Origin: Granulicella sp.
GTDB taxonomy: Bacteria > Acidobacteriota > Terriglobia > Terriglobales > Acidobacteriaceae
Assembly (NCBI GenBank): GCA_025408425.1
Contig: JANXYX010000014.1
Coordinates: forward strand, 1 to 64,000
Direction: 5' to 3'
DNA: 64,000 nt
Part shown: piece after piece, positions 1 through 64,000 of the stretch
How positions within the stretch are numbered: the first letter of the stretch is position 1
Layout: every line of letters starts with the position of its first letter
Notes under the pieces: model-generated
Databases searched by the model: none
What the model was told of the DNA's origin: nothing
The model's input: the letters and a program-made list of their open reading frames with translations, nothing else
Translations under genes and position numbers: made by a program

Positions 1-532
1 GGGGATTAGAATCCCTGTCTCGCGTACGAGTTTTCCCAGAAGACCGTGTAGTCGAGCTTTATCCGGCGACGCATCCGCACCTCGATCATGGCTACGCGGT
101 CACGAGTCATTCCAGCCACCAGCCCGCTTTGACCCGGTACCGGGCCACGCACCGTTAGGTACTTGCACTTGCAGACGAACGTATGCAACCCTCCTCCATC
201 TCCTTCATAGCACTGCACTAACTCTTTCAACGGCACAGAAGTTCGGGCGCGCCACCCCCACTGTAGACGAGATAAACCCGTGATGGTGTTGAAACTCTCG
301 ATTCATCCGCGAGGAGGCAATTCCGTGCATAAGCCACAAACCGGAAAATTGCAGATTGCCCTACACAGTTCCTGCACAGGACAAAAATTGCCTATTATCT
401 GCTTTTGAAAGAGTTTGATGCGAAATTCTTCTCACCCGCGAAGGATGACAACTAAAGAACAAGGGCAGAAGCAGGTCCTCCGCTTCGCGAAGGATGACAA
501 TTTCAGTGGTGGCGCGTTCCAGATGGCGCATT
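1..532. other. Intergenic stretch without a convincing gene
   Basis: No coding region here has a convincing start and ribosome binding site. The only sizeable frame, on the minus strand at 6-236, begins at a GTG without a Shine-Dalgarno and matches no family I recognise. The string cgcgaaggatgacaa occurs twice (about 436-450 and 486-500), suggesting a dispersed intergenic repeat fragment. I see no tRNA or terminator. Confidence 0.4.
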
Positions 533-724
533 TTAGACGGCGCGGAGGACTCGGGCGGGGAGGAGGAAGATGGCGGTGACGATGGCGAATGCTCCGGTGA
601 CGGCGATGCCGACGAGGCGGAAGGGTAGCAGGATGAGCCAGATGATGGGATAGAGGAAGAGGGCCGCGAGGGCGAGGGGCCAGCAGATGACGAGGAGGAT
701 GCAGAAGAGGAGGAATTTGACCAT
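533..724 (-). CDS. Small hydrophobic membrane protein, unknown function
   Basis: This 63-residue protein is almost entirely hydrophobic, with two or three closely spaced membrane segments and a short basic C-terminus (PARVLRAV). The ATG at 724 is preceded on the minus strand by GGAG at 7 nt, which supports a real start. It is divergent from the DUF429-like gene at 798, with about 70 bp between them. Nothing in it suggests an enzyme or binding motif. The call as a real gene rests on the ribosome binding site and the coherent hydrophobic pattern. Confidence 0.55.
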   Translation of the reverse strand: MVKFLLFCILLVICWPLALAALFLYPIIWLILLPFRLVGIAVTGAFAIVTAIFLLPARVLRAV

Positions 725-797
725 GGTGTTTCTCCTTGCGCGCGGCTTGTTGGCGGCGGCTGTAGTTGGATTACGTTGAGAGAGTGGGGGAGGTTCC

Positions 798-1703
798 GTG
801 GCTTTTGAGATGGAGCGGGTGGTGGCGGTGGACTGGTCTGGCGATAAGGGGCCGGGGCAGCGGAAGAAGATCTGGGCTGGGGTCTGGACTGCTGCGGGTG
901 GTGGGGTTCGGCTGGAGAGTGGGCGGACGCGGGAGGAGTTGGTGGGATGGCTGGTGGAGTTGGGGAAGGAGACTCCGCGGATGGTGGTGGGGGTGGACTT
1001 TTGTTTCAGCTATCCGGCGTGGTTTCTGGAGGAGCATGGTGCGGGGACGGCTCCGGAGTTTTGGGAGATTGTGGTGGAGCATGGGGAGCGGTGGCTGGGG
1101 AAAGAGTGCGAGGATGCCAGGTTCTGGGGACGGATGGGGAGCAGGCGGACGGGGAAGAAGCCAGCGGAGTTCTGTGGGGAGCGTGGGCATCGGATGCTGC
1201 GGCGGGCAGATGAGGCTTGTAAGGTGCAGGCGAAGATCGTGGACCCGGAGCAGGCGGCGAAGGTGAAGGGGATTGCGCCGAAGTCGCCGTTTCAGATTGG
1301 CGGGGCGGGGGCGGTGGGTACGGGGACGCTGCGGGGGATTCCGATGCTGGAGCGGTTGCATGGGGCGGGGTTTCGGGTGTGGCCGTTTGATGCGCCGGGG
1401 CTGGTGGGGAAGGCTCCGAAGCCGCTGCTGGTGGAGATCTATCCGAGGCTGCTGACGGGGGAGGTGAAGAAGAGTAATGAGGGGGCGCGGAGGGAGTACT
1501 TGAAGGCGAGGGTGGTGGCGGATGCGGCTTACAAGAGGCTGGGGAAGGAGGTGCTGGACAAGGCGCGGGGAAGCGAGGATGCTTTTGATGCACTGGTTTC
1601 GGTAATGATGATGGTGGAACGGCGAGCGAGTTTTTTGCAGCTGAGGCAGGCTCGGGATCGGGTGACGTTGCTGGAAGGGGCGGTGTGGGGAGCGGGGGAG
1701 TGA
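798..1703 (+). CDS. DUF429-like protein (predicted RNase H-fold nuclease)
   Basis: A 301-residue protein resembling the DUF429 family, predicted to have an RNase H-like fold; no reaction is established for this group. Visible features are an N-terminal VVAVDWSGDKG strand with the first conserved Asp, a second acidic strand VVGVDFCFSYP near residue 75, a conserved EIYPRLLTG near residue 215, and a C-terminal SEDAFDALVSV that would carry the last acidic residue. The GTG start at 798 is preceded by GGGGGAGG at a good distance. The stop overlaps the next gene in a TGATG arrangement, so the two are probably translated together. Assignment is from motif recall and the function is unknown. Confidence 0.65.
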   Translation: MAFEMERVVAVDWSGDKGPGQRKKIWAGVWTAAGGGVRLESGRTREELVGWLVELGKETPRMVVGVDFCFSYPAWFLEEHGAGTAPEFWEIVVEHGERWLGKECEDARFWGRMGSRRTGKKPAEFCGERGHRMLRRADEACKVQAKIVDPEQAAKVKGIAPKSPFQIGGAGAVGTGTLRGIPMLERLHGAGFRVWPFDAPGLVGKAPKPLLVEIYPRLLTGEVKKSNEGARREYLKARVVADAAYKRLGKEVLDKARGSEDAFDALVSVMMMVERRASFLQLRQARDRVTLLEGAVWGAGE

Positions 1704-2293
1704 TGGTGGAACGGCTGAAGCGATGGATTCCGTGGGGGCTGGTTGGGATGCGGGTGCTGGGGTGTCCGCTGATGGTGGTGGGGGGTGGGCGTGGCTGGGC
1801 GGGTGGGTGGCTGGGGATGATTGTGGCGGTGGCACTGGTGTCGGATATCTACGATGGAGTGCTGGCGCGGCGGTGGGGTGGGGAGACGGCGAGGCTGCGG
1901 GTTTCGGACTCGATCGCGGATACGATTTTCTATCTGGGGGTGGCTGCGGCGCTGTGGCTGCGGCAGCCGGAGGTGTTACAAGGGAACTCACGGATGTTTT
2001 TGGGGCTGCTGGGGTTGGAGGGGGCGCGGTATGTTTTTGATCTGTTGAAGTACCGGAAGACGGCAAGCTACCACTCGTACATGGCGAAGGGGTGGGGGAT
2101 GGTGATTGCGGTGGCGGTGATTGGAGTGCTGAGCTTTGGCGGGCTGCGGTGGATGATTGGAGTGGCGATTGGGTTGGGGATCGTGGTGAATCTGGAAGGG
2201 CTGGCGATGAGCTTGATGCTGCCGAAGTGGAAGAACGATGTGAAGACGCTGGGGCGGGCGTGGGAGCTTCGGAAGAGGATGCTGGCGGAGTAG
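1703..2293 (+). CDS. CDP-alcohol phosphatidyltransferase family protein
   Basis: An integral-membrane CDP-alcohol phosphotransferase of 196 residues; the family joins a CDP-linked lipid to an alcohol to make phospholipid. The signature is visible as DIYDGVLAR, then DSIAD, placing the four metal-binding Asp residues of the D-x2-DG-x2-AR-x8-G-x3-D-x3-D pattern. The second glycine of that pattern appears to be leucine here, a departure that may indicate a divergent substrate. I chose the ATG at 1703, which overlaps the previous stop and has GGGGGAG upstream, over an in-frame GTG at 1685. The alcohol substrate cannot be read from the sequence. Confidence 0.75.
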
Positions 2294-2315
2294 GCCCGTA
2301 CCGCTGATAAACTTA

Positions 2316-5030
2316 ATGCTTATGACTAATCGTTCGGGCGGGCAGATTCGAGAAGACTTTTTGCGGTTTTTTGAGGGTAAGGGGCATCGTCGTGTGCACT
2401 CTTCTTCGCTGGTGCCGGCGAATGATCCTACGCTGCTGTTTACGAACGCTGGGATGAATCAGTTTAAGGACGTTTTTCTGGGTGCGGAGAAGCGGGATTA
2501 CACGCGTGCGGCGAGCAGCCAGAAGTGCGTGCGTGCAGGTGGGAAGCACAATGATCTGGAGAATGTCGGGTTTACGCGGCGGCACCATACGTTTTTTGAG
2601 ATGCTGGGGAATTTCTCGTTTGGCGACTACTTCAAGAAAGATGCGATTGCGTATGCGTGGGAGTTGCTGACGAGTCCGGAGTGGTTCGGGATTGATCAGG
2701 CTCGGCTTTATGTGACGATTTTTGAGGGGAATGATGCTGTGCCTCGGGATGAGGAGGCGGCTGGGCATTGGCTTGAGGTTGGAGTTCCTGCGGAGCGGAT
2801 CTTTGCGATGGGGGCGGCGGACAACTTCTGGGCGATGGGGGATACGGGGCCTTGTGGGCCTTGCAGCGAGATCTATTACGACCTGGGAGTGGGGGCGAGT
2901 GAGACGGGTGAGGATCTGCCGTTTCCGCAGGATGAGCAGCGGTATGTCGAGATCTGGAACCTGGTGTTTATGCAGTTTGACCGCGGTAGCGACGGGGTAT
3001 TGATTCCGCTGCCGAAGCCCTCGATTGATACGGGGATGGGGTTGGAGCGGGTGGCGGCGGTGCTGCAGGGAGTGATGAGTAACTATCAGACGGATTTGTT
3101 TACTCCGCTGATTGCGAGGGCTGCGGAGTTGACGGGCTTTAAGGAGCTGACAGCTGCTGAGGCGAGTGTGAGTGACGCGAAGGGAGCGGCGAGCCTGCGG
3201 ATTATTGCTGATCATGCCCGGGCGGCTACTTTCTTGATTTCGGATGGAGTGAATCCGGCGAACGAGGGGCGGGGGTATGTGCTGCGGAAGATTCTGCGGC
3301 GTGGGATTCGGCATGGACGGCTGCTGGGGCAGGAGAGGCCGTTTATGCATGAGATGGTTTTTGCGGTGCGGGATGAGATGCAGGTGGCTTATCCGGAGTT
3401 GAAGGAGACTGCGGAGCGGGTGAGCAAGGTGGTGCTGGCGGAGGAGCAGCAGTTTGCCCGGACGCTGGAGCTTGGACTGAAGCAGATGAACGAAGAGACG
3501 CTGCGGTCTGGCATGCTGGCGTTCCGGTTGTACGAGACGTTTGGGATGCCGCTGGACTTTATGGTGGATGCTGCGCGGGATGCGGGTATTGAGTTTGATA
3601 TGGCTGGGTTTGAGGCTGCGAAGGAGGAGGAGCAGGCGCGGGCTCGGGCTAGTTGGAAGGGTGGGTCGCAGAAGTCGGCGGCGCCGGTTTATCGCGAGTT
3701 GGCGAAGACTGATTTTGAGGGGTACTCGGCGCTGCGGGTGGATGGGGCGAAGGTGCTGGCGTTGGTGAAGGATGGCGTTGGGGTTCCGGAGCTTCGCGGG
3801 GGTGAGCAGGGTGAGGTGGTGCTGGATGCTACGAGTTTCTATGCGGACTCGGGCGGGCAGGTGGGGGATGTGGGTTGGTTGTACTCGGGTGATCACAACT
3901 CGGTGGTGGCAGAGGTGCGTGGATGCACGAAGCCGGTGCAGGGAGTGTTTGCGCATAAGGTGAGGGCGAGCCGGACGATTGCGGTGGGCGATACCTTGGA
4001 CACGGTGGTGGATGAGGAGAACCGGCGGGCTACGGAGCGGAACCATACGGGGACGCATCTGCTGCATGCTGCGTTGCGTGAGGTGTTGGGGACGCATGTG
4101 AAGCAGGCAGGCAGCCTGGTGGATGCGACTCGGCTGCGGTTCGACTTCTCGCACTTTACGGGTGTTGCGGAGGAGGAGTTGCAGGAGATTGAGACGATCG
4201 TGAACCAGCAGGTGCTGGCGAATACGAAGGTGCAGACGATGGTGGATGTGCCGATCGATGTGGCAGTGAATGAGCTGGGTGCGATGGCTCTGTTTGGCGA
4301 GAAGTATGGCGAGCGGGTGCGGGTGGTGAAGATTGGGGACTTCTCGACGGAGCTGTGTGGCGGTACGCATACGGGTGCGACGGGCGAGATTGGGCTGATC
4401 AAGCTGGTGGGTGAGGGCAGCGTGTCGAGCGGCGTGCGTCGGGTGGAGGCGGTGAGCGGGATTCAGTCGTTGAATCTATCGCGCCTGAACTATGCGACTG
4501 CTGAGATGGCAAAGCGGCTCGTTGGAAATTTTGTCATTGATAGCGATGAACAGAATGATTCGAAGCGTCTGGCCAAGGCGCTTGAAAGAAAGTTTGATGA
4601 GCAGGAAGAGGAGATGAAGAAACTGCGACGAGAACTCGATCAGGTGCGCATGAAGGCGGCTTCATCTTTGGTTGCGGATGCTGCGGCATCGGCTGTCGAG
4701 GTAAAGGGCGTGAAGGTGTTTGCGCAACGGGTGGATGGGATTGAGAAGGCGCAGATGCGGGAGTTGGTAGATCAGTTGCGCGGCAAACTAGGGAGTGGTG
4801 TTGTCATTTTAGGGGCTGCAGTAGACGGTAAGGTTTCGCTGATTGTGGGCGTCACGAAGGATCTGACGGCGAAGCTGCAGGCCGGGAAGATTGTGGGGAC
4901 GCTGGCTGGGCTGGTTGGAGGCAAGGGTGGCGGGCGGCCTGATCTGGCGGAGGCTGGTGGGAGTGATGTTGGGGCTTTGGATGGAGCGCTGGCTAAGGCT
5001 GTGAGTGTTGTGGAGGGTTTGCTGGGGTAG
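2316..5030 (+). CDS. alaS: Alanyl-tRNA synthetase
   Basis: Class II synthetase charging tRNA-Ala in the cytoplasm. The 904-residue length is normal. The N-terminal catalytic core starts [14 protein letters not shown] and contains [12 protein letters not shown] and [19 protein letters not shown]. The editing domain shows HTGTH at residues 577-581 and CGGTH at 681-685, the four zinc ligands of the mischarged Ser/Gly-tRNA clearance site. A coiled-coil stretch around residues 755-785 leads to a glycine-rich DHHA1 tail ([15 protein letters not shown]). An in-frame ATG two codons downstream (2322) is an equally plausible start. It lies 22 bp after the phosphatidyltransferase gene. Confidence 0.97.
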
Positions 5031-5224
5031 GGTTTGTGGTGGGTGCGAGCGTTGCGGGTGATGGGAGAGAGTGCGGTCGCGCTTTGCGCGATGCTCACTC
5101 ATGCGATGAAGCCGCATGAATGGGGCACCCGGATTTGTGTGGGTTCGAGGGTGGGGGTATCGGGGGGAGTACCGGGCTTCTTTTTGCGGGCGGTGAGGGT
5201 TGCAGTCTCTTAAACTGAGGCTGC

Positions 5225-7699
5225 ATGGTTTTGCGCAATTCAGTGCGGGGTAAATGGCTGCGATGTGTAGGTTGCGCGGCGATGGTGTGCGGCTGCGTGT
5301 TGTTGCAGGTTGATAGGGCTGGTGGTGCGAGCAAGACGGGGGCGAAGGCTGCGACGCGGCGAGTGGAGTTGTCGCCTTGGGAGTTGGCGGAGCGGGGGCG
5401 GGAGACGCTGGAGGCGATTCATGAGGAGAGCCGGACGAAGACGGACTATGCGCTGGCGCTGGATGGATTTCGAGCGGTGTATCACGAGACTCCACAGGAT
5501 GTGCATGCTCCGGGAGCGGTGAATGCGGTGGCGGAGTTGCTGGCGGCGCAGGGGCGGACGCTACATGACGCGAAGAGTTTGAAGGCTGCAGTGGGGCAGT
5601 ATGAGTTTTTGCGGACGCAGTATCCGGGGAGTTCGCTGCGTGTGGGTGCGTTGCTGGCGGAGGCGCAGATCTATGCAAATGATCTGGGCGATGCGGCGAT
5701 GGCGAAGGAGAAGTATGCGCTGCTGGTGAAGCAGTATCCGGGGAGTGGACTGGCGGAGGAGGCGCGGGCTGGGCTGGCGGCGCTGGAGGGTAAGGGGTCT
5801 GCTGCGAAGACGCAGGAGGCGGGGCTGAGTGAGAAGACTGGGGCGGGAGCAGGGTCTGGAGCTGCTTCGGGACCGGCGCGGAATTTGATTGGGCTTTCGG
5901 ATGCCGGGCCAGGTAAGGCTGCGGCGAGTGATGCGGCGGCTGGTTCGAGTGTGCTGGGAGCCAGTACGCTGGGCGCGATGCCGGTGACGCATGGGATGGT
6001 TCCGGTGGCTGGTGGTTCGGTGTCAAGCGGAGTGGTTGATTCGCGTCCGGCGGAGTTAGAGCGGCGTGGGACAGGGGCTGCGACGGATGCTGGGTTGGGG
6101 CAGTCTTCTGGTGCGGGGAGTGCGGTGACGACTGCTGGCTCGGTGGCACATGAGGCGGGTTCGATTACGCATGAGGCTGGGCGGAGTGGGGCTCGGCGGC
6201 ATGGCGGGTTGTCGCAGGTGACGGGGATTCGGCACTGGTCGACGCCTACTTATACGCGGGTGGCGATCGATCTGGGCGACGATGTGCAGTATGAGGCGGC
6301 GCGGGTTCCGCATCCGGACCGGATCTATTTTGATCTGCATGGGACGCAGTTGGCTCGGGAGTTGGTGGGGAAGAGTTTTGCGGTGACGGACGATGGGTTT
6401 CTGAAGAAGATTCGAGCGGCACAGTTCTCGGACGATGTGACGCGGGTGGTGCTGGATGTGAATGATGTGACGGAGTATTCGGCGTTTCTGCTGCCGAATC
6501 CTTACCGGCTGATTATTGATATTCATGGCGGGACGAAAGAGCAGGCGATAACGGCGCAGAGTGTTGCGGGGCAGAGCGTTGCGGGTGCGGTGGCTGGTTT
6601 GGGTAAGGAGCAGGCGGGAGTGGTGGAGGAGGTTCCGGCGCCGAGGGTGGCAGCAACGGTGAAGGCGACGCAGGCGCGGCCGGTGCCGAATACGATTTCG
6701 ACAAAGGGTGGGGCGAATACGTCGGAGATCGCTTCACTGAGCGCGCAGCCAGGGAAGGTGGAGGCGACGAGTATGCCGACGTCGCAGCCGATCTCTGCTG
6801 TGGTGAAGGACAAGGCCACTTCAACGGATTTTGTTGGGGCTGCGAGTGCTGGTGTTGCGACAGGGACGAGTTTGAACCGGCGGACGAAGAAGGGGCGCGC
6901 GGGCAGGACGGATGATTCAGGTGCGGTTCCGGCTCGTGCCGCGGTGCCGACGGCGGATGGGCAGACTTCGCTGGTGCGGGCGCTGGGGTTGAAGATTGGG
7001 CGGATCGTGATTGATGCGGGGCATGGAGGGCATGACTCGGGAACGCTGGGAGTGGACGGGATCGAAGAGAAGGATGTGGTGCTGGATGTGGCGCTGCGAC
7101 TAGGCAAGGTGCTGCATGACCGGCTGGGCGCGGAGGTGGTGTATACGCGTTCGGACGATACGTTTATCCCGCTGGAGACGCGGACAGCGATTGCGAACAA
7201 GGCGCAGGCGGATTTATTTCTGTCGATCCATGCGAACTCTTCGAGCGACGCGACGGCTCGCGGGGTGGAGACTTACTACCTGAACTTTACGTCTTCGCCG
7301 GATGCGCTGGAGACGGCGGCGAGAGAGAATGCGGTGTCGGACCAGTCGATCCATCAGTTGAGCGACCTGGTGAAGAAGATTGCGCTGAAGGACAAGATCT
7401 CGGAGTCGCGGGAGTTTGCAGGGGATGTGGAGGAGAGCTTGTATGGGGGCCTGCAGCGGGGGAATGTGGGGCTGAAGAATCGTGGGGTGAAGAAGGCTCC
7501 GTTTGTGGTGCTGATTGGGGCGAATATGCCTTCGATCCTGGCGGAGATTTCGTTTGTGACGAACCCTAAGGATGCGAACCAGTTGCAGCAGCCGGAGTAC
7601 CGGCAGCGGGTGGCGGAGAGTCTGTATAAAGGTGTGGCAAAGTACGCGGGTGGGTTGAGTGGGGTGCGGGGGAGTACGGAGCGGGCTGGCTTGAAGTAG
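5225..7699 (+). CDS. N-acetylmuramoyl-L-alanine amidase with TPR and AMIN domains
   Basis: Periplasmic zinc amidase that cuts the amide bond between muramic acid and the stem peptide, used in daughter-cell separation. After a signal peptide (cleavage near residue 36) come TPR-like helices (about 50-190), a low-complexity Ala/Gly/Ser-rich linker, an AMIN domain (about 335-435; envelope/peptidoglycan targeting), another linker, and a C-terminal Amidase_3 domain (about 590-815). Zinc and catalytic residues are visible: H600 (HGGHDSG), E614/E615, H669 (SIHANS) and E774 (LAEISF). At 824 residues it is about twice the length of E. coli AmiC, owing to the TPR region and linkers. Start is the ATG at 5225. 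Confidence 0.92.
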   Translation: MVLRNSVRGKWLRCVGCAAMVCGCVLLQVDRAGGASKTGAKAATRRVELSPWELAERGRETLEAIHEESRTKTDYALALDGFRAVYHETPQDVHAPGAVNAVAELLAAQGRTLHDAKSLKAAVGQYEFLRTQYPGSSLRVGALLAEAQIYANDLGDAAMAKEKYALLVKQYPGSGLAEEARAGLAALEGKGSAAKTQEAGLSEKTGAGAGSGAASGPARNLIGLSDAGPGKAAASDAAAGSSVLGASTLGAMPVTHGMVPVAGGSVSSGVVDSRPAELERRGTGAATDAGLGQSSGAGSAVTTAGSVAHEAGSITHEAGRSGARRHGGLSQVTGIRHWSTPTYTRVAIDLGDDVQYEAARVPHPDRIYFDLHGTQLARELVGKSFAVTDDGFLKKIRAAQFSDDVTRVVLDVNDVTEYSAFLLPNPYRLIIDIHGGTKEQAITAQSVAGQSVAGAVAGLGKEQAGVVEEVPAPRVAATVKATQARPVPNTISTKGGANTSEIASLSAQPGKVEATSMPTSQPISAVVKDKATSTDFVGAASAGVATGTSLNRRTKKGRAGRTDDSGAVPARAAVPTADGQTSLVRALGLKIGRIVIDAGHGGHDSGTLGVDGIEEKDVVLDVALRLGKVLHDRLGAEVVYTRSDDTFIPLETRTAIANKAQADLFLSIHANSSSDATARGVETYYLNFTSSPDALETAARENAVSDQSIHQLSDLVKKIALKDKISESREFAGDVEESLYGGLQRGNVGLKNRGVKKAPFVVLIGANMPSILAEISFVTNPKDANQLQQPEYRQRVAESLYKGVAKYAGGLSGVRGSTERAGLK

Positions 7700-7765
7700 C
7701 GGGATGGGGGCTTCGCTTACGAATCGGTGGTGGTGTAGTCTGACCGATAGTAGGGGCGGGTTTCG

Positions 7766-8932
7766 ATGGATAAGAACTATTTTAGATTTCGAGTGGTGGC
7801 ACGGTGTGTGTTTTCGCTGTGCCTGGTTGGAGTGGCGTTTGGGCAAGAGGCGAAGACTTCGCTGGTGTTGCCTCCAGCGCCGTTGTTGCCGGCGAAGTTT
7901 GGCGCCTGGCAGATGAATGGGGCTGCGACGACGGGCAATGATGGCGCGCAGGTGGATGGGGCGAATACTGCGGCTCTGAAAGAGTTTGGGATCGACCGGT
8001 TTTCGGTGGCGACGTATGCTCGCGAGCGTGGTTCGGGTTCCGTTGAAGTGAAGGCGTTGCAGTTTGGGGATGCGACGGGAGCGGCTGGGGCGTTTACGTT
8101 CTATCGGAAGCCAGAGTTGCGTGGTTTGGCTGCGGGGCAGAAGCTGGGTGCGAGTGCGGCAATTTCGACGGATGAGGCGCTGTTCTGGAGTGGGACTACG
8201 CTGGTGATTGCGAGGGTGACGCAGGGGCGTGCGGCGCTGGCAACGGAGTTGAAGGAGCTGGAGGTGGCGCTGCCGAAGATTGGTGGGCCGAAGGGTGCGG
8301 CTCCGCTGCTGCCGACGCTGGTTCCGGTGAAGGGGCTGGAACAGGGGAGTGTGCGGTATGCGCTGGGGCCGGTGAGCTATGCGGCTGAGGGTGGAGTGCT
8401 GCCAGCGGAGATATTGGGTTGGGATAAGAGCGGTGAGGTGGTGACGGCGAAGTACTCGGGGGGCGGGGTGTTGACGCTGCTGCTTTATCCGACTCCGCAG
8501 ATTGCGGGAGAGCGGGGGCGGGCGATTGAGGCAGCGATGAATGCCGATCGTTCCAAGTACGGGACGGTGAAACTGCGGCGAGAGGGGCCGATGCTGGTGT
8601 TGGCATCGGGAGGGTTTGCGCCGGTGGCGGAGAAGGAGCTGGTGGAGGCGATTCATCTGCCGGTGCAGCTGACGTGGGACAAGAAGATGCCGCTGGAGTT
8701 TCATGCGGAGGTTCAGAAGACTTATAGCCTGTTGACGAGCATCATGGTGTTCTGCGGAGTTGGGGCGCTCGGGGCGATTATCCTGGGGCTGTTTCTGGGC
8801 TTTGGGCGGGCGACTGTGCGGGTGTGGATGGGCAAACCGGCGGCGAGTGAGCCGGAGTTTCTGCGGATCGATCTGCGGGGGCAGACGGCTCCGATTCATC
8901 TGGATGGGCCTGAGGCAGGGACGCAGGGGTAG
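7766..8932 (+). CDS. Secreted, C-terminally membrane-anchored protein (DUF6599-like)
   Basis: 388 residues. An N-terminal signal peptide (to about residue 26, AFGQ) is followed by a soluble domain and a single membrane segment near residues 325-350 with a short cytoplasmic tail. It resembles a family of acidobacterial proteins I recall as DUF6599, whose function is not established. The conserved look is in the first half (FGAWQMNG, ALFWSGTTLVIARV). It follows the amidase by 66 bp on the same strand, so an envelope-related role is possible but unproven. Confidence 0.6.
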   Translation: MDKNYFRFRVVARCVFSLCLVGVAFGQEAKTSLVLPPAPLLPAKFGAWQMNGAATTGNDGAQVDGANTAALKEFGIDRFSVATYARERGSGSVEVKALQFGDATGAAGAFTFYRKPELRGLAAGQKLGASAAISTDEALFWSGTTLVIARVTQGRAALATELKELEVALPKIGGPKGAAPLLPTLVPVKGLEQGSVRYALGPVSYAAEGGVLPAEILGWDKSGEVVTAKYSGGGVLTLLLYPTPQIAGERGRAIEAAMNADRSKYGTVKLRREGPMLVLASGGFAPVAEKELVEAIHLPVQLTWDKKMPLEFHAEVQKTYSLLTSIMVFCGVGALGAIILGLFLGFGRATVRVWMGKPAASEPEFLRIDLRGQTAPIHLDGPEAGTQG

Positions 8933-9141
8933 GTTTGCGGGCTGTCTGGGGGTGATCTGGTGGTCTTTTTGTGCACTGAGGATGGTGCAGATGGAAAGCT
9001 AAGCCGCTCATTCGATAGTGCTTCAAATGCCGGCGGGGCCATGGAAAGCGAACATATAGCGAACGCGTGGATGGGTGTTGTCAGAAGTGTAACCCCGTAA
9101 CTAACTCCTAAATAATGACTTATGTCGGACGAGATTAGTCC

Positions 9142-9170
9142 TTGACACCTGATTTTGCCAAACTTAGTAT
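9142..9170 (+). promoter_or_regulatory. Near-consensus sigma-70 promoter
   Basis: TTGACA at 9142-9147 and TAGTAT at 9165-9170 are separated by exactly 17 bp. The -35 box is a perfect consensus and the -10 box matches five of six positions. No protein-coding gene with a good start follows. Initiation near 9177 would produce the short transcript ending at the terminator at 9223-9262. Confidence 0.6.
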
Positions 9171-9176
9171 TTCGCC

Positions 9177-9262
9177 AGAAAGTTCTAATGGCTTTGCCTC
9201 CGTTGGAGCTATTCTCCCTAAAGAAGAGGCCACCCTGTTGCCGGGTGGCCTCTTCGCTTTTT
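9177..9262 (+). ncRNA. Candidate small RNA of about 85 nt
   Basis: The segment lies between a strong promoter (9142-9170) and a perfect 13-bp intrinsic terminator (9223-9262). This is the layout of an independent small-RNA gene. Before the terminator it contains a C/T-rich single-stranded patch, gcctccgttggagc, which can form a small ctcc/ggag hairpin. An overlapping open frame from 9155 starts upstream of the predicted transcript and has no ribosome binding site, so I do not call it a protein. I do not recognise a known RNA family. Confidence 0.4.
9223..9262 (+). terminator. Intrinsic terminator, 13-bp stem
   Basis: gaagaggccaccc (9223-9235) pairs perfectly with gggtggcctcttc (9243-9255) across a 7-nt loop, followed by gcttttt. 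This is a textbook rho-independent terminator reading left to right. Confidence 0.85.
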
Positions 9263-9419
9263 GTGGGGGATTTTGGATGGGCTTGTTGGGTTGTGAACCG
9301 TTTTGGGAACGGTGCTGAGAATGTGAGCGTGAGCGGATGTTGTCGCAGGTGAAGGAGGCCGATAGGGAGAGTGTCTGAGAGGGATCAGGGATGCTGCTCT
9401 CGGGCGCGGAGGTCTTCCC

Positions 9420-9518
9420 ATGCTGCAGCTTTCTATTTTGGTGTTTGCGGTGATTTTCATCCTGGGACCAGCGTTGCTGGCGTGTCGAGTCGATTTGAAT
9501 CGTCGCGATAACGAGTGA
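9420..9518 (+). CDS. Tiny single-span membrane protein (32 aa)
   Basis: An open frame of 32 codons, too short for usual gene calling. The ATG at 9420 is preceded by GGAGG at 9408-9412, a 7-nt spacing. The product has a hydrophobic helix (LSILVFAVIFILGPALLA) followed by a charged tail ending NRRDNE. The ribosome binding site and the single clean membrane helix argue for expression. No function can be assigned. It precedes the two PExPT mini-proteins by about 200 bp. Confidence 0.4.
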   Translation: MLQLSILVFAVIFILGPALLACRVDLNRRDNE

Positions 9519-9717
9519 GGGGTCTGCGTGCCGGTGGTGACATGGCGCGTGGATGGTAAGCGCTGTGCAGGCTGCAGCAGCAGGCATGGCATGTTGGCAG
9601 AACTGGTTAGGGTAGTAGCACTGGTGATGACCCCTGATCGAATCGAGCGGGGGAACGCAATATACTTGGGCAACGATCTAATCGGCACCAATGCGCCGTT
9701 TCTCGAAAGGGAGCAAC

Positions 9718-9909
9718 ATGAAAAAGTCCTCGCTTCTACTGTTCTGCGCCGTTGTGTTGTTTGCGGTGGCTCATCCTGTTTACGCTCAGACTGGGTGCAA
9801 TAACTCACCTGAGAACCCTACGGCGATCCTTGCTGCGGTGGGCTCTGCTGGCGCGTTTTTCGTATCGGCACGAGCGCGGTACAAGGCACGTCGAGGATCG
9901 TCGAAGTAA
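9718..9909 (+). CDS. PExPT-type C-terminal sorting-signal mini-protein, copy 1
   Basis: A 63-residue protein made almost only of a signal peptide (MKKSSLLLFCAVVLFAVAHP, cleavage near YAQ) and a C-terminal PEP-CTERM-like tripartite signal: SPENPT, a hydrophobic helix (AILAAVGSAGAFFVSA) and a basic tail (RARYKARRGSSK). Only about five residues, including one Cys, lie between the two signals. PEP-CTERM-type tails are substrates of exosortase/archaeosortase-like enzymes, and the PExPT variant is one I recall from Acidobacteria. I chose the ATG at 9718, after AAGGGAG, over an in-frame start at 9691. The second copy lies 213 bp downstream. Confidence 0.75.
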   Translation: MKKSSLLLFCAVVLFAVAHPVYAQTGCNNSPENPTAILAAVGSAGAFFVSARARYKARRGSSK

Positions 9910-10122
9910 GACGTTGTAGAGTTGCGGCGAAGTGCAATGGGTCGGGGCAGGGGCTACCTCTCCCGCATTGCGCTGCTGCTGAATGATCCCGTCCTGGGTA
10001 TCGTGGTGCAGGGAGTTGGTTTCGAGGTACGCGCCGGAAGTTTGTGTGGGAGGCGGGGGGGAAATGTCTCATACACTTAGCGCAGGCCGCACCTGCGTGC
10101 CCTTTCCCAAAAAGGACAAATC

Positions 10123-10317
10123 TTGAAAAAGTTTTCGCTTCTGCTGTTCGCCTTGGTATTGATGTTTGGTGTGGCACACCCTGCCTTTGCTGATCTTGGC
10201 GGCTGTGTCGACTCGCCTGAGAACCCGACTGCGATTCTTGCTGTTGTGGGCTCCGCGGGATTTTTCTTTGTCTCTGCCCGTGCCCGATTTAAGGGTCGCC
10301 GGGGACGATCCAAGTAG
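10123..10317 (+). CDS. PExPT-type C-terminal sorting-signal mini-protein, copy 2
   Basis: A 64-residue paralogue of the preceding gene: signal peptide with cleavage near AFAD, a conserved Cys, the identical SPENPTAILA motif, a hydrophobic helix, and a stronger basic tail (RFKGRRGRSK). The start is TTG at 10123, preceded by AAAAAGGAC; it aligns exactly with the ATG-Lys-Lys start of copy 1. The near identity at both ends, with divergence in the signal-peptide core and upstream DNA, points to an older tandem duplication. No exosortase gene is in this window. Confidence 0.75.
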   Translation: MKKFSLLLFALVLMFGVAHPAFADLGGCVDSPENPTAILAVVGSAGFFFVSARARFKGRRGRSK

Positions 10318-10542
10318 GATTCGACCGGTAAATTGAAAGGCGTGCCGCCTTGAGGCAGGTGTTACCAGCGGCGTGGCATTGCCACGGGCATAGGTTCACC
10401 AGTAGACTAGGAATGCGCGGCGATTGGTGGGGCTTTCGGAAGGTACGACTGGCGCCAGTTCCTATGCCGGGCTCGATAGGCTGTCTGGAAGATGCGGGTT
10501 ACGCTCTTTTGGGTGGTTGATCGGTAAATTACATAGCAACAG

Positions 10543-10618
<76 letters not shown>

Positions 10619-10731
10619 TTTATTTCAAGCACTTACAGAATTCACAGAGCGTCACATGGCTTAGAGAACAGCCCCCGTGCCTCCTCAATGTTTCGAGGGA
10701 ACGCATGGGGGCTTGTTGTCGTTCGTGGCTG

Positions 10732-10845
10732 TCAGATTGTTGGGTGAAACAGGGTCAGACAGGCGACAAAGATCAGACCGAAAATTATTACAAGCAGTGG
10801 CCACCACCGGTCCAGCCAAGCCTCAGAGTTGTGCGAGTCGCTCAT
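10732..10845 (-). CDS. Tiny single-span membrane protein (37 aa)
   Basis: A 37-codon minus-strand frame, too short for usual gene calling. The ATG (10845) is preceded on the minus strand by GGAGGATCTTAA, a strong ribosome binding site. The product starts MSDSHNSEAWLDRWWP and continues with one hydrophobic helix (LLVIIFGLIFVACL) ending FHPTI. The Trp-rich polar N-terminus before a single helix is typical of small inner-membrane accessory proteins, but no function can be assigned. It lies between tRNA-Thr and the MerR/TPR gene and is transcribed against both. Confidence 0.5.
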   Translation of the reverse strand: MSDSHNSEAWLDRWWPLLVIIFGLIFVACLTLFHPTI

Positions 10846-11096
10846 TTAAGATCCTCCTTTTCCGCTCCCAATCCTAACCGTCCCGAATCCCTAAATTCAA
10901 ACAGCCCCACGTGCATCGATCAGCCTTGGGTCACTGGCAACTTGAGTGCAGACTTCCGGGTGCAAATGCAGTGCAAATTTCTTCTGTTTTTCCGCAGTTG
11001 ACGTGGATTTTAGATAGGGTTTGCCTGATATTGGGCTTGAACCATGTTTGGTACACGTTATCCACTGGTATTTGCTTGGGTTAGGGTGAATCCCTC

Positions 11097-12083
11097 TTGA
11101 TTGGCGCGGATTTGGGCCGCATACTCGCAAAAGAGTTTGCTGGACGGTTGCCAGATCGGGATACCTGCGTGACTTGCTATAGCCGTCAAGATGTAATTCG
11201 GATACTTCACCTGCATCCTCGCCAGTTGGCGGCATGGGAGCGGGCAGGACTCATCTCCCCCCACGAACAATATTGTTTTGAGCAGCTGGGGCGGTTGCGG
11301 ACGCTGCGCGATCTGCGGTCGACACGTATCTCTGCGAAGAGTATTCGTGCGTCGGTGGACGCGATGCAGCGGGTGGCTGGGATGCGGAATCCTTTGATGG
11401 AGACGACTGCGGTGCGGCGTGGATCGAGGCTGGAGTTCCGGCATGGCGGCGCATTGATGGATCCGATGACACGGCAGCTGGCGTTTGACTTTGAGATGGG
11501 GCAGGGGCAGGGTGCGCAGCTGCGGGTGGTGCGGTCTGATGGATTGGCACCGGCCCGGCAGGCGGCGGCGGTGCAGGAGATGTTTCAGCGGGCGGTGCAG
11601 CTGGAAGAGGATCCGTCCAAGGTTGCGCAGGCAGTGGCGGTGTATGACGAGATATTGGAGATTCGACCGCAGCATGCCCCCACGCTGATCAACCTGGGGA
11701 CGATCCACTACAACCAGCGGGAGTATGAGCAGGCTGAGCAGATGTACCGGCGTGCGACTGAGGCGGATTCAGAGTACGCGCTGGCGTTCTTCGACCTGGG
11801 GAATGTTCTGGATGAGATGCAGCGGCTGGATGAAGCGACGACGGCGTATCAGCGTGCTGTGCAGCTGGTGCCGCAGTATGCGGATGCGCACTACAACCTG
11901 GCGCTGTCGTACGAGCGGCAGGGGCAGCGGCGACGGGCTTTGCGGCACTGGCTGACGTATGTGCGGCTGGATCCGGTGGGACCGTGGGCGAGCCATGCGC
12001 AGGCACAGGCCCGGAAGATATTGAATGCTGAGAAGCTGTCGATTGTGAGCCGCCGGGGGCGCCGGGTTCCGATGGCTGGGTAG
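11097..12083 (+). CDS. MerR-type HTH and TPR repeat protein
   Basis: About 328 residues. The N-terminal part (about 25-95) resembles a MerR-type winged helix: SRQDVIRILHLHPRQLAAWERAGL, then a region like the MerR recognition wing. The C-terminal half (about 155-300) carries three to four TPRs, including APTLINLGTIHYNQREYEQA and ADAHYNLALSYERQGQ. This DNA-binding plus protein-scaffold combination suggests a regulator that senses a partner protein. The listed start is TTG at 11097; an in-frame GTG at 11169, just before the HTH, is an alternative, and neither has a strong ribosome binding site. Target and partner are unknown. Confidence 0.65.
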   Translation: MIGADLGRILAKEFAGRLPDRDTCVTCYSRQDVIRILHLHPRQLAAWERAGLISPHEQYCFEQLGRLRTLRDLRSTRISAKSIRASVDAMQRVAGMRNPLMETTAVRRGSRLEFRHGGALMDPMTRQLAFDFEMGQGQGAQLRVVRSDGLAPARQAAAVQEMFQRAVQLEEDPSKVAQAVAVYDEILEIRPQHAPTLINLGTIHYNQREYEQAEQMYRRATEADSEYALAFFDLGNVLDEMQRLDEATTAYQRAVQLVPQYADAHYNLALSYERQGQRRRALRHWLTYVRLDPVGPWASHAQAQARKILNAEKLSIVSRRGRRVPMAG

Positions 12084-12210
12084 GTTGGAACAGGAACAAT
12101 ACATGTTGGATAAGAGAGTTTGCTGCTCTGGGCCTGAGATGAATTTGCATTCATTTGGTGTTCTGGAGTGCTAGACTCGGCGTTTTCGCTGGTGCAAGTT
12201 GAGGTGAGTC

Positions 12211-13377
12211 ATGGCGCATGAATCGGGGCCGATGGCTCTGACGCAGTTGAGTGACGACGAGCGGATGTTTCGCGATACGGTGCGGCAGTTTGCGGTGGAA
12301 CAGATTGGCCCGCTGGTTCGAGGGATGGATGAGGCGCAGCAGATGGACGCGGGAGTGATCCGGCGGCTATTTGAACTGGGGTTGATGGGGATCGAGGTTC
12401 CGGAAGAGTATGGCGGGGCTGGTGGAACGTTTTTTGAGGCGATTCTGGCGGTGGAGGCAGTGTCGTCGGTAGACCCGTCGGTAGGGGTGCTGGTGGATGT
12501 GCAGAATACGCTGTGCATCAATGCGCTGGTTCGATGGGCGACTGAGGAGCAGAAGCGGCGGTATTTGCCGAGGCTGGCTACGGACATGATTGGGGCGTAT
12601 GCGCTGAGCGAAGCTTCGTCGGGTTCGGACGCGTTTGCGCTGCAGACGCGGGCGGTGAGACGTGGGGATGACTATGTGCTGAATGGGCAGAAGTTGTGGA
12701 TCACGAATGCGAAGGAGGCAGGGCTGTTTATCGTCTTTGCGACGCTGGATCCGGCGGCTGGGTACAAGGGGATTACGGCGTTTCTGGTGGAGAAGGGAGC
12801 TGCGGGTTTCGCGTTGGGCAGGAAAGAGGACAAGCTGGGGATTCGGGCTTCGAGTACCTGCGAACTGATCTTTACGGATTGCGTGGTGCCTGCTTCCCAG
12901 GTGCTGGGTGAGCCGGGTAAGGGCTACAAGATCGCGATTGAGACGCTGAACGAGGGCCGTATCGGGATTGGAGCGCAGATGCTGGGTCTGGCTGCGGGGG
13001 CGTGGGGCCATGCGGCAAAGTGGGCCAAGGAGCGTAAGCAGTTTGGTAAGGCCATTGTGGATTTCCAGGCGATGCAGTTTCAACTGGCGGAGATGGCAAC
13101 GGAGGTGGAGGCGGCACGGCTGATGGTCTACAACGCCGCTCGGCTGAAGGATAACGGTTCGGAGTTTTTGAAAGAGGCTGCGATGTGTAAGTACTTCACA
13201 TCACAGGTAGCGGAGCGAGTGGCTAGCCTGGCGGTGGAGGTTTACGGGGGATCCGGATTTGTGAAGGACTATCCGGTGGAGAAGCTTTATCGGGATGCGA
13301 AGATCGGAAAGATCTATGAAGGGACTTCGTTTATGCAATTGGCGACGATCGCGAAGCTGACTTTGGGGAAGCTGTAG
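12211..13377 (+). CDS. Acyl-CoA dehydrogenase
   Basis: FAD enzyme that introduces the alpha-beta double bond into acyl-CoA thioesters in fatty-acid or branched-chain amino-acid degradation, passing electrons to ETF. The 388-residue length is normal. Motifs seen are the N-terminal helical domain with IEVPEEYGGAGG, the signature LSEASSGSDAF, the FAD/substrate region KLWITNAKEAG, RKQFGKAIVDFQ, and the C-terminal VYGGSGFVKDYPVEKLYRDAK. The likely catalytic base is E370 in KIYEGTS, the position used by short-chain and short/branched-chain enzymes. ETF and beta-oxidation partners are not nearby, so the chain length cannot be set. Confidence 0.93.
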   Translation: MAHESGPMALTQLSDDERMFRDTVRQFAVEQIGPLVRGMDEAQQMDAGVIRRLFELGLMGIEVPEEYGGAGGTFFEAILAVEAVSSVDPSVGVLVDVQNTLCINALVRWATEEQKRRYLPRLATDMIGAYALSEASSGSDAFALQTRAVRRGDDYVLNGQKLWITNAKEAGLFIVFATLDPAAGYKGITAFLVEKGAAGFALGRKEDKLGIRASSTCELIFTDCVVPASQVLGEPGKGYKIAIETLNEGRIGIGAQMLGLAAGAWGHAAKWAKERKQFGKAIVDFQAMQFQLAEMATEVEAARLMVYNAARLKDNGSEFLKEAAMCKYFTSQVAERVASLAVEVYGGSGFVKDYPVEKLYRDAKIGKIYEGTSFMQLATIAKLTLGKL

Positions 13378-13443
13378 CTGGACATTGGCAGGACCAGTGT
13401 CTGCACGGAAGGGGTTAGAGGTCTTACACTGGTAGTGGTTTAA

Positions 13444-14694
13444 ATGCGTATGACTTCGAGCTCCTCAAAAGAGCATCCACGGGCACCGCTGCCATTTCTA
13501 GGACTGGCGTGCGCCGTTGGTGTCTCGACCATGTACTACAACCAGCCTCTGCTGCTGGAGATGTCGCACACCTATGGGTCAACCGTGGGGCAGACCGGGT
13601 TTGTGGCGGTGGCAACGCAGATTGGTTATGCGGTGGGGTTGCTGTTGTTTGTCCCGCTGGGTGATGTTCTGGAGCGCCGCGCGCTGATGATGCGGATGTA
13701 TGGAGCGGTGGCGGTCGCGTTGCTGCTGGTGGCAGTGGCACCAAGTCTGAGTTGGTTGATAGCGGGAAGTATTTTGATTGGGATGTTTGCGTCGGTGACG
13801 CATGTGGCGTTGCCGATTGCTCCGGACCTGGTGAACGATGCGCAGCGTGGGCGGGCGATTGGGATCGTAATGACGGGGCTGCTGCTGGGGATTCTGCTCG
13901 CGCGGACGTTTGCCGGCTGGGTGAGCCGTATCCATGGGTGGCGCTATGTTTTTGTGACTGCGGCAGTGATGAATGCGGTTTTTGTGCCGCTGCTGTGGCG
14001 GGTGATGCCGAAGTTGCCACCGAAGCAGAATCTGAACTATGGCGACGCGATGAAGTCGTTGTGGACGCTGATCAAGACGGAGCCTCTGCTGCGTGAATCG
14101 TGTGTGACGGGAGCGCTGGTGTTTGCTTCGTTTAGCTGCTTCTGGACGACGTTGGCATTTTTGCTGGACAGCCATTATGGGTTGGGTGCTGGCGTTGCGG
14201 GAACGTTTGGACTGGTTGGCGCGGCGGGTGCTTTGATTGCACCGCTGGCGGGTAAACTGGCAGATAAACGTGGATCGCGGTGGGTGATTTCGGCTGGGAT
14301 GGCGCTGCTGGCGACGTCGTATTTGATGCTGTGGGGCGAGGAGCGGACGACGGCTTCGGTGGTGTTCCATGTTGCGGCGCTGGCAGTGGGGGTGATTGTG
14401 CTGGATATGGGCGCGCAGATGACGCAGGTGGCGAACCAGACACGGATCTTCGGGCTGGTGCCGGGGGCGCGGAGCAGGTTGAATACGGTTTATATGACGG
14501 TGTACTTCTCTGGTGCGGCTGCGGGGTCAGCGCTGGCGACGATTGCGTGGGTGCATTGGAATTGGAACGGAGTGTGCAGTCTGGCGCTAGGGCTGATTGG
14601 GTTGGCGGGGCTGTGGCATGCGATGGGACATGGTCGCGGTAGCGAGACGGAGCAGCGCGAGCGGGTAGCGGAAGACATGGTGCTGGAGGCCTGA
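13444..14694 (+). CDS. MFS transporter (12-TM efflux type)
   Basis: 416 residues with 12 predicted membrane helices arranged as two six-helix halves. The PLGDVLERRALM loop between helices 2 and 3 corresponds to the MFS motif A, and a second degenerate copy, LAGKLADKRGSRW, lies in the second half. The N-terminal MYYNQPLLLEM segment is like YnfM/YybO-type drug or metabolite exporters. The substrate is unknown. The gene converges on the hydroxylaminobenzene-mutase-like gene with only 39 bp between stops. Confidence 0.85.
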   Translation: MRMTSSSSKEHPRAPLPFLGLACAVGVSTMYYNQPLLLEMSHTYGSTVGQTGFVAVATQIGYAVGLLLFVPLGDVLERRALMMRMYGAVAVALLLVAVAPSLSWLIAGSILIGMFASVTHVALPIAPDLVNDAQRGRAIGIVMTGLLLGILLARTFAGWVSRIHGWRYVFVTAAVMNAVFVPLLWRVMPKLPPKQNLNYGDAMKSLWTLIKTEPLLRESCVTGALVFASFSCFWTTLAFLLDSHYGLGAGVAGTFGLVGAAGALIAPLAGKLADKRGSRWVISAGMALLATSYLMLWGEERTTASVVFHVAALAVGVIVLDMGAQMTQVANQTRIFGLVPGARSRLNTVYMTVYFSGAAAGSALATIAWVHWNWNGVCSLALGLIGLAGLWHAMGHGRGSETEQRERVAEDMVLEA

Positions 14695-14733
14695 GGCTCG
14701 TGCGTTGGGTACCGGTTCAAATGGGGAGCGAGG

Positions 14734-15159
14734 TTATTCCACGGCTTTGGCGCGCAGCCCCCAAAGAACAAGTGCCGAGGAGCCGACGATTGCGACGCCG
14801 ACGGTCTGGAATCCAATCAGGACAAATTTCTCTTGCCAGGGTTGACCAGTGTGTCCGGCTCCTGTGATTGGAGAAAGGGCTGCAGTGCCAAAGACCGCGG
14901 CGAGCATGGTTATGAACCAGTTCGCATAGGTTCCGTAGAGCGCGGACCAGAAGGCGATCGTCTTGGTTGCCGACGATAGTCTGACCTGGGTCCAGGCGGC
15001 TCCCAGCGCAATGAGGAAGGTACCGTTCATCACTCCTTCGAGGTGCGCGGCAAGTCCCATGCGGGTGTTGGCGAAGCGCTGCTCGACGAAGCCGGTAAGC
15101 AGTCCGATTAAGAACAGGCACATGCCATGCCACATCAACCGCCGATTGGTGCTATCCAT
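14734..15159 (-). CDS. Hydroxylaminobenzene-mutase-like membrane protein
   Basis: 141 residues with four membrane helices. It resembles HabA/HabB hydroxylaminobenzene mutases, which convert hydroxylaminobenzene to 2-aminophenol in nitroaromatic degradation. The clearest match to the family is the first third: LFLIGLLTGF, NTRMGLAAHLEGVMNGTFLIALG. Such proteins are widespread in soil bacteria without nitrobenzene pathways, and no nitroreductase is nearby, so the actual substrate may differ. The ATG at 15159 lies close to a GGAGA in the minus strand. Confidence 0.65.
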   Translation of the reverse strand: MDSTNRRLMWHGMCLFLIGLLTGFVEQRFANTRMGLAAHLEGVMNGTFLIALGAAWTQVRLSSATKTIAFWSALYGTYANWFITMLAAVFGTAALSPITGAGHTGQPWQEKFVLIGFQTVGVAIVGSSALVLWGLRAKAVE

Positions 15160-15446
15160 TCCGCATCTCCTCTAACTCAGTGAAGGTGGCACCGGATGAA
15201 GCCAGGCTGAGCACCACGGATTTTCTGACGGCAAATTGCAGCCCCGCAACGATTCGATTCTGAGTGGCCCGCAAACTTGAGATTGGATTCGCTGGCCATC
15301 CTAGCACTTTCGTCTGGACCGCGTTCAACCCGCTGGCCTTGCTTGCGACTGTGAAGGCGGCCTTTCGGGGACGGCATCCTCGCGTCGAATCGAGTTCGAC
15401 ACGTGAGGGTGGGTGCATGGTAGTTGGATGGAAGGGGAGACTGTGG

Positions 15447-15523
15447 TGGTGAGCGAGGCAGGGCTCGAACCTGCAACCGTCAGCTTAGAAGGCTGATGCT
15501 CTATCCAATTGAGCTACTCGCCC
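15447..15523 (-). tRNA. tRNA-Arg (TCT anticodon)
   Basis: A full cloverleaf of 77 nt on the minus strand with encoded CCA. Acceptor gggcgag/ctcgctc contains one G-U pair, the anticodon stem is tcagc/gctga, and the loop gives TCT, reading AGA arginine codons. The T loop ggttcgagccc is canonical. The 287 bp between this tRNA and the gene ending at 15159 hold no gene I can support. Confidence 0.95.
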
Positions 15524-15604
15524 ACAGGCGTTACTTTTTGATTGTATCGGAGCGGAGGCGGCGGGGTGGGTTTTGTGTGGTGAGGCGTGCCTGGGACGTA
15601 ATGG

Positions 15605-16237
15605 CTAGGCCATCTCTTTGCTACGGATGAGGGCGACGACGGACTCGAGTCCTGCGGCCCAGTTTTGGTAGGCGGTGGGTGCGTCAGGGCCGAGGGCCTT
15701 GATGTAGAGGGTGATGGCAAAACCTTCCTGTGGGCCGGTGAGGTCTACGAGGGCGGGGCGGATGATGCAGTCCAGCTGAGCGTAGGGGTGGTCGAGGGAT
15801 TCGGCGCGGCGGGTGAGGCGGTGCAGGTATTGCTCGTTCTGGTGGAAGGAGGCGAAGAGGGACCGCTCGCGGAGGAGGATGTCGATGTAGCTGGCGAATC
15901 CGTTGGGGGTGTCTTCGGGGGGGAAGTTGAGGTTGAGGCGCAGGTGTTCGAGTTCTTCCGAGTCAAGCGTCCAGGCATCGCATTTTGCGGTGAAGACTGG
16001 GGATCGCGCTGCGTTGAGGGCGCGAAGTGCATGCATGAGGGGAGGGAACTGTTCGGCCTCGGGCAGGTGATCGAGGTCGTAGGGATTCTCGCGGAGGTCG
16101 ATGAAGCGCAGCGTTGATGCCGAGCCTGAGGAGTGATTGTGGAGACCGCTCGACGGGATTTCGGAGTTGTCCTCGGACCAGGGTACGACCAGGACGGGAT
16201 CTTCGGGGGCGCACTCAACGGACCATTCAGCAAGCAT
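15605..16237 (-). CDS. Conserved hypothetical cytosolic protein
   Basis: 210 residues, without signal peptide or membrane helices. I do not recognise a family. The N-terminal third is polar and contains FIDLRENPYDLDHLPEAEQFPPL. The central part has PVFTAKCDAW and NLNFPPEDTPNGFASYIDILL. Typical amino-acid composition, an ATG start and co-orientation with the two genes that follow support it being a real gene. It may share an operon with the YheT-like hydrolase, whose ATG is about 1.1 kb upstream on the same strand (42 bp between coding regions). Function unknown. Confidence 0.55.
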   Translation of the reverse strand: MLAEWSVECAPEDPVLVVPWSEDNSEIPSSGLHNHSSGSASTLRFIDLRENPYDLDHLPEAEQFPPLMHALRALNAARSPVFTAKCDAWTLDSEELEHLRLNLNFPPEDTPNGFASYIDILLRERSLFASFHQNEQYLHRLTRRAESLDHPYAQLDCIIRPALVDLTGPQEGFAITLYIKALGPDAPTAYQNWAAGLESVVALIRSKEMA

Positions 16238-16279
16238 CTGGTTCTATCTTAGCCTCGCGGCTGGCTGGATGGCGTGGGG

Positions 16280-17332
16280 TCAGGCATGAGTAAGCAGAAA
16301 GCGCCGTACGGAGTGCTCCGCCCAGTATCCATCGTATTGGGTTGAAGGGACTGGATTGGCGAGGAAGGCGCAGTGTCCGCCGTGCTCGGCTTCGACGAGT
16401 GTGATGCTGGGATTGGCCGCGATGCTAAGGCGGCTCTCGGGAGTGAGGATGATGAAGGGGTCGTCCAGCGCGTTGATGACAAGAGCGGGGACGGCGATCT
16501 GGTGGAGAACGCGGGCGGCAGCGGCACGGTGGTAGTAGTCATCGGCACCGGAGAATCCGGAGTAGAGCGCGGTAATACGGTGGTCGAACGCGCGGAGTGA
16601 GGTGATGCCGACGGCTCGATTGGGATCGTAGGCGCGGGGAAACAGACGGGCCTTGCGGCGAAAGCGTCGTAGGAGTGCGCGGAGGAATTTCTTCTCGTAG
16701 AGGCGATTGAGTGGCTGGTGCAGGGCATCGGCTGAGGGGCCGAGATCGATAGCGGGGGAGATGCCGATGACGGAGCGAAGCTGGCGCGGGGCGTGGGCAC
16801 CGAGTTCTCCGGCGAGTTTAAGGACGAGATTGCCGCCCATGGAGTAGCCGACCAGCGAGATGGATTCGAGGCCGTGGAGGTCTACGAAGAAGCGCATGAC
16901 GGCGAGCACGTCGCAGGAGAGGCCAGAGTGGTAGAGGGTGGGGGTTAGCTGCTCTGTACCGCCACAGTTGCGCATGTTCATGCGGACGACATTGCAGCCA
17001 GCTTGCCAGAGTTTGTTGGCGTTGCCGATGACGTACTGTGATCTGGAAGAGCCTTCAAGGCCGTGGACAATGATCGCGGTGGGCCGGGAGGCGCGGACGT
17101 CCAAGGGCTGCCAGTGGCAGTGGCAGAGGACCTGGCTGGAGATTTGAGCGCCTGCTTCGACGCCGCTGGCAGGAGAGACCTCGACGAGCTGGGCCTCTGG
17201 ATGGGGCAGGTTATCCGTGCGGGGAAGAAAGTTGCCGACGATGGTCTGCAGATGACCGTTTTGCATGAAGCGGCGGGGTTGAAAGTCCGCGGCGTGGCTG
17301 GTGTTGCTTTCGATTTGGATTTGCAGCTTCAT
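16280..17332 (-). CDS. YheT-like alpha/beta hydrolase
   Basis: 350-residue serine hydrolase of the YheT/EMB8 group. The family hallmark NGHLQTIVGNF lies near residue 27. The fold motifs are VHGLEGSSRSQYV, MNMRNCGG (oxyanion region), nucleophile S164 in LVGYSMGGN, the acid in NALDDPF and the base in EHGGHCAFL. These are carboxylesterase-like enzymes whose natural substrate is unknown. Its ATG overlaps the DUF72 stop by four bases, so the two are translationally coupled. Confidence 0.85.
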   Translation of the reverse strand: MKLQIQIESNTSHAADFQPRRFMQNGHLQTIVGNFLPRTDNLPHPEAQLVEVSPASGVEAGAQISSQVLCHCHWQPLDVRASRPTAIIVHGLEGSSRSQYVIGNANKLWQAGCNVVRMNMRNCGGTEQLTPTLYHSGLSCDVLAVMRFFVDLHGLESISLVGYSMGGNLVLKLAGELGAHAPRQLRSVIGISPAIDLGPSADALHQPLNRLYEKKFLRALLRRFRRKARLFPRAYDPNRAVGITSLRAFDHRITALYSGFSGADDYYHRAAAARVLHQIAVPALVINALDDPFIILTPESRLSIAANPSITLVEAEHGGHCAFLANPVPSTQYDGYWAEHSVRRFLLTHA

Positions 17333-18132
17333 GGGCGGGCCACGGCTATCGCTGCGGAGCCTGCCAACAGAGAGGCGGCGTTGAGAGCGCCGGTGGGCTC
17401 GTCCTCGTGCTTGAAGTAGATGTAGGTGGTGCGCAGCTGGGCGAGAGTGGTGAAGCGCTGGGCGAATGTCTCGATCTGCGTGGCGGAGTAGCCGGCGTTG
17501 CGGCGGAGGCGGAAGCAGGTGTGGGTGGTGGCGGTGTGGACTTCGGGGGTGGTGAGGCCGTCACTCTCAGCGAGGCAGAGGGCTGCGTTGTGGTCGCGGA
17601 GAATGGTGTAGATCTCCTGGTTGAAGAAGGACTCGTGGCGAAACTCAAACGCGATGGGTGGGGCTGTGGTGGAGCGGAGAGCGGGTAGAGCGAGGAAGTT
17701 GGCGAGGCGGTCGGGGTCAGCTTTGAAGTTTGGCGGGAGTTGAAAGAGAACGATGCCTAGACGACCGGCTTCGCGGACAGGCTCGAGTGCGGCGAAGAGT
17801 TGATCGACGTCGGCGGCACAGTCCTGAAGGCGTTTGAAGTGGGAGATGCGCTGGGGGGCCTTGAAGCTGAAGCGGAAGCTCGCTGGTGTCGCGGCGAGCC
17901 AGCCTTGCAGCATTTTGGGGGTGGGAAGGGAGCGGAAGGTGTAGTTGACCTCAACGGAGTTGAGCTGGGAGGCGTAGAAGTGAAGGAACTTGCTGGCAGG
18001 AACGCCGGTGGGATAGAAGTCGGGCTTCCATGGGGGATAGGCCCAGCCGGAGGTTCCGACGAATAGGTTTTGGGGTGCTGCAGGAGCAGCGACCGTGACA
18101 GGCGAAGGTGGGGCTTTAGGCACTGGGGACAC
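17329..18132 (-). CDS. DUF72 (YecE-like) protein
   Basis: 267 residues with the DUF72 TIM-barrel pattern: FVGTSGWAYPPWK at the N-terminus, then SVEVNYTFRSLP, SFKAPQRISHFKRL, GIVLFQLPPNF, AFEFRHESF and a C-terminal TYIYFKHEDEPTGALNA. Members are conserved but the reaction is not known; nucleic-acid or sugar binding has been suggested for the fold. It is the first gene of a coupled pair with the YheT-like hydrolase and starts 17 bp downstream of tRNA-His, so the three may share a transcript. Confidence 0.85.
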   Translation of the reverse strand: MSPVPKAPPSPVTVAAPAAPQNLFVGTSGWAYPPWKPDFYPTGVPASKFLHFYASQLNSVEVNYTFRSLPTPKMLQGWLAATPASFRFSFKAPQRISHFKRLQDCAADVDQLFAALEPVREAGRLGIVLFQLPPNFKADPDRLANFLALPALRSTTAPPIAFEFRHESFFNQEIYTILRDHNAALCLAESDGLTTPEVHTATTHTCFRLRRNAGYSATQIETFAQRFTTLAQLRTTYIYFKHEDEPTGALNAASLLAGSAAIAVARP

Positions 18133-18148
18133 GGTTGAGAGAAAAGAT

Positions 18149-18224
18149 TGGGGCGGCTAGTGGGTTTCGAACCCACGACATCCGCTGCCACAGAGCGGCG
18201 TTCTGCCACTGAACTATAGCCGCC
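18149..18224 (-). tRNA. tRNA-His (GTG anticodon)
   Basis: A complete minus-strand cloverleaf with encoded CCA. The acceptor gcggcta/tagccgc has an extra 5' G opposite a C discriminator, which is the tRNA-His identity pair. The anticodon loop ctgtggc gives GTG. The coordinates include the extra G. Confidence 0.95.
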
Positions 18225-18268
18225 GTATCCTTCTGAATTGTAGCATCAGATGGAAGAGCGGGGCTACT

Positions 18269-18838
18269 TTGTTATCCCGTGCGAAGGCGGCGAAGATGCA
18301 GGTGACAGTGAAGCCGGAGATACTTTCTCCGCGAGTGAAGCGTGGGGGCCGGATGTTCGATGATGAACATCTGGATATTCTGTCGCATATTCTGGACGAT
18401 TTCATTCGTATTCCGGGCACTTCGATCCGGTTTGGACTGGACGGAATCGTTGGGCTGATACCGGGGATCGGCGATATTATCGGCGGGATTGCTTCGTGCG
18501 TTATCCTCATTGCGGCGTGGGCTCGGGGAGTGTCTTATCCGGTGATTGCGCGGATGGTGGCGAATGTTGCGATTGAGGTGGTAGTGGGGTCGGTGCCAGT
18601 GCTGGGCGATGTATTCGATATTGCATGGCGTGCGAATCGACGAAACTACGCACTGCTGACGGGCAGCATGTACGAACCACGTAAACATACGCGACAGAGT
18701 TGGTTTTTTCTGGCTGGGCTGTGCTTTTTTCTGATGGCCCTGATTGTGGTGCCTGCGCTGCTGGTGGCGTGGATTTCAGTGCATCTATTTGCTGGAATCT
18801 TTGGGATGGATGTGCCGATGAGTCCACGCGCGCGGTAG
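18269..18838 (+). CDS. DUF4112 membrane protein
   Basis: 189 residues in the TTG-started form. The DUF4112 core is clear: LDDFIRIPGTSIRFGLDG, IVGLIPGIGDIIGG, and later SVPVLGDVFDIAWRANRRN, with two hydrophobic segments, then a C-terminal membrane helix. The family is of unknown function. An in-frame ATG at 18296, just before QVTVKPE, is an alternative and perhaps better start. It sits between tRNA-His and tRNA-Pro. Confidence 0.75.
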   Translation: MLSRAKAAKMQVTVKPEILSPRVKRGGRMFDDEHLDILSHILDDFIRIPGTSIRFGLDGIVGLIPGIGDIIGGIASCVILIAAWARGVSYPVIARMVANVAIEVVVGSVPVLGDVFDIAWRANRRNYALLTGSMYEPRKHTRQSWFFLAGLCFFLMALIVVPALLVAWISVHLFAGIFGMDVPMSPRAR

Positions 18839-18871
18839 CGTGAGGCCATGATGAGATAAACTGTTTTAAGT

Positions 18872-18948
<77 letters not shown>

Positions 18949-18960
18949 TTCTTCTAAATG

Positions 18961-18993
18961 AGCCCTTTTGACGATCATGTCGAAGGGCTTTCT
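18961..18993 (+). terminator. Probable terminator of tRNA-Pro
   Basis: agccctt and aagggct form a 7-bp stem enclosing a partly paired loop (gac/gtc), followed by ttct. It lies 13 bp beyond the tRNA. The U-tract is short, so efficiency is uncertain. Confidence 0.5.
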
Positions 18994-19088
18994 ATATGTA
19001 GGCGTTACACTTACGGCGTCTACGGAGCAGTTAGAAAATAGCATTCTGAGCAGTTTGGCCTTTTCGACCGAATCTTGCGAAACATACA

Positions 19089-19988
19089 GTGAATAGGCCG
19101 TTGCGGGTGCTTCCATGGGCTTCACAGACAGCAGCAACTCCGATTGGTATTGTGGGGCTTGCAAGCAACCCACTCTCCTGGCGGATCAGTGGACGCCCGA
19201 GTCCATCTCGCTCAACGGCCCGATGCTTTGGACAAGAGATCGATACTCAATTTACCGCCAATAACTTCAAGTTCACCGGCAAAGAACGGGACGCAGAATC
19301 AGGAAACGACTACTTCGGCGCAAGGTACTACGCTTCAAGCATGGGCCGATGGATGTCGCCCGATTGGGCTGATAAACCGGAAGCTGTGCCGTACAGCGAT
19401 CTTACAAACCCACAATCTTTGAATCTCTATCAGTACGAGGGAAATAACCCTCTAGCCAGAGCTGACAAAGATGGTCATTGCTGGCCGCTCTGCACGATCC
19501 TGGCCGGAGCCGCAGTAGGTGCCTTGACAGGCGGAGCAATTGAAGCGGGGACGGAGTATTTCAGCACTGGCAAAATCGACAGGCACAAAGTTGGAAATGC
19601 AGCTCTTGGCGGCCTCGTTACAGGAGCTATCGTCGGGGCTGCTGGCCCTGAAGCGGGCTTGGCCGCTAAAGCAGTTATCGGATCTGCTGCTGGGGTAACG
19701 GGCGGTAGTGTCGAGCGGGGTGTCAACGGAGAAAAGGTAGTTGATGTGAAAGCAATCGCAGTTGATGCTGTTGCAGGAGCGGTGAGCCCCAAGATCGAGG
19801 CAGTAGCCGATAAGACTTTTGCGACGGGAGCGATTGCAAAGACTGTTACCAAGTTGATCGATGCAACCGTCGATGCGGGTAAGCGACTCTCAAGCGGCGG
19901 AGGAGAACAGCCGAAGCCCCAGCAACAACAGACACAGCCACAGCCTCAGCACAAAACCTGTACGACTGGTTCGAATGGCTGCAACTAA
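19089..19988 (+). pseudogene. Orphan Rhs/YD-repeat C-terminal tip fragment
   Basis: The 300-codon frame contains a classic Rhs core: FKFTGKERDAESG, DYFGARYY, MGRWMSPDWADKP, SLNLYQYEGNNPLARADKDGH (residues about 57-130). After it comes a variable, Gly/Ala-rich, possibly membrane-active segment and a Gln/Pro-rich end with TCTTGSNGC. Intact Rhs proteins exceed 1,000 residues, and no shell of YD repeats precedes this piece. It is therefore a detached tip, of the kind left by recombination that swaps Rhs toxin ends. The residues before the core do not look like Rhs. No toxin domain I know is recognisable in the tail. It could be expressed, but a start and ribosome binding site are not convincing. 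Confidence 0.7.
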
Positions 19989-20014
19989 CCTCTTAGAACC
20001 TAAGGCAGGGACAG

Positions 20015-20404
20015 ATGACAAGTGAAGAGGACAGCTTCTGGACTTCGAAAGGCAACCTAATTTGGGTTACCCTCGCCCTTTTTATGCTGGCCGCGCACAT
20101 TATTATTCGACATGAATTTCCCACCTTTACCCCTCCAGCCACGCTTGACAAGCCTGCATGGATGAGGACGGCCTTGTATGTTGAACTGCTCGTCCATATC
20201 TTATTCCTTGGTGCAGTAATCGTCGGAATCCGCAACCGAATACCGAGTCTGAAGCGCCCGAGCTATAGCGATGATGGGACTCTCACCATCGGTTCATCTC
20301 AACCGGCAGATCGCGCCGCTACTCGTTGGGGCGAGATAGCTGGCATCATAGTCGAGTTCGGCGTCTACCTCGGAGCATGGGCTTGGATATACGGGATCAT
20401 TTAG
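20015..20404 (+). CDS. Small membrane protein, possible Rhs-tip immunity partner
   Basis: 129 residues starting ATG at 20015, with GGCAGGGACAG just upstream. Three hydrophobic segments are visible (about 14-31, 53-71 and 107-126), separated by polar loops, and the N-terminus is cytosolic-like. I recognise no family. It begins 26 bp after the Rhs tip ends, on the same strand, where an immunity gene would sit. A membrane-located immunity protein would fit a membrane-active tip, but this is inferred only from position. Confidence 0.5.
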   Translation: MTSEEDSFWTSKGNLIWVTLALFMLAAHIIIRHEFPTFTPPATLDKPAWMRTALYVELLVHILFLGAVIVGIRNRIPSLKRPSYSDDGTLTIGSSQPADRAATRWGEIAGIIVEFGVYLGAWAWIYGII

Positions 20405-20526
20405 CTAATCCGCCTATGTCTGAGCCTGAAATCTTCTCCTCCGGCCCGGAATCCAAAGTACGCGCTGCCTACGGCATCGGGTTGAGGTATGACACGTCAT
20501 GTATGAAAGCGCGTGTTGTCATGGGT

Positions 20527-20621
20527 GCTGTAGAGGAACCTTGGGTTGCTGTGCGGGAACCATCATGGAATCAAGCAGCTAAGGGAAAAACGGGGCTGGC
20601 AGGTTGCTGTAGAGGAACCTT
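20527..20621 (+). repeat. 16-bp direct repeat in degenerate DNA
   Basis: gctgtagaggaacctt occurs at 20527-20542 and again at 20606-20621. The DNA from 20405 to 20820 has no convincing gene and looks like decayed accessory sequence. The repeat may mark a local duplication. Confidence 0.6.
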
Positions 20622-20822
20622 GAAGTTCCTCTTGGGGAACCTGTTAAGCAAAGCTCTTGGGCATCGGTGACCGAATACCCTCCGCTCCGGTCGCCCGTCA
20701 AGGCTCTGCGCTGCGCTCCGACCGCTACGCGGCGCGCAAGGGACGCGCGGCCCTGACTGACGCCTCCGCTACGGGTGGTTGCTGGTCATGAGAAGAATGT
20801 CTTCTTCTCATGTTCGAGGAAC

Positions 20823-21038
20823 ATGAGAGGCGCGACGGCGGCGGGGCCGGTGCTGTCGTGGTTGCGACGCGCGGCGAGCGTGTGGCCTCCCTCGAAACTC
20901 TCTCTCCGGCGGTGCTGTGTGAAGTCGCCTCTGCGCACAAAATCGGTGAGCACGAAGGTCAGCGAGGAGGAGTTCGCTGCCCTGGAAGCCAGTGCGCGGG
21001 CGCGGAAGCTGACGCTCTCGGGTTCGGACTGGTGCTGA
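20823..21038 (+). pseudogene. Remnant of a plasmid-mobilisation-type gene
   Basis: The frame ends with TKSVSTKVSEEEFAALEASA followed by RARKLTLS. This resembles the ribbon-helix-helix N-terminus of MobC-like relaxosome proteins from mobilisable elements, where the motif normally continues SEWCRDVLL. Here it changes to GSDWC and stops, so only the first segment survives. The GC-rich flank before it is also unlike neighbouring genes. I read it as the scar of a mobile element. The match is from memory of the motif and is not proven. Confidence 0.45.
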
Positions 21039-21076
21039 TGAGTTGAGTGGATCAGTTGTGATATTCTCGGCCGAGA

Positions 21077-21490
21077 GTGGAGCTTCTTCTCAATCTCGTG
21101 TGGGTGGCAACCTCGATCCTTCTGATCGCTCGGTGGATATGGTCGATTCGTGAGGGCCGCACCGAGTTTGCATGGACGAAGTTGCTGGCTCTTGCTTTGC
21201 TGCTGGTGCTTCTGTTCCCGGTTATCTCAATGACGGACGACCTGGTGGCCATGAGCACGCCGGCTGAGGTGGAGCACATGATGCGGCGAGGCGAAGCGTC
21301 TGTTGCTTTGGTCGCGGTGGGTGGGCTACTGGGTGGATTCGCAGCAATTGCGCTGATGGTTCTTAGCCTGGGCGCACCGCTTTTCTGTACCTTCCGAATA
21401 CGCGCCCGCGTATTTGTTGTAACGCAGCTGGCCGGATTTATTCGGTCGTGTGGCGTTCGACCGCCTCCTGCGGCGGCTTTTGCTCAGTAG
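21077..21490 (+). CDS. Small membrane protein upstream of the czc operon
   Basis: 137 residues with hydrophobic segments near 1-20, 35-52 and 75-105. A loop VISMTDDLVAM between helices resembles short membrane proteins I have seen preceding CzcCBA operons in Acidobacteria. The start is GTG at 21077 and has a weak ribosome binding site. It ends 56 bp before czcC on the same strand, so it is probably the first gene of the efflux operon. Its role is unknown; a metal-linked accessory role is inferred from position only. Confidence 0.5.
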   Translation: MELLLNLVWVATSILLIARWIWSIREGRTEFAWTKLLALALLLVLLFPVISMTDDLVAMSTPAEVEHMMRRGEASVALVAVGGLLGGFAAIALMVLSLGAPLFCTFRIRARVFVVTQLAGFIRSCGVRPPPAAAFAQ

Positions 21491-21546
21491 CAGAGATTCA
21501 TATCTTTTCAAGCAACTTCAACATCTAGACCCATTTTGAAGGCAGT

Positions 21547-22809
21547 ATGATGCCGAAAATTTTCCATGGATTGTGCGCCATTTTGATGGCGTGCACCGCT
21601 CTGGTTGCCCAGTCTCCGCCGGGATTACCCGCCGCTCCGCTGACTTTGCAGCAGGCAGTTGCCCGCGCGCTGACGGGCAATGCTGCTCTTGCGGCGGCGC
21701 GGGAGCACCTCTCCGCGGTTCGGGCAACGAAGCTTACCGCGAGTGCCCGGCAGAACCCCACGCTTACGCTGCTGGGCCAGGGCGTGACGCTGCCTGAAGT
21801 TAATAACGATGGCGGCAATCCTTTCTACTACTCCGCCAATGTTTCGCGTTTGTTTGAGCGGGGCAACAAGCGTGGGCTGCGTATGGAAGCTGCCAATGCC
21901 ACGACTGATGTTACCGAGAGCCAGTTGCGTGATCAGGAACGGCAGGTGGTTCTGAGCGTCCGCCAGGCGTTTACGGCGATGCTGGCTGCCAAGGCTGCGC
22001 TGGCAATCGCGGAAGAGAATCTGACGGACTATCGAAAGACAGTCGAGCTGAGCAAAGCGCGTCTGGATGCTGGGGATATTACTCGCACCGACTACGAGCG
22101 GATTGATTTGCAACTGGCGCAGTTTGAAGCGGACGACGACAGTGCTCAGTTGAGCCTGCGACAGGCAAGCGCTCAGCTGCAGCAGCTGTTCGGCGTGGAT
22201 CGCCCGTCTGCGGTGCTGGACGTTACCGGCACGCTGGAAGTGCCTGCCGTGTCGCTGACGATGGCTGACGCAGAAGCGAGCGCACTGGCAACGCGGCCTG
22301 ACTATAAAGCTGCGCAGCAATCGCTGGTGTTGTCGCAGGCGAATGCGCGCTACGCGGTTGCCGGGGGCTCGGCTGACCCCACTGTTGCCAGCGAGTATGA
22401 GCGCAGCGGCGCGGACAATACGTTTGGAGTAAGTATTGCCATTCCGCTGCGGGTCTTTGACAGGAATCAGGGTGAAAAGGAGCGCACGCGGTACGAAGTG
22501 AACTCCAGCCGCTTTGCGCTGATGGCGGCGCGCAACCAAGTGGTTTCCGATGTGGACCAGGCGTGGCTGGCATTGGATACGGCGCGGCGTCAGGCGGACC
22601 GCTACAAGAGCCGCTATCTGGATGAGGCCGGCCGGGTTCGTGACAATTTGCAATTCAGCTATCGCAACGGGAACTCGACGCTACTGGACTACCTTGAAGC
22701 GTTGCGCGACTACCGCTCCATCCATCTGAGCAGCCTTAACGCCAACGTCCAGGTGTGGCTTGCCATTCACCAACTTAGCTACGCGACCGCGACGGATATC
22801 ATCCCATGA
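21547..22809 (+). CDS. czcC: TolC/CzcC-type outer-membrane efflux protein
   Basis: 420-residue outer-membrane channel of a tripartite heavy-metal exporter. A signal peptide (to about residue 22, LVAQ) precedes two outer-membrane efflux (OEP) repeats. Typical parts are LTLQQAVARALTGNAALAAA, the long alpha-helical barrel segments, VSIAIPLRVFDRNQGEKERT in the second repeat, and SYRNGNSTLLDYLEALRDY near the end. The stop overlaps the czcB start by four bases. Metal specificity cannot be read from this subunit. Confidence 0.88.
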   Translation: MMPKIFHGLCAILMACTALVAQSPPGLPAAPLTLQQAVARALTGNAALAAAREHLSAVRATKLTASARQNPTLTLLGQGVTLPEVNNDGGNPFYYSANVSRLFERGNKRGLRMEAANATTDVTESQLRDQERQVVLSVRQAFTAMLAAKAALAIAEENLTDYRKTVELSKARLDAGDITRTDYERIDLQLAQFEADDDSAQLSLRQASAQLQQLFGVDRPSAVLDVTGTLEVPAVSLTMADAEASALATRPDYKAAQQSLVLSQANARYAVAGGSADPTVASEYERSGADNTFGVSIAIPLRVFDRNQGEKERTRYEVNSSRFALMAARNQVVSDVDQAWLALDTARRQADRYKSRYLDEAGRVRDNLQFSYRNGNSTLLDYLEALRDYRSIHLSSLNANVQVWLAIHQLSYATATDIIP

Positions 22810-23897
22810 AAATACGCTTCGAAACTTTACTGGTTACCGCGCTTGCCGTGATTCCTCTGACTGCATGCAAGCACGCAGCGCCGCCGCCTGAGAGTCAACC
22901 GACCAATGTCGGGGTTGAGACGACGGTGGTTCACTCGACGGAGAGCACGGACTACCTTGAGGTGCCTGCGCATGTTACAGCCGATCCCGCGCATGTGGTT
23001 CATATCTATCCGCCGCTGAGTGGCCGGATTCTTGGCCTGAGTATTCTGCCGGGCCAGACGGTCGCGAAGGGACAGGTTATCGCTCAGCTGCAGAGCAATG
23101 ATATTGCTGTTGCCCGGGTCGACTTTGAGAAAGCAAAGATTGAAGTTCTTCGCGCGGACCGCGCTCTTACCCGCGGCAAATTATTGCTGGCACACGATGT
23201 GATGTCGCAGGCGGATTATTACGAGTTGGAGGCAACGGATCAGGTTGCACACTCCGAGCTTGACCGCAGCCGTCAGCACATCCAGCAACTCGGCTTTGCG
23301 GAGAACGGCGTCTCCGATACGATTGCGCTGCGCGCACCCATATCCGGCGCGGTTCTTGACATCGGTACTGCCACGGGCGAGATGCAGCGCTCGCTCGACA
23401 ACGCCACGGCAATCGCGACGATCGCCAATCTCGATACTGTGTGGATTGTTGGGGATGTCTTCGAGCGCGATCTTGCAACTCTTCGTCCCGGTCGAACCGT
23501 CGACGTTGTGGTGCCAGCTTACCCTGATTTGAAGCTGAGTGGCCGCATCGATAACATCTCCGATGCGCTGGATCCTAATACGCACACACTGAAGCTGCGC
23601 ATCGTGCTGGCGAATCCTAAACATCTTCTTAAGTCGGATATGTTTGCGACTGTTCGTGTTGCTGGGGCGGCTCGCAGAGCTTTCATTTTGCCCTCTACTG
23701 CAGTGCTGCATGAAGGTGACAAGACGTTTGTGTTTATCTCCAGTGCCGCGGGGAAGTTCGATCAGCGGATTGTGACGGTCGGGCGCTCTCTTGTTTCGGG
23801 TGACGTGAAGAGCATTGAGATTCTGAGTGGTCTGAATGACGGCGACAAAGTTGTAACAGTCGGCGGGGCGCTGCTCCGCCCTACCAGCGGAGACTAA
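22806..23897 (+). CDS. czcB: CzcB-type periplasmic adaptor (HlyD family)
   Basis: 363-residue membrane-fusion protein linking the RND pump to the TolC-like channel. It begins with a lipoprotein signal (LTACKH, lipobox Cys near residue 19). Next comes a barrel-sandwich/lipoyl half-motif HIYPPLSGRILGLSILPGQ, a short helical hairpin (about 100-165), RAPISGAVLDI as the second lipoyl half, and beta-barrel and membrane-proximal domains. There is no N-terminal His-rich metal-binding extension as in the classic Ralstonia CzcB. It is coupled to czcC (ATGA overlap) and to czcA (2-bp gap). Confidence 0.87.
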   Translation: MKIRFETLLVTALAVIPLTACKHAAPPPESQPTNVGVETTVVHSTESTDYLEVPAHVTADPAHVVHIYPPLSGRILGLSILPGQTVAKGQVIAQLQSNDIAVARVDFEKAKIEVLRADRALTRGKLLLAHDVMSQADYYELEATDQVAHSELDRSRQHIQQLGFAENGVSDTIALRAPISGAVLDIGTATGEMQRSLDNATAIATIANLDTVWIVGDVFERDLATLRPGRTVDVVVPAYPDLKLSGRIDNISDALDPNTHTLKLRIVLANPKHLLKSDMFATVRVAGAARRAFILPSTAVLHEGDKTFVFISSAAGKFDQRIVTVGRSLVSGDVKSIEILSGLNDGDKVVTVGGALLRPTSGD

Positions 23898-23899
23898 AC

Positions 23900-26800
23900 G
23901 TGCAACCACTTATTCGTCTCTTCATCCGCTACCGCGCGATCGTCCTTATCCTCTTCGGCGTCATGCTTGCCGTTGGCGCATTTCTGGTGACGCGCCTCGA
24001 TATTGAAGCCTATCCAGATCCGTCGCCGCCGCTGGTGGAGATCATTACGCAGAATCCTTCGTGGTCTGCGGAAGAGATGGAACAGCAGGTGACGGTGCCC
24101 ATTGAGACGACTATTAATGGAACACCTCATCTTGATCAGGTTCGCTCGATCAGCATCTTTGGCCTCTCCGACGTGAAGCTGTACTTCACCTTCGACAGCG
24201 ACAGTTTTCGCGACCGTCAGGAGGTGCTGAACCGACTCCAGACGCTCACGCTGCCGAACAATCTGCAGCCTCAGCTTTCTCCGTGGTCTCCGATTGGAGA
24301 GATCTTTCGCTACCAACTGGGAGGCCCTGGCTATACGTTGAATGAGATTAAGGCCACGCAGGATTGGCTCGTTCGCCGCGAACTGAAGCAGGTTCCTGGA
24401 GTGATTGATATCACCACATTTGGCGGGACCACGCGGCAGTATCAGATTGAGCCCGATCCGAACAAGCTGCTGAGTTTCGGCGTCACCCTTCCGCAGGTCA
24501 TCAACGCGGTTCAGTCCTCGAACGCCAACGCGGGCGGCAACTATCTCCAACTAGGCAACCAGAACGTCAATGTCCGTGCGGTAGGGCAGGTGCATAGTAT
24601 CGAGGACATCGGCTCCATCGTTGTCGCCGAAAAGAACGGCGCCCCGATTACGGTTCGCGATATCGGTAAAGTCGCTGAGGGTTTCCAGTCCCGCCTTGGC
24701 CAAGTGGGCCGCGACAAGCAGGATGACATTGTTCTGGGCATCGTCCTTCTGCAGAAGGATGAGAAGTCCATCCCAGCGCTTGCAGCTCTTAAGGAAAAGA
24801 TTGCCAGCCTCAACTCCGGCAGCCTGCTTCCGCCGGGGATGCACATCAGCACGATTTACGATCGCACCATTCTTATCGGCCGTACTACCCATACCGTCCG
24901 CGAGGTGATTATTACTGGCCTTGTGCTGGTCACGCTGGTGCTGCTCTCGATGCTGGGAGACTTGCGGATTACGTTCATCGCGGCAGTCACCATACCGTTT
25001 GCGGTGCTGTTTTCCTTTGCGATGATGGTGCTGACAGGGCGCTCCGCCAACCTTATCTCGATCGGCGCGATTGACTTCGGAATTCTTGTCGACTCCTCCA
25101 TTATCGTTCTGGAAAGCATCTATCGGAAGCTTTCCCGCCGGATCGACGGTGAAGAGACGGGCACGTTGATTGTTGAAGGCGTCGCCGACGCTGCGCGGCC
25201 CGTGCTGTTCTCGACGGCCATCATTCTCGTGGCCTTCATTCCGCTTTTTACGATGCAGGGTGTTGCTGGACAGATATTCTCACCGATGTCGGTTACGTAT
25301 GGATTTGCTCTGCTGGGTGCGCTGATGTTTGCACTGGTCTTCGCTCCTGTGCTCGGCTATCTCACCGCACCGGCGGAGCAGAAAGTGGGCGACGGCTATA
25401 CCTGGCTGAGCCGATTCCTCCGCACGCGTTATGAGCACCTGCTGCATCGCACCCTGCAGTACCCCAAGATCATCTGGATGGGTGCAGCGGCGATGCTTGC
25501 GGGAGGAGTTCTTTGTTTCGTGTTGGTGGGAGGGGAGTTTATGCCTCCTCTCGAAGAGGGAAATTTGTGGATTCGCGCAACGCTTCCACAGGACATCTCC
25601 TTCGATACCGCTGCGAACCTGGCGAACCAGATTCGCGGGGTTATTGCGGAGTCTCCCGAGGTTACACAGACTGTGTCGCAGATGGGTCGTCCGGATGATG
25701 GTACGGATGTGAGTACGTTCAATAACGTGGAGGTTTCGGTCGCTCTGAAACCTGCTGAAGAGTGGCGCCCCGGCCTGACCAAGCCTCAGCTCATCGAGGA
25801 GATAAACAACCGTCTTTCTCGATTTCCCGGGATCGAGCTGAACTTCTCTCAGAATATTCAGGACAATGTGGAAGAAGCGATGTCGGGAGTTAAGGGTGAG
25901 AACTCGCTCAAGCTTTTTGGTGATGATTTTGCAACGCTGACGAGCTTGGCTGGAAAGATTGAGCAGACGATGAAGTCAGTGCCTGGTGTAGCCGACGTTG
26001 GCGTCTTCAAAGTAGGTGGGCAGCCGTCGCTGATCATCCAGATCGATCGGGCTAAGGCCGCGCGCTACGGCATCCTGGCCGGAGATATTAACGCCTCCGT
26101 TCAGGCTGCAATCGGTGGGGCCCCGGTCTCGCAGGTTATACAGGGCGACCGCCGCTTCGATCTTACTGTTCGCTATCCTGAGGTCAACCGTAGTAGTCCC
26201 GATGCTATCCGTGCGATTCTGGTTCCTACTGCAGACGGTGGCCGCGTGCCTCTTGGCCAGGTTGCAGAAGTGGCTATCCGCGAAGGCAGCTTCATGATCT
26301 ATCGCGAAGGTGGCCGCCGCTATATCCCGATCAAGTTCAGCGTACGCGGACGGGACCTGGCGACCACGATCAGCGAACTGCAGGACAAGCTTGGGCATAC
26401 CGTCAAACTACCCACTGGCTATGACTACACCTGGGCTGGGGAGTTCGACTCTCTGCGGAAGGAGCAGCGTCGCCTGGCGGTGATTATTCCTATCTCACTG
26501 GCAATTATTGTTGTCTTGCTGTACGTCCAATTTCACACATGGAAGGACGCCCTGATTATTATTGCGACGTTGCCGTTTGCCGCGGTGGGGGGAGCAGCCT
26601 CGCTGTTTGTTACGCGAACTCCGTTCAGTATTTCTGCGGCGGTGGGCTTTACGTCCTTGATTGGGGTGGCTACGCTTGGCGCCGTCGTCTTTATGTCAGG
26701 GGTAAGGCGTGCCCAGCGGGAGAGCCTTACCGACAAGGGGTTGGAGGAGGGCTGTATCGACGAGATGCGTCCGGTTGTGATGGCTTGTCTAGCCGCCGGA

Positions 26801-26962
26801 CTGGGACTGTTGCCGGCGTCCCTCTCCAACGGAATTGGGGCGCAGGCTCAGCAACCGCTGGCCCGCGTGGTGGTAGGAGGGATGATTACCACGATCATCG
26901 CTATCCTCTTTATACTGCCGCTGCTGTTGCGTCAGCCGAAGTGCCCAAATGGGACGAGATGA
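23900..26962 (+). CDS. czcA: CzcA-type heavy-metal RND efflux pump
   Basis: 1,020-residue proton-driven inner-membrane transporter of the HME-RND class, moving divalent or monovalent metal ions from periplasm or cytosol to the outside. Twelve membrane helices and two large periplasmic loops are evident. The proton-relay helix 4 reads AIDFGILVDSSIIVLESIYR, corresponding to the HME pattern DFGxxVDGxVxxxEN with DS replacing DG. ADVGVFKVGGQPSL lies in the second porter domain. The start is GTG at 23900. Whether the metal is Zn/Co/Cd or Cu/Ag cannot be settled by eye. No dedicated regulator is adjacent. Confidence 0.9.
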   Translation: MQPLIRLFIRYRAIVLILFGVMLAVGAFLVTRLDIEAYPDPSPPLVEIITQNPSWSAEEMEQQVTVPIETTINGTPHLDQVRSISIFGLSDVKLYFTFDSDSFRDRQEVLNRLQTLTLPNNLQPQLSPWSPIGEIFRYQLGGPGYTLNEIKATQDWLVRRELKQVPGVIDITTFGGTTRQYQIEPDPNKLLSFGVTLPQVINAVQSSNANAGGNYLQLGNQNVNVRAVGQVHSIEDIGSIVVAEKNGAPITVRDIGKVAEGFQSRLGQVGRDKQDDIVLGIVLLQKDEKSIPALAALKEKIASLNSGSLLPPGMHISTIYDRTILIGRTTHTVREVIITGLVLVTLVLLSMLGDLRITFIAAVTIPFAVLFSFAMMVLTGRSANLISIGAIDFGILVDSSIIVLESIYRKLSRRIDGEETGTLIVEGVADAARPVLFSTAIILVAFIPLFTMQGVAGQIFSPMSVTYGFALLGALMFALVFAPVLGYLTAPAEQKVGDGYTWLSRFLRTRYEHLLHRTLQYPKIIWMGAAAMLAGGVLCFVLVGGEFMPPLEEGNLWIRATLPQDISFDTAANLANQIRGVIAESPEVTQTVSQMGRPDDGTDVSTFNNVEVSVALKPAEEWRPGLTKPQLIEEINNRLSRFPGIELNFSQNIQDNVEEAMSGVKGENSLKLFGDDFATLTSLAGKIEQTMKSVPGVADVGVFKVGGQPSLIIQIDRAKAARYGILAGDINASVQAAIGGAPVSQVIQGDRRFDLTVRYPEVNRSSPDAIRAILVPTADGGRVPLGQVAEVAIREGSFMIYREGGRRYIPIKFSVRGRDLATTISELQDKLGHTVKLPTGYDYTWAGEFDSLRKEQRRLAVIIPISLAIIVVLLYVQFHTWKDALIIIATLPFAAVGGAASLFVTRTPFSISAAVGFTSLIGVATLGAVVFMSGVRRAQRESLTDKGLEEGCIDEMRPVVMACLAAGLGLLPASLSNGIGAQAQQPLARVVVGGMITTIIAILFILPLLLRQPKCPNGTR

Positions 26963-27045
26963 TGCGGTAGTGGCAAGGGCTCTTCCTCGCTATGGAGGTG
27001 TTCAGGTATGTCGGGCGCTTACTCGCTGGGGCGCGGCTGGCACGA

Positions 27046-28095
27046 TCAAGACGCATCCGCCACTTGCTGACTATGAGCGGGTGGAGAGAATTTCCTGAGA
27101 CCCAGGCGACGTTCGATCTGACCTCCAAGACGTACGCCTGGGCGTTCGACCACGGCGTAGCTCGCGTAGGCGACGAGTGGCAGAAACGCTGCTGCTACCA
27201 GCGCCATTGATCCTCGCTGTGGGATGAGGAATAGCTGCTGCCAGACATAGAGACTGTAAGAGATGAGTCCGATGAACTTGAGGTATTTGAGCTCCAGGAA
27301 TCTACTGACGAAGATGCCAGGTGCGGAGCATGTGCTGGCGACCATTATGGCAACCGCTACTGACTCCGACAGCGGGATGAGCCGGTGAAAGTGGTAGAAG
27401 TCCCATGCGAAGACCGGGAGAGCAGCGAGAAAAAGCACCAGCGCATGTTCTTTGACCCAAGGCTGGATGGCTTTGTACTGGAATAGGAGCGCAAGGGTGC
27501 AGCCGACGAGCAATGCGTCGAATCGTACCTCTGAACGCAAGAAGAAATTTCCGTAGTCGTATTGCTCCCAGTTGTGGAAACGAAAGATTGTGCATGCTGC
27601 GATTCCGAGGAGAGCAACTGCAAGCGATTTAGTTCTGCCTGCGAAGGCAAGCAGCAGCGGCCACGCGAGATAGAACTGCTCTTCCACGGAGAGTGACCAG
27701 AAGTGGCCGGTCATAAGACTGGCGTAGCTGGTGGGTACATAGTTTCGGAAGAAGAAGATGCAGGCCCAGACATCGTTGCCGATGTTGTGATGGCGGACAG
27801 CACCGAGTAGAACGATCACCAGCAGGTACATCCACGCGCAGGGCATGAGGCGGAAGAAGCGGCGCAGATAGAAGCCGGGCAGGTGGATGCGGTCTTCCTG
27901 CAATAGTCGCGAGGTAATGAGAAAGCCGCTCAGCACAAAGAAAATGCCGACGCCGTGCTGGCCGAACTGTGTCCAGAGAGCGATGTGGTGCCCGGTGAGA
28001 CCTATCTGGAGATGTTCTGCTAACACGATCAAGATGGCCAGACCGCGCCATCCGTCCAGCGTGGGAATACGTTTCATCTCCACTGGACACCTCAT
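27046..28095 (-). CDS. Acyltransferase 3 family membrane protein
   Basis: About 349 residues with around ten membrane helices, typical of O-acyltransferases that acetylate or acylate exopolysaccharide, LPS or other sugars. The family start motif IPTLDGWRGLAILIVLAEHL carries the conserved Arg and His. QHGVGIFFVLSGFLIT and FYLRRFFRLMP are also diagnostic. An internal ATG six codons in (MKRIPTLDG, at 28077) may be the true start. No polysaccharide cluster surrounds it, so the acceptor is unknown. Confidence 0.88.
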   Translation of the reverse strand: MRCPVEMKRIPTLDGWRGLAILIVLAEHLQIGLTGHHIALWTQFGQHGVGIFFVLSGFLITSRLLQEDRIHLPGFYLRRFFRLMPCAWMYLLVIVLLGAVRHHNIGNDVWACIFFFRNYVPTSYASLMTGHFWSLSVEEQFYLAWPLLLAFAGRTKSLAVALLGIAACTIFRFHNWEQYDYGNFFLRSEVRFDALLVGCTLALLFQYKAIQPWVKEHALVLFLAALPVFAWDFYHFHRLIPLSESVAVAIMVASTCSAPGIFVSRFLELKYLKFIGLISYSLYVWQQLFLIPQRGSMALVAAAFLPLVAYASYAVVERPGVRLGGQIERRLGLRKFSPPAHSQQVADAS

Positions 28096-28295
28096 GAGGA
28101 CAACAAGAATTTGGTTCAGCAGGACAGAATATACCTGATTGAACAGAGGAAGGGGATGAGTTCTCGACAGGCAGTGTATAGATGGTCAGCGCCCAGAGAG
28201 GAGAAGATGCTGGTGGTGAAATTGACAACGCAGAGTGCGGCTCATAGGGTGGGTCGAATACACATGCATTTTTTATTCTGGGGAGACAGATTGCT

Positions 28296-29567
28296 ATGAC
28301 GAAGTCCGTTGGCACGGATCGACGCCAATTTCTTGCGGGAGGCCTGGCGGCAACTGTAGTTCCGCGTTCGCAGATGAAGGACGCTGTTGACGTCAGAGGT
28401 ATGGCAAGTGAGATGGATGATCGCAGTTACTGGATGCAGCAGGTGCAGCGGGTATCGGAGCCAGTACTGAAAGCGATGCGCGACCGAGAGTTGCGGAGAA
28501 GAATGCCAGTGGAGGCTGCTCCGGGACAGGTGGAGGCGCGCTCGGTGGGGTCGCACCTTGAGGCTCTTGGGCGGCTGCTGGCTGGGCTTGCACCGTGGCT
28601 GGAACTAAATCCTTCGGCGGCTGAGAAAGCAGAGGAGACGAAGCTACGGGAGCAGTATCGTGAGTGGGCCCGTGCGGGGATTGCGTCGGCGGTTGATCCG
28701 ACATCGCCGGACTACATGCGTTTTGGAGAGTCTGCCCAGACGCTGGTGGACTCATCGTTTCTTGCGCTAGCGCTGCTGCGTGCACCGCAGCAATTGCTGC
28801 ACGCTCTAGACCCGACGACTCAGCGACTGCTGGCTGCGGCGCTCGTTAAGGAGAGGGTGGTGCAGCCGCCTTATAACAACTGGCTGCTCTTTGCAGCGAT
28901 GAACGAAGCTCTGCTGATGAAGATGCATCAGCCGTGGGATCGCATGCGGGTGGACTACGCATTGCGTCAGCACCAGGCCTGGTATCTGGGCGATGGAATG
29001 TACGGAGATGGTCCGCATTTCCATGCAGATTATTACAACAGTTTTGTGATTCAGCCCTATCTGTTGCAACTGCTGGAGACGCTGGGAGATGCGTCGTCTG
29101 CATGGGTGGCGGAGCGAGCGGCGGTGTGGCTACGAGCGCAACGGTACGCGGCGGTTCAGGAGAGGATGATCGGGCCGGATGGTTATTATCCGCCGGTGGG
29201 GCGCTCAATAACTTATCGTTGCGGAGCGTTTCATCATCTAGCGGACGTGGCTCGTCGTGGCATGCTGCCGGAGGGAGTGGCTCCATCGCAGGTGCGTGGA
29301 GCCTTGACCGCGGTAATGCGAAGAACTCTGGATGTTAAAGGAACCTTCTCCAGCGAGGGTTGGCTGCAGATTGGTCTTGCAGGCCATCAGCCTGGGTTGG
29401 GGGAGACATATATCTCCACGGGCAGTCTGTATCTCTGCAGCGCTGCGTGGTTGCCGCTGGGGCTTCCGCCATCGGCCGCCTTTTGGTCGCAGCTGGCCGC
29501 GCCGTGGACTGCGCAGAAGATATGGAGTGGAAGAGATGTTCGTGCAGATCATGCTTACGACGAGTAA
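28296..29567 (+). CDS. DUF2264 family protein with Tat-like signal
   Basis: 423 residues. The N-terminus has a twin-arginine pattern (DRRQFLAGGLAAT), suggesting folded export. The body is a DUF2264-like alpha/alpha barrel: YWMQQVQRVSEPVL, VGSHLEALGRLLAGLAPWLEL, NNWLLFAAMNEALL, YGDGPHFHADYYNSFVIQPYL, GRSITYRCGAFHHLAD. The family resembles (alpha/alpha)6 polysaccharide-active proteins, but no reaction is established. It is transcribed away from the acyltransferase across a 200-bp intergenic region. Confidence 0.8.
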   Translation: MTKSVGTDRRQFLAGGLAATVVPRSQMKDAVDVRGMASEMDDRSYWMQQVQRVSEPVLKAMRDRELRRRMPVEAAPGQVEARSVGSHLEALGRLLAGLAPWLELNPSAAEKAEETKLREQYREWARAGIASAVDPTSPDYMRFGESAQTLVDSSFLALALLRAPQQLLHALDPTTQRLLAAALVKERVVQPPYNNWLLFAAMNEALLMKMHQPWDRMRVDYALRQHQAWYLGDGMYGDGPHFHADYYNSFVIQPYLLQLLETLGDASSAWVAERAAVWLRAQRYAAVQERMIGPDGYYPPVGRSITYRCGAFHHLADVARRGMLPEGVAPSQVRGALTAVMRRTLDVKGTFSSEGWLQIGLAGHQPGLGETYISTGSLYLCSAAWLPLGLPPSAAFWSQLAAPWTAQKIWSGRDVRADHAYDE

Positions 29568-29667
29568 CTACCAATTAGTTTCAGACTGCGGAGCTTATTA
29601 GCTTATCGTGTCGCAAAGCTATACATGAGTAACTCATAGGGTTATCGCATAACTGCGAGATGCCGAG

Positions 29668-30525
29668 TTACTGTGCGGTTAGAACGAATGGTGCTACGTA
29701 GAGTTGACTTCCTCCGCGGAATTGCAGCCACATCTTGTAAGTTCCAGGTTCCTTGATCGAGATATGAAGCATCATGTCTGGTGGCGAGATGGCGTTGTCC
29801 GGGAGGTCGGCTCCCATCTTCATGGGTCTTGAGGTGCTCATGGGTGCCATGGGTTCGCCCATGGCCATGGGGTGAACATGGACATATGAGAGGTCTTTTG
29901 CGTTGAGAAAGACTGCGTGAGCAGCTGCACCGAGATAGGGGTGCAGATCGGTAGCCGGCTTGTCACCCTTCAAGATATGCACGTCTATCATGTCCATACC
30001 GCCAGCACTGAGCTTCACTTGGCTGAGATCGACGGTGTAGGGTCCGATATTAACCTCACGACCTGTGGGCGATAGAGCGGGTGCCTTAGCGGGACGCGAC
30101 TTACTTACATTTACGTCAAAGCGGAAGACTTGATGGTCGAGATTATTGGGCTCGCCGTCGGCGTAGAGGTAATAAAGACCGGGACCCGAAAATTGTTGGT
30201 CTATGACGAAGTGGCCGGTGGCGTTGAGGACAGGATGTATGTGCATGAAGGAAGTGAAGTCAGCGTTGACAATCACAACGTGCAGCTTCTTCGTCATCTC
30301 GACTGCATAGTTGCGGATGGGGGTCGGGGACGGCGGAGCACTCATCCAGATATCGATGTGCTGCGTAAGCGGATCTTTGGCGCTGGAACTGATCTTTAGA
30401 TGGCCCTCTGTCTTAGGGCTGCCGCCTTGCAGCGAATACTTGCCGGGAAGTGATGATGGAACGTCCGCGGCATGAATGATGGAGGGAAGCAACAACAAGC
30501 TGAATAGAGCTAAAAGTTTCTTCAT
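29668..30525 (-). CDS. Secreted Met/His-rich protein, probable metal binder
   Basis: 285 residues with a signal peptide (cleavage near HAAD). Two similar halves each contain a His motif in a like context: VIVNADFTSFMHIHPVL in the first, FLNAKDLSYVHVHPMAMG in the second. The latter continues into a Met-rich run (EPMAPMSTSRPMKMG) ending DMMLHI. Such HxHxHP and Met-rich patches suggest periplasmic Cu(I)/Ag(I) binding, which I infer from composition. I do not recognise a named family. It follows the cytochrome c gene by 75 bp on the same strand. Confidence 0.65.
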   Translation of the reverse strand: MKKLLALFSLLLLPSIIHAADVPSSLPGKYSLQGGSPKTEGHLKISSSAKDPLTQHIDIWMSAPPSPTPIRNYAVEMTKKLHVVIVNADFTSFMHIHPVLNATGHFVIDQQFSGPGLYYLYADGEPNNLDHQVFRFDVNVSKSRPAKAPALSPTGREVNIGPYTVDLSQVKLSAGGMDMIDVHILKGDKPATDLHPYLGAAAHAVFLNAKDLSYVHVHPMAMGEPMAPMSTSRPMKMGADLPDNAISPPDMMLHISIKEPGTYKMWLQFRGGSQLYVAPFVLTAQ

Positions 30526-30600
30526 AGTCTCTCCATGATGGATCCAAGTACCGTTTTCGAGAGCCCCTGCGAGGCTGATTGATCGGACTCACTCCAATTT

Positions 30601-31080
30601 CTAGTGACCGTCATGTTCGTGGCTTGGCGTGACGAATGCGTCGGGCTTAGCGTTGCCACGGTGACATGTTCCGCAAGCTACCTGCGGTGGAGCTTCGGCA
30701 GGCAGAGACTTGGCGATGTACTTGGAATTGATGTCTTCTGTCATGGACATCATGTGGCGTGCAGTGGACTTCTCAGGTTTCGAGTCTGAGGCAAAGTCCA
30801 GCCCTTTGCCGGTCGGGGAAGGGGCATGACAGTAGGCGCACTGGACTCCAAGTTGCGCAGAGTATCCGTGCATGAGCTCGTGCAAAGAATTGGGATCGAT
30901 GTCCTTGGGCAGAACATGCAGATTGACAGGCTTCGGATTCTGGTGGTGTACGTGGGGTGGTGGTGCCGGTGGGGCGACAGGCGTTTGCGCAGAGGCAAGC
31001 GTAGCTATTGTTGAGACAGCACTGGCTGCAATCAGAAGAAAGCAGCTATAAAGTTTGCGGGGTCTGCTCAGAGAATTCAT
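30601..31080 (-). CDS. Secreted c-type cytochrome, reaction-centre cytochrome subunit type
   Basis: 159 residues with a signal peptide (ASAQ near residue 31). Two haem-binding CxxCH motifs are visible: CAYCH near residue 82 and CGTCH near residue 135. The surroundings, NLHVLPKDID, LHELMHGYSAQLGVQC and ARHMMSMTEDIN, match the photosynthetic-reaction-centre cytochrome family (PF02276 type) found widely in non-photosynthetic Acidobacteria. The Pro/His-rich linker PPAPPPHVHHQ may be an extra metal site. It probably transfers electrons in the periplasm. The partner oxidase or reductase is not in the window. Confidence 0.8.
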   Translation of the reverse strand: MNSLSRPRKLYSCFLLIAASAVSTIATLASAQTPVAPPAPPPHVHHQNPKPVNLHVLPKDIDPNSLHELMHGYSAQLGVQCAYCHAPSPTGKGLDFASDSKPEKSTARHMMSMTEDINSKYIAKSLPAEAPPQVACGTCHRGNAKPDAFVTPSHEHDGH

Positions 31081-32175
31081 TGGTCTCCCGATGGTCGTTC
31101 GTGTTGGTTGCCCTGATGCAAAGGAGTAGCGCTATTGCCTGAAAGGCGTCGAGTAACTGAACTGGATTGGGTGCACGGAATAACTGAGTGATCGCAAGTG
31201 ATCTTGACTTGACTAGTGAGAGAGCATCGGCAGTGTGTTACGCGCTTGATCCGCTCAAGTGCTAACGGTTCTGAGGCGTGGCGCATCTTTGTGATTGGCA
31301 TAATTTCCCCAAGCAAGACGAACAGCAAGTTATTTTGAGTACGCAACGTTCGGCTTCGTGGCCGAATCAGCTACATTGCTGACTTGCGCTGTAGGGACTG
31401 TCCAGACGCTATCCCGGCGTATGCGGCGACTGCACGTGAGTCGGCCTACCGCAAGGTGCGAGGCATTAGTATGGCAGATTTTTCGCGGCTGCAAAGAAAA
31501 CTTTTCTCTGCAGTTCTAAATATTCTTCGACGTGTATGAGGTGGATAAAGCCCGAAGTGTTTACCTAGCGAAGTCATTACGACAGCACAGCCTACGGTGA
31601 ATTGCATGATGGGAAATGGACCGCTATCTCTGGAAGTAGAGGCATCAAGTTGAAGATGGGCTCGAGAGATATTAGAAAGCTTAAGTCAAAATATGCTTGA
31701 CACGAAACGTGAAACGTAACAGAATCTGAGGAAACAAGTCATCACTGATTGAACCAAGAGAGGTCGCCTTCAGGGTCGAAGGCATCTTTCTTCCGTCGTA
31801 TCCTTCCTTGTCGAAGACGCAATAAGCACCTTCATGGTCGAAGGTAAGTAGTTGCATTCGTGTTACCGCTGTGCGAATGAGACGTTTGGGAACCGCTGAG
31901 ATTTCGGTTCCCACTGACCAAGGCTGATTGCGCTCGAATACTAAGTCCTAAAAACTTTATTCCCCTACTGGTGCTATCCACCAATCAGGCGAAGCCATAT
32001 CTGTCTCTCTTGAGCAGGATCAGTCTGACATTTGTGTCTTACTGTAGCTCCTCCAAATTGCTCCAGAGAGTTCTACCGATATTGACAACGGGGGCCGTGC
32101 CCCTGATCTTTCCCGATCTTTTGATCGGTCACGACTTTACTCAATTAGCACACTTAGCTCTATGGAGGTTGGCAA
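31081..32175. other. 1.1-kb intergenic region before the TonB receptor
   Basis: No frame on either strand has a convincing start, composition or family match. A promoter-like pair TTGACA (31697-31702) and CAGAAT (31720-31725) with 17-bp spacing is present. A second TTGACA with a palindrome lies close to the receptor gene and is listed separately. A small minus-strand frame at 31681-31914 is not supported. The GC content is visibly lower than in the first 20 kb. Confidence 0.5.
32082..32128 (+). promoter_or_regulatory. Possible promoter/operator of the TonB-receptor operon
   Basis: TTGACA at 32082-32087 is followed 17 bp later by a weak -10 (gatctt). The perfect 16-bp palindrome ccgatcttttgatcgg covers 32113-32128, where transcription would begin. 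This is 48 bp before the receptor ATG. A repressor site is plausible; a simple RNA hairpin is the alternative. Confidence 0.3.
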
Positions 32176-35100
32176 ATGACCCACTACTCATTCCGACACA
32201 AGTTCTTGCTTCTCTTCGTACTCTTACTTCTACCTGGTATGCGCTCTGGTCTTTCACAGACCTCGACCGCAACGGTTGAAGGCTCAGTGGGCGATGCGAC
32301 GGGGGCGACTATACCAGGAGCTGTCATTACGGTGCTAAACACCGGCACTGGAATTTCGCGTCAGGCGAAGTCAGACGAGAGTGGTAGATACTTCGTCAAT
32401 TCACTAATTCCCGGAAGCTATACGATCAGTGGTGAAGCTGCGGGCTTTAGCAAGCAGGTAATGAAAGAAATTACGCTGAACGTGGGAGCTGACGTAAAGC
32501 TCGACGTTCAGATGACAGTAGGCGAGGCATCCACTACGGTGGAAGTCATCGCGCAGGGCGCCCTGGTCGATACGCAGTCATCGTCGAACGGGACAATCAT
32601 CGACAACAAGGCAGTTGTTGAACTGCCGTTGGCCAACCGGCAATTTTATTCGTTGGCGTTGCTTTCGCCGGCAGCCTACCAGCCTGCGCAGAATTCAACG
32701 CTTGGGTTCCGCGGTGGTATTAATATTGCGGGCGCGTCGGAGATCAGCAACCAATTCAGCGTGAATGGTACGTTTGACAACGATATGGGAGTGGCCCAGC
32801 CCTCGTTCCGTCCCTCTGTTGAAGTTATCCAAGAGTTCAAGCTTCTGACTGGCGTCTACTCGGCTGAGTATGGCCGCATGTCTGGGGGGCAGCTGGCAAT
32901 TATTACGAAGTCTGGCACGAATCGTTTTCATGGTTCAGCGTATGAGTTCATTAGAAATCAAGCTACAGATGCAAAGCCGTTTTTCAATGCAACTGGAGCG
33001 AAGACGCCGGCCTTCCGACAGAACACCTTCGGCGGCACTATTGGTGGGCCGATCTTCAAGGACAAGACTTTCTTCTTTTTTGGGTATGAAGGTCAGCGGA
33101 TCGGCCGGGCAGTTACGGCTCAGGCGACGGTTCCTACGACGGCTATGATCAATGGAGTCTTTACGACTTCTGGCAAGCTATATAATCCTGCGACTGGCAA
33201 GCAATTGACGCCAGTTGCCGGAACAACGACTACTTATGATCTCAAGACTGTCACTGATAACTCGGGCAATCTTCTGTGGAACAGTGTCGCTTCGCAGGCC
33301 GCTCAGACGATTGCAAAGCTCGGCTATCCGGCTGTCACTACGACGGGATCAAACAACTACAACTTCAGCGAGACACGTGTCGAGAATATGAATGAAGAGT
33401 CGCTCCGAATTGATCACAAAATTTCGGAGAAGGATTCACTTAATGGAAGCTGGAATTACTTCCGTGATCCGGCTTTTGAGCCCTCCAATTCGCTGTGCTC
33501 GTCCTATGTGTTGCCAAACTTTGGATGCTTTACTGATCAGCATTCCACGCTGGGCAATATCGTCTATGACCGAATTCTTACTTCTAGTCTGATCAACGAA
33601 GCGCGGGTGGGCTTCCAGCGACTGGTTCAGCCACGCACGCAGCAAGACAATACCACGCTTACCTATGCCGGTCTGCCAGGTGGTCCTTACTTCAACCAGC
33701 CAGGGTATGCCAACAACAGTGGCCTGCCAAACGTGGTTGTCAGCGGTTATTCGACGATTGGTGGTGCGACTAATCTGCCTCAGGATCGTTGGGATAACCA
33801 CTATCAATTCGTTGATATTGTTACGTTCAACCACAAAGCTCATACCTTCAAAGTAGGAGCGGATTATCTCGCTGCTAACTCTACTAACATCATCACGAGC
33901 TCGGGTCGCGGAGCCTTCAACATAAACGATGCAAGCCTGCCCGGAACGCTTGGCTCCAATGCGATTGGCAAGACCGGCGACTCGATGGCTGACTTCCTGT
34001 TTGGTTATTCCTATACCTCATCGCTGGGGTCATCGGCGCCCACGGTATATCTCAATTTCAGGAGCTATCATCTATTTGCTCTTGACGATTGGAAAGTAAA
34101 CTCACGCCTGACGCTGAATCTGGGATTACGCTGGGAGCTTGACGCACCCGTCTATTCTCCTCATAACACGGTCTCTAACTTTGACTTGACGACGCAGACT
34201 CATGTTGCGGCGGGACCGACCACCTTCAGTCATCTGTATAACTACGACAAGAACAATTTCGCCCCTCGAGTCGGCTTCGCCTGGCAGCCGCTGAAGGCAG
34301 ACTCCACGGTGATTAAAGGTGCAGTGGGAATGTTCTACAACACGCCACTTCTGTACAACCAGTTTCTGACGAATGGAACTCAGTATCCGTTCCGGTATGT
34401 GCCAACATTTACCGCTGCCACGGGTAATCTGATTACCTTGGCAAATCCGTTCCCAAGCGGCAAGCCACCGTGCACAAGCCCGACCCAGACAGGATGCCTT
34501 GCAGTTCTTCCTGGCCTCAGCATCGCTTCACGTTATTCGACTCCGTACATTACTGAGTGGAGTTTTGGAGTGCAGCAAGCTGTGACGAAGAAGATGGTTG
34601 CAGAGATCACCTACTTTGGCTCGAAGGGAACAAAACTGCCGCTTTCCGTCAACGTGAATCAGATAGCACCTGCCAATCTGGCTACATCGTTGGGTCAGTC
34701 GAGCCGGCCGTTTCCGAACTACGCGGCCATTACTCGTCAAGACACTCGCTCTAACTCAACATTCCAGTCCATGCAGACGAGCCTGAAGCAGAACTATTCC
34801 GACGGAGTTTCGTTTACCCTGGCATACACTTTCGCCAAATCGATTGATGGTGGAGGCGGCATCGGTAGCGGTAGCAACTCTTCGGGGGCTCCTCAGAACA
34901 TCTATAACCTGCGCGCTGAGCGTGGATTGTCGGACTTCAACGTGAAGCATCGGTTAGTGTTCAGCCCTGTTGCAGAGTTACCCTTCGGGAAGGGCAAGGC
35001 GTACCTGACTCATGGAGTCGGCTCAGCACTGGCGGGAGGATGGCAGGCTTCGGGCATCTTCTCCTTCCAGACGGGCAGGCCCTTTACTATTACTGACTCC

Positions 35101-35511
35101 GCATCGAATAACAGTGGGTCATTCCAAGGTGCAGACCATCCAAACGTTATCTCTAATCCAAATGCGTCTGTCGACTCTGTCACTGGCGCCAAGACACATA
35201 CTCCGACGGAGTGGTTCGATGTTCATGCTTTCCAGCTAGCACCGAAGGGAACATTTGGTAACTCAGGCCGCAACACTGTTATCGGGCCGGGTTATGTGGA
35301 TCTCGACCTTACGCTGGCACGCAAGTTCACGATCCACGAGAACATTGGAGGCCAGTTCCGGGTGGAGAGTTTCAATCTTCTCAACCATCCGAACTTCTTC
35401 AACCCGTTGACGCAGGGTGTCCAGTATGTGGCCACCGGAACTGCATTCGGCGCAATTACACAAGCGAACGACAACCGGGAATTTCAGTTCAGCCTGCGGC
35501 TCCTCTTCTAA
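32176..35511 (+). CDS. Oar-like TonB-dependent outer-membrane receptor
   Basis: 1,111 residues. A signal peptide (cleavage near GLSQ, about residue 28) is followed by a carboxypeptidase-regulatory-like Ig fold (ATVEGSVGDATGATIPGAVI, about 32-115), a plug domain (about 130-250) and a large beta-barrel ending NREFQFSLRLLF, with the terminal aromatic needed for BAM-mediated insertion. This CarboxypepD_reg/TonB architecture is expanded in Acidobacteria and imports large ligands such as glycans or peptides. The ATG is preceded by GGAGG. It heads a same-strand array of a small secreted peptide, peptidase-like lipoproteins and an ABC system, suggesting a peptide-like substrate. Confidence 0.9.
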   Translation: MTHYSFRHKFLLLFVLLLLPGMRSGLSQTSTATVEGSVGDATGATIPGAVITVLNTGTGISRQAKSDESGRYFVNSLIPGSYTISGEAAGFSKQVMKEITLNVGADVKLDVQMTVGEASTTVEVIAQGALVDTQSSSNGTIIDNKAVVELPLANRQFYSLALLSPAAYQPAQNSTLGFRGGINIAGASEISNQFSVNGTFDNDMGVAQPSFRPSVEVIQEFKLLTGVYSAEYGRMSGGQLAIITKSGTNRFHGSAYEFIRNQATDAKPFFNATGAKTPAFRQNTFGGTIGGPIFKDKTFFFFGYEGQRIGRAVTAQATVPTTAMINGVFTTSGKLYNPATGKQLTPVAGTTTTYDLKTVTDNSGNLLWNSVASQAAQTIAKLGYPAVTTTGSNNYNFSETRVENMNEESLRIDHKISEKDSLNGSWNYFRDPAFEPSNSLCSSYVLPNFGCFTDQHSTLGNIVYDRILTSSLINEARVGFQRLVQPRTQQDNTTLTYAGLPGGPYFNQPGYANNSGLPNVVVSGYSTIGGATNLPQDRWDNHYQFVDIVTFNHKAHTFKVGADYLAANSTNIITSSGRGAFNINDASLPGTLGSNAIGKTGDSMADFLFGYSYTSSLGSSAPTVYLNFRSYHLFALDDWKVNSRLTLNLGLRWELDAPVYSPHNTVSNFDLTTQTHVAAGPTTFSHLYNYDKNNFAPRVGFAWQPLKADSTVIKGAVGMFYNTPLLYNQFLTNGTQYPFRYVPTFTAATGNLITLANPFPSGKPPCTSPTQTGCLAVLPGLSIASRYSTPYITEWSFGVQQAVTKKMVAEITYFGSKGTKLPLSVNVNQIAPANLATSLGQSSRPFPNYAAITRQDTRSNSTFQSMQTSLKQNYSDGVSFTLAYTFAKSIDGGGGIGSGSNSSGAPQNIYNLRAERGLSDFNVKHRLVFSPVAELPFGKGKAYLTHGVGSALAGGWQASGIFSFQTGRPFTITDSASNNSGSFQGADHPNVISNPNASVDSVTGAKTHTPTEWFDVHAFQLAPKGTFGNSGRNTVIGPGYVDLDLTLARKFTIHENIGGQFRVESFNLLNHPNFFNPLTQGVQYVATGTAFGAITQANDNREFQFSLRLLF

Positions 35512-35548
35512 CTCGTATCAGCACTAACTCATTAGAAGAGGGTTAAGA

Positions 35549-35770
35549 ATGAACTGCAAATCACTTGGGCTAATAACACTGCTAGCTGTCCTGTCCGCGA
35601 CTGTAGGTCGCGGACAGGAGGCTACTCCTATTTGTCCTGAGATGAAGAAGTACTACTACGATGCTTCGAAGTACAACACTTACCTGGAGAAACTGGGTAT
35701 CAAGTATCCAACAGTGCGCGCGGAAGTGTCGTCGTTGAGCTTGAGTGATGCGGATGAAGACGAAAACTAA
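35549..35770 (+). CDS. Small secreted peptide of the TonB/M20 cluster
   Basis: 73 residues starting ATG at 35549 after AGAGGG. A signal peptide (MNCKSLGLITLLAVLSATVG, cleavage near GRGQ) leaves about 50 residues. These have one Cys (ICPEM), a Tyr/Lys-rich stretch KKYYYDASKYNTYLEKLGIK, and an acidic tail SLSDADEDEN. I do not recognise a family. It sits 37 bp after the receptor and 123 bp before the DUF885 gene. It could be a periplasmic accessory protein of the receptor, or a precursor peptide processed by the downstream peptidases and exported by the ABC system. Confidence 0.6.
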   Translation: MNCKSLGLITLLAVLSATVGRGQEATPICPEMKKYYYDASKYNTYLEKLGIKYPTVRAEVSSLSLSDADEDEN

Positions 35771-35893
35771 CGCGATGCGACATCTACTGAATTAGGCAAC
35801 AGGATGATTAAGTCAGTTGAACGTAGCAACCATTGTGAAGAAGTGACAGTAGCTAGACCTAGTCAGAAGTCATAATGGCGAAGTAAACGGGAC

Positions 35894-37258
35894 GTGATCG
35901 ATATGCCGGAGCAGATGTCAATCCGCGGAAGATGTGCAAGGTGGACCGCTCTGGCGGTGCTAGTAGCCTTGGTAGGCTGCAAGAGCGCCCCGCGTATGCC
36001 TGTAGCCGAGATTGACTCGGATGTTCGTGAATACGTGCGGATCGCGGCGGCCCTAGGACAACGAGATGCAGATTCCCTGGACTACTACTACGAGACGAAT
36101 AGTGGAGATGCGGATACGCAGAAAGAGCCGCCATCATTGTCGTCTCTCAAAGTCTCTGCGCTAAGTCTGATTAGGAAGGTGAAGCGCGAGCTCTCGTCAC
36201 AAAATCACGACACAGCCAGAGAAAACTACTTGTTAGCGCAGCTTCGGGCTATCGTGAGCCGTGCAGATGTGTTGATGGCTGTGCCGACAACCTTTGATGA
36301 AGAGATGCAAAGTAGTTTTGGAGTTAGACTCCCTGCCAGTTATGACCACCGCTCCATAGGTCGTGTACAGGCGGAGTTGCAGGCAGTATTGCCGGGCAAG
36401 GGACTGCTGGCAGACAGATACCAAGCGTTCGATGAAACATTTGTTATTTCACCTTCCCTGGTTCCTGCAGTTATAGAGAAAGCGGTAGAGGAGTGTAGGA
36501 GAGAGACGCTAGCTCACATTGCCCTTCCGGCGGGAGAGAAGGTAACGATCGAATATGTCCGCAATCGGCCGTGGAGCGCGTTTAGCTGGTACAAGGGGCA
36601 TTATCACAGCGTCATTCAAATCAATATGGACTTTGGTTTGACGGTGGATCGTGCGTTGAACCTTGCCTGCCACGAAGCGTACCCAGGACATCACACCTAC
36701 AACAGCATCCGTGAAGCGGAGTTGGTGAAAGGTAGGGGGCTGGAGGAGTACACGGTGCAACCTACTTATAGCCCTCAGTCCATGATGTCGGAGTCGATGG
36801 CGACGTTGGCTGTTGACGTGGCATTTCCTGCAGCAAAGCGGCTTGTTATTGAGCGCGATGTATTGTTCCCGCTTGCAGGGAAAGATGTTAGGTTGGCTGC
36901 GCGGTACTTACAAGTTGAGGCTCTTGTCGATCAACTCCATACGGTTGAGCCAGAGATTGCGCGAGAGTATCTCGATGGTCAGCTTGAGTTTGAGCGGGCT
37001 GGCGGACAGTTGCAGAGTGCGGCGTTGATGGCGCATCCCGAGGCCGCACTGAAATATATCAATGAGTATCGGAGCTACGTTACTACCTACACGTACGGTC
37101 GCGATCTTGTTGCAGACCTGATTCAGAAGCGTTCTGGAGAAGACAGTAGCGCACGGTGGAGGACTTATACGGGCCTCATGGTCGAGCCGTCAGAACAGTT
37201 TGTTACAAATCGAGATTCCGTCAGGGTTGCACCTTTATCGCGTGCAGGTGGCGGTTAG
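35894..37258 (+). CDS. DUF885 family lipoprotein, peptidase-like
   Basis: 454 residues from a GTG; in-frame ATGs at 35903 and 35915 are also possible starts. A lipoprotein signal with lipobox LVGC (near residue 36 of the long form) anchors it in the membrane. The DUF885 hallmark HEAYPGHH begins at residue 260 and looks like a zinc-binding site. Other typical parts are ISPSLVPAVIEKAVEECR, MMSESMATLAVDVAF, the late VEALVDQLHTVEPEIAREYL, and ALKYINEYRSYVTTYTYGRDL. DUF885 proteins are regarded as probable metallopeptidases, but the substrate here is unknown. It lies between the small peptide and the M20 genes. Confidence 0.75.
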   Translation: MIDMPEQMSIRGRCARWTALAVLVALVGCKSAPRMPVAEIDSDVREYVRIAAALGQRDADSLDYYYETNSGDADTQKEPPSLSSLKVSALSLIRKVKRELSSQNHDTARENYLLAQLRAIVSRADVLMAVPTTFDEEMQSSFGVRLPASYDHRSIGRVQAELQAVLPGKGLLADRYQAFDETFVISPSLVPAVIEKAVEECRRETLAHIALPAGEKVTIEYVRNRPWSAFSWYKGHYHSVIQINMDFGLTVDRALNLACHEAYPGHHTYNSIREAELVKGRGLEEYTVQPTYSPQSMMSESMATLAVDVAFPAAKRLVIERDVLFPLAGKDVRLAARYLQVEALVDQLHTVEPEIAREYLDGQLEFERAGGQLQSAALMAHPEAALKYINEYRSYVTTYTYGRDLVADLIQKRSGEDSSARWRTYTGLMVEPSEQFVTNRDSVRVAPLSRAGGG

Positions 37259-37324
37259 AGGTGTGGGTAGTTGAGGCGGTAATGCAGGACTAGGTCAACC
37301 AGTTGTCAATGCCAGGAGAGATTA

Positions 37325-38962
37325 ATGAGTGTAAAGATTGTGTCGTTAGTGATGATGGGGCTCCTCCCGTTCAGCGTCGGATGCAAGAGCAAGTCAGCCG
37401 ACCAGCCAGTCGCAAGTTCTAAACCGAAGCTGGGCATTCGGCCGCACGGTGACGAGACGGTGCAGCCCGACATGAGCAAGGTACCGGCTGATCTGGCTAA
37501 GGTGTTTGACTACATCGACACGCACATTGACGACCATGTTGAGAATCTGCAGAAGTGGATTCAGCAGCCAAGTATCTCCAACAGCGGCGAAGGTATTCCT
37601 GAGAGCGCTGAGATGGTGAAGGGCTTCTTCGATAAGTTGGGCTGCCAGCAGACACGTGTGTACGACGTTGGAATTACGGAGTATGGAACGCCTGGGAATC
37701 CTGTGGTCTACGCACACTGTGATGAAGGCGCACCAAAGACCCTGGTTATCTACTGGCAGTACGATACGATGCCGGTTACGCAGCCGGAGAACTGGATAGC
37801 TCCTCCGTTTGAAGGGCGGCTCGTCGACGGAAAGACCGCTGGCGTAAATCCCGACTTCAAGAAGGTATTGATTGGCCGTGGTGCGACAAATTCAAAGGGA
37901 CCAGAGATGGCTGAGTTGAACGCCATCATGTCGATGAAGCAGGTTATGGGTAAGCTTCCGGTAAACCTGATCTTTGTGGCAGAGGGTGATGAAGAGCGCA
38001 TGGACATTGGCTTGCGCAAGTTCATGAAGGAGCACTCTGATCTGTTCAAGGACGGCGATGCGATGCTCGGTGGTGGGGGCTCTGAAGGATGCGTTTACGT
38101 CGAATTGACGACAAGCGGCAAGAGTTGGGGACGTGGGCCAACGGTGTCGGATATTCACGGCGTCTTCAAGCGCACGACGGACAGCCCGGCATGGCGCCAC
38201 ATTCATATGCTTGCTTCTCTGACATCTGAAGATGGCAATACACCATTGATCAAAGGCTTCTTCGACAACATGGTTCCGCCCACGCCGGACCAGAGTGCAG
38301 CTATGAAGAAGCAGGCGGAGAAGGTTGATCTTACGTCGGTCGCGAAGAATGTTGGTGTGGCTCGTTTCATCTCAGACGATCCGTACAAGTTTCTTGAGAT
38401 GGGCCGCTTTGGCACATCGTTCAACCTAGACGGGATCTGGGGTGGAAATATGTACGCAGGCGGAGCTGGTGCAATTCTGCCGAACAAGATTACGTCAAAG
38501 CATAACTTTCGTTATGTGCCGAATATGAACGGCCTGGATATCGTAAAGAAGCTACGTGCACAGCTTGATCACAACGGCTATAAGGACGTTGAGATGAGGC
38601 TGATCGGCGACGTTCCCTGGGCGAAGAACCCGTCCAAGGATACGGACATCGCGCACGCGGGTGATGCGACTTACGCCATGATGGGAATTCAAGGGCGCCC
38701 TGAGTATCCCGCAGCTGGTGGCTACTGGCCAGCCTATGTTTTCACTGATCAAGAGGTCGGTGAGAAGGTAGGCAACGTGATGTTGCCGATGGGCGGAGCT
38801 CGCGCAGGATCTGGCGGGAGAGCCCACGCGGCAAACGAATACTACGTGATTGAAGGCGCAGGCAAGACATACGGCATGGCCGGTGCTGAGAAGACGATTG
38901 CGACCACGATCTACAACTACTCGAAGATTACGACCATAACCCCCAAGCCCAAGTCTCACTAG
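37325..38962 (+). CDS. M20-family lipoprotein, tandem copy 1
   Basis: 545 residues with a lipoprotein signal (lipobox VGCKSK, Cys near 20). The M20 metallopeptidase frame is clear: [45 protein letters not shown] and a C-terminal [11 protein letters not shown] with the last His ligand. However, the canonical first ligand motif (GHxD) reads YWQYD, with Gln at 145 in place of His. The bridging Asp of the GRGATDxKG pattern is Asn at 189. Two of the five usual metal ligands are therefore changed, while the EE pair and C-terminal His remain. Activity on peptides may be altered. The ATG follows GGAGAG. Confidence 0.8.
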   Translation: MSVKIVSLVMMGLLPFSVGCKSKSADQPVASSKPKLGIRPHGDETVQPDMSKVPADLAKVFDYIDTHIDDHVENLQKWIQQPSISNSGEGIPESAEMVKGFFDKLGCQQTRVYDVGITEYGTPGNPVVYAHCDEGAPKTLVIYWQYDTMPVTQPENWIAPPFEGRLVDGKTAGVNPDFKKVLIGRGATNSKGPEMAELNAIMSMKQVMGKLPVNLIFVAEGDEERMDIGLRKFMKEHSDLFKDGDAMLGGGGSEGCVYVELTTSGKSWGRGPTVSDIHGVFKRTTDSPAWRHIHMLASLTSEDGNTPLIKGFFDNMVPPTPDQSAAMKKQAEKVDLTSVAKNVGVARFISDDPYKFLEMGRFGTSFNLDGIWGGNMYAGGAGAILPNKITSKHNFRYVPNMNGLDIVKKLRAQLDHNGYKDVEMRLIGDVPWAKNPSKDTDIAHAGDATYAMMGIQGRPEYPAAGGYWPAYVFTDQEVGEKVGNVMLPMGGARAGSGGRAHAANEYYVIEGAGKTYGMAGAEKTIATTIYNYSKITTITPKPKSH

Positions 38963-39054
38963 GGCTGTGGGGGTTACGCCCCACTAAACGTTTTGCGAGC
39001 GATGGGATCTACAGCCGAATAACGGAATCTGAACACAGAATCGACAGGAGCCGC

Positions 39055-40701
39055 ATGATGCGTTCGAAAGTCACCACACTCGTTCTACTTGTCGCAATTG
39101 CTGGCGTCAGCGGCTGCAAGAGCAAGCCCACCGGAGAAACAGCTGCGCCTGCCACGCCGAAGCTAGGGATTCGTGCCCATGGGGATGAGACCCTCCAGCC
39201 GGACATGGCTCAGGTCCCGGACCCGATGAAGAAAGTCTTCAGCTATATCGACGACCACATCGATGATCACGTCGAGCTGCTGCAGAAGTGGATTCGGCAA
39301 CCGAGTATATCGAACAGCGGCGAAGGTATTCCTGAGAGTGCAGAGATGGTGAAGGGATTTTTCGACCAGCTTGGATGCCAACAGACGCGTGTCTACGACG
39401 TAGGCATTACGGAGTACGGAACGCCAGGTAATCCGGTGGTATTCGCGAAGTGTGATGAGGGAGCGCCAAAGACGGTGGTGATTTACTGGCAATACGACAC
39501 AATGCCGGTTACACAACCGGAGAACTGGGTAGCGCCTCCGTTTGAAGCGCGGCTGGTGGATGGTAAGACCGCTGGCATTGAACCTGAGTTCAAGAAGGCA
39601 CTCATCGGCCGCGGTGCCGTGAACTCCAAGGGGCCGGAGATGTCGGTCTATAACGCGTTGGCGTCACTCAAGGCGGTGAACGGTAAGCTCCCCGTGAATG
39701 TGATCTTTGTTGCTGAAGGCGATGAAGAGCGTATGGACATCGGTCTCCGGAAGTTTATGACGGACCACTCCGACCTGTTCAAGGGAGCGGATGCGATGTG
39801 GGGTCCTGGCGGCTCCGAGGGTTGCGTATACATCGAACTAACGACGAGCGGCAAGAGCTGGGGGCGTGGGCCGATTCAGTCCGACATCCATGGATCGAAC
39901 AAGCGGTCAGTGGATAGCCCCGCGTGGCGGCACATCAAAATGCTGTCCTCGCTGGTCTCCGATGACGGCAATACGCCGATGATCAAAGGCTTTGCCGACA
40001 ACGTGGAGCCGCTGAACCCGGCGGAGCTTGAAGATCTGAAGAAGCAGGCCGCGAAGCTGGACTTGACCAAAGCTGCGCAGGGGCTTGGCGTGAGGCGGTA
40101 CATCTCGGATGATCCGTTCACGATGTTGAAGATGGCGCGGTATGGTCTGTCATTCAACCTGGATGGGATCTGGGGCGGAAATATGTACGCCGGCGGCGCC
40201 GGGGCCATTCTTCCGAACAAGATCACATCGAAGCACAACATCCGTTATGTGCCGAATATGAACGGCCTGGACATTGTGAAGAAGATCCGGGCGCAACTCG
40301 ATCACAACGGTTACAAGGACGTTGAACTGAAGCTGATTGGGGATGTGCCTTGGTCGAAGATGAACTACAACACGGACATCCAACATGCAGCTGATGCGAT
40401 GTATGGCACGTTCGGAGTTCCTGTTCGGCCACGGGCTGAGGGTGCTTCGATCCTTGGTGGCTACTGGCCCTCGTATCTGTTCTCAAACCAAGTAGTTGGG
40501 CAGAAAGTGGGTATGGCTTCGATGCCGATTGGGAGTGGTTCGGTAGGCAGAGGCGGGAGGGCCCACGCGGCGAATGAGTACTACATTATCGAAGGTGCAG
40601 GAAAGACGTACGGGATGGCTGGAGCTGAGAAGTCCGTTGCGCTGGCAATTTGGAACTACGCCAACGGAGTCTCTGATGTGAAGCCGACAGCAACGAAGTA
40701 A
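39055..40701 (+). CDS. M20-family lipoprotein, tandem copy 2
   Basis: 548 residues, closely similar to the copies on either side over the whole length. Lipobox SGCKSK. The first metal-ligand motif reads YWQYD (Gln at 146) and the bridging position reads GRGAVNSKGP, so the same His and Asp are missing as in copy 1. DEERMDIG and [11 protein letters not shown] are kept. It differs from copy 1 mostly between residues 310 and 345 and near 435-470, where substrate-contacting loops might lie. Separated from copy 1 by 92 bp that include a gtgggg/ccccac hairpin (38967-38984 region). Confidence 0.8.
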   Translation: MMRSKVTTLVLLVAIAGVSGCKSKPTGETAAPATPKLGIRAHGDETLQPDMAQVPDPMKKVFSYIDDHIDDHVELLQKWIRQPSISNSGEGIPESAEMVKGFFDQLGCQQTRVYDVGITEYGTPGNPVVFAKCDEGAPKTVVIYWQYDTMPVTQPENWVAPPFEARLVDGKTAGIEPEFKKALIGRGAVNSKGPEMSVYNALASLKAVNGKLPVNVIFVAEGDEERMDIGLRKFMTDHSDLFKGADAMWGPGGSEGCVYIELTTSGKSWGRGPIQSDIHGSNKRSVDSPAWRHIKMLSSLVSDDGNTPMIKGFADNVEPLNPAELEDLKKQAAKLDLTKAAQGLGVRRYISDDPFTMLKMARYGLSFNLDGIWGGNMYAGGAGAILPNKITSKHNIRYVPNMNGLDIVKKIRAQLDHNGYKDVELKLIGDVPWSKMNYNTDIQHAADAMYGTFGVPVRPRAEGASILGGYWPSYLFSNQVVGQKVGMASMPIGSGSVGRGGRAHAANEYYIIEGAGKTYGMAGAEKSVALAIWNYANGVSDVKPTATK

Positions 40702-40774
40702 GGGGAAGTGAAGGTATTTGGCCGGAGTAAAGACCGAGTAGCTGTGAAGAAGCAGCTGTTCATCTGAAAGGGAA

Positions 40775-42460
40775 ATGATGCGTTCAAGAGTTGCGCTGCT
40801 CTGTGTCCTCGGTGTTCTGGCGGGTTGCCACAGCAAGACCACATCCAGCCCTGGCACTAAGCCAGGCCCAGCAAACACGGTCAAGCTGGGCATTCGTCCA
40901 CACGGCGACGAAACGATTGAGCCGGATATGAGCAAGACGCCTGCTGATCTACAGAAGGTCTATGCCTATATCGATGACCATATCGATGACCACGTTGAAA
41001 ATCTGCAGAAGTGGATTCGTCAGCCGAGTATTTCCAACAGCGGCGAGGGCATTCCTGAGAGTGCAGAGATGGTGAAGGGATTTTTCGACCAACTGGGCTG
41101 CCAGCAGACGCGTGTCTATGATGTTGGCATTACGGAGTATGGATCTCCAGGAAACCCCGTTGTCTATGCAAAGTGCGATGAGGGTGCGCCGAAGACGCTG
41201 GTAGTTTATTGGATGTATGACACGATGCCGGTAACGCAGCCGGAGAACTGGGTTGCTCCTCCGTTTGAGGCGCGGCTGGTCGATGGCGCTACCGCAGGAC
41301 TGAACCCGGCCTACAAGAAGGTGCTTATCGGGCGAGGAGCGACAAACTCCAAGGGTCCGCAGATGAGCCAACTGAACGCGCTGATGTCGATGAAAGCGGT
41401 GATGGGCAAGCTTCCGGTGAACCTCATCTTTGTTGCCGAAGGTGATGAAGAGCGCATGGACATCGGTTTGCGAAAGTTTGTGAAAGATCACTCCGATCTC
41501 TTCAAGGGCGCAGATGCGATGTTGATGTTTGGGGTGCAATCTGAGAGCGGCGCGGGTGGTCTGATGGGTGGCTCCGAGGGCTGCGTGTACGTTGAGCTAA
41601 CGACCAGCGGAAAGAGCTGGGGCCGAGGTCCTATCCAGTCTGACATTCATGGATCAAACAAGCGATCAGTGGACAGCCCTGCTTGGCGGCATATGAAGAT
41701 GCTGGCATCGTTGGTGTCGGACGATGGAAATACACCTAAGATCGGGGGTTTCTTTGACAATCTTGCACCTTTGACGCCTTCGGAGACGAAGAAGCTAAAG
41801 GATGTTTCCGGGAAACTTGACCTGACTGTTGCTGCGAAGAATCTGGGAGTAGGCCGATTTATTTCTGACGATCCTTTCACGATGTTGAAGATGCAACGTT
41901 ACGGCACGTCGTTCAATCTGGACGGCATCTGGGGAGGCAATATGTATGCCGGCGGAGCTGGAGCAATTCTTCCGAACAAGATCACCTCCAAACATAACTT
42001 CCGCTACATACCAAATATGAATGGTCTGGACATTGTGAAGAAGCTCCGCGCGCAGCTTGATCGCAATGGCTATAAAGACGTGGAGATGAAGTTGATTGGT
42101 GATGTGCCGTGGTCGAAGATGTCATATGACTCCGACATCGCAAGGGCCATCACAAAGACGTATACGGACTTCGGCATTCCATATGCAACTCCTGCCGACG
42201 GTGAGTCCATACTTGGCGGCTATTGGCCATCGTATCTGTTCTCGAATGGGGCAACCGGAGAGAAGATTGCTCCTGTAGCGATGCCGATCGCGGGCGGTGC
42301 AGCTGGCCATGGTGGCAGAGCGCACGCGGCAAATGAGTACTACATCATTGAAGGTGCGGGAAAAGTTTACGGAATGGCCGGAGCAGAGAAGTCCATTGCC
42401 TCCATCGTCTACAACTACGCCGCATCAGGCGCCAAACCCACAAAGAGCCCAACACAATGA
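40775..42460 (+). CDS. M20-family lipoprotein, tandem copy 3
   Basis: 561 residues, third paralogue. Lipobox AGCHSK. The first motif reads YWMYD, with Met at 147 instead of the His ligand, and the bridging position is Asn ([10 protein letters not shown]). It has a short insertion relative to the other copies after DAMLMFG ([12 protein letters not shown], about 252-263). The remaining ligands ([19 protein letters not shown]) are present. Its stop overlaps the ABC ATPase start by four bases (ATGA), which ties the M20 genes to the transporter. Confidence 0.8.
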
Positions 42461-43221
42461 CCTCTAAAATACCTGTGATTTCCATTCGCAACCTTACGAA
42501 GACTTATCAGATGGGTGAAGTGGCCGTCCATGCATTGCGGTCAGTCTCTCTTGATATCAACGCTGGTGAATTTGTAACCGTTGTTGGTCCATCTGGTTCT
42601 GGCAAATCAACATTGATGCATATTCTTGGCTGCCTGGACCAACCCAGCAGAGGGCAATATTTTCTAGACGGCAAGGATGTATCTCGACTGTCAGATGATG
42701 AGGTTTCGTCTGTACGCAACAGCAAGATCGGATTCGTATTCCAGGGCTTTAATCTGCTTACGCGAACGTCTGCGTTGGAAAATGTTGAACTGCCGCTGCT
42801 GTATGGCGCGAATCCTGTATCGGCGTCTGAGCGGCGCAATCGTGCAATGGCAGCGCTTGCGGCGGTGGGGTTGGAATCGCGGTATGAGCACCATACTAAC
42901 CAGCTCTCGGGTGGTCAGCAGCAGCGTGTCGCCATTGCTCGAGCGCTTTTGAACAATCCTTCGATACTGCTTGCGGATGAGCCAACGGGAAATCTGGATA
43001 GTCGCACCAGCGTTGAGGTAATGGACATCTTTCAATCATTGAAAGAGGAGCGTGGCATTACGATTGTTCTGATTACGCACGAGCCGGATGTGGCAGCTTA
43101 CGGATCGCGGATCATTGCATTCAAGGATGGCGTGATCACCGCAGACGAATTGAATGGGCAGCGACGTACCGCACGCGGTGAGCTTGCGGAGATCCCCGAA
43201 GTTGTCCAGGAGACTGCGTAA
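42457..43221 (+). CDS. MacB/LolD-type ABC transporter ATPase
   Basis: 254-residue ATP-binding subunit. Walker [10 protein letters not shown] (near residue 45), [15 protein letters not shown] signature, and Walker [10 protein letters not shown] followed by the LDSRTS D-loop are intact. The group powers MacB, LolCDE and FtsX-like mechanotransmission systems that move substrates from the periplasm outward or extract lipoproteins, rather than importing. Its start overlaps the third M20 stop, and its stop overlaps the next permease start (TAATG). Strong translational coupling indicates one functional unit. Confidence 0.92.
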
Positions 43222-44717
43222 TGGCACTTAAGACAAGCTGGATCATCTCACTGAAGGCTCTTCGCCGGAACAAGCTACAGACTGCGCTGACTATGGTTGG
43301 AATGACGATCGGGGTCGCGACAGTCCTTACGATGATCGCGTTGGGGTCTGGCGCGCAGGCGGCGATTCAGGATCAGGTGAAGGCGGCCGGTATGAACCTG
43401 ATTGTGGTGAAGGCAGGAAACTACCAACTCCAGCAGGATAGATTGCCGGATGATGCAATCGAGCCTGCAGCTTATTACCAGAGCCCCGGGTCTGCTCCGC
43501 GACTCGATTCAGGCGTGTATGTTCCAGGTGCAGCTAGTCTGCGACGGAGTTTCTTCCATCCTGAGGATGATCCGTTTGCCGTGCATGATCATCCTACTTC
43601 GCGGCAGAGACTGGGTGACTCGGAAGCTGGACTGGGATCGGCTGCGACGTTGACTATCTCGGATGCTGATGCGATCCGTCAGATAAGCGGCGTGCAGTAT
43701 GTATCGGAGGGAGTCCACGAGAACGCACACATCGGATACCAGGGGCAGCGCTGGTTTACCCGTATGCATGGAGACGACGTTTCGATGCCCAAGATCAAGC
43801 GGGCATGGGTCTTTACGCACGGAGGCTACTTTACGAAGCGTGAGGAGGCCAAAGCAGAGCAGGTGGTAGTGCTTGGCGGGATTGTTGCAGAGAAGCTATT
43901 CGGCAAAGATAACCCAGTAGGAAAGACGGTTACTTTGTGGAACCAGTCGTTCAAGGTTTCAGGCGTTGTGAGTAGCAGTAGCTGGATGGTAGCTCCTGCT
44001 GCCGGTGACGATGAATTTGATGCGATCTATATTCCAGTAACTACTGTGCAGAAGCTATTGAACTTATCGAAGTTGAATGACATTACGGTGACTACCGTTT
44101 CGACTGGCGATGTGACCCGAGTGACAAAGGCGATTACGGATCTGCTTCGATCACGTCATCGTATTGCGTTCAGGACACCAGATGATTTTTTGGTGACCAG
44201 CCAAGCGCGAAAAGCCCTTACGGGTGGCGGCATGCGGTCTGACGTTCAGCGTGCGGTTGTTGGTAATGTCTCCGGGTTGGAGAAGGTGACGCTGGAGCAG
44301 CTAGGCAAGACGCTCGATCGAGCGAGTGCAACGATGACAGCGCTACTCGCGAGCATTGCGACCGTGTCTCTGATTGTTGGTGGTATTGGCATTATGAATA
44401 TCATGCTGCTGTCAGTCACGGAGCGCACGCGCGAGATTGGAATTCGACGGGCAGTTGGTGCGCGAGCGCAGGATGTGCTGCTGCAGTTTCTGCTGGAGTC
44501 GATTACGTTGAGCGTAACGGGTGGCTTGCTGGGAGTTGCGATCGGCTACGGGGTCTCATTGTTTATCTCGAAGATATTGCAGTGGTCGACGCAAGTTTCA
44601 CCTCTCTCAGTGGCACTATCGTTTGGCGTGTCCGCCGCCGTTGGCATCTTCTTCGGCTACTATCCTGCGAAGCAAGCTTCACAGGTGCTTCCGATCGCAT
44701 CTCTCAAGTACGAATAA
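43221..44717 (+). CDS. MacB-like ABC permease 1
   Basis: 498 residues with the MacB/FtsX layout: one N-terminal membrane helix (MTIGVATVLTMIALGSGA), a large periplasmic core domain, and three C-terminal helices with [21 protein letters not shown], the coupling-helix region. The ATPase is separate, unlike MacB itself. Compared with permease 2 it carries an extra periplasmic insert of roughly 60 residues after the first strand, including SFFHPEDDPFAVHDHP, which is rich in His and Asp and could bind metal. The substrate is unknown. Confidence 0.88.
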   Translation: MALKTSWIISLKALRRNKLQTALTMVGMTIGVATVLTMIALGSGAQAAIQDQVKAAGMNLIVVKAGNYQLQQDRLPDDAIEPAAYYQSPGSAPRLDSGVYVPGAASLRRSFFHPEDDPFAVHDHPTSRQRLGDSEAGLGSAATLTISDADAIRQISGVQYVSEGVHENAHIGYQGQRWFTRMHGDDVSMPKIKRAWVFTHGGYFTKREEAKAEQVVVLGGIVAEKLFGKDNPVGKTVTLWNQSFKVSGVVSSSSWMVAPAAGDDEFDAIYIPVTTVQKLLNLSKLNDITVTTVSTGDVTRVTKAITDLLRSRHRIAFRTPDDFLVTSQARKALTGGGMRSDVQRAVVGNVSGLEKVTLEQLGKTLDRASATMTALLASIATVSLIVGGIGIMNIMLLSVTERTREIGIRRAVGARAQDVLLQFLLESITLSVTGGLLGVAIGYGVSLFISKILQWSTQVSPLSVALSFGVSAAVGIFFGYYPAKQASQVLPIASLKYE

Positions 44718-44744
44718 ACGCTGGCGACCAACAGGCAGGAAATT

Positions 44745-46106
44745 ATGTTGACAACGAGTCTTCGAATTGCGCAAAAGGCCCTTAAGCGAAATAAGCTACG
44801 TACCGGCTTGGCGATACTGGGCATGACAATCGGCGTAGCAGCTGTGCTGACCATGTTTGCATTGGGCACGGGCGCTCAGGAGTCTGTATCGGCGGATGTC
44901 AGGTCGGCGGGTACGACGCTAATTTTTGTGCGGTCCGGCAACTTTACGCGAGGCGGAGAAGAATCTCGCATCCCTACTGGCATGGGCAGTACGAATTCTC
45001 TTGTGCCGGCCGATGCGGATGCTATCGCAAAGATCGACGGCGTCAAGTATGTCTCTGCGAATGTGAAGGAGCGGACTTGGGTAGAGACCTCAAACCAGCG
45101 TTTCTATACGCAGATAGTGGGCGCAGATGTCGCATATCCTGATGAATACGGCTGGACCTTCCAGAAGGGAAAGTTCTTCAAAGAGAGTGACGTTGCTTCG
45201 GCTGCGCAGGTGGCGGTAATTGGCAGCTCACTGCGTGACCATCTCTTCGGCGACGAGAACCCTGTCGGCAAAGAGGTGCAGTTGCATAATCAACCTTATC
45301 GGGTGGTGGGTGTCTTTGAGTCGAAGGACGACGAGCAGGCGGATCTCGCTATTATTCCTTACACGACCGCGCAAAAGCAGTTGGGAACAAGCTCCATTCA
45401 GATGGTTACCGTATCAGCGGAGCAAGCTGGTGATACAACCCGTATCTCCGATGCGATCAAGACACTTTTACGTAGTCGGCATCATTTGGATAACCAGATT
45501 ACGCAGCCTACTGGAGGGGTAGCGCTGGGTGGACTTCAACTGCCCGGTGCTGGTAGCGGCGGTGCTACTCCGGACGACTTCACGGTGAAGACGCAGTCTT
45601 CGGAGGCCTTGACCAAAGGGTTGAATACTTCGGTGGCGGCATTCATTCTGGCGAATATGCCACAGATGGACCAGACGAACTCACAGGAGATGGCGGGAAC
45701 GCTGAGTCGCGCGGGTTCGACGATGACTGCGCTGCTCGCAGCGATTGCGACGATCTCGCTGATCGTAGGCGGTATTGGCATTATGAACATCATGCTGGTG
45801 AGTGTGACGGAGCGTACGCGTGAGATCGGTATTCGTCGTGCGATCGGCGCTCGACAGAGCGATGTACTGCAGCAGTTTCTGGTGGAAGCGGTCTCGCTCA
45901 GCGTCTTCGGAGGGATTTTTGGCATCATCATCGGGTTCGCTGCGGCGTTGACTATCACCAACGTTTTGCACTGGCCAGCGACGATATCTTTTACGGCGGT
46001 AGCGCTCGCATTTGGAATTGCGGCGGCGACTGGTGTGTTCTTCGGCTTTTACCCTGCTCGTCGAGCCTCACAACTTAGCCCAATCGATGCGTTGCGGTAC
46101 GAGTAA
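44745..46106 (+). CDS. MacB-like ABC permease 2
   Basis: 453 residues with the same MacB/FtsX layout as permease 1 ([40 protein letters not shown]-terminal [22 protein letters not shown]). It lacks the His/Asp-rich insert, but has a Gly-rich loop [18 protein letters not shown] before the last helices. The two unlike permeases probably form a heterodimer driven by the upstream ATPase. A terminator follows 20 bp after the stop, closing the cluster. Confidence 0.88.
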
Positions 46107-46126
46107 AAATGCCCGGCTAAAATACG

Positions 46127-46153
46127 AACGGCGGGAGTAGCTCCCGCCGTTTT
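46127..46153 (+). terminator. Intrinsic terminator closing the M20/ABC cluster
   Basis: aacggcgggag pairs with ctcccgccgtt across a 3-nt loop (11-bp stem), followed by tt. The preceding aaaat gives some bidirectional capacity, which would also serve the convergent ANTAR gene ending at 46175. Confidence 0.8.
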
Positions 46154-46174
46154 AGCCCACCCCACTCGATGGCT

Positions 46175-46888
46175 CTAGGTGCCGGTGCGAAGTTCGTCAC
46201 CGAGGATGATTGCTTCGGCTATTTCGCGCATCGGCTTCCGCTTTTGACGGCTGAGTTTTTGCAGGGTCAGGTAGGCATTTTCCTCATCTACGCTGAGTTG
46301 CCGTTGCAGGATTCCTTTGGCCCGCTCCATGAGCTTTCGTGTTTCAAGCTGCCGTTGCATCTCTACTTTTTCCGTTTCAATACGGGCCAATTCCACCTCG
46401 GCGCCGACAAGAAATCCAATGGTGGAGATGAGGCGGATCTCACGTTCGGTGTGGTGGTGGGGCTGGCGATGCTGGAGGTTGATGACGCCAACGACCTTGC
46501 CACGGCAGAGAATGGGGACGGAAAGAAAGGCCTCATAGAGGTCTTCCGGGAGATCGTGAAACATGCGGAAGCGCGGATCGGTCGAGGCATGGCAGGTGAT
46601 TGCCACGGTCTGCCGGTGTTCGGCAACCCATCCGGTAATACCTTGGCCCATCGCGAGACCGAGTCGATGTAGCAGGTCCGCATGTGGGTTCTTCGATGCG
46701 CTGAGAACGAGTTGTTCGCCTTGCAGGAGGTAGACCAAACAAGAATCGCAGCGGACCAGGTCCGCAATGAACTCAAGAATGTGTTGAAGAATGGAGTCGA
46801 GCGAGTCGGCAGCGGCCATGCGGCTGCCGATCTCATGCAGGAACTCCACGTCTTGCGAGTCTTCGATTCGCTTCGCCAAATAATCCAT
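46175..46888 (-). CDS. GAF-ANTAR RNA-binding regulator
   Basis: 237 residues. An N-terminal GAF domain (about 18-165; LDSILQHILEFIADLVRCDSC, GQGITGWVAEHR, SVPILCRGKVVGVINL) would sense a small ligand. A linker helix leads to a C-terminal ANTAR domain (about 172-230; TRKLMERAKGILQRQL, ENAYLTLQKLSRQKRKPM). ANTAR domains bind nascent RNA hairpins and prevent transcription termination. It lies 114 bp downstream of gcvP on the same strand, so it may act on this glycine/serine operon or elsewhere; the target RNA is not identified. Confidence 0.85.
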   Translation of the reverse strand: MDYLAKRIEDSQDVEFLHEIGSRMAAADSLDSILQHILEFIADLVRCDSCLVYLLQGEQLVLSASKNPHADLLHRLGLAMGQGITGWVAEHRQTVAITCHASTDPRFRMFHDLPEDLYEAFLSVPILCRGKVVGVINLQHRQPHHHTEREIRLISTIGFLVGAEVELARIETEKVEMQRQLETRKLMERAKGILQRQLSVDEENAYLTLQKLSRQKRKPMREIAEAIILGDELRTGT

Positions 46889-47002
46889 CGGTCACGCTCC
46901 TGATTTCGGGGTCTTGAATCACCAACAACTAAATTGATGTTTCTTTTTCAGCGGCAGAAAGGGTTATGTGTCTGATTATATTTGCGATGCATTGGGTGGC
47001 GA

Positions 47003-49882
47003 TTACTCTGACAGGACTTCGCAGTAGTCGGCAGTTGGCGGGCAGGAGCAGAAAAGGTTGCGGTCGCCGTAGACGTTGTCGATCCGATTTACCGGAGACC
47101 AGTACTTATCTGTTCTCCGCGAGGTTGGCGGAAAGCATCCCTGGGCGCGTGTGTAACGACGGTCCCATATCTCATCGGCGAGATCGTGTACGGTGTGGGG
47201 TGCGAAGTGAAGTGGGCTCTCGCTGACGTCGTATTTTCCATCTTCAATCTCGCTGATTTCGGCTCGCATCGCGATCATTGCCTCGCAAAAACGATCGATC
47301 TCTGCTTTCGATTCCGATTCGGTCGGCTCGATCATCAAGGTGCCGGCGACAGGGAAGCTCATGGTTGGAGCGTGGAAGCCATAGTCGATGAGCCGTTTGG
47401 CGATGTCATCTACGCTAACGCCGCACGAGGCCTTAAGTGGTCGCGTGTCGAGAATGCACTCGTGTGCCACGCGGCCGTGCTCATTTTTGTAGAGGACGGG
47501 ATAGTGTTCATCCAGCCGCTTCGCAATGTAGTTTGCGTTGAGGATGGCAACCTCGGTCGCTTTTGTGAGCCCTTCGCCGCCCATCAGTAGGATGTATGCC
47601 CACGAGATGGCAAGAATCGAGGCGGATCCATACGGAGCGGCCGATACCGGGCCGACCAGGCTGGTGCCAGCGAGTTCGGGATGGCCCGGCAGGAAGGGAG
47701 CAAGATGGCTTCGCAGACCAACAGGGCCAACGCCTGGTCCGCCACCGCCATGTGGAATGCAGAAGGTTTTGTGCAGATTCAGGTGGCTGACATCGGCACC
47801 GAACTTTCCGGGATATACGACACCTACCTGCGCGTTGAGGTTGGCTCCGTCGAGATAGACCTGTCCTCCGTACTCGTGCACGATCTCGCAGATCTCGCGG
47901 ACACGCTCCTCGAAGACACCATGGGTCGAAGGATAGGTGATCATCACGGCCGCGAGGATATCGGCGTAGTGCCGAGCTTTTTCTCGCAGATCTTCCACAT
48001 CGACGTTGCCGTTCTCGTCACAGCGAACGCCGACGACTTCCATCGCGGCCATCTGAGCTGAGGCAGGGTTGGTGCCGTGGGCGGAGGCAGGGATGAGACA
48101 GATATTGCGATGGGCCTCGCCGCGGCTGCGGTGGTACGCACCGATTGCCAGGAGTCCTGCGTACTCGCCTTGTGCCCCGGAGTTTGGCTGGAAGGAAAAG
48201 GCGTCGTAGCCAGTGATGTCGCAGAGGCGCTTTTCGAGGGCGTCGATCATCTCGGCGTATCCAGCGGCCTGGTCGCGGGGGACGAAGGGGTGGAGATTCG
48301 AGAACTCCGGCCAGGTGACCGGTATCATCTCGGTTGTCGCGTTGAGCTTCATGGTGCAGGAGCCGAGTGGGATCATGGCACGATCAAGGGCGAGGTCTCG
48401 ATCAGCGAGTCGACGCATGTAACGCAGCATCTCCGTCTCGGAGTGGTATTGGTTAAAGACGGGGTGTTGCAAAAACTCGCTGCTACGTTGCAGGCCGACC
48501 GGAAGCGCGGAGGTTGAGATTACCGAAGCAAAGGCAGGTGCGACGCCGAAGCAATTCCAAACTGCCTCAATGATGGCAGGAGTGGTGGTCTCGTCCAGGC
48601 TGATTCCGATTTCTCCGGTTGCAGAGGCGATGCGGCGCAGGTTAATACCTGCGGAAAGTGCGGCCTGATGTATCCGTTCTGTTTGTGCTCCGGTCGCTAC
48701 TGTGATGGTGTCGAAGTAAGCGGCTGGCGTTACGGTGAAACCGAGGGCGGTTAGTCCAGCGGCGAGCTTTGTGGTGAGGCCGTGAACACGATTCGCAATT
48801 GCTTTGAGGCCGTCCGGCCCGTGGTAGACGGCATACATCCCTGCCATAACGGCGAGGAGAACCTGCGCGGTGCAGATGTTGGAGGTCGCTTTCTCGCGGC
48901 GGATATGCTGCTCCCGGGTCTGCAGGGCGAGACGATATGCCTGGGCTCCACGTGAGTCAATCGACACGCCGACCAGTCTTCCGGGGAGAGCGCGCTTGTA
49001 CTCGTCTTTGGTGGCGATATAGGCGGCGTGTGGTCCTCCGTAGCCCATTGGGACCCCGAATCGTTGGGAGGATCCGACAGCAATGTCGGCGCCGAGTTCA
49101 CCAGGCGGCGTCAGAAGTGTGAGTGCGAGAGGATCAGTGGCCATGGCTGCGATGGCGCCCTTTGCGTGCAGAGATGCGATGGCGTTGCGGTAGTCGATGA
49201 TGTGGCCGTGGGTGCCGGGGTATTGAAAGATAGCGCCGAAGACTTCTTCGGGCTTGAGGTCAGTTGCGGCATCGCCGATGACGAGTTCCCAGCCGAGCGG
49301 CTTGGAGCGCGTCTCCAGCACAGCGATCGTCTGCGGATGACAGTTCCGGTCAACAAAGAAACGGGTCTGATCAGACTTGGCGACACGTTTAGCCATTCCC
49401 ATGGCCTCGGCGGCCGCAGTTGCTTCGTCGAGAAGTGAGGCGTTGGCGATGTCAAGAGCGGTGAGGTCGCAGATCATGGTCTGAAAGTTGATGAGGGCTT
49501 CCAGACGGCCCTGGCTTATCTCGGGCTGATATGGCGTGTAGGCCGTATACCAGGCTGGATTCTCAAGGATATTGCGCTGAATGACGGCGGGCACCACAGT
49601 CCCGTAGTACCCTTGGCCGATCAGCGAGGTCAGCACGCGATTCTTATTGGCGACGGTGCGAAGATAGGCGAGCGTCTCGGTCTCGGTGAGTGCGGGGCCG
49701 AAGTCGAGTTTTCCGGGATCAAGAATCGATGCCGGCACGGCCTCTGCGATCAACTCATCGAGACTCTCCATCCCGATTGTTGTGAGCATCGCCGAGATGT
49801 CGGATTGCGAGGGCCCAATGTGCCGCTGCGCAAATACTTCTGTGGTGCTCCACTCTGGGGTACTGCTATTTTCGATTGCCAT
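47003..49882 (-). CDS. gcvP: Glycine dehydrogenase (decarboxylating), P protein
   Basis: 959-residue PLP enzyme of the glycine cleavage system, decarboxylating glycine and passing the aminomethyl group to lipoylated H protein. It is the fused (alpha plus beta) form. Family marks include [19 protein letters not shown] at the N-terminus and the PLP lysine K705 in [19 protein letters not shown]. Length is standard. gcvT and gcvH are not adjacent. It follows sdaA by 105 bp and is probably under the same glycine riboswitch, with a 9-bp perfect palindrome (49930-49950) in the intergenic gap. Confidence 0.96.
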
Positions 49883-49929
49883 ACTCTTCGAACTCCTTGA
49901 CGACGTGGTCAGATTATTTCAGTATTTTT

Positions 49930-49950
49930 CTGGCCACATTTTGTGGCCAG
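49930..49950 (-). promoter_or_regulatory. Perfect inverted repeat between sdaA and gcvP
   Basis: ctggccaca and tgtggccag form a 9-bp perfect stem around three bases, 47 bp before the gcvP ATG. On the transcribed strand it is followed by a run of A, not U, so it is not a terminator. It could be an operator, an RNA-processing or stabilising hairpin, or a target for an RNA-binding regulator. Confidence 0.45.
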
Positions 49951-49987
49951 CATTCACGGACTGTATTGCGACTTCTATCTCATGCCA

Positions 49988-51400
49988 TTAGCACTCTACA
50001 AAGTTCACTGCGAGACCGCCGAGGCTTGTCTCCTTATATTTTGAACGCATATCGTTGCCTGTCTGCCTCATGGTTTCAATTACGGCATCGAGTGAGACGA
50101 GGTGAGTGCCATCGCCACGCAAGGCGAGTCTAGCTGCGGTTACGGCTTTGACGGCACCCATGGTATTTCGCTCGATGCAGGGCACTTGAACCAAGCCCAT
50201 GATGGGGTCACACGTTAGCCCAAGGTTGTGCTCCATACCGATTTCCGCTGCATTTTCAATTTGGGGATTGGTTCCACCGAGTGCGGCCGCCAGCCCTGCA
50301 GCCGCCATGGAGCATGCGACGCCGACTTCGCCCTGGCATCCCATTTCAGCAGCAGAGATAGAAGCGCGCATTTTGTACAGCGCTCCGATCGCGGCTGCAG
50401 TGAGGAGGAAGATTCTCGAGCCTTCTACCGTTGCTTCCGGGCAAAAAGTCTCGTAGTACTTGAGCACGGAGGGGATTACGCCTGCCGCTCCGTTGGTTGG
50501 CGCTGTGACGACTCGACCCCCGGCCGCATTTTCCTCATTTACTGCGAGGGCGTAGAGGCTGAGCCAATCGAGCACGCGTGACTCGTCTCCACCGACGGCG
50601 TCTTCGAGCAGGGCTTGACGCAGGGATCGGGCCCGACGGCGGACCATGAGTCCGCCTGGCAACACGCCGGTCTGCTCGCAGCCGCGATCGATGCAGGCGA
50701 ACATCCTGGCGCGGATCTCGTCGATAAAATCGATTGTGGCGGATCGCTCGCGCCACGCAGAATCATTGGCCAACATGATTTCGGCGATGGAGATGCTGTA
50801 TTTCTTGCCGATCGCGAGTAAGTCTTCGCCAGAAGAAAAGGGATAGCGCAGGGTCTCGAGTGCTGGAGTTGTTGAGGTCTCAACGTCTACGCCTTCCTGA
50901 CGGACAGCACCACCGCCAATAGAGTAGTACTGCCTGGTGACCAAGGGATGCATGCAGTGGTAGGCGGTAAACCGCATCCCATTTGGATGGCCAGGAAGAA
51001 ACTCGTTACGGTGGAAGATCAGATGCTCTGCCTCTACGAACGGAATTGGCAGGGAGCCATTCAAGTGCAGAATCTTGCTAGTGCGGATCTCACGGATCAG
51101 GTCGTCAATCTGATCCGGGTCTACTTGGTCGGGCCGCCAGGCAGAGAGGCCCAGCATGATGCCGACGTCAGTCCTGTGCCCGATGCCGGTGAGGGCCAGC
51201 GAACCAAAGAGCTCGACAAGTATAGAGGTGGGGGCGAATCCGGTGGAGGAGGAGGAGAAACCTGACGCGAACTGATAAGCAGCTCGCATGGGCCCGACGG
51301 TGTGTGAGCTGGAGGGGCCAACCCCAACGGAAAACACATCCGTCACACTGAACGGCTTCAGGCTCGTTATGTCTTGGACTGGACTAACCGATATCACCAT
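49988..51400 (-). CDS. sdaA: L-serine ammonia-lyase, iron-sulfur type
   Basis: 470-residue single-chain enzyme deaminating L-serine to pyruvate. The N-terminal beta-domain ([18 protein letters not shown], about 25-190) is joined to the alpha-domain, where [17 protein letters not shown] contributes Cys ligands to the [4Fe-4S] cluster, and [17 protein letters not shown] ends the protein, the last Cys being functionally important in the family. The ATG at 51400 follows GAGAGG. A tandem glycine riboswitch precedes it. Coupling serine deamination to glycine level makes sense because glycine cleavage feeds serine synthesis. Confidence 0.95.
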
Positions 51401-51445
51401 GGACGCACACCTCTCAAAGCCGAAAATCAGCCTCTTAGTGCGCCC

Positions 51446-51600
51446 CTTCTGTATCTTTGCCTGAGATTATTATCCCGTCGGCGGACACCTTGAGGGTGTC
51501 TCTCTCCAGAAGTTGATTGCTGGTCGCGGTCCTTTTGCCTGAGAGTTTCCGGGGCGGTTGCTCCTTCGGCGTCGGACTGGTCCGATCTCTCCCGCGACTG
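51446..51600 (-). promoter_or_regulatory. Tandem glycine riboswitch
   Basis: Read on the minus strand, the first aptamer (about 51600-51521) shows gcgggagagatcg, ccgaaggagcaa and aactctcaggcaaaaggacc. The second (about 51510-51446) shows tctggagagagacacc and aatctcaggcaaagatacaga. Both carry the conserved GGAGAGA and CTCAGGCAAA elements of the glycine riboswitch. Tandem aptamers are the common form. The 45 nt between aptamer 2 and the sdaA ATG would hold the expression platform. Confidence 0.9.
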
Positions 51601-51864
51601 CATAAACTATTCGGTTAGTGATCTTGAAAGTGATTGATTCTTCGGAAGAAGAGCTCGTCTAGGAGCAGAAAAGACTTTGTCCGGGAGCTGGTGATGCATG
51701 GAACTATATTTTGAGTAACTGAGATCAATGTAGCGTGAAAATTGCTCTCACGCAAATAATTCTTGAATGAGAATGGCACCCATTGGCTGAATGCTAGTCA
51801 ATGGGTGCGGATTTCCCCGGATCGTTTCGCGCCATTTTTTCGTTCGTCGCGGCGTCAAGTCCCT

Positions 51865-52323
51865 CTAACTCTGTCGTTTGCGGAACACGAGAGTATCCAG
51901 AGAGAAGAGCCCCGCGCCGAAGACAAGAACAATCAGCGAGGCGAACAAGAAAGTGAATGGATCAGCGACATAGAACTTGCCGGGATCAGAGAGTATGGAG
52001 AATAGAGCTTCGTGATCCGCAGTCCAGTATGCGACCAACATGTTGCCTGCAAGCAGAAGGCTGATGAGTCGGGAGCCAAGTCCGAGGATGAGTAGAATTC
52101 CGCCAATGAACTCGAGGCTGGCGACGAAGTGGGCGTTAGCGCCGGGAAGCGGGATGTGCAAACTTGTAAAGAACTCCGTTACCCTGGGCAGGCTGTGAAG
52201 CTTACCCCAGCCGCTCTGAGCAAATTGCCATCCCCAGTAAAGACGGATCGCAAGGAGGAGCGGTGACCTTCCGTAGGCGGCGACCTCTTCAAATTTGGCG
52301 TAACACTGCTGAATCAGATTCAT
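51865..52323 (-). CDS. DoxX family membrane protein
   Basis: 152 residues with four membrane helices. The DoxX pattern includes LLLAIRLYWGWQFAQSGWGKL, SLEFIGGILLILGLGSRL and the loop leading to the final helices. A longer open frame reaches 52425, but I chose ATG 52323: it has GAGAG 7 nt upstream, and the promoter -10 box sits at 52425-52429, so the longer start would precede transcription. DoxX-type proteins commonly accompany bufferin loci and are linked to metal or redox stress. Here it is divergent from the bufferin precursor. Confidence 0.82.
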   Translation of the reverse strand: MNLIQQCYAKFEEVAAYGRSPLLLAIRLYWGWQFAQSGWGKLHSLPRVTEFFTSLHIPLPGANAHFVASLEFIGGILLILGLGSRLISLLLAGNMLVAYWTADHEALFSILSDPGKFYVADPFTFLFASLIVLVFGAGLFSLDTLVFRKRQS

Positions 52324-52424
52324 AGTCGTTCTCTCGTAACACTCTCTCGCTAGGTTTTCCTGATCGCTGCCCCGAGGCTGCTTCGCAAAGTGGCTCGATG
52401 TGGAAGGGATCATGGAGTCAGGCA

Positions 52425-52455
52425 TTAGAGTCGCTTCTTTCCTTCGAGTTACAGG
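52425..52455 (-). promoter_or_regulatory. ECF-type promoter of the DoxX gene
   Basis: On the minus strand CCTGTAACT (52455-52447) is followed after exactly 17 bp by TCTAA (52429-52425). The same boxes and spacing occur in the opposite orientation before the bufferin precursor. The GTAAC core is typical of ECF sigma -35 elements. Transcription would begin about 95 bp before the DoxX ATG at 52323. Confidence 0.6.
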
Positions 52456-52577
52456 AGCGCGATTCTTTTGCTCTCGCAGGCTATCTGCTACGCTTTTCTC
52501 AGGATTTACGGGTGGGCTGCAATCCGTCGTGTGCGGTGATTCGTAAAGTCAGCGGGCATTGAAGATTTTTTTCAATT

Positions 52578-52608
52578 CCTGTAACTATCGACTGTTTCCT
52601 GCTTCTAA
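52578..52608 (+). promoter_or_regulatory. ECF-type promoter of the bufferin operon
   Basis: CCTGTAACT (52578-52586) and TCTAA (52604-52608) are separated by exactly 17 bp, identical to the divergent promoter at 52425-52455. The intervening bases differ completely, as expected for a spacer. It starts about 50 bp before the precursor ATG. Confidence 0.65.
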
Positions 52609-52664
52609 ACCAACAACAGACTGCACAGGAAGTTGGCAGTTCTGACTTCAGGAGAATTTAAAAA

Positions 52665-52949
52665 ATGACAAAGTCAATGAAAGCACTTATGTTAGGCGCG
52701 GCTGTGACAGGCCTGCTCGGCGGCTCCACCGGTCAACTGCATGCAGCGACCAGCTCCAATGCGGCGCTCAGCGCGCTCGGTCAGTCTTCGTTCGCCTCCA
52801 GCTTTACGGCAGAAGACAAAGATAAGCACGCATGTAAAGGCCAGAATAGCTGCAAGGGCAAGGGCGGATGCAAGTCCAGCGACAACGGCTGCAAGGGCAA
52901 GAACAGCTGCAAGGGTAAGGGCGGTTGCGCTACCGACGGATCCAAGTGA
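52665..52949 (+). CDS. bufA: Bufferin-type Cys-rich RiPP precursor (BufA2-like)
   Basis: 94 residues. A signal peptide (cleavage near residue 27, LHA-A) is followed by a linker and a Cys-rich core with six Cys at 57, 63, 69, 76, 82 and 88. The core is two near-copies of CKGxNSCKGKGGC. Bufferins are periplasmic ribosomally made peptides, modified by a DUF692 oxidase on Cys residues, that bind copper and protect against it. The pattern fits BufA2-type precursors, but the longer C-terminal segment I associate with those is absent. The ATG follows GGAG. bufB and bufC follow. Confidence 0.85.
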   Translation: MTKSMKALMLGAAVTGLLGGSTGQLHAATSSNAALSALGQSSFASSFTAEDKDKHACKGQNSCKGKGGCKSSDNGCKGKNSCKGKGGCATDGSK

Positions 52950-52972
52950 CCAGCGTAGTCCAGTGATGATCG

Positions 52973-53015
52973 GCTCTCCTGCAGGGACGCAATCCACGGA
53001 TTACTGCAGGAGAGC
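52973..53015 (+). promoter_or_regulatory. 12-bp perfect inverted repeat between bufA and bufB
   Basis: gctctcctgcag (52973-52984) pairs perfectly with ctgcaggagagc (53004-53015), with a 19-nt loop. It lies 23 bp after the bufA stop. The U-tract after it is weak (atttg), so it would be a partial terminator or mRNA-stabilising hairpin favouring excess precursor over enzyme. Confidence 0.55.
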
Positions 53016-53086
53016 ATTTGATTCGCTAACCCTCAGATTCTTGATTATTTGTATCGCAAGTTTTTGTGTCGATAGGAGGACAATGC

Positions 53087-53989
53087 ATGCCAGCGAATCG
53101 TTTCAATGGGTTCACCGATTATGGTGTTGGCATCGGCCTGCGCATTCCTCATTACCGCCATATTCTGGAGCAAAAGCCAGTTGTCGACTGGTTCGAAATC
53201 ATCTCAGAGAATTACATGGTCGACGGAGGCCGACCGATGACGGTATTGGATAGCATCCTCGACCAGTATCGCGTTGTTCAGCACGGAGTGTCGATGTACT
53301 TCGGCTCTGCCGATCCTTTGAATCGTGAGCATCTGCTTCGACTGAAGACGCTTGCGCGCCGCACGAAAACCCCGTGGCTGTCGGACCATCTGTGCTGGGG
53401 CAGCATCGATGGTCGATACACCCACGATCTTCTGCCGATGCCTTATACGCTTGAAGCGGCGCGCATCACGGCGGCAAAGATTCGCCAGGTGCAGGACTTT
53501 GTCGAAGTTCCAGTTGTTGTCGAAAATGTGAGTAGCTACGCCGAGTTCCACATGTCGCAGATGACCGAATGGGAGTTTCTGAACGAGGTTGTTGAGCAGG
53601 CAGATTGCGGGATCCTGCTGGACGTCAACAATATCTACGTCTCCTCGCAGAACCATGGCTTTGACCCGTGCACATACGTCGATGCAGTTCCAGCAGAGCG
53701 AGTGGCGCAGATTCACATAGCCGGCCACTCGAAGTTTGAAAAGTACATTCTTGATACCCACGATCATCCTGTGCTGGATCCTGTGTGGGATCTATATGCG
53801 CGAGCCATCGAGCGTTGCGGTCCCACGGCGACGCTACTTGAATGGGATGACAATATTCCGTCATTCGATGAAGTGCACGCTGAGGCATTGAAGGCCAATC
53901 GTTTTCTTCAGGCGGGTAAGATCCGCGAGGAAGAATCGCTGCGCAACGCAGGGATGCCGGTCGAACCGGAGTTGGAGCCAGTGCGATGA
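53087..53989 (+). CDS. bufB: DUF692 multinuclear non-haem iron oxidase (BufB/MNIO)
   Basis: 300 residues. DUF692 enzymes (MbnB, HvfB, BufB) use two or three irons to modify Cys in precursor peptides. TIM-barrel motifs are clear: GVGIGLRIPHYRHIL, DWFEIISENYM, SDHLCWGSIDGRYTHDLLPMPYT, VVVENVSSYAEF, CGILLDVNNIYVSS, IHIAGHSKFE with DTHDHPV, and LLEWDDNIPSFDEV. The start is ATG 53087 with GGAGG 7 nt upstream, rather than the GTG at 53066. The stop overlaps bufC by four bases. The modified peptide is presumably the bufA product. Confidence 0.93.
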   Translation: MPANRFNGFTDYGVGIGLRIPHYRHILEQKPVVDWFEIISENYMVDGGRPMTVLDSILDQYRVVQHGVSMYFGSADPLNREHLLRLKTLARRTKTPWLSDHLCWGSIDGRYTHDLLPMPYTLEAARITAAKIRQVQDFVEVPVVVENVSSYAEFHMSQMTEWEFLNEVVEQADCGILLDVNNIYVSSQNHGFDPCTYVDAVPAERVAQIHIAGHSKFEKYILDTHDHPVLDPVWDLYARAIERCGPTATLLEWDDNIPSFDEVHAEALKANRFLQAGKIREEESLRNAGMPVEPELEPVR

Positions 53990-54876
53990 CCGGGGAACTG
54001 CACCAACTACAACGACGGATGGCCGCAGCCGTTATGCAGCCGCTGACGCTGGATGAAACGATGCGAAAGCGCGATCGCAGCGGTCGCGACAACCATGCGG
54101 AGGCTGCAGGCTTCATTCGACCCAATGATCGCCTGGACTCCTTCGAGCGACTTGAGATCTATAACCGTCAATACTGGTTTCGCCTCTTCAGCAGCTTCGA
54201 AGAAGACTTTACGGGTCTTCAGGCGGTTCTGGGGCGGAAGAAGTTTCAGGCGCTGATGCGCGCGTATCTGGAATCCAACCCATCTACTTCATTCTCGCTG
54301 CGAAACCTCGGTTCGAGGCTGCTCGAATGGTCATGTGATAATCCTCAATGGACCGCGCCGCTTGGCGAGCTTTCCCAGGATATGATGTCGCTGGAGTGGG
54401 CCCACATTGAGTCGTTCGATAGTGCGAGTCGACCGGTACTGCCTGTCGAAACAATGACCAGCCTTAGCGAAGAAACGCAGATTTCTCTGCAGCCGCACGT
54501 TCGTCTCTTGAAGCTGCACCATGCGGTTGACAATGCCCTGATTGCTCTTCGCAGCGATTCCGGGAGCAGCAATAGCTCCAGCAATAGTGCTACTGCGAGT
54601 CGTATCGTCCGACGTTTTCGCGCCGTTTCGGGGGTGAACCATGAGACGATTTACCTCGCGGTGCACCGTTATGAAGATACGGTCTATTACAAACGTTTGA
54701 GACTGGAAGATTTCTATCTGCTGCAGGCTATACAGGAAGGCAGAACACTGATGGATGCTATTGACGCGGCATTCGAATTCAGTGTGATGCCAGAGGCCGA
54801 ACGCCCTGGCTACGTTCAGTCCGCTTTCCAGCATTGGATGTCTCTGGGGTGGCTGTGTGAGGTGACCAGTGATTAG
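53986..54876 (+). CDS. bufC: DUF2063 partner protein (BufC/HvfC)
   Basis: 296 residues. The N-terminal half matches DUF2063 (putative DNA-binding domain by old name): RLEIYNRQYWFRLFSSFEEDF, ALMRAYLESNPSTSFSLRNLG, LLEWSCDN. In characterised Hvf/Buf and methanobactin-like systems the partner subunit helps the oxidase bind the precursor leader. The C-terminal half includes a Ser-rich linker (SGSSNSSSNSATAS) and a domain with TIYLAVHRYEDTVYYKRL. Overlap with bufB indicates coupled translation and a complex. Confidence 0.87.
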   Translation: MTGELHQLQRRMAAAVMQPLTLDETMRKRDRSGRDNHAEAAGFIRPNDRLDSFERLEIYNRQYWFRLFSSFEEDFTGLQAVLGRKKFQALMRAYLESNPSTSFSLRNLGSRLLEWSCDNPQWTAPLGELSQDMMSLEWAHIESFDSASRPVLPVETMTSLSEETQISLQPHVRLLKLHHAVDNALIALRSDSGSSNSSSNSATASRIVRRFRAVSGVNHETIYLAVHRYEDTVYYKRLRLEDFYLLQAIQEGRTLMDAIDAAFEFSVMPEAERPGYVQSAFQHWMSLGWLCEVTSD

Positions 54877-54951
54877 TCGTCTTGAACAGTCGAAGCGCCA
54901 CACTGGCCGCAGCCTAAAGGGACGCGGCGCCTGCGACCGGATGCGGATACC

Positions 54952-55599
54952 ATGTTGATTGAAGGGAACAACGAAAGATCGATGGTTGGCAATGGTGATG
55001 AATCAGACGTCATTGCAGCCATTCTTGCTGGCGAGACGCAACTGTTTCATGAACTGATTCGACCGTATGAACGGAGCGTCTACATGGTTGCGCTTTCCAT
55101 GTTGAAGGATTCGGCTGATGCTGAAGACGTTGCTCAGGAGTCATTTCTCAAGGCGTATTGTGGTCTAGCCAAGTTTCGGGCTGAGTCGAAGTTCAGTACG
55201 TGGTTGATCAGCATTGCGATTAATGAAGCGCGTAGCCGGTTACGGAAGCAGAAGACTTCTCGAACGGAGTCGCTGGACGTTACAAGCGAGGATGGCGCCC
55301 CGGTCTCTCCGGCAGCACTGACCGACTGGCGCGAGATTCCGTCGGAGATTCTTGAGCGACAGGAGGTGCGGTTGCTCTTACAGGAGGCAGTCACCGAGCT
55401 TCCCACAATTTACCGTGAGGTTTTCGTTTTACGAGATATGGAAGAACTAAGTGTCAATGAATCCGCAGCGGTTCTGGGAATCAGCGTCGCGTCGGTCAAG
55501 GTTCGCCTGCATCGCGCTCGCATTATGCTTCAAAAGAGGCTGGCACCGCAGTTGAATAAGATTGTCGCTCCAAAGAAGCGGAGGTTTCCATGGTTCTGA
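54952..55599 (+). CDS. ECF-family RNA polymerase sigma factor
   Basis: 215 residues. Region 2 is visible at about 35-100 (FHELIRPYERSVYMVALSMLKD, ADAEDVAQESFLKAY, STWLISIAINEARSRLRK) and region 4 at about 140-200 (LPTIYREVFVLRDMEELSVNESA, VKVRLHRARIML). It is an alternative sigma that likely directs the bufferin operon and the DoxX gene, based on the duplicated promoter boxes at 52425-52455 and 52578-52608. It starts 75 bp after bufC and its stop overlaps the anti-sigma start. An in-frame ATG at 54982 is an alternative start. Confidence 0.92.
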   Translation: MLIEGNNERSMVGNGDESDVIAAILAGETQLFHELIRPYERSVYMVALSMLKDSADAEDVAQESFLKAYCGLAKFRAESKFSTWLISIAINEARSRLRKQKTSRTESLDVTSEDGAPVSPAALTDWREIPSEILERQEVRLLLQEAVTELPTIYREVFVLRDMEELSVNESAAVLGISVASVKVRLHRARIMLQKRLAPQLNKIVAPKKRRFPWF

Positions 55600-55835
55600 A
55601 CTGCAAACACGTATGGGATCATATCTCCGAGTATTTGGATGGAACGCTTGATCCAGAGATGCTGGACCAAGTAAAAAAGCACCTTGAGCACTGTGAAATC
55701 TGCTCCGCGGTTCTTGATTCGACCAGAAATATTTTGATTCTGACTGCTGATGATCGCACCTTTTCACTGCCGGTGGGATTCAGCGAACGACTTCACGATC
55801 GGCTCGAACAGGCGCTGCGAAACCCGCCGGATTGA
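55590..55835 (+). CDS. zf-HC2 anti-sigma factor
   Basis: 81-residue soluble anti-sigma factor with a zinc-binding zf-HC2 motif: NCKHVWDHISEYLDGTLD at the start and KKHLEHCEICSAVLDS (HxxxCxxC) at about 28-45. It lacks a membrane helix, so it would sequester the sigma factor in the cytosol and release it on redox or metal stress acting on the Cys/His site. The ATG follows GGAGG and overlaps the sigma gene by ten bases. Confidence 0.88.
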   Translation: MVLNCKHVWDHISEYLDGTLDPEMLDQVKKHLEHCEICSAVLDSTRNILILTADDRTFSLPVGFSERLHDRLEQALRNPPD

Positions 55836-55965
55836 TTAGAGATGGAAGGTCATTTAGGACGGATGGGATGAACCCGAATATTTAAATTTGGGGTAGCGAA
55901 GAGCCAGGTCTAGCTACTGGTCTAGCGTCGCTGTCTATCGATATGGCCGCACTATAATTGCAGCC

Positions 55966-56430
55966 ATGTCTGATTCTTCTAAGACGGCAATGAACAGCTC
56001 TGACGGAGTGACCACCGAAGAAGGTGGTCGTGGGCGCACATTTTCGGCTTTGGCCTGGACTGGTCTTATCTTTGCTTTTCTGCAGAGTATCTGCACTGTG
56101 ATGGTTGCGCTAGGCGGAGCGCGGCTTTTGCTTAGCCTGCTGTCATTGGCGGCGGCATCGTCCGTGTTTGCGCGTATGAACGCATTTCATCGCGTCGGAC
56201 TGAGAATTCCGATGCTTTTGTTCGCCTGCGTCGGAGCGATTCTGAACCTGATTGTTGTGGCGCAGGTTCGCAGGCTACGCAACCGGCCGTCCGCACGCTG
56301 GAGATTGGACGTGTCTTCGCTGGCGACGAAGTTGAGGCAAGAGCGCTGGCAGATTGTTCTTTCGGTTGTGACTCTCGTACTGGTGGTGGTGGAAGAAGCG
56401 TTACATCGGAAGTATGACCACATCTGGTAG
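55966..56430 (+). CDS. Small membrane protein, unknown function
   Basis: 154 residues. A polar N-terminus (SSKTAMNSSDG) is followed by hydrophobic segments near residues 30-65, 78-96 and 122-145, and a basic C-terminal end. I recognise no family. It lies 130 bp after the anti-sigma gene and converges on hemG. Its inclusion in the bufferin regulon is uncertain. Confidence 0.5.
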   Translation: MSDSSKTAMNSSDGVTTEEGGRGRTFSALAWTGLIFAFLQSICTVMVALGGARLLLSLLSLAAASSVFARMNAFHRVGLRIPMLLFACVGAILNLIVVAQVRRLRNRPSARWRLDVSSLATKLRQERWQIVLSVVTLVLVVVEEALHRKYDHIW

Positions 56431-56456
56431 CGGAGTTTGATTCGTCAGTGCGGTCG

Positions 56457-57872
56457 CTATTGCACTGAGTCTCGTGCCGCCTGTCGCGCGTCACGCACCA
56501 GATCGGGCAGACCCACGCCGCGATATCCGTTGCCCAGCAACCAAAGCCCTGGCATCTGACTGACACATTGGTCCAACTCCGCCATCCGCTCGAGATGGCC
56601 TATGGAGTACTGGGGAAGGCTGCGTGGCAAGCGACGGACCGAAGTGATTTCAGGTTCGGGCAGCGGGCCTAGGATACGGGCAAGTTCGAGGCGGGCAACT
56701 GAGGCGATTTCGTCATTGGTGCATCGCATGAGGCGCTCTGCTGCTGCTCCGCCGAAGAAGGCGCGGATGAGCCGCCCACCCTCGGGAACTCGTCCACTGT
56801 ATTTTTGGTCGACGAAGGTGCATGCTAGCAAGCGGCTGGAGGAACCGGATGGCACCAGGAAACCAAAGCCTGCCGGGAGGGGCAACTTTGTCGCGTCAGG
56901 GAATCCGAACGCTGCGACAACGGCAGAGCTTGCATCCATGTCGAGCAGTGCGGCGGCGCGCTGATTGAGTGGGGCCATGAGGGTGCGGGTAACGTGCGCG
57001 GGAGTCGCGATCATGACGGCATCGAAGTGTTCGGGAGTAATGCGGCCCCCGGCAGATCGGCTTACGGTCCATCCGCTGCTGTCGTGAGCGACTGCGACGA
57101 CTTCAGTTCCAAGTCGAACCCAAGCGATGGGGATGGTTGCGATCATGCGGTCAACGAGTGTTGCGACTCCGCTGCGCAAGGAGGTGAAGAGTGATGTCTT
57201 CTTGCCGGGGCGAGTTGCGTTGCGAGCCTGAACGCCGGCGATGAGGCTGCCGTGTTCTTGCTCCATGGCGACGAACGGCGCCATGACGGCGCGAACGCTG
57301 AGGGTGGTGACATTGCCTCCGAGGACTCCGCTGAGCAGAGGAGCTCCGATCTTTTCCAGTACTTCATCGCCGAAGTGGCGACGGACAAAATCGGCTACGC
57401 TTTCGTCGCTGGCGGGGGCGTGGGTACGGAGCTCTTCTGCGCGGTTCAACTCGTCGTGGTAGGCGCGCTTGGCTTCGGCGGAGAAGAGTTCCGAGGCGTC
57501 CATCGCGTCGAGGTCTCCTGGCACCATCATGCGCATGCCATCGGGCATGGCCTGGAGGGTGCCGACGGAGTCGGGGGAGGCGCCGATAAGGACGTAGGTT
57601 CTGCGGTGCGCGTCGCTGGAGGGAAGGATCTCGTCGCCGAGGCCGAGTTCTTCGGCTAGCTCCTGGGCCCAGGGCTTTTCGGTTACCCAGCCGTCCGGGC
57701 CGCCCTCGATGATGTAATGGCCCTCGCGGGTAGTCTGGACGGTTCCCCCGAGACGCCCGGAGGCCTCGAAGAGCACTGCTTCGACCTGTGCCCCTTCGCG
57801 TGCGAGCTTTGCGAGCTCATATGCTGCAGTGACGCCGGCAAATCCTCCCCCGATAATGGCAATCCGTTTCAT
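56457..57872 (-). CDS. hemG: Protoporphyrinogen oxidase (HemY/HemG type)
   Basis: 471-residue FAD enzyme making protoporphyrin IX in haem synthesis, cytosolic or membrane-associated. The N-terminal dinucleotide motif is IAIIGGGFAGVTAAYELAK, followed by EASGRLGG and YIIEGGPDGWV. The middle region SGVLGGNVTTLSVRAV and the C-terminal GLWLLGNGYRGVGLPDLVRD complete the family pattern. I chose ATG 57872, with GAGAG just upstream, over TTG 57884. It follows hemH with a 12-bp gap, so the two form an operon carrying the last two steps of haem synthesis. Confidence 0.9.
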   Translation of the reverse strand: MKRIAIIGGGFAGVTAAYELAKLAREGAQVEAVLFEASGRLGGTVQTTREGHYIIEGGPDGWVTEKPWAQELAEELGLGDEILPSSDAHRRTYVLIGASPDSVGTLQAMPDGMRMMVPGDLDAMDASELFSAEAKRAYHDELNRAEELRTHAPASDESVADFVRRHFGDEVLEKIGAPLLSGVLGGNVTTLSVRAVMAPFVAMEQEHGSLIAGVQARNATRPGKKTSLFTSLRSGVATLVDRMIATIPIAWVRLGTEVVAVAHDSSGWTVSRSAGGRITPEHFDAVMIATPAHVTRTLMAPLNQRAAALLDMDASSAVVAAFGFPDATKLPLPAGFGFLVPSGSSSRLLACTFVDQKYSGRVPEGGRLIRAFFGGAAAERLMRCTNDEIASVARLELARILGPLPEPEITSVRRLPRSLPQYSIGHLERMAELDQCVSQMPGLWLLGNGYRGVGLPDLVRDARQAARDSVQ

Positions 57873-57884
57873 GGTGTCTCTCAA

Positions 57885-58925
57885 TTATGCGGAAGGAGTT
57901 GTTATTTCATCGACTGAAGCTTTGTATTTTCCGGAGGCCACTTCGGCGAGAGCTTTAGCCAGAATTGGGGAGTCGTTGAGGCTTTCGGCGCGCCAGAGCT
58001 TGAGGCCTAGCTCATGTGCGGTCTCTTTGAAGGCGATGTCGATGTCGTAGAGGATTTCTACGTGGTCGCAGAGGAAACCGATGGGCTGCATGACGACTCC
58101 GACGTGGCCTTCTTCTTTGAGGGCTTTGAGGGTTTCCTCGACAGTGGGGCCGATCCATGGGCCGCCGCTGATGCCCTGACTTTGGAAAGCGAAGCACCAG
58201 TCGCGCTCGTGGAAGCCGACGACGGCGAGGCAGTCTGCGACAAGCTGGGCGGTACGTTTTGCTTCGACTGGGTAGGGGTCGGGGGAGGCTTGTGCGGGGG
58301 TGCCGGGGCGTGCTCCTGCGACGGATGCTTCGCCGGTCATGATGGTGCGACAGGGGACAGAGTGGGCGGTGAAGAGAACGGGGACGCGGCGGCCGGATTC
58401 GGCACAGGCCTGAGCCCAGACGGGCCAGAGTTTTTCTGCGAAGGCTTGCGCGAGGAGTGGGTGTTCGGCCCAGCCGGCGACGAACTCGACTTCCATGCCT
58501 GCGGCTGCGGCCATGAGGGCTCTGCGGTAGAGGCCGACACTGGTGCGGGAGTTCTGCGGTGCGAGGCAGATTGCCTTGATTTTCTGGACGCCGTCGGCGC
58601 GCATCTGGGCGACGACATCGGCGATATAGGGGTGCCAGTTGCGCATTCCGACGTAGACACGGGAGGTTCCGAGGGCTTCCTGGAGGAGGGTGCCCTGTAG
58701 GAGGGTCCAGCGGGTGAGCGGCGGGCCTTCGGGAAGTGGCTCGTCCTTGAGGCCGATCTCGGCGTAGCGATGCTGGAGTTCCTTGACGATCTCGTCGGGG
58801 AGGCCTCGGCCGCCGGTGACTTTGGTGAGATATTCGGCCATTTCGCCGAGGACGTCGGGCGTGCCGTGGGCGAGGAGGAGGATTGCGGAGTGGTTCGGGA
58901 TTGCTGGATTCATCGCTGCTGCCAT
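57885..58925 (-). CDS. hemH: Ferrochelatase
   Basis: 346-residue enzyme inserting Fe(II) into protoporphyrin IX. Motifs include AILLLAHGTPD near the N-terminus, SRVYVGMRNWHPYIADVV, VPVLFTAHSVPCRTI with the catalytic His, and WCFAFQSQGISGGPWIGPTVEE. The ATG at 58925 lies directly at the end of a dispersed 185-bp intergenic element whose last bases (ggtataccatgg) include it; an internal ATG four codons later is a possible alternative. First gene of the hemH-hemG pair. Confidence 0.93.
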   Translation of the reverse strand: MAAAMNPAIPNHSAILLLAHGTPDVLGEMAEYLTKVTGGRGLPDEIVKELQHRYAEIGLKDEPLPEGPPLTRWTLLQGTLLQEALGTSRVYVGMRNWHPYIADVVAQMRADGVQKIKAICLAPQNSRTSVGLYRRALMAAAAGMEVEFVAGWAEHPLLAQAFAEKLWPVWAQACAESGRRVPVLFTAHSVPCRTIMTGEASVAGARPGTPAQASPDPYPVEAKRTAQLVADCLAVVGFHERDWCFAFQSQGISGGPWIGPTVEETLKALKEEGHVGVVMQPIGFLCDHVEILYDIDIAFKETAHELGLKLWRAESLNDSPILAKALAEVASGKYKASVDEITTPSA

Positions 58926-59108
58926 GGTATACCCCCTCCCCGGGTAAAAAGTGCTAAAGTCTTCGAAACAGATACTTTAGGTCTGGACTGCGGGTGTACT
59001 TGAGGTGGCAAAATGAAAGCCCGGCTGGGTGCCGGGCCTTTGCTTTGACCTTCAGATGATTATAGCGGTGGTTGTCTAAGGCTAGAACTTGTCAAGGGTG
59101 GAAGTTCT
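58924..59108. repeat. Structured dispersed intergenic element, copy 1
   Basis: About 185 bp between hemH and the acyl-CoA synthetase gene. Left to right: atggtatacc, a cccgggtaaaaagtgctaaa block, a tttaggtctggact block, a terminator-like hairpin (gcccggc/gccgggc, 59019-59037) with U-rich flanks, and a final hairpin agaactt/aagttct (59084-59108) with loop gtcaagggtgg. The copy at 61877-62046 shares all blocks, with the same order and spacing, and the last stem has changed sequence while keeping pairing. Confidence 0.8.
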
Positions 59109-59209
59109 GTGCCGGGATGAAAGTGCCGGGACCCTTTTCGTGGGATCAACGCTTAGAGCAGTTCGGTTCTCTGTTGTAGAGAGGGTGGAGTCACCAAGGT
59201 AGTTTGATT

Positions 59210-61822
59210 TTAAGATGACGCGGCTTGTCCGACGAGGTTGGCGACTGCCTTATGGAGTTGGAGGGTCAGGGTGGCTGGATCGGTTGTTTCAGTGATTGCG
59301 ATGGGGGAGCCGACGTGGATGGTGAGGTGGCCGGAGCGGAGCCAGTGGCCGGTTTTGCGCATCTCACCCAGGCCGATGAGGGCTATGGGGAGCACTGGCA
59401 CTTGCGAGTCGTGGGCGAGGATGCCGATGCCGGGTCGAAAGGGCTGTAGCTCTCCGGTGCTGCTGCGCTGGCCTTCGGGAAAGACCAGGACAGAGTAGTT
59501 GCGGTCGAGCGCCTCGCCTGCATGGGCGAAGCTTCTGCGGAAGCCACGCAGGCTTGGGAGTGGAAAGGTGTCGAAGAGGGCGGTCAGTATCAAGTATGCG
59601 AGCGGGGCGAGAGCGTTCTGGTACCAACTGCCCTGGTTGCGGGCCTTGCGATAGTCGAGCAACATTTCTCCGGACATTGCGATAGCGATGCGGCGGCGCA
59701 GTGGAGGGGGCAGGGCGTAGAGGACGAGGGCTCCGTCGTAGGCAGTGACGTGATTCGCGATGAGCAGGAAGGGGCCGTCGGGGAGAGTGGTGAAGTCGCA
59801 CACGATTTTGGGCGCGGTGAGCAGCCAGATGAGGGGACGCAGGACGAGTTCGACGAAGAGGATGCGGAGAATCTGGATGGGCTTGGCCCAGGGCCAGTGG
59901 GGGTAGATGTGCTCGTCAGTATCAGGGGTTGAAGGCTGTTGAAGATTCTGCGGTGAGGTGGCTGGTTGTTGTGTCAGGTCTGTGGGTTTGGGGAGAGGCG
60001 TGGTGTAGCCGGCTGGTGCGCGTGAGATCAGGTTGCGGAGTTGTCCGAGGGTCTCGATCTGGGGGATGGCGTCGTCGGAGAGTTCGACGCCGAGTTGTTG
60101 GTCGAGGAGCGATTGCAACTGGACTCGTCCGAGGCTGTCGAGATGGAGGTCCTCGGACAGGCGCTGGCTGTCGTCGTTGCTGGTGACGGTCTGACCTGTG
60201 ACGGATGCGATCAGGGTGAGAAGCGTGTCGTTGGGGGTGCCGTTGATTGCGTTGGGTGACTGGTTGCGATTGGTGAGGGTCGCGCAGGCCCAGTCGGAGA
60301 CTTTGCGGCGCAGGAGCTTGCCGGTTGAGGTGTAGGGGAGATTGGGCTCGGGCCAACGAAGGACGTGACGAATCTGTTGGAATGCGGCTAACTGTTGGTT
60401 TGCGCGGCTGATGGCGGTCTGGAGTTCGGTGGCGCTGCCGTTGAAGAGGACGACGGCGACTGGCTCGGGGCCGGCGGTGATGTCGCATGGTACGACTGCG
60501 CAGTATCGGACGCCTGGCTGGTCTGCGACTGCTTTTTCAAGATCGGCGGGATGGATTTTCATGCCGGAGGCGGTGACGATGACGTCTCCCTTTCTGCCGA
60601 CGAAGCGGAGTTCGCCCTTGGCGTCGCGTTCGGCGAGGTCGCCGGTTGCGAGCCACTCTTGTTGGCGCGGCTGCATCGTTCCGTGTTGCCAGGTGGCAGG
60701 GGAGAGCATGTCGCCGCGGACGAGGATCTCTCCGTTTTCGAGACGGAGTTCGCGGCCGGGGAGGATTTTTCCGATGGTGCCGCGACCGATGCGGAAGGGA
60801 TGGTTGAGCGTGACGAGCGCGGCGGTCTCGGTGAGTCCGTAGCCCTGGATGAGCGCGAAGTTGAGGGTGTTCCAGAAGGCTTCGAGGTCTGGGGGGAGAG
60901 TTGCTCCGCCGCAGATGAAGGCCCAGAATTTGAGGCCGAAGGCGCGATGGATGCGACGGAATGTCCACCAGCGTTTCCATGCTGGGAGGCGCTGGGATGG
61001 TTCGAGTTTCAGGTTGAGTTCGGGGAAGCGATTGATCACGTAGGCGCGAAGGAGATGCAGGACGCGGGGGACGGCGATGAGGACTGTGATGCGCTCGCGG
61101 CGGATTTCTTCGACCATGTGGGCGGGCTCTAGGTGGATGTCGAAGTGCAGCTCGGCGGCGAGGAGAGCGGGGATGTAGAGGCCCATGAACTGTCCGAAGA
61201 CGTGGCTCAATGGGAGGGTGTGGAGGAAGCGGAGCGGGTGGAAGAGGCGCTCGTACTTGAGGTATTTCTGCATCTCGGTTTCGATGGGAGTGAGGCTGGC
61301 AAGGACGTTGCGATGGGTGTGGACGATTCCTTTGGGTTCGGAGGTGGTGCCGGAGGTGAAGACGATTTGGAATGGAGTGTCGGGGGTGATCTCGGGGCTT
61401 GGTTCGAACAGGGGATGTTGCGGCAATGTTTGTTGGAAGTTGGAGAAGGAGAGTTGCGGGGTTGTGGAGTTGAGGGTGCTCAGCAAGGTTGCATCGCCGA
61501 CAATAAGTTTAGGAGTTGTGTCTGTAACGACGTGGGTTGCGAACTCTAATGATCCGGCGGCATCCAGCGGGACCGCGACGATACCGCGCAGGAGGCAGCC
61601 GAAGAAGGCTGCGACCCACTCTGCGGAGCTCTCTCCCCAGAGGATGACGCGCTCGCCGGGAGCGATGTTGCGATGTTGCAGTTCGGTGGCGAAGCGGGCG
61701 GCTAGAGTTGCGAGTTCAATGTAGGTTGTGCGGTAGGTTCGGTTGCCGCGATGCAGTGCGATTGCCGTTTGATTGCCATGACGGCGGAAGTCCTCGACGA
61801 GACTCGCAAGATGCGTGCGCAT
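59210..61822 (-). CDS. Acyl-CoA synthetase / ACP / acyltransferase fusion
   Basis: 870 residues in three parts. An AMP-binding enzyme (about 1-500; FTSGTTSEPKGIVHTH, IQGYGLTETAAL, ATGDLAERD) would activate a fatty acid. A carrier domain (about 535-600) carries the phosphopantetheine site S563 in LHLDSLG. A PlsC-type acyltransferase (about 670-860) has NHVTAYD (H691, D696) and FPEGQRS. Together they could load, carry and transfer an acyl group to a lysophospholipid-type acceptor in one protein, like the Aas fusion but with an internal carrier. Copies of a dispersed intergenic element lie on both sides. Confidence 0.87.
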   Translation of the reverse strand: MRTHLASLVEDFRRHGNQTAIALHRGNRTYRTTYIELATLAARFATELQHRNIAPGERVILWGESSAEWVAAFFGCLLRGIVAVPLDAAGSLEFATHVVTDTTPKLIVGDATLLSTLNSTTPQLSFSNFQQTLPQHPLFEPSPEITPDTPFQIVFTSGTTSEPKGIVHTHRNVLASLTPIETEMQKYLKYERLFHPLRFLHTLPLSHVFGQFMGLYIPALLAAELHFDIHLEPAHMVEEIRRERITVLIAVPRVLHLLRAYVINRFPELNLKLEPSQRLPAWKRWWTFRRIHRAFGLKFWAFICGGATLPPDLEAFWNTLNFALIQGYGLTETAALVTLNHPFRIGRGTIGKILPGRELRLENGEILVRGDMLSPATWQHGTMQPRQQEWLATGDLAERDAKGELRFVGRKGDVIVTASGMKIHPADLEKAVADQPGVRYCAVVPCDITAGPEPVAVVLFNGSATELQTAISRANQQLAAFQQIRHVLRWPEPNLPYTSTGKLLRRKVSDWACATLTNRNQSPNAINGTPNDTLLTLIASVTGQTVTSNDDSQRLSEDLHLDSLGRVQLQSLLDQQLGVELSDDAIPQIETLGQLRNLISRAPAGYTTPLPKPTDLTQQPATSPQNLQQPSTPDTDEHIYPHWPWAKPIQILRILFVELVLRPLIWLLTAPKIVCDFTTLPDGPFLLIANHVTAYDGALVLYALPPPLRRRIAIAMSGEMLLDYRKARNQGSWYQNALAPLAYLILTALFDTFPLPSLRGFRRSFAHAGEALDRNYSVLVFPEGQRSSTGELQPFRPGIGILAHDSQVPVLPIALIGLGEMRKTGHWLRSGHLTIHVGSPIAITETTDPATLTLQLHKAVANLVGQAASS

Positions 61823-61876
61823 AGCTGGCGGCTTTGTTTTTGAGAAGCAGGGGCCGAGTGATACTTTGCTGCCGTC

Positions 61877-62046
61877 ATGGTATACCCTACCCGGGTAAAA
61901 AGTGCTAAAATATTCTAAATAGAGGCTTTAGGTCTGGACTTGATCTGGTCAAAAGGAGCAAAACGAAGGCCCGGCTGGGTGCCGGGCCTTTGCTTTTATT
62001 ATCGTGGGGGGGGTGTCAGGGGCGGAGCTTGTCAAGGGCACTCCGC
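61877..62046. repeat. Structured dispersed intergenic element, copy 2
   Basis: About 170 bp between the acyl-CoA synthetase fusion and korB. Contains the same blocks as copy 1: atggtatacc, cccgggtaaaaagtgctaaa, tttaggtctggact, a hairpin ggcccggc/gccgggcc followed by tttgctttt, and a final gcggag/ctccgc hairpin (62022-62046) with the loop core ttgtcaaggg also present in copy 1. Compensatory change in the stem suggests selection for the fold. Confidence 0.8.
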
Positions 62047-62074
62047 AAAGTGTCCATGGCATGACGCACGTGAT

Positions 62075-62971
62075 CTACATCAACTCATCGATGAAAGATT
62101 TAGCGACGTCCGCGGGCATGCGGATGTCCTGCTTGACTAGCGCGCCCTTGGCTAAGACCGGCTCTGCTCCGTGCAGGGTGGGCAGATCGTTTCGCTCAAA
62201 GAAACGTCCGATGGGGATCTCGTCGCCCCACTGAAGCGACTTCTCCATGGCTGCGATCCAATCCGAGGGATCGTAAGAGGGGTTGTCCTCAAGCTTTTTT
62301 ACGCGCGGTCGGAACCACTGGAAGGTGTTGTCGTGGTTGTAGGTGACGCAGGGGCTGAAGACATCTATAAACGAAAATCCCTTGTGCTCGATCCCGCGTT
62401 TTATCAACTCGGTGAGGTGTTTTTGATCACCAGTGAAGCCGCGACCGACAAAGGTTGCTCCCGCCGCGAGGGCGAGAGAGATGGGATTCAATGGGGTCTC
62501 AATGTTCCCGAAGGGCATGCTTTTGGTCTTCATCCCGACGCGACTGGTGGGCGACGTCTGGCCTGTCGTGAGCCCATAGACCTGGTTATCCAATACGAGA
62601 TAAAGCAGGTCGACGTTGCGACGCGTGGTGTGTACGAAGTGTCCGCAACCAATGCCGAAGCCGTCGCCATCACCACCCGTGACCAATACGGTCATGTCGT
62701 GATTTGCCATCTTCAGCCCCGTCGCGACCGGCAGAGACCGGCCATGCAGCGTGTGCATGCCGTAGGTGTCAATGTATCCGGGAAAGTTGGACGAGCATCC
62801 GATGCCACTGACTGTTGCCACCTGATGATTGGGGATCTGCAGCTCAACCAAGGCCTTCTGAACCGCGGCGAGCACGCCAAAATGTCCGCATCCAGGGCAC
62901 CAGTCAGGATCGACCTTGCCCTTATAGTCGGCCATCACCATTGCCTTTGGAGTCACAATATCCGTCGCCAT
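62075..62971 (-). CDS. korB: 2-oxoacid:ferredoxin oxidoreductase, beta subunit
   Basis: 298-residue thiamine-diphosphate-binding subunit of a 2-oxoglutarate (or related 2-oxoacid) ferredoxin oxidoreductase, which decarboxylates the oxoacid to acyl-CoA and reduces ferredoxin. Visible: DWCPGCGHFGVLAAVQKAL with the first cluster Cys pair, GIGCSSNFPGYIDTYG, VTGGDGDGFGIGCGHF (TPP motif), and SPCVTYNHDNTFQWF. It follows korA by 77 bp. Substrate preference (2-oxoglutarate or branched-chain) is from family resemblance only. Confidence 0.9.
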   Translation of the reverse strand: MATDIVTPKAMVMADYKGKVDPDWCPGCGHFGVLAAVQKALVELQIPNHQVATVSGIGCSSNFPGYIDTYGMHTLHGRSLPVATGLKMANHDMTVLVTGGDGDGFGIGCGHFVHTTRRNVDLLYLVLDNQVYGLTTGQTSPTSRVGMKTKSMPFGNIETPLNPISLALAAGATFVGRGFTGDQKHLTELIKRGIEHKGFSFIDVFSPCVTYNHDNTFQWFRPRVKKLEDNPSYDPSDWIAAMEKSLQWGDEIPIGRFFERNDLPTLHGAEPVLAKGALVKQDIRMPADVAKSFIDELM

Positions 62972-63048
62972 CTTTGGTCCTCCGTGAACCGGAAAAGGAT
63001 TGCTTTCTGTGCGATAACTCTTATGTCCTAACTGCGGGAGTGCTGGGT

Positions 63049-64000
63049 CTAAACCATGATTTCGTGAACCGGGATGGAGAGCCTGGTTTTACCTGCAAGC
63101 TGCTCCTGGACTGCTTCCACAATGTGGTGAGGAAACAAGGGCTCCCCGTCGTACTTGCGAATGTGCCCCGTGGGAGTAAAGCTGGTTTCACTCCGCAAAT
63201 AACGTGCGAACTGTCCGCTGTAATTGTTCTCGACGATGATTGTGTGGCGAGCGTCGCGCAGTAAGTCGAGGATCGCGTCGCCATGCAGCGGAACGAGCCA
63301 GCGTATGGGCAGATGATTGGCGGAGATGCCGGCCTCTCGCAGAAGTTCGCAGGCCTCGTCGATAACTCCATAGGTGGAGCCCCAACCGATGAGCGTGACG
63401 TCCGCGTTAGCTGGGCCGAGGAGTTGAGGCGGCTGAATCGCTGCTGCGATGCCGATCTCCTTGCGCATGCGCTTTTCCATCATGGCGCGTCGCTTGGCGT
63501 TGTTGGTGTACTCATCGCTGATCAGGACGCCATCTTCGTCGTGTTCGTCGCTCGAGACGGTGTGGGTATAGCCGGGAATGCCAGGAATAACTCGCGGAGA
63601 GACACCGCTCTCGGTAATTTTGTACCGCTGGTACGGTTCATGATCCCCGGACCCATTTGAGGTGATGAGTTCGCCGCGATCAATGGTGGGAAAGAAGTCG
63701 AGTTCCTTCGAATCGACAGTGAGCCTTCCTTCCGCGAGGAGCAGATCGCAAAGCACGATTCCGGGGCACTGGAATTGGTCCGTCAGGTTGAAGATTTCTG
63801 GCATCAGCTTGAAGCAGTCGGCGATGTCGAGCGGGGCAGCGATGACTCTTGGGTAGTCGCCGAAGGCCGCTCCTAACATCTGCCAGAGATCTCCCTGCTC
63901 GGTCTTTGTAGGAACACCGGTGGAGGGGCCGGCGCGCTGGCAATCGATGACCACGACGGGGATCTCCGCCTGGGCCGAGAGGCCGAGGCCCTCGCTCATC
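63049..64000 (-). CDS. korA: 2-oxoacid:ferredoxin oxidoreductase, alpha subunit, N-terminus missing
   Basis: The window holds only the C-terminal 316 residues or so; the gene continues beyond the right edge. The visible part has the TPP-dependent alpha domain: VVVIDCQRAGPSTGVPTKTEQGDL, FNLTDQFQCPGIVLCD, VTLIGWGSTYGVIDEA, and the C-terminal IIVENNYSGQFARYLR. In many bacteria the gamma domain is fused at the N-terminus, which cannot be checked here. It precedes korB, and the two make the functional enzyme. Confidence 0.88.
   Translation of the reverse strand, partial: MSEGLGLSAQAEIPVVVIDCQRAGPSTGVPTKTEQGDLWQMLGAAFGDYPRVIAAPLDIADCFKLMPEIFNLTDQFQCPGIVLCDLLLAEGRLTVDSKELDFFPTIDRGELITSNGSGDHEPYQRYKITESGVSPRVIPGIPGYTHTVSSDEHDEDGVLISDEYTNNAKRRAMMEKRMRKEIGIAAAIQPPQLLGPANADVTLIGWGSTYGVIDEACELLREAGISANHLPIRWLVPLHGDAILDLLRDARHTIIVENNYSGQFARYLRSETSFTPTGHIRKYDGEPLFPHHIVEAVQEQLAGKTRLSIPVHEIMV

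What the first reader, a model, noticed from the sequence alone, without database searches (positions are those of the whole stretch)
32176..46153. TonB receptor, secreted peptide, peptidase-like lipoproteins and MacB-type ABC system in one array
Nine genes run in one direction with short gaps and a terminator only at the end: an Oar-like TonB receptor, a 73-residue secreted peptide, a DUF885 lipoprotein, three tandem M20-like lipoproteins, an ABC ATPase and two MacB-like permeases. The third M20 gene, ATPase and first permease overlap in ATGA and TAATG arrangements. The order suggests uptake of a peptide-like compound, processing at the membrane, and expulsion by a MacB-type pump, or alternatively maturation and export of the small peptide. 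I know of no described system with this layout.
Basis: partly seen in the sequence, partly recalled or inferred. Interest (0 to 1): 0.78.

Follow-up and report, generated by a model that had tools for sequence, protein, structure and literature searches.

The report
Metal-linked pump with altered peptidase-like lipoproteins
A widely shared set of bacterial envelope genes, for which I found no description, couples a MacB-like pump to lipoproteins that look like peptidases but have a rewired metal site, next to copper-type proteins; the supposed small secreted peptide is only the remnant of a deleted enzyme gene.

Summary
The nine reading frames exist as described, but the 73-residue "secreted peptide" is a relic: signal peptide plus C-terminal tail of a 560-residue amidohydrolase that is intact in a relative. 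The rest is a real, conserved system. M20-like lipoproteins, ATPase, MacB-like permeases and an HExxPGHH lipoprotein recur together in Acidobacteria, Gamma- and Alphaproteobacteria; TonB receptor and amidohydrolase are variable partners. In 105 of 105 M20-like proteins examined, one zinc-2 ligand (His) is Met or Gln and the bridging Asp is Asn, while catalytic Asp, Glu-Glu and lid His are invariant: a conserved, altered metal site, not decay. A small His-rich exported protein (P16- or P11-type) accompanies 29 of 32 permease-bearing loci with full flanks; P11 relatives are fused to heavy-metal-binding or cupredoxin domains, and CopC-CopD lie beside the array in 9 genomes. Proteobacterial copies often lie by glycine/serine genes. 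Best reading: periplasmic handling of a metal-peptide complex, probably copper, with pump-driven removal. Substrate, metal and direction are inferred.

The parts
32176..35511 (+). Oar-like TonB-dependent receptor, variable partner
   Evidence: Pfam PF25183, PF13620, PF00593; P0001-type receptor in 9 of 32 permease-bearing full-flank loci
35549..35770 (+). 73-aa ORF: in-frame deletion relic of an M20-type amidohydrolase gene (signal peptide + C-terminal tail)
   Evidence: alignment score 202 vs shuffles 21 +/- 8 to the 560-aa G020 protein; that protein is TIGR01891 over cut-off; no other copy in own genome
35894..37258 (+). HExxPGHH lipoprotein (DUF885-like), presumed metallopeptidase
   Evidence: HExPGHH block invariant in 16 aligned relatives; lipobox; family in 27 of 32 loci; Pfam inconclusive
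37325..38962 (+). M20-like lipoprotein with rewired metal site, Gln type
   Evidence: Pfam; site residues
39055..40701 (+). M20-like lipoprotein with rewired metal site, Gln type
   Evidence: Pfam; site residues
40775..42460 (+). M20-like lipoprotein with rewired metal site, Met type
   Evidence: Pfam
42457..43221 (+). ABC ATPase of a type VII (MacB-like) machine
   Evidence: Pfam; NCBIfam best MacB and LolD, both below cut-off
43221..44717 (+). MacB-like permease A
   Evidence: MacB_PCD + FtsX; four hydrophobic segments
44745..46106 (+). MacB-like permease B
   Evidence: MacB_PCD + FtsX; four hydrophobic segments
46127..46151 (.). hairpin after the last gene, possible shared terminator
   Evidence: overall count of such sites not above chance
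29668..30525 (-). P11: exported His/Met-rich protein, divergent from the array, belongs to the system in this family
   Evidence: 52% identity or more in 8 of 250 class genomes, all 8 among the 10 with close M20; recurrent neighbour; invariant His and Met

Best explanation
A conserved envelope system that deals with a metal-loaded (most likely copper-loaded) peptide-like ligand in the periplasm. SHOWN by sequence: the core is M20-like lipoproteins with a uniformly rewired metal site, a separate ABC ATPase with two or three MacB-like permeases, an HExxPGHH lipoprotein, and a His-rich exported protein (P16- or P11-type); TonB receptors and an M20-type amidohydrolase are recurrent but variable partners. 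INFERRED: the receptor admits a metal-peptide complex; the HExxPGHH protein (and the amidohydrolase where kept) cleaves it; P11/P16 and, where present, CopC-CopD take the metal; the M20-like lipoproteins bind rather than hydrolyse the peptide in the usual di-zinc way and present it to the type VII ABC, which drives it away from the inner membrane or out of the periplasm; released Gly/Ser/Ala feed nearby catabolic genes. In this genome the amidohydrolase has been lost by deletion.
For: Co-conservation: of 41 loci with both 10-kb flanks (of 75), 32 have the permeases; of those 32, HExxPGHH in 27, ATPase in 27, P16 in 24, P11 in 6, P16 or P11 in 29; the 9 without permease have none of these at my thresholds. 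Rewired site in 105 of 105. M20 fold by profile and model. Lipoboxes. Metal: ten His and five Met invariant in 12 P11 proteins; P17 of G161 carries HMBD and clusters with P11; P11-like proteins carry HMBD or YHYH+cupredoxin domains; CopC and CopD beside the array in 9 genomes (one of each confirmed by Pfam) while CopD is over cut-off in 10 of 121 class genomes; close P11 in 8 of 250 genomes, all with close M20. Peptide products: Gly/Ser genes in 7 of 19 proteobacterial loci against 0 of 40 windows from 11 of those genomes. PvdRT-OpmQ shows that a MacB-type pump can clear a peptide metallophore from the periplasm (passage of PMC5985334).
Against: No biochemistry, expression or substrate data. 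P11 and P16 have no Pfam or NCBIfam family themselves; metal binding is read from residue pattern and fusions. The two CopC/CopD proteins tested fall below NCBIfam's copper equivalog cut-offs (87.3 vs 95 and 94 vs 195). P11's best structural match, copper FetP (Z 9.3), stands little above unrelated folds. CopC-CopD occur in one family-level lineage and CopD is absent from the window's genome. The amino-acid gene families were chosen after seeing them in the test loci; three of the seven hits are one lineage. No MacA-type adaptor or channel belongs to the array, so export to the outside is not shown. In many loci no TonB receptor was identified.
Confidence: 0.38

Rival explanations
1. Peptide or N-acyl amino acid scavenging without a special metal role: receptor imports peptides, lipoproteins and amidohydrolase break them to Gly/Ser/Ala, the ABC machine expels residues or loads the lipoproteins. 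P11/P16 merely supply or protect metals for the hydrolases.
For: Peptidase-type folds and an amidohydrolase; Gly/Ser genes at 7 of 19 proteobacterial loci vs 0 of 40 control windows; GcvP and SdaA beside the window array; alanine dehydrogenase with Lrp regulator in G012 and G155.
Against: The M20-like site lacks ligands needed for ordinary di-zinc catalysis in 105 of 105; P16 or P11 in 29 of 32 loci is more constant than any receptor; amino-acid genes are near few acidobacterial loci.
Confidence: 0.25
2. Metal (copper) homeostasis without a peptide: the M20-like lipoproteins are metal-binding proteins with a Met/Gln-containing site, and the ATPase-permease machine moves them or their metal in the envelope, as LolCDE moves lipoproteins.
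For: P11/P16/HMBD/CopC-CopD company; one ATPase plus two permeases as in LolCDE; CusA/CzcA-family pump and a bufferin locus in the window.
Against: Catalytic Asp, Glu-Glu and lid His stay invariant, which a mere metal binder would not need; HExxPGHH and amidohydrolase are unexplained; LolD and LolC/E cut-offs not reached.
Confidence: 0.2
3. Detoxification of antimicrobial peptides, BceAB-like: lipoproteins bind or cut the peptide and the type VII ABC removes it from the membrane.
For: Type VII ABC with separate ATPase; BceAB is of this architecture (passage of PMC5985334).
Against: No sensor kinase next to the array seen in the window ORFs; metal-type partners unexplained.
Confidence: 0.1
4. 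One reading: maturation and export of the 73-residue peptide.
For: Position and signal peptide only.
Against: It is a fragment of an amidohydrolase gene and no intact short relative was found in 61 related genomes.
Confidence: 0.02

Closest known systems
PvdRT-OpmQ and other MacB-type pumps
   Same: MacB-architecture permeases; PvdRT clears a peptide metallophore from the periplasm (passage of PMC5985334), the proposed job here
   Different: ATPase is a separate protein, two or three permeases, no MacA/TolC partner in the array; substrate unknown
LolCDE lipoprotein extractor
   Same: One ATPase plus two MacB-like permeases, here encoded with lipoproteins
   Different: Below LolD and LolC/E equivalog cut-offs; dedicated M20-like and HExxPGHH lipoproteins
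M20 dipeptidases: carnosinases CN1/CN2, Dug1, Sso-CP2
   Same: Fold, catalytic Asp, Glu-Glu, lid His, zinc-1 His
   Different: Zinc-2 His is Met/Gln, bridging Asp is Asn, zinc-2 Asp usually lost; lipoprotein N terminus
CopC-CopD / YcnJ copper uptake
   Same: CopC and CopD divergent from the array in 9 genomes; YcnJ-type proteins linked to Cu import (abstract and introduction part of PMC12362106)
   Different: Absent from the window's genome (CopD); one lineage; below NCBIfam copper cut-offs
Bufferin copper-metallophore loci
   Same: A full locus lies 5.8 kb downstream of the array here and about 7 kb away in G013
   Different: Not beside the array in the other lineages examined; functional link untested

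Membership tests
MacAB-TolC tripartite pump | ATPase fused to the N terminus of the permease | tested here: not met
   ATPase and permeases are separate ORFs; feature from PMC5985334
MacAB-TolC tripartite pump | four TM helices with a large periplasmic domain between TM1 and TM2 | tested here: met
   MacB_PCD + FtsX; four hydrophobic segments in each permease by a crude hydropathy scan
MacAB-TolC tripartite pump | MacA-type adaptor encoded alongside | tested here: not met
   none among the nine proteins; no hit to the window's HlyD-type protein shown in the 75 loci (E 1e-6, best-hit listing); elsewhere in the genomes not tested
LolCDE | equivalog scores for LolD and LolC/E | tested here: not met
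   LolD 237.9 bits vs 307.75; lolCE 31.6 and 43.6 vs 362.45
M20 di-zinc peptidases | M20 fold | tested here: met
   Peptidase_M20 over cut-off in all three; Foldseek TMt 0.78-0.80 to 4mmo_A, 3dlj_B, 4g1p
M20 di-zinc peptidases | five metal ligands (CN1 H132, D165, E200, D228, H478) | tested here: not met
   H132 position Met 83 / Gln 22, D165 position Asn 105 of 105, no D/E in the D228 loop in 85 of 106 rows (reference included); E200 position Glu 105 of 105, H478 position His 101 with 4 gaps (ligands from PMC4723063)
DUF885 (Pfam PF05960) | match above gathering score | tested here: inconclusive
   no hit for P0003; 3 of 16 relatives match, best E 0.004
Secreted peptide gene (73-aa ORF) | an independent small gene conserved with the array | tested here: not met
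   fragment of an amidohydrolase gene; matches elsewhere lie in full-length genes
CopC-CopD copper locus | CopC and CopD genes present in this genome's array | tested here: not met
   beside the array in 9 other genomes but no CopD match in G000
Bufferin locus (downstream neighbour) | BufB maturase, BufA-type precursor, DUF2063 partner | tested here: met
   BufB 354.6 bits vs 310; DUF2063 Pfam 52 vs 27.2; BufA2 45.7 is below its cut-off of 60

The most novel reading that the evidence does not exclude
A new kind of envelope system in which a peptidase fold has become a metal-peptide receptor: lipoproteins with a conserved (Met/Gln)-x-Asp, Asn, Glu-Glu, His site (Met and Gln being, from recall, the residues that alternate as axial copper ligand in cupredoxins) capture copper-peptide complexes, possibly bufferin-like Gly/Ser/Cys-rich metallophores, strip or recycle them with a dedicated type VII ABC machine, and pass copper to P11/P16/CopC-CopD. 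The set is shared between Acidobacteria and Proteobacteria.
Probability: 0.22. Interest if true: 0.82.

Novelty: new variant of a known kind. Interest (0 to 1): 0.62.

Why it matters
It defines a multi-phylum gene set whose central proteins would be annotated as peptidases, yet lack the ligands of ordinary di-zinc peptidases. It offers a concrete test case for how a type VII ABC machine works with dedicated lipoproteins, and possibly for how soil bacteria import, dismantle or recycle peptide-bound copper. It also shows that a tempting 'secreted peptide' inside an operon can be an in-frame deletion scar.

Tried and rejected
73-mer as toxin or effector: its one family hit was NF041939 at 17.9 bits against a cut-off of 60, over residues 1-21, the signal-peptide region; rejected.

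Solved relatives: none by sequence for the HExxPGHH family; for P11 only a chance hit at E 0.61. This says nothing about the folds. Foldseek for P11 gave fibronectin/Ig-like domains, and among them the Zcp metal-bound entries at low TM-scores.

Bufferin link: an MNIO gene is in 12 of 14 array genomes and 81 of 250 class genomes; 9 of the 10 close-M20 genomes in that sample have it (Fisher 2e-4), but 22 of the 25 same-genus genomes listed have it too, so kinship can explain it. Within 10 kb of the array it was found in 3 of 14 (G000, G013, G020; G020's is a different, larger MNIO protein). Treated as context. PMC12452194, searched by terms, has no occurrence of 'TonB-dependent', 'MacB', 'peptidase' or 'Acidobacteri'.

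Amino-acid control: 13 of 75 test loci against 1 of 27 acidobacterial control loci, not matched for phylum; I then used 40 windows from 11 genomes of the proteobacterial set. These windows were contig starts or arbitrary places, not random draws; three are about 6 kb. The 19 test loci were picked by record titles; several are short contigs.

Literature: searches listed no paper that by title or abstract start describes this gene set; most subscription papers are not held. Seen: passages of PMC5985334, PMC4723063 and PMC12452194; abstract and part of the introduction of PMC12362106. All others only as listings.

Rows dropped: one search kept the best 80 of 121 relatives (75 loci), so counts on them are of a truncated list; 34 of 75 loci lacked full flanks and were left out of the count. 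One search used proteins of 300 aa or more with 50% identity or more to a window M20 protein, identical copies removed. One search was read out of frame and not used.
Full report
WHAT IS THERE. Pfam names a CarboxypepD_reg/OMP_b-brl_4 TonB receptor, three Peptidase_M20 proteins, an ABC ATPase and two MacB_PCD+FtsX permeases; the 73-mer and the 'DUF885' protein hit nothing at E 0.01. The M20 and HExxPGHH proteins begin with lipobox-type signal sequences. The genome (G000, 4.23 Mb in 53 contigs) is acidobacterial: its nearest named relatives include Granulicella and Edaphobacter.

THE SMALL PEPTIDE IS A RELIC. A search of 61 related genomes with the 73-mer found matches at E 0.1 or better in 12, and outside the window they lie inside open frames of 466-637 aa. 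In G020, an array of the same order (with two M20 genes) has a full gene at that place, a 560-aa protein that is TIGR01891 amidohydrolase over cut-off. The 73-mer aligns with its residues 1-24 and 504-548: score 202 against 21 +/- 8 for 300 shuffles, and both halves align as DNA. G000 has no other copy. In Granulicella sp. dw_53 (L139) only the signal-peptide stretch remains (score 53 against at most 29 in 300 shuffles), and the gaps of L138 and L147 show nothing above chance. So the gene is being lost in this lineage; here an in-frame deletion of about 480 codons left a readable scar.

THE SYSTEM IS REAL AND WIDE. In 250 genomes of the class, relatives of the third M20 protein at 60% identity or more occur in 10; the HExxPGHH protein occurs in 12, including all 10 (Fisher 3e-16, shared ancestry not corrected). 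Of 299 genomes of the family, 11 have close M20 relatives. A scan of the named species genomes returned 75 loci (best 80 of 121 relatives kept) in Acidobacteria, in Gammaproteobacteria such as Solimonas and Parahaliea, and in Alphaproteobacteria such as Sphingomonas and Croceicoccus, at 58-90% identity. Of 41 loci with both 10-kb flanks, 32 carry permeases. Among these 32 are 27 with the HExxPGHH protein, 27 with the ATPase, 24 with the small His-rich exported protein P16 and 6 with P11; 29 have P16 or P11; the 9 loci without permease have none of these at the thresholds used. P0001-type receptors are in 9 and the amidohydrolase in 7 of the 32. Other TonB receptors, confirmed by Pfam in L173, L180, L189 and L190, lie beside proteobacterial copies.

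THE M20 PROTEINS ARE REWIRED. Profile and model place them with Sso-CP2, carnosinases and Dug1. In carnosinase 1, H478 and E200 hold zinc 1, H132 and D228 hold zinc 2, D165 bridges, and mutation of H132, D165 or E200 abolishes activity (PMC4723063, passage). In 105 distinct proteins from the 75 loci, the H132 position is Met (83) or Gln (22), the D165 position is Asn in all, and the D228 loop has no acidic residue in 85 of 106 rows (reference included). The E200 position, the preceding Glu, the catalytic Asp and the lid His are invariant, and the H478 position is His in the 101 without a gap. One search shows the same in the class genomes, and Met and Asn also in 23 members of a more distant family (32-38% identity), whose loci lack close relatives of the array's ABC genes (some have ABC proteins at 22-32% identity). 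Uniform replacement with the other active-site residues kept speaks for a changed function, not decay. In 8 of the 10 genomes tallied both Met and Gln forms occur.

METAL COMPANY. The divergent P11 gene (29668-30525) has relatives at 52% identity or more in 8 of 250 genomes, all 8 among the 10 with close M20. Twelve aligned P11 proteins share ten invariant His and five invariant Met. CopC and CopD stand with P11 in 9 genomes; one of each was tested, over the Pfam cut-off but below the NCBIfam copper equivalog cut-offs. CopD is over cut-off in 10 of 121 class genomes, two of them array genomes. In G161 the array holds P17, which carries an HMBD domain and clusters with P11; a P17-like protein in L169 also matches the P16 profile. 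P11-like proteins elsewhere carry HMBD (two tested) or YHYH plus cupredoxin (one tested). The P11 model is all beta; its best structural match is copper FetP, Z 9.3 over 109 residues, only a little above unrelated folds. Window neighbours include an outer-membrane efflux protein, an adaptor and a CusA/CzcA-family pump (21547-26962) and a bufferin locus (51865-55835), whose counterpart in G013 also lies near the array.

AMINO-ACID COMPANY. GcvP and SdaA follow the window array. Gly/Ser genes (GcvT, GcvH, GcvP, GlyA, SdaA) lie in 7 of 19 proteobacterial loci, in several layouts, but in 0 of 40 windows (758 kb) from 11 of those genomes. The families were chosen after inspection and L192, L195 and L197 are one lineage, so the p-value of 1.5e-4 is optimistic. 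Alanine dehydrogenase with an Lrp-type regulator flanks the array in G012 and G155.

MECHANISM. The ATPase and permeases form a type VII machine with separate ATPase, as in LolCDE, but fail the LolD and LolC/E cut-offs; no MacA was seen with them. Putting the strands together, I favour periplasmic handling of a metal-peptide complex, with the M20-like lipoproteins as binding or single-metal modules and the machine removing the ligand. Composition, conservation and the altered site are shown; substrate, direction and metal are inferred. Peptide scavenging without metal, and metal homeostasis without peptide, remain live rivals.

NOVELTY. The parts belong to known folds; the searches listed no description of the combination. 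I call it a new variant of a known kind: a type VII ABC system with dedicated, rewired lipoproteins.

Noticed in passing
window 51865-55835: Bufferin-type copper-metallophore RiPP locus: DoxX/HvfX-like protein, BufA2-like 94-aa precursor (below cut-off), BufB maturase over cut-off, DUF2063 partner, ECF sigma factor, zinc-finger protein. A likely true secreted RiPP lies about 6 kb from the array, unlike the 73-mer.
   Followed up: partly
window 21547-26962: Outer membrane efflux protein, RND adaptor and CusA/CzcA-family heavy-metal RND pump (TIGR00914 over cut-off).
   Followed up: partly
window 47003-51400; L181, L189, L192, L195, L197, L207, L211: Glycine cleavage, serine dehydratase or serine hydroxymethyltransferase genes near the array in the window lineage and in several proteobacterial loci; none in 40 control windows.
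   Followed up: partly
L139 6592-6778: Only the signal-peptide stretch of the amidohydrolase gene remains between receptor and lipoprotein genes: another stage of the same gene loss.
   Followed up: yes
L033-L052, L064-L066 (rows): A more distant M20 family in Acidobacteria has the same Met and Asn replacements without the array; the rewired site may predate the array.
   Followed up: no
L132 3559-5469 (G020): A different MNIO-type protein (492 aa, PF05114) with a Cys-pair-containing 142-aa neighbour lies about 2 kb downstream of the G020 array; possibly another RiPP pair.
   Followed up: no
L212-L219: P11-like domains in larger acidobacterial proteins; the one tested (L212) also has YHYH and cupredoxin-like domains.
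   Followed up: partly
L178, L181, L189, L191: A gene related to a Met-zincin (DUF4953/DUF5117; Pfam run on L189 only) recurs next to the array in proteobacterial loci.
   Followed up: no
window 30601-31080: c-type cytochrome (NF033196 over cut-off) between P11 and the array; a counterpart lies beside P11 in G013.
   Followed up: no
window 19089-19988: ORF with an Rhs-like motif (recalled), no Pfam hit; probably a fragment.
   Followed up: no
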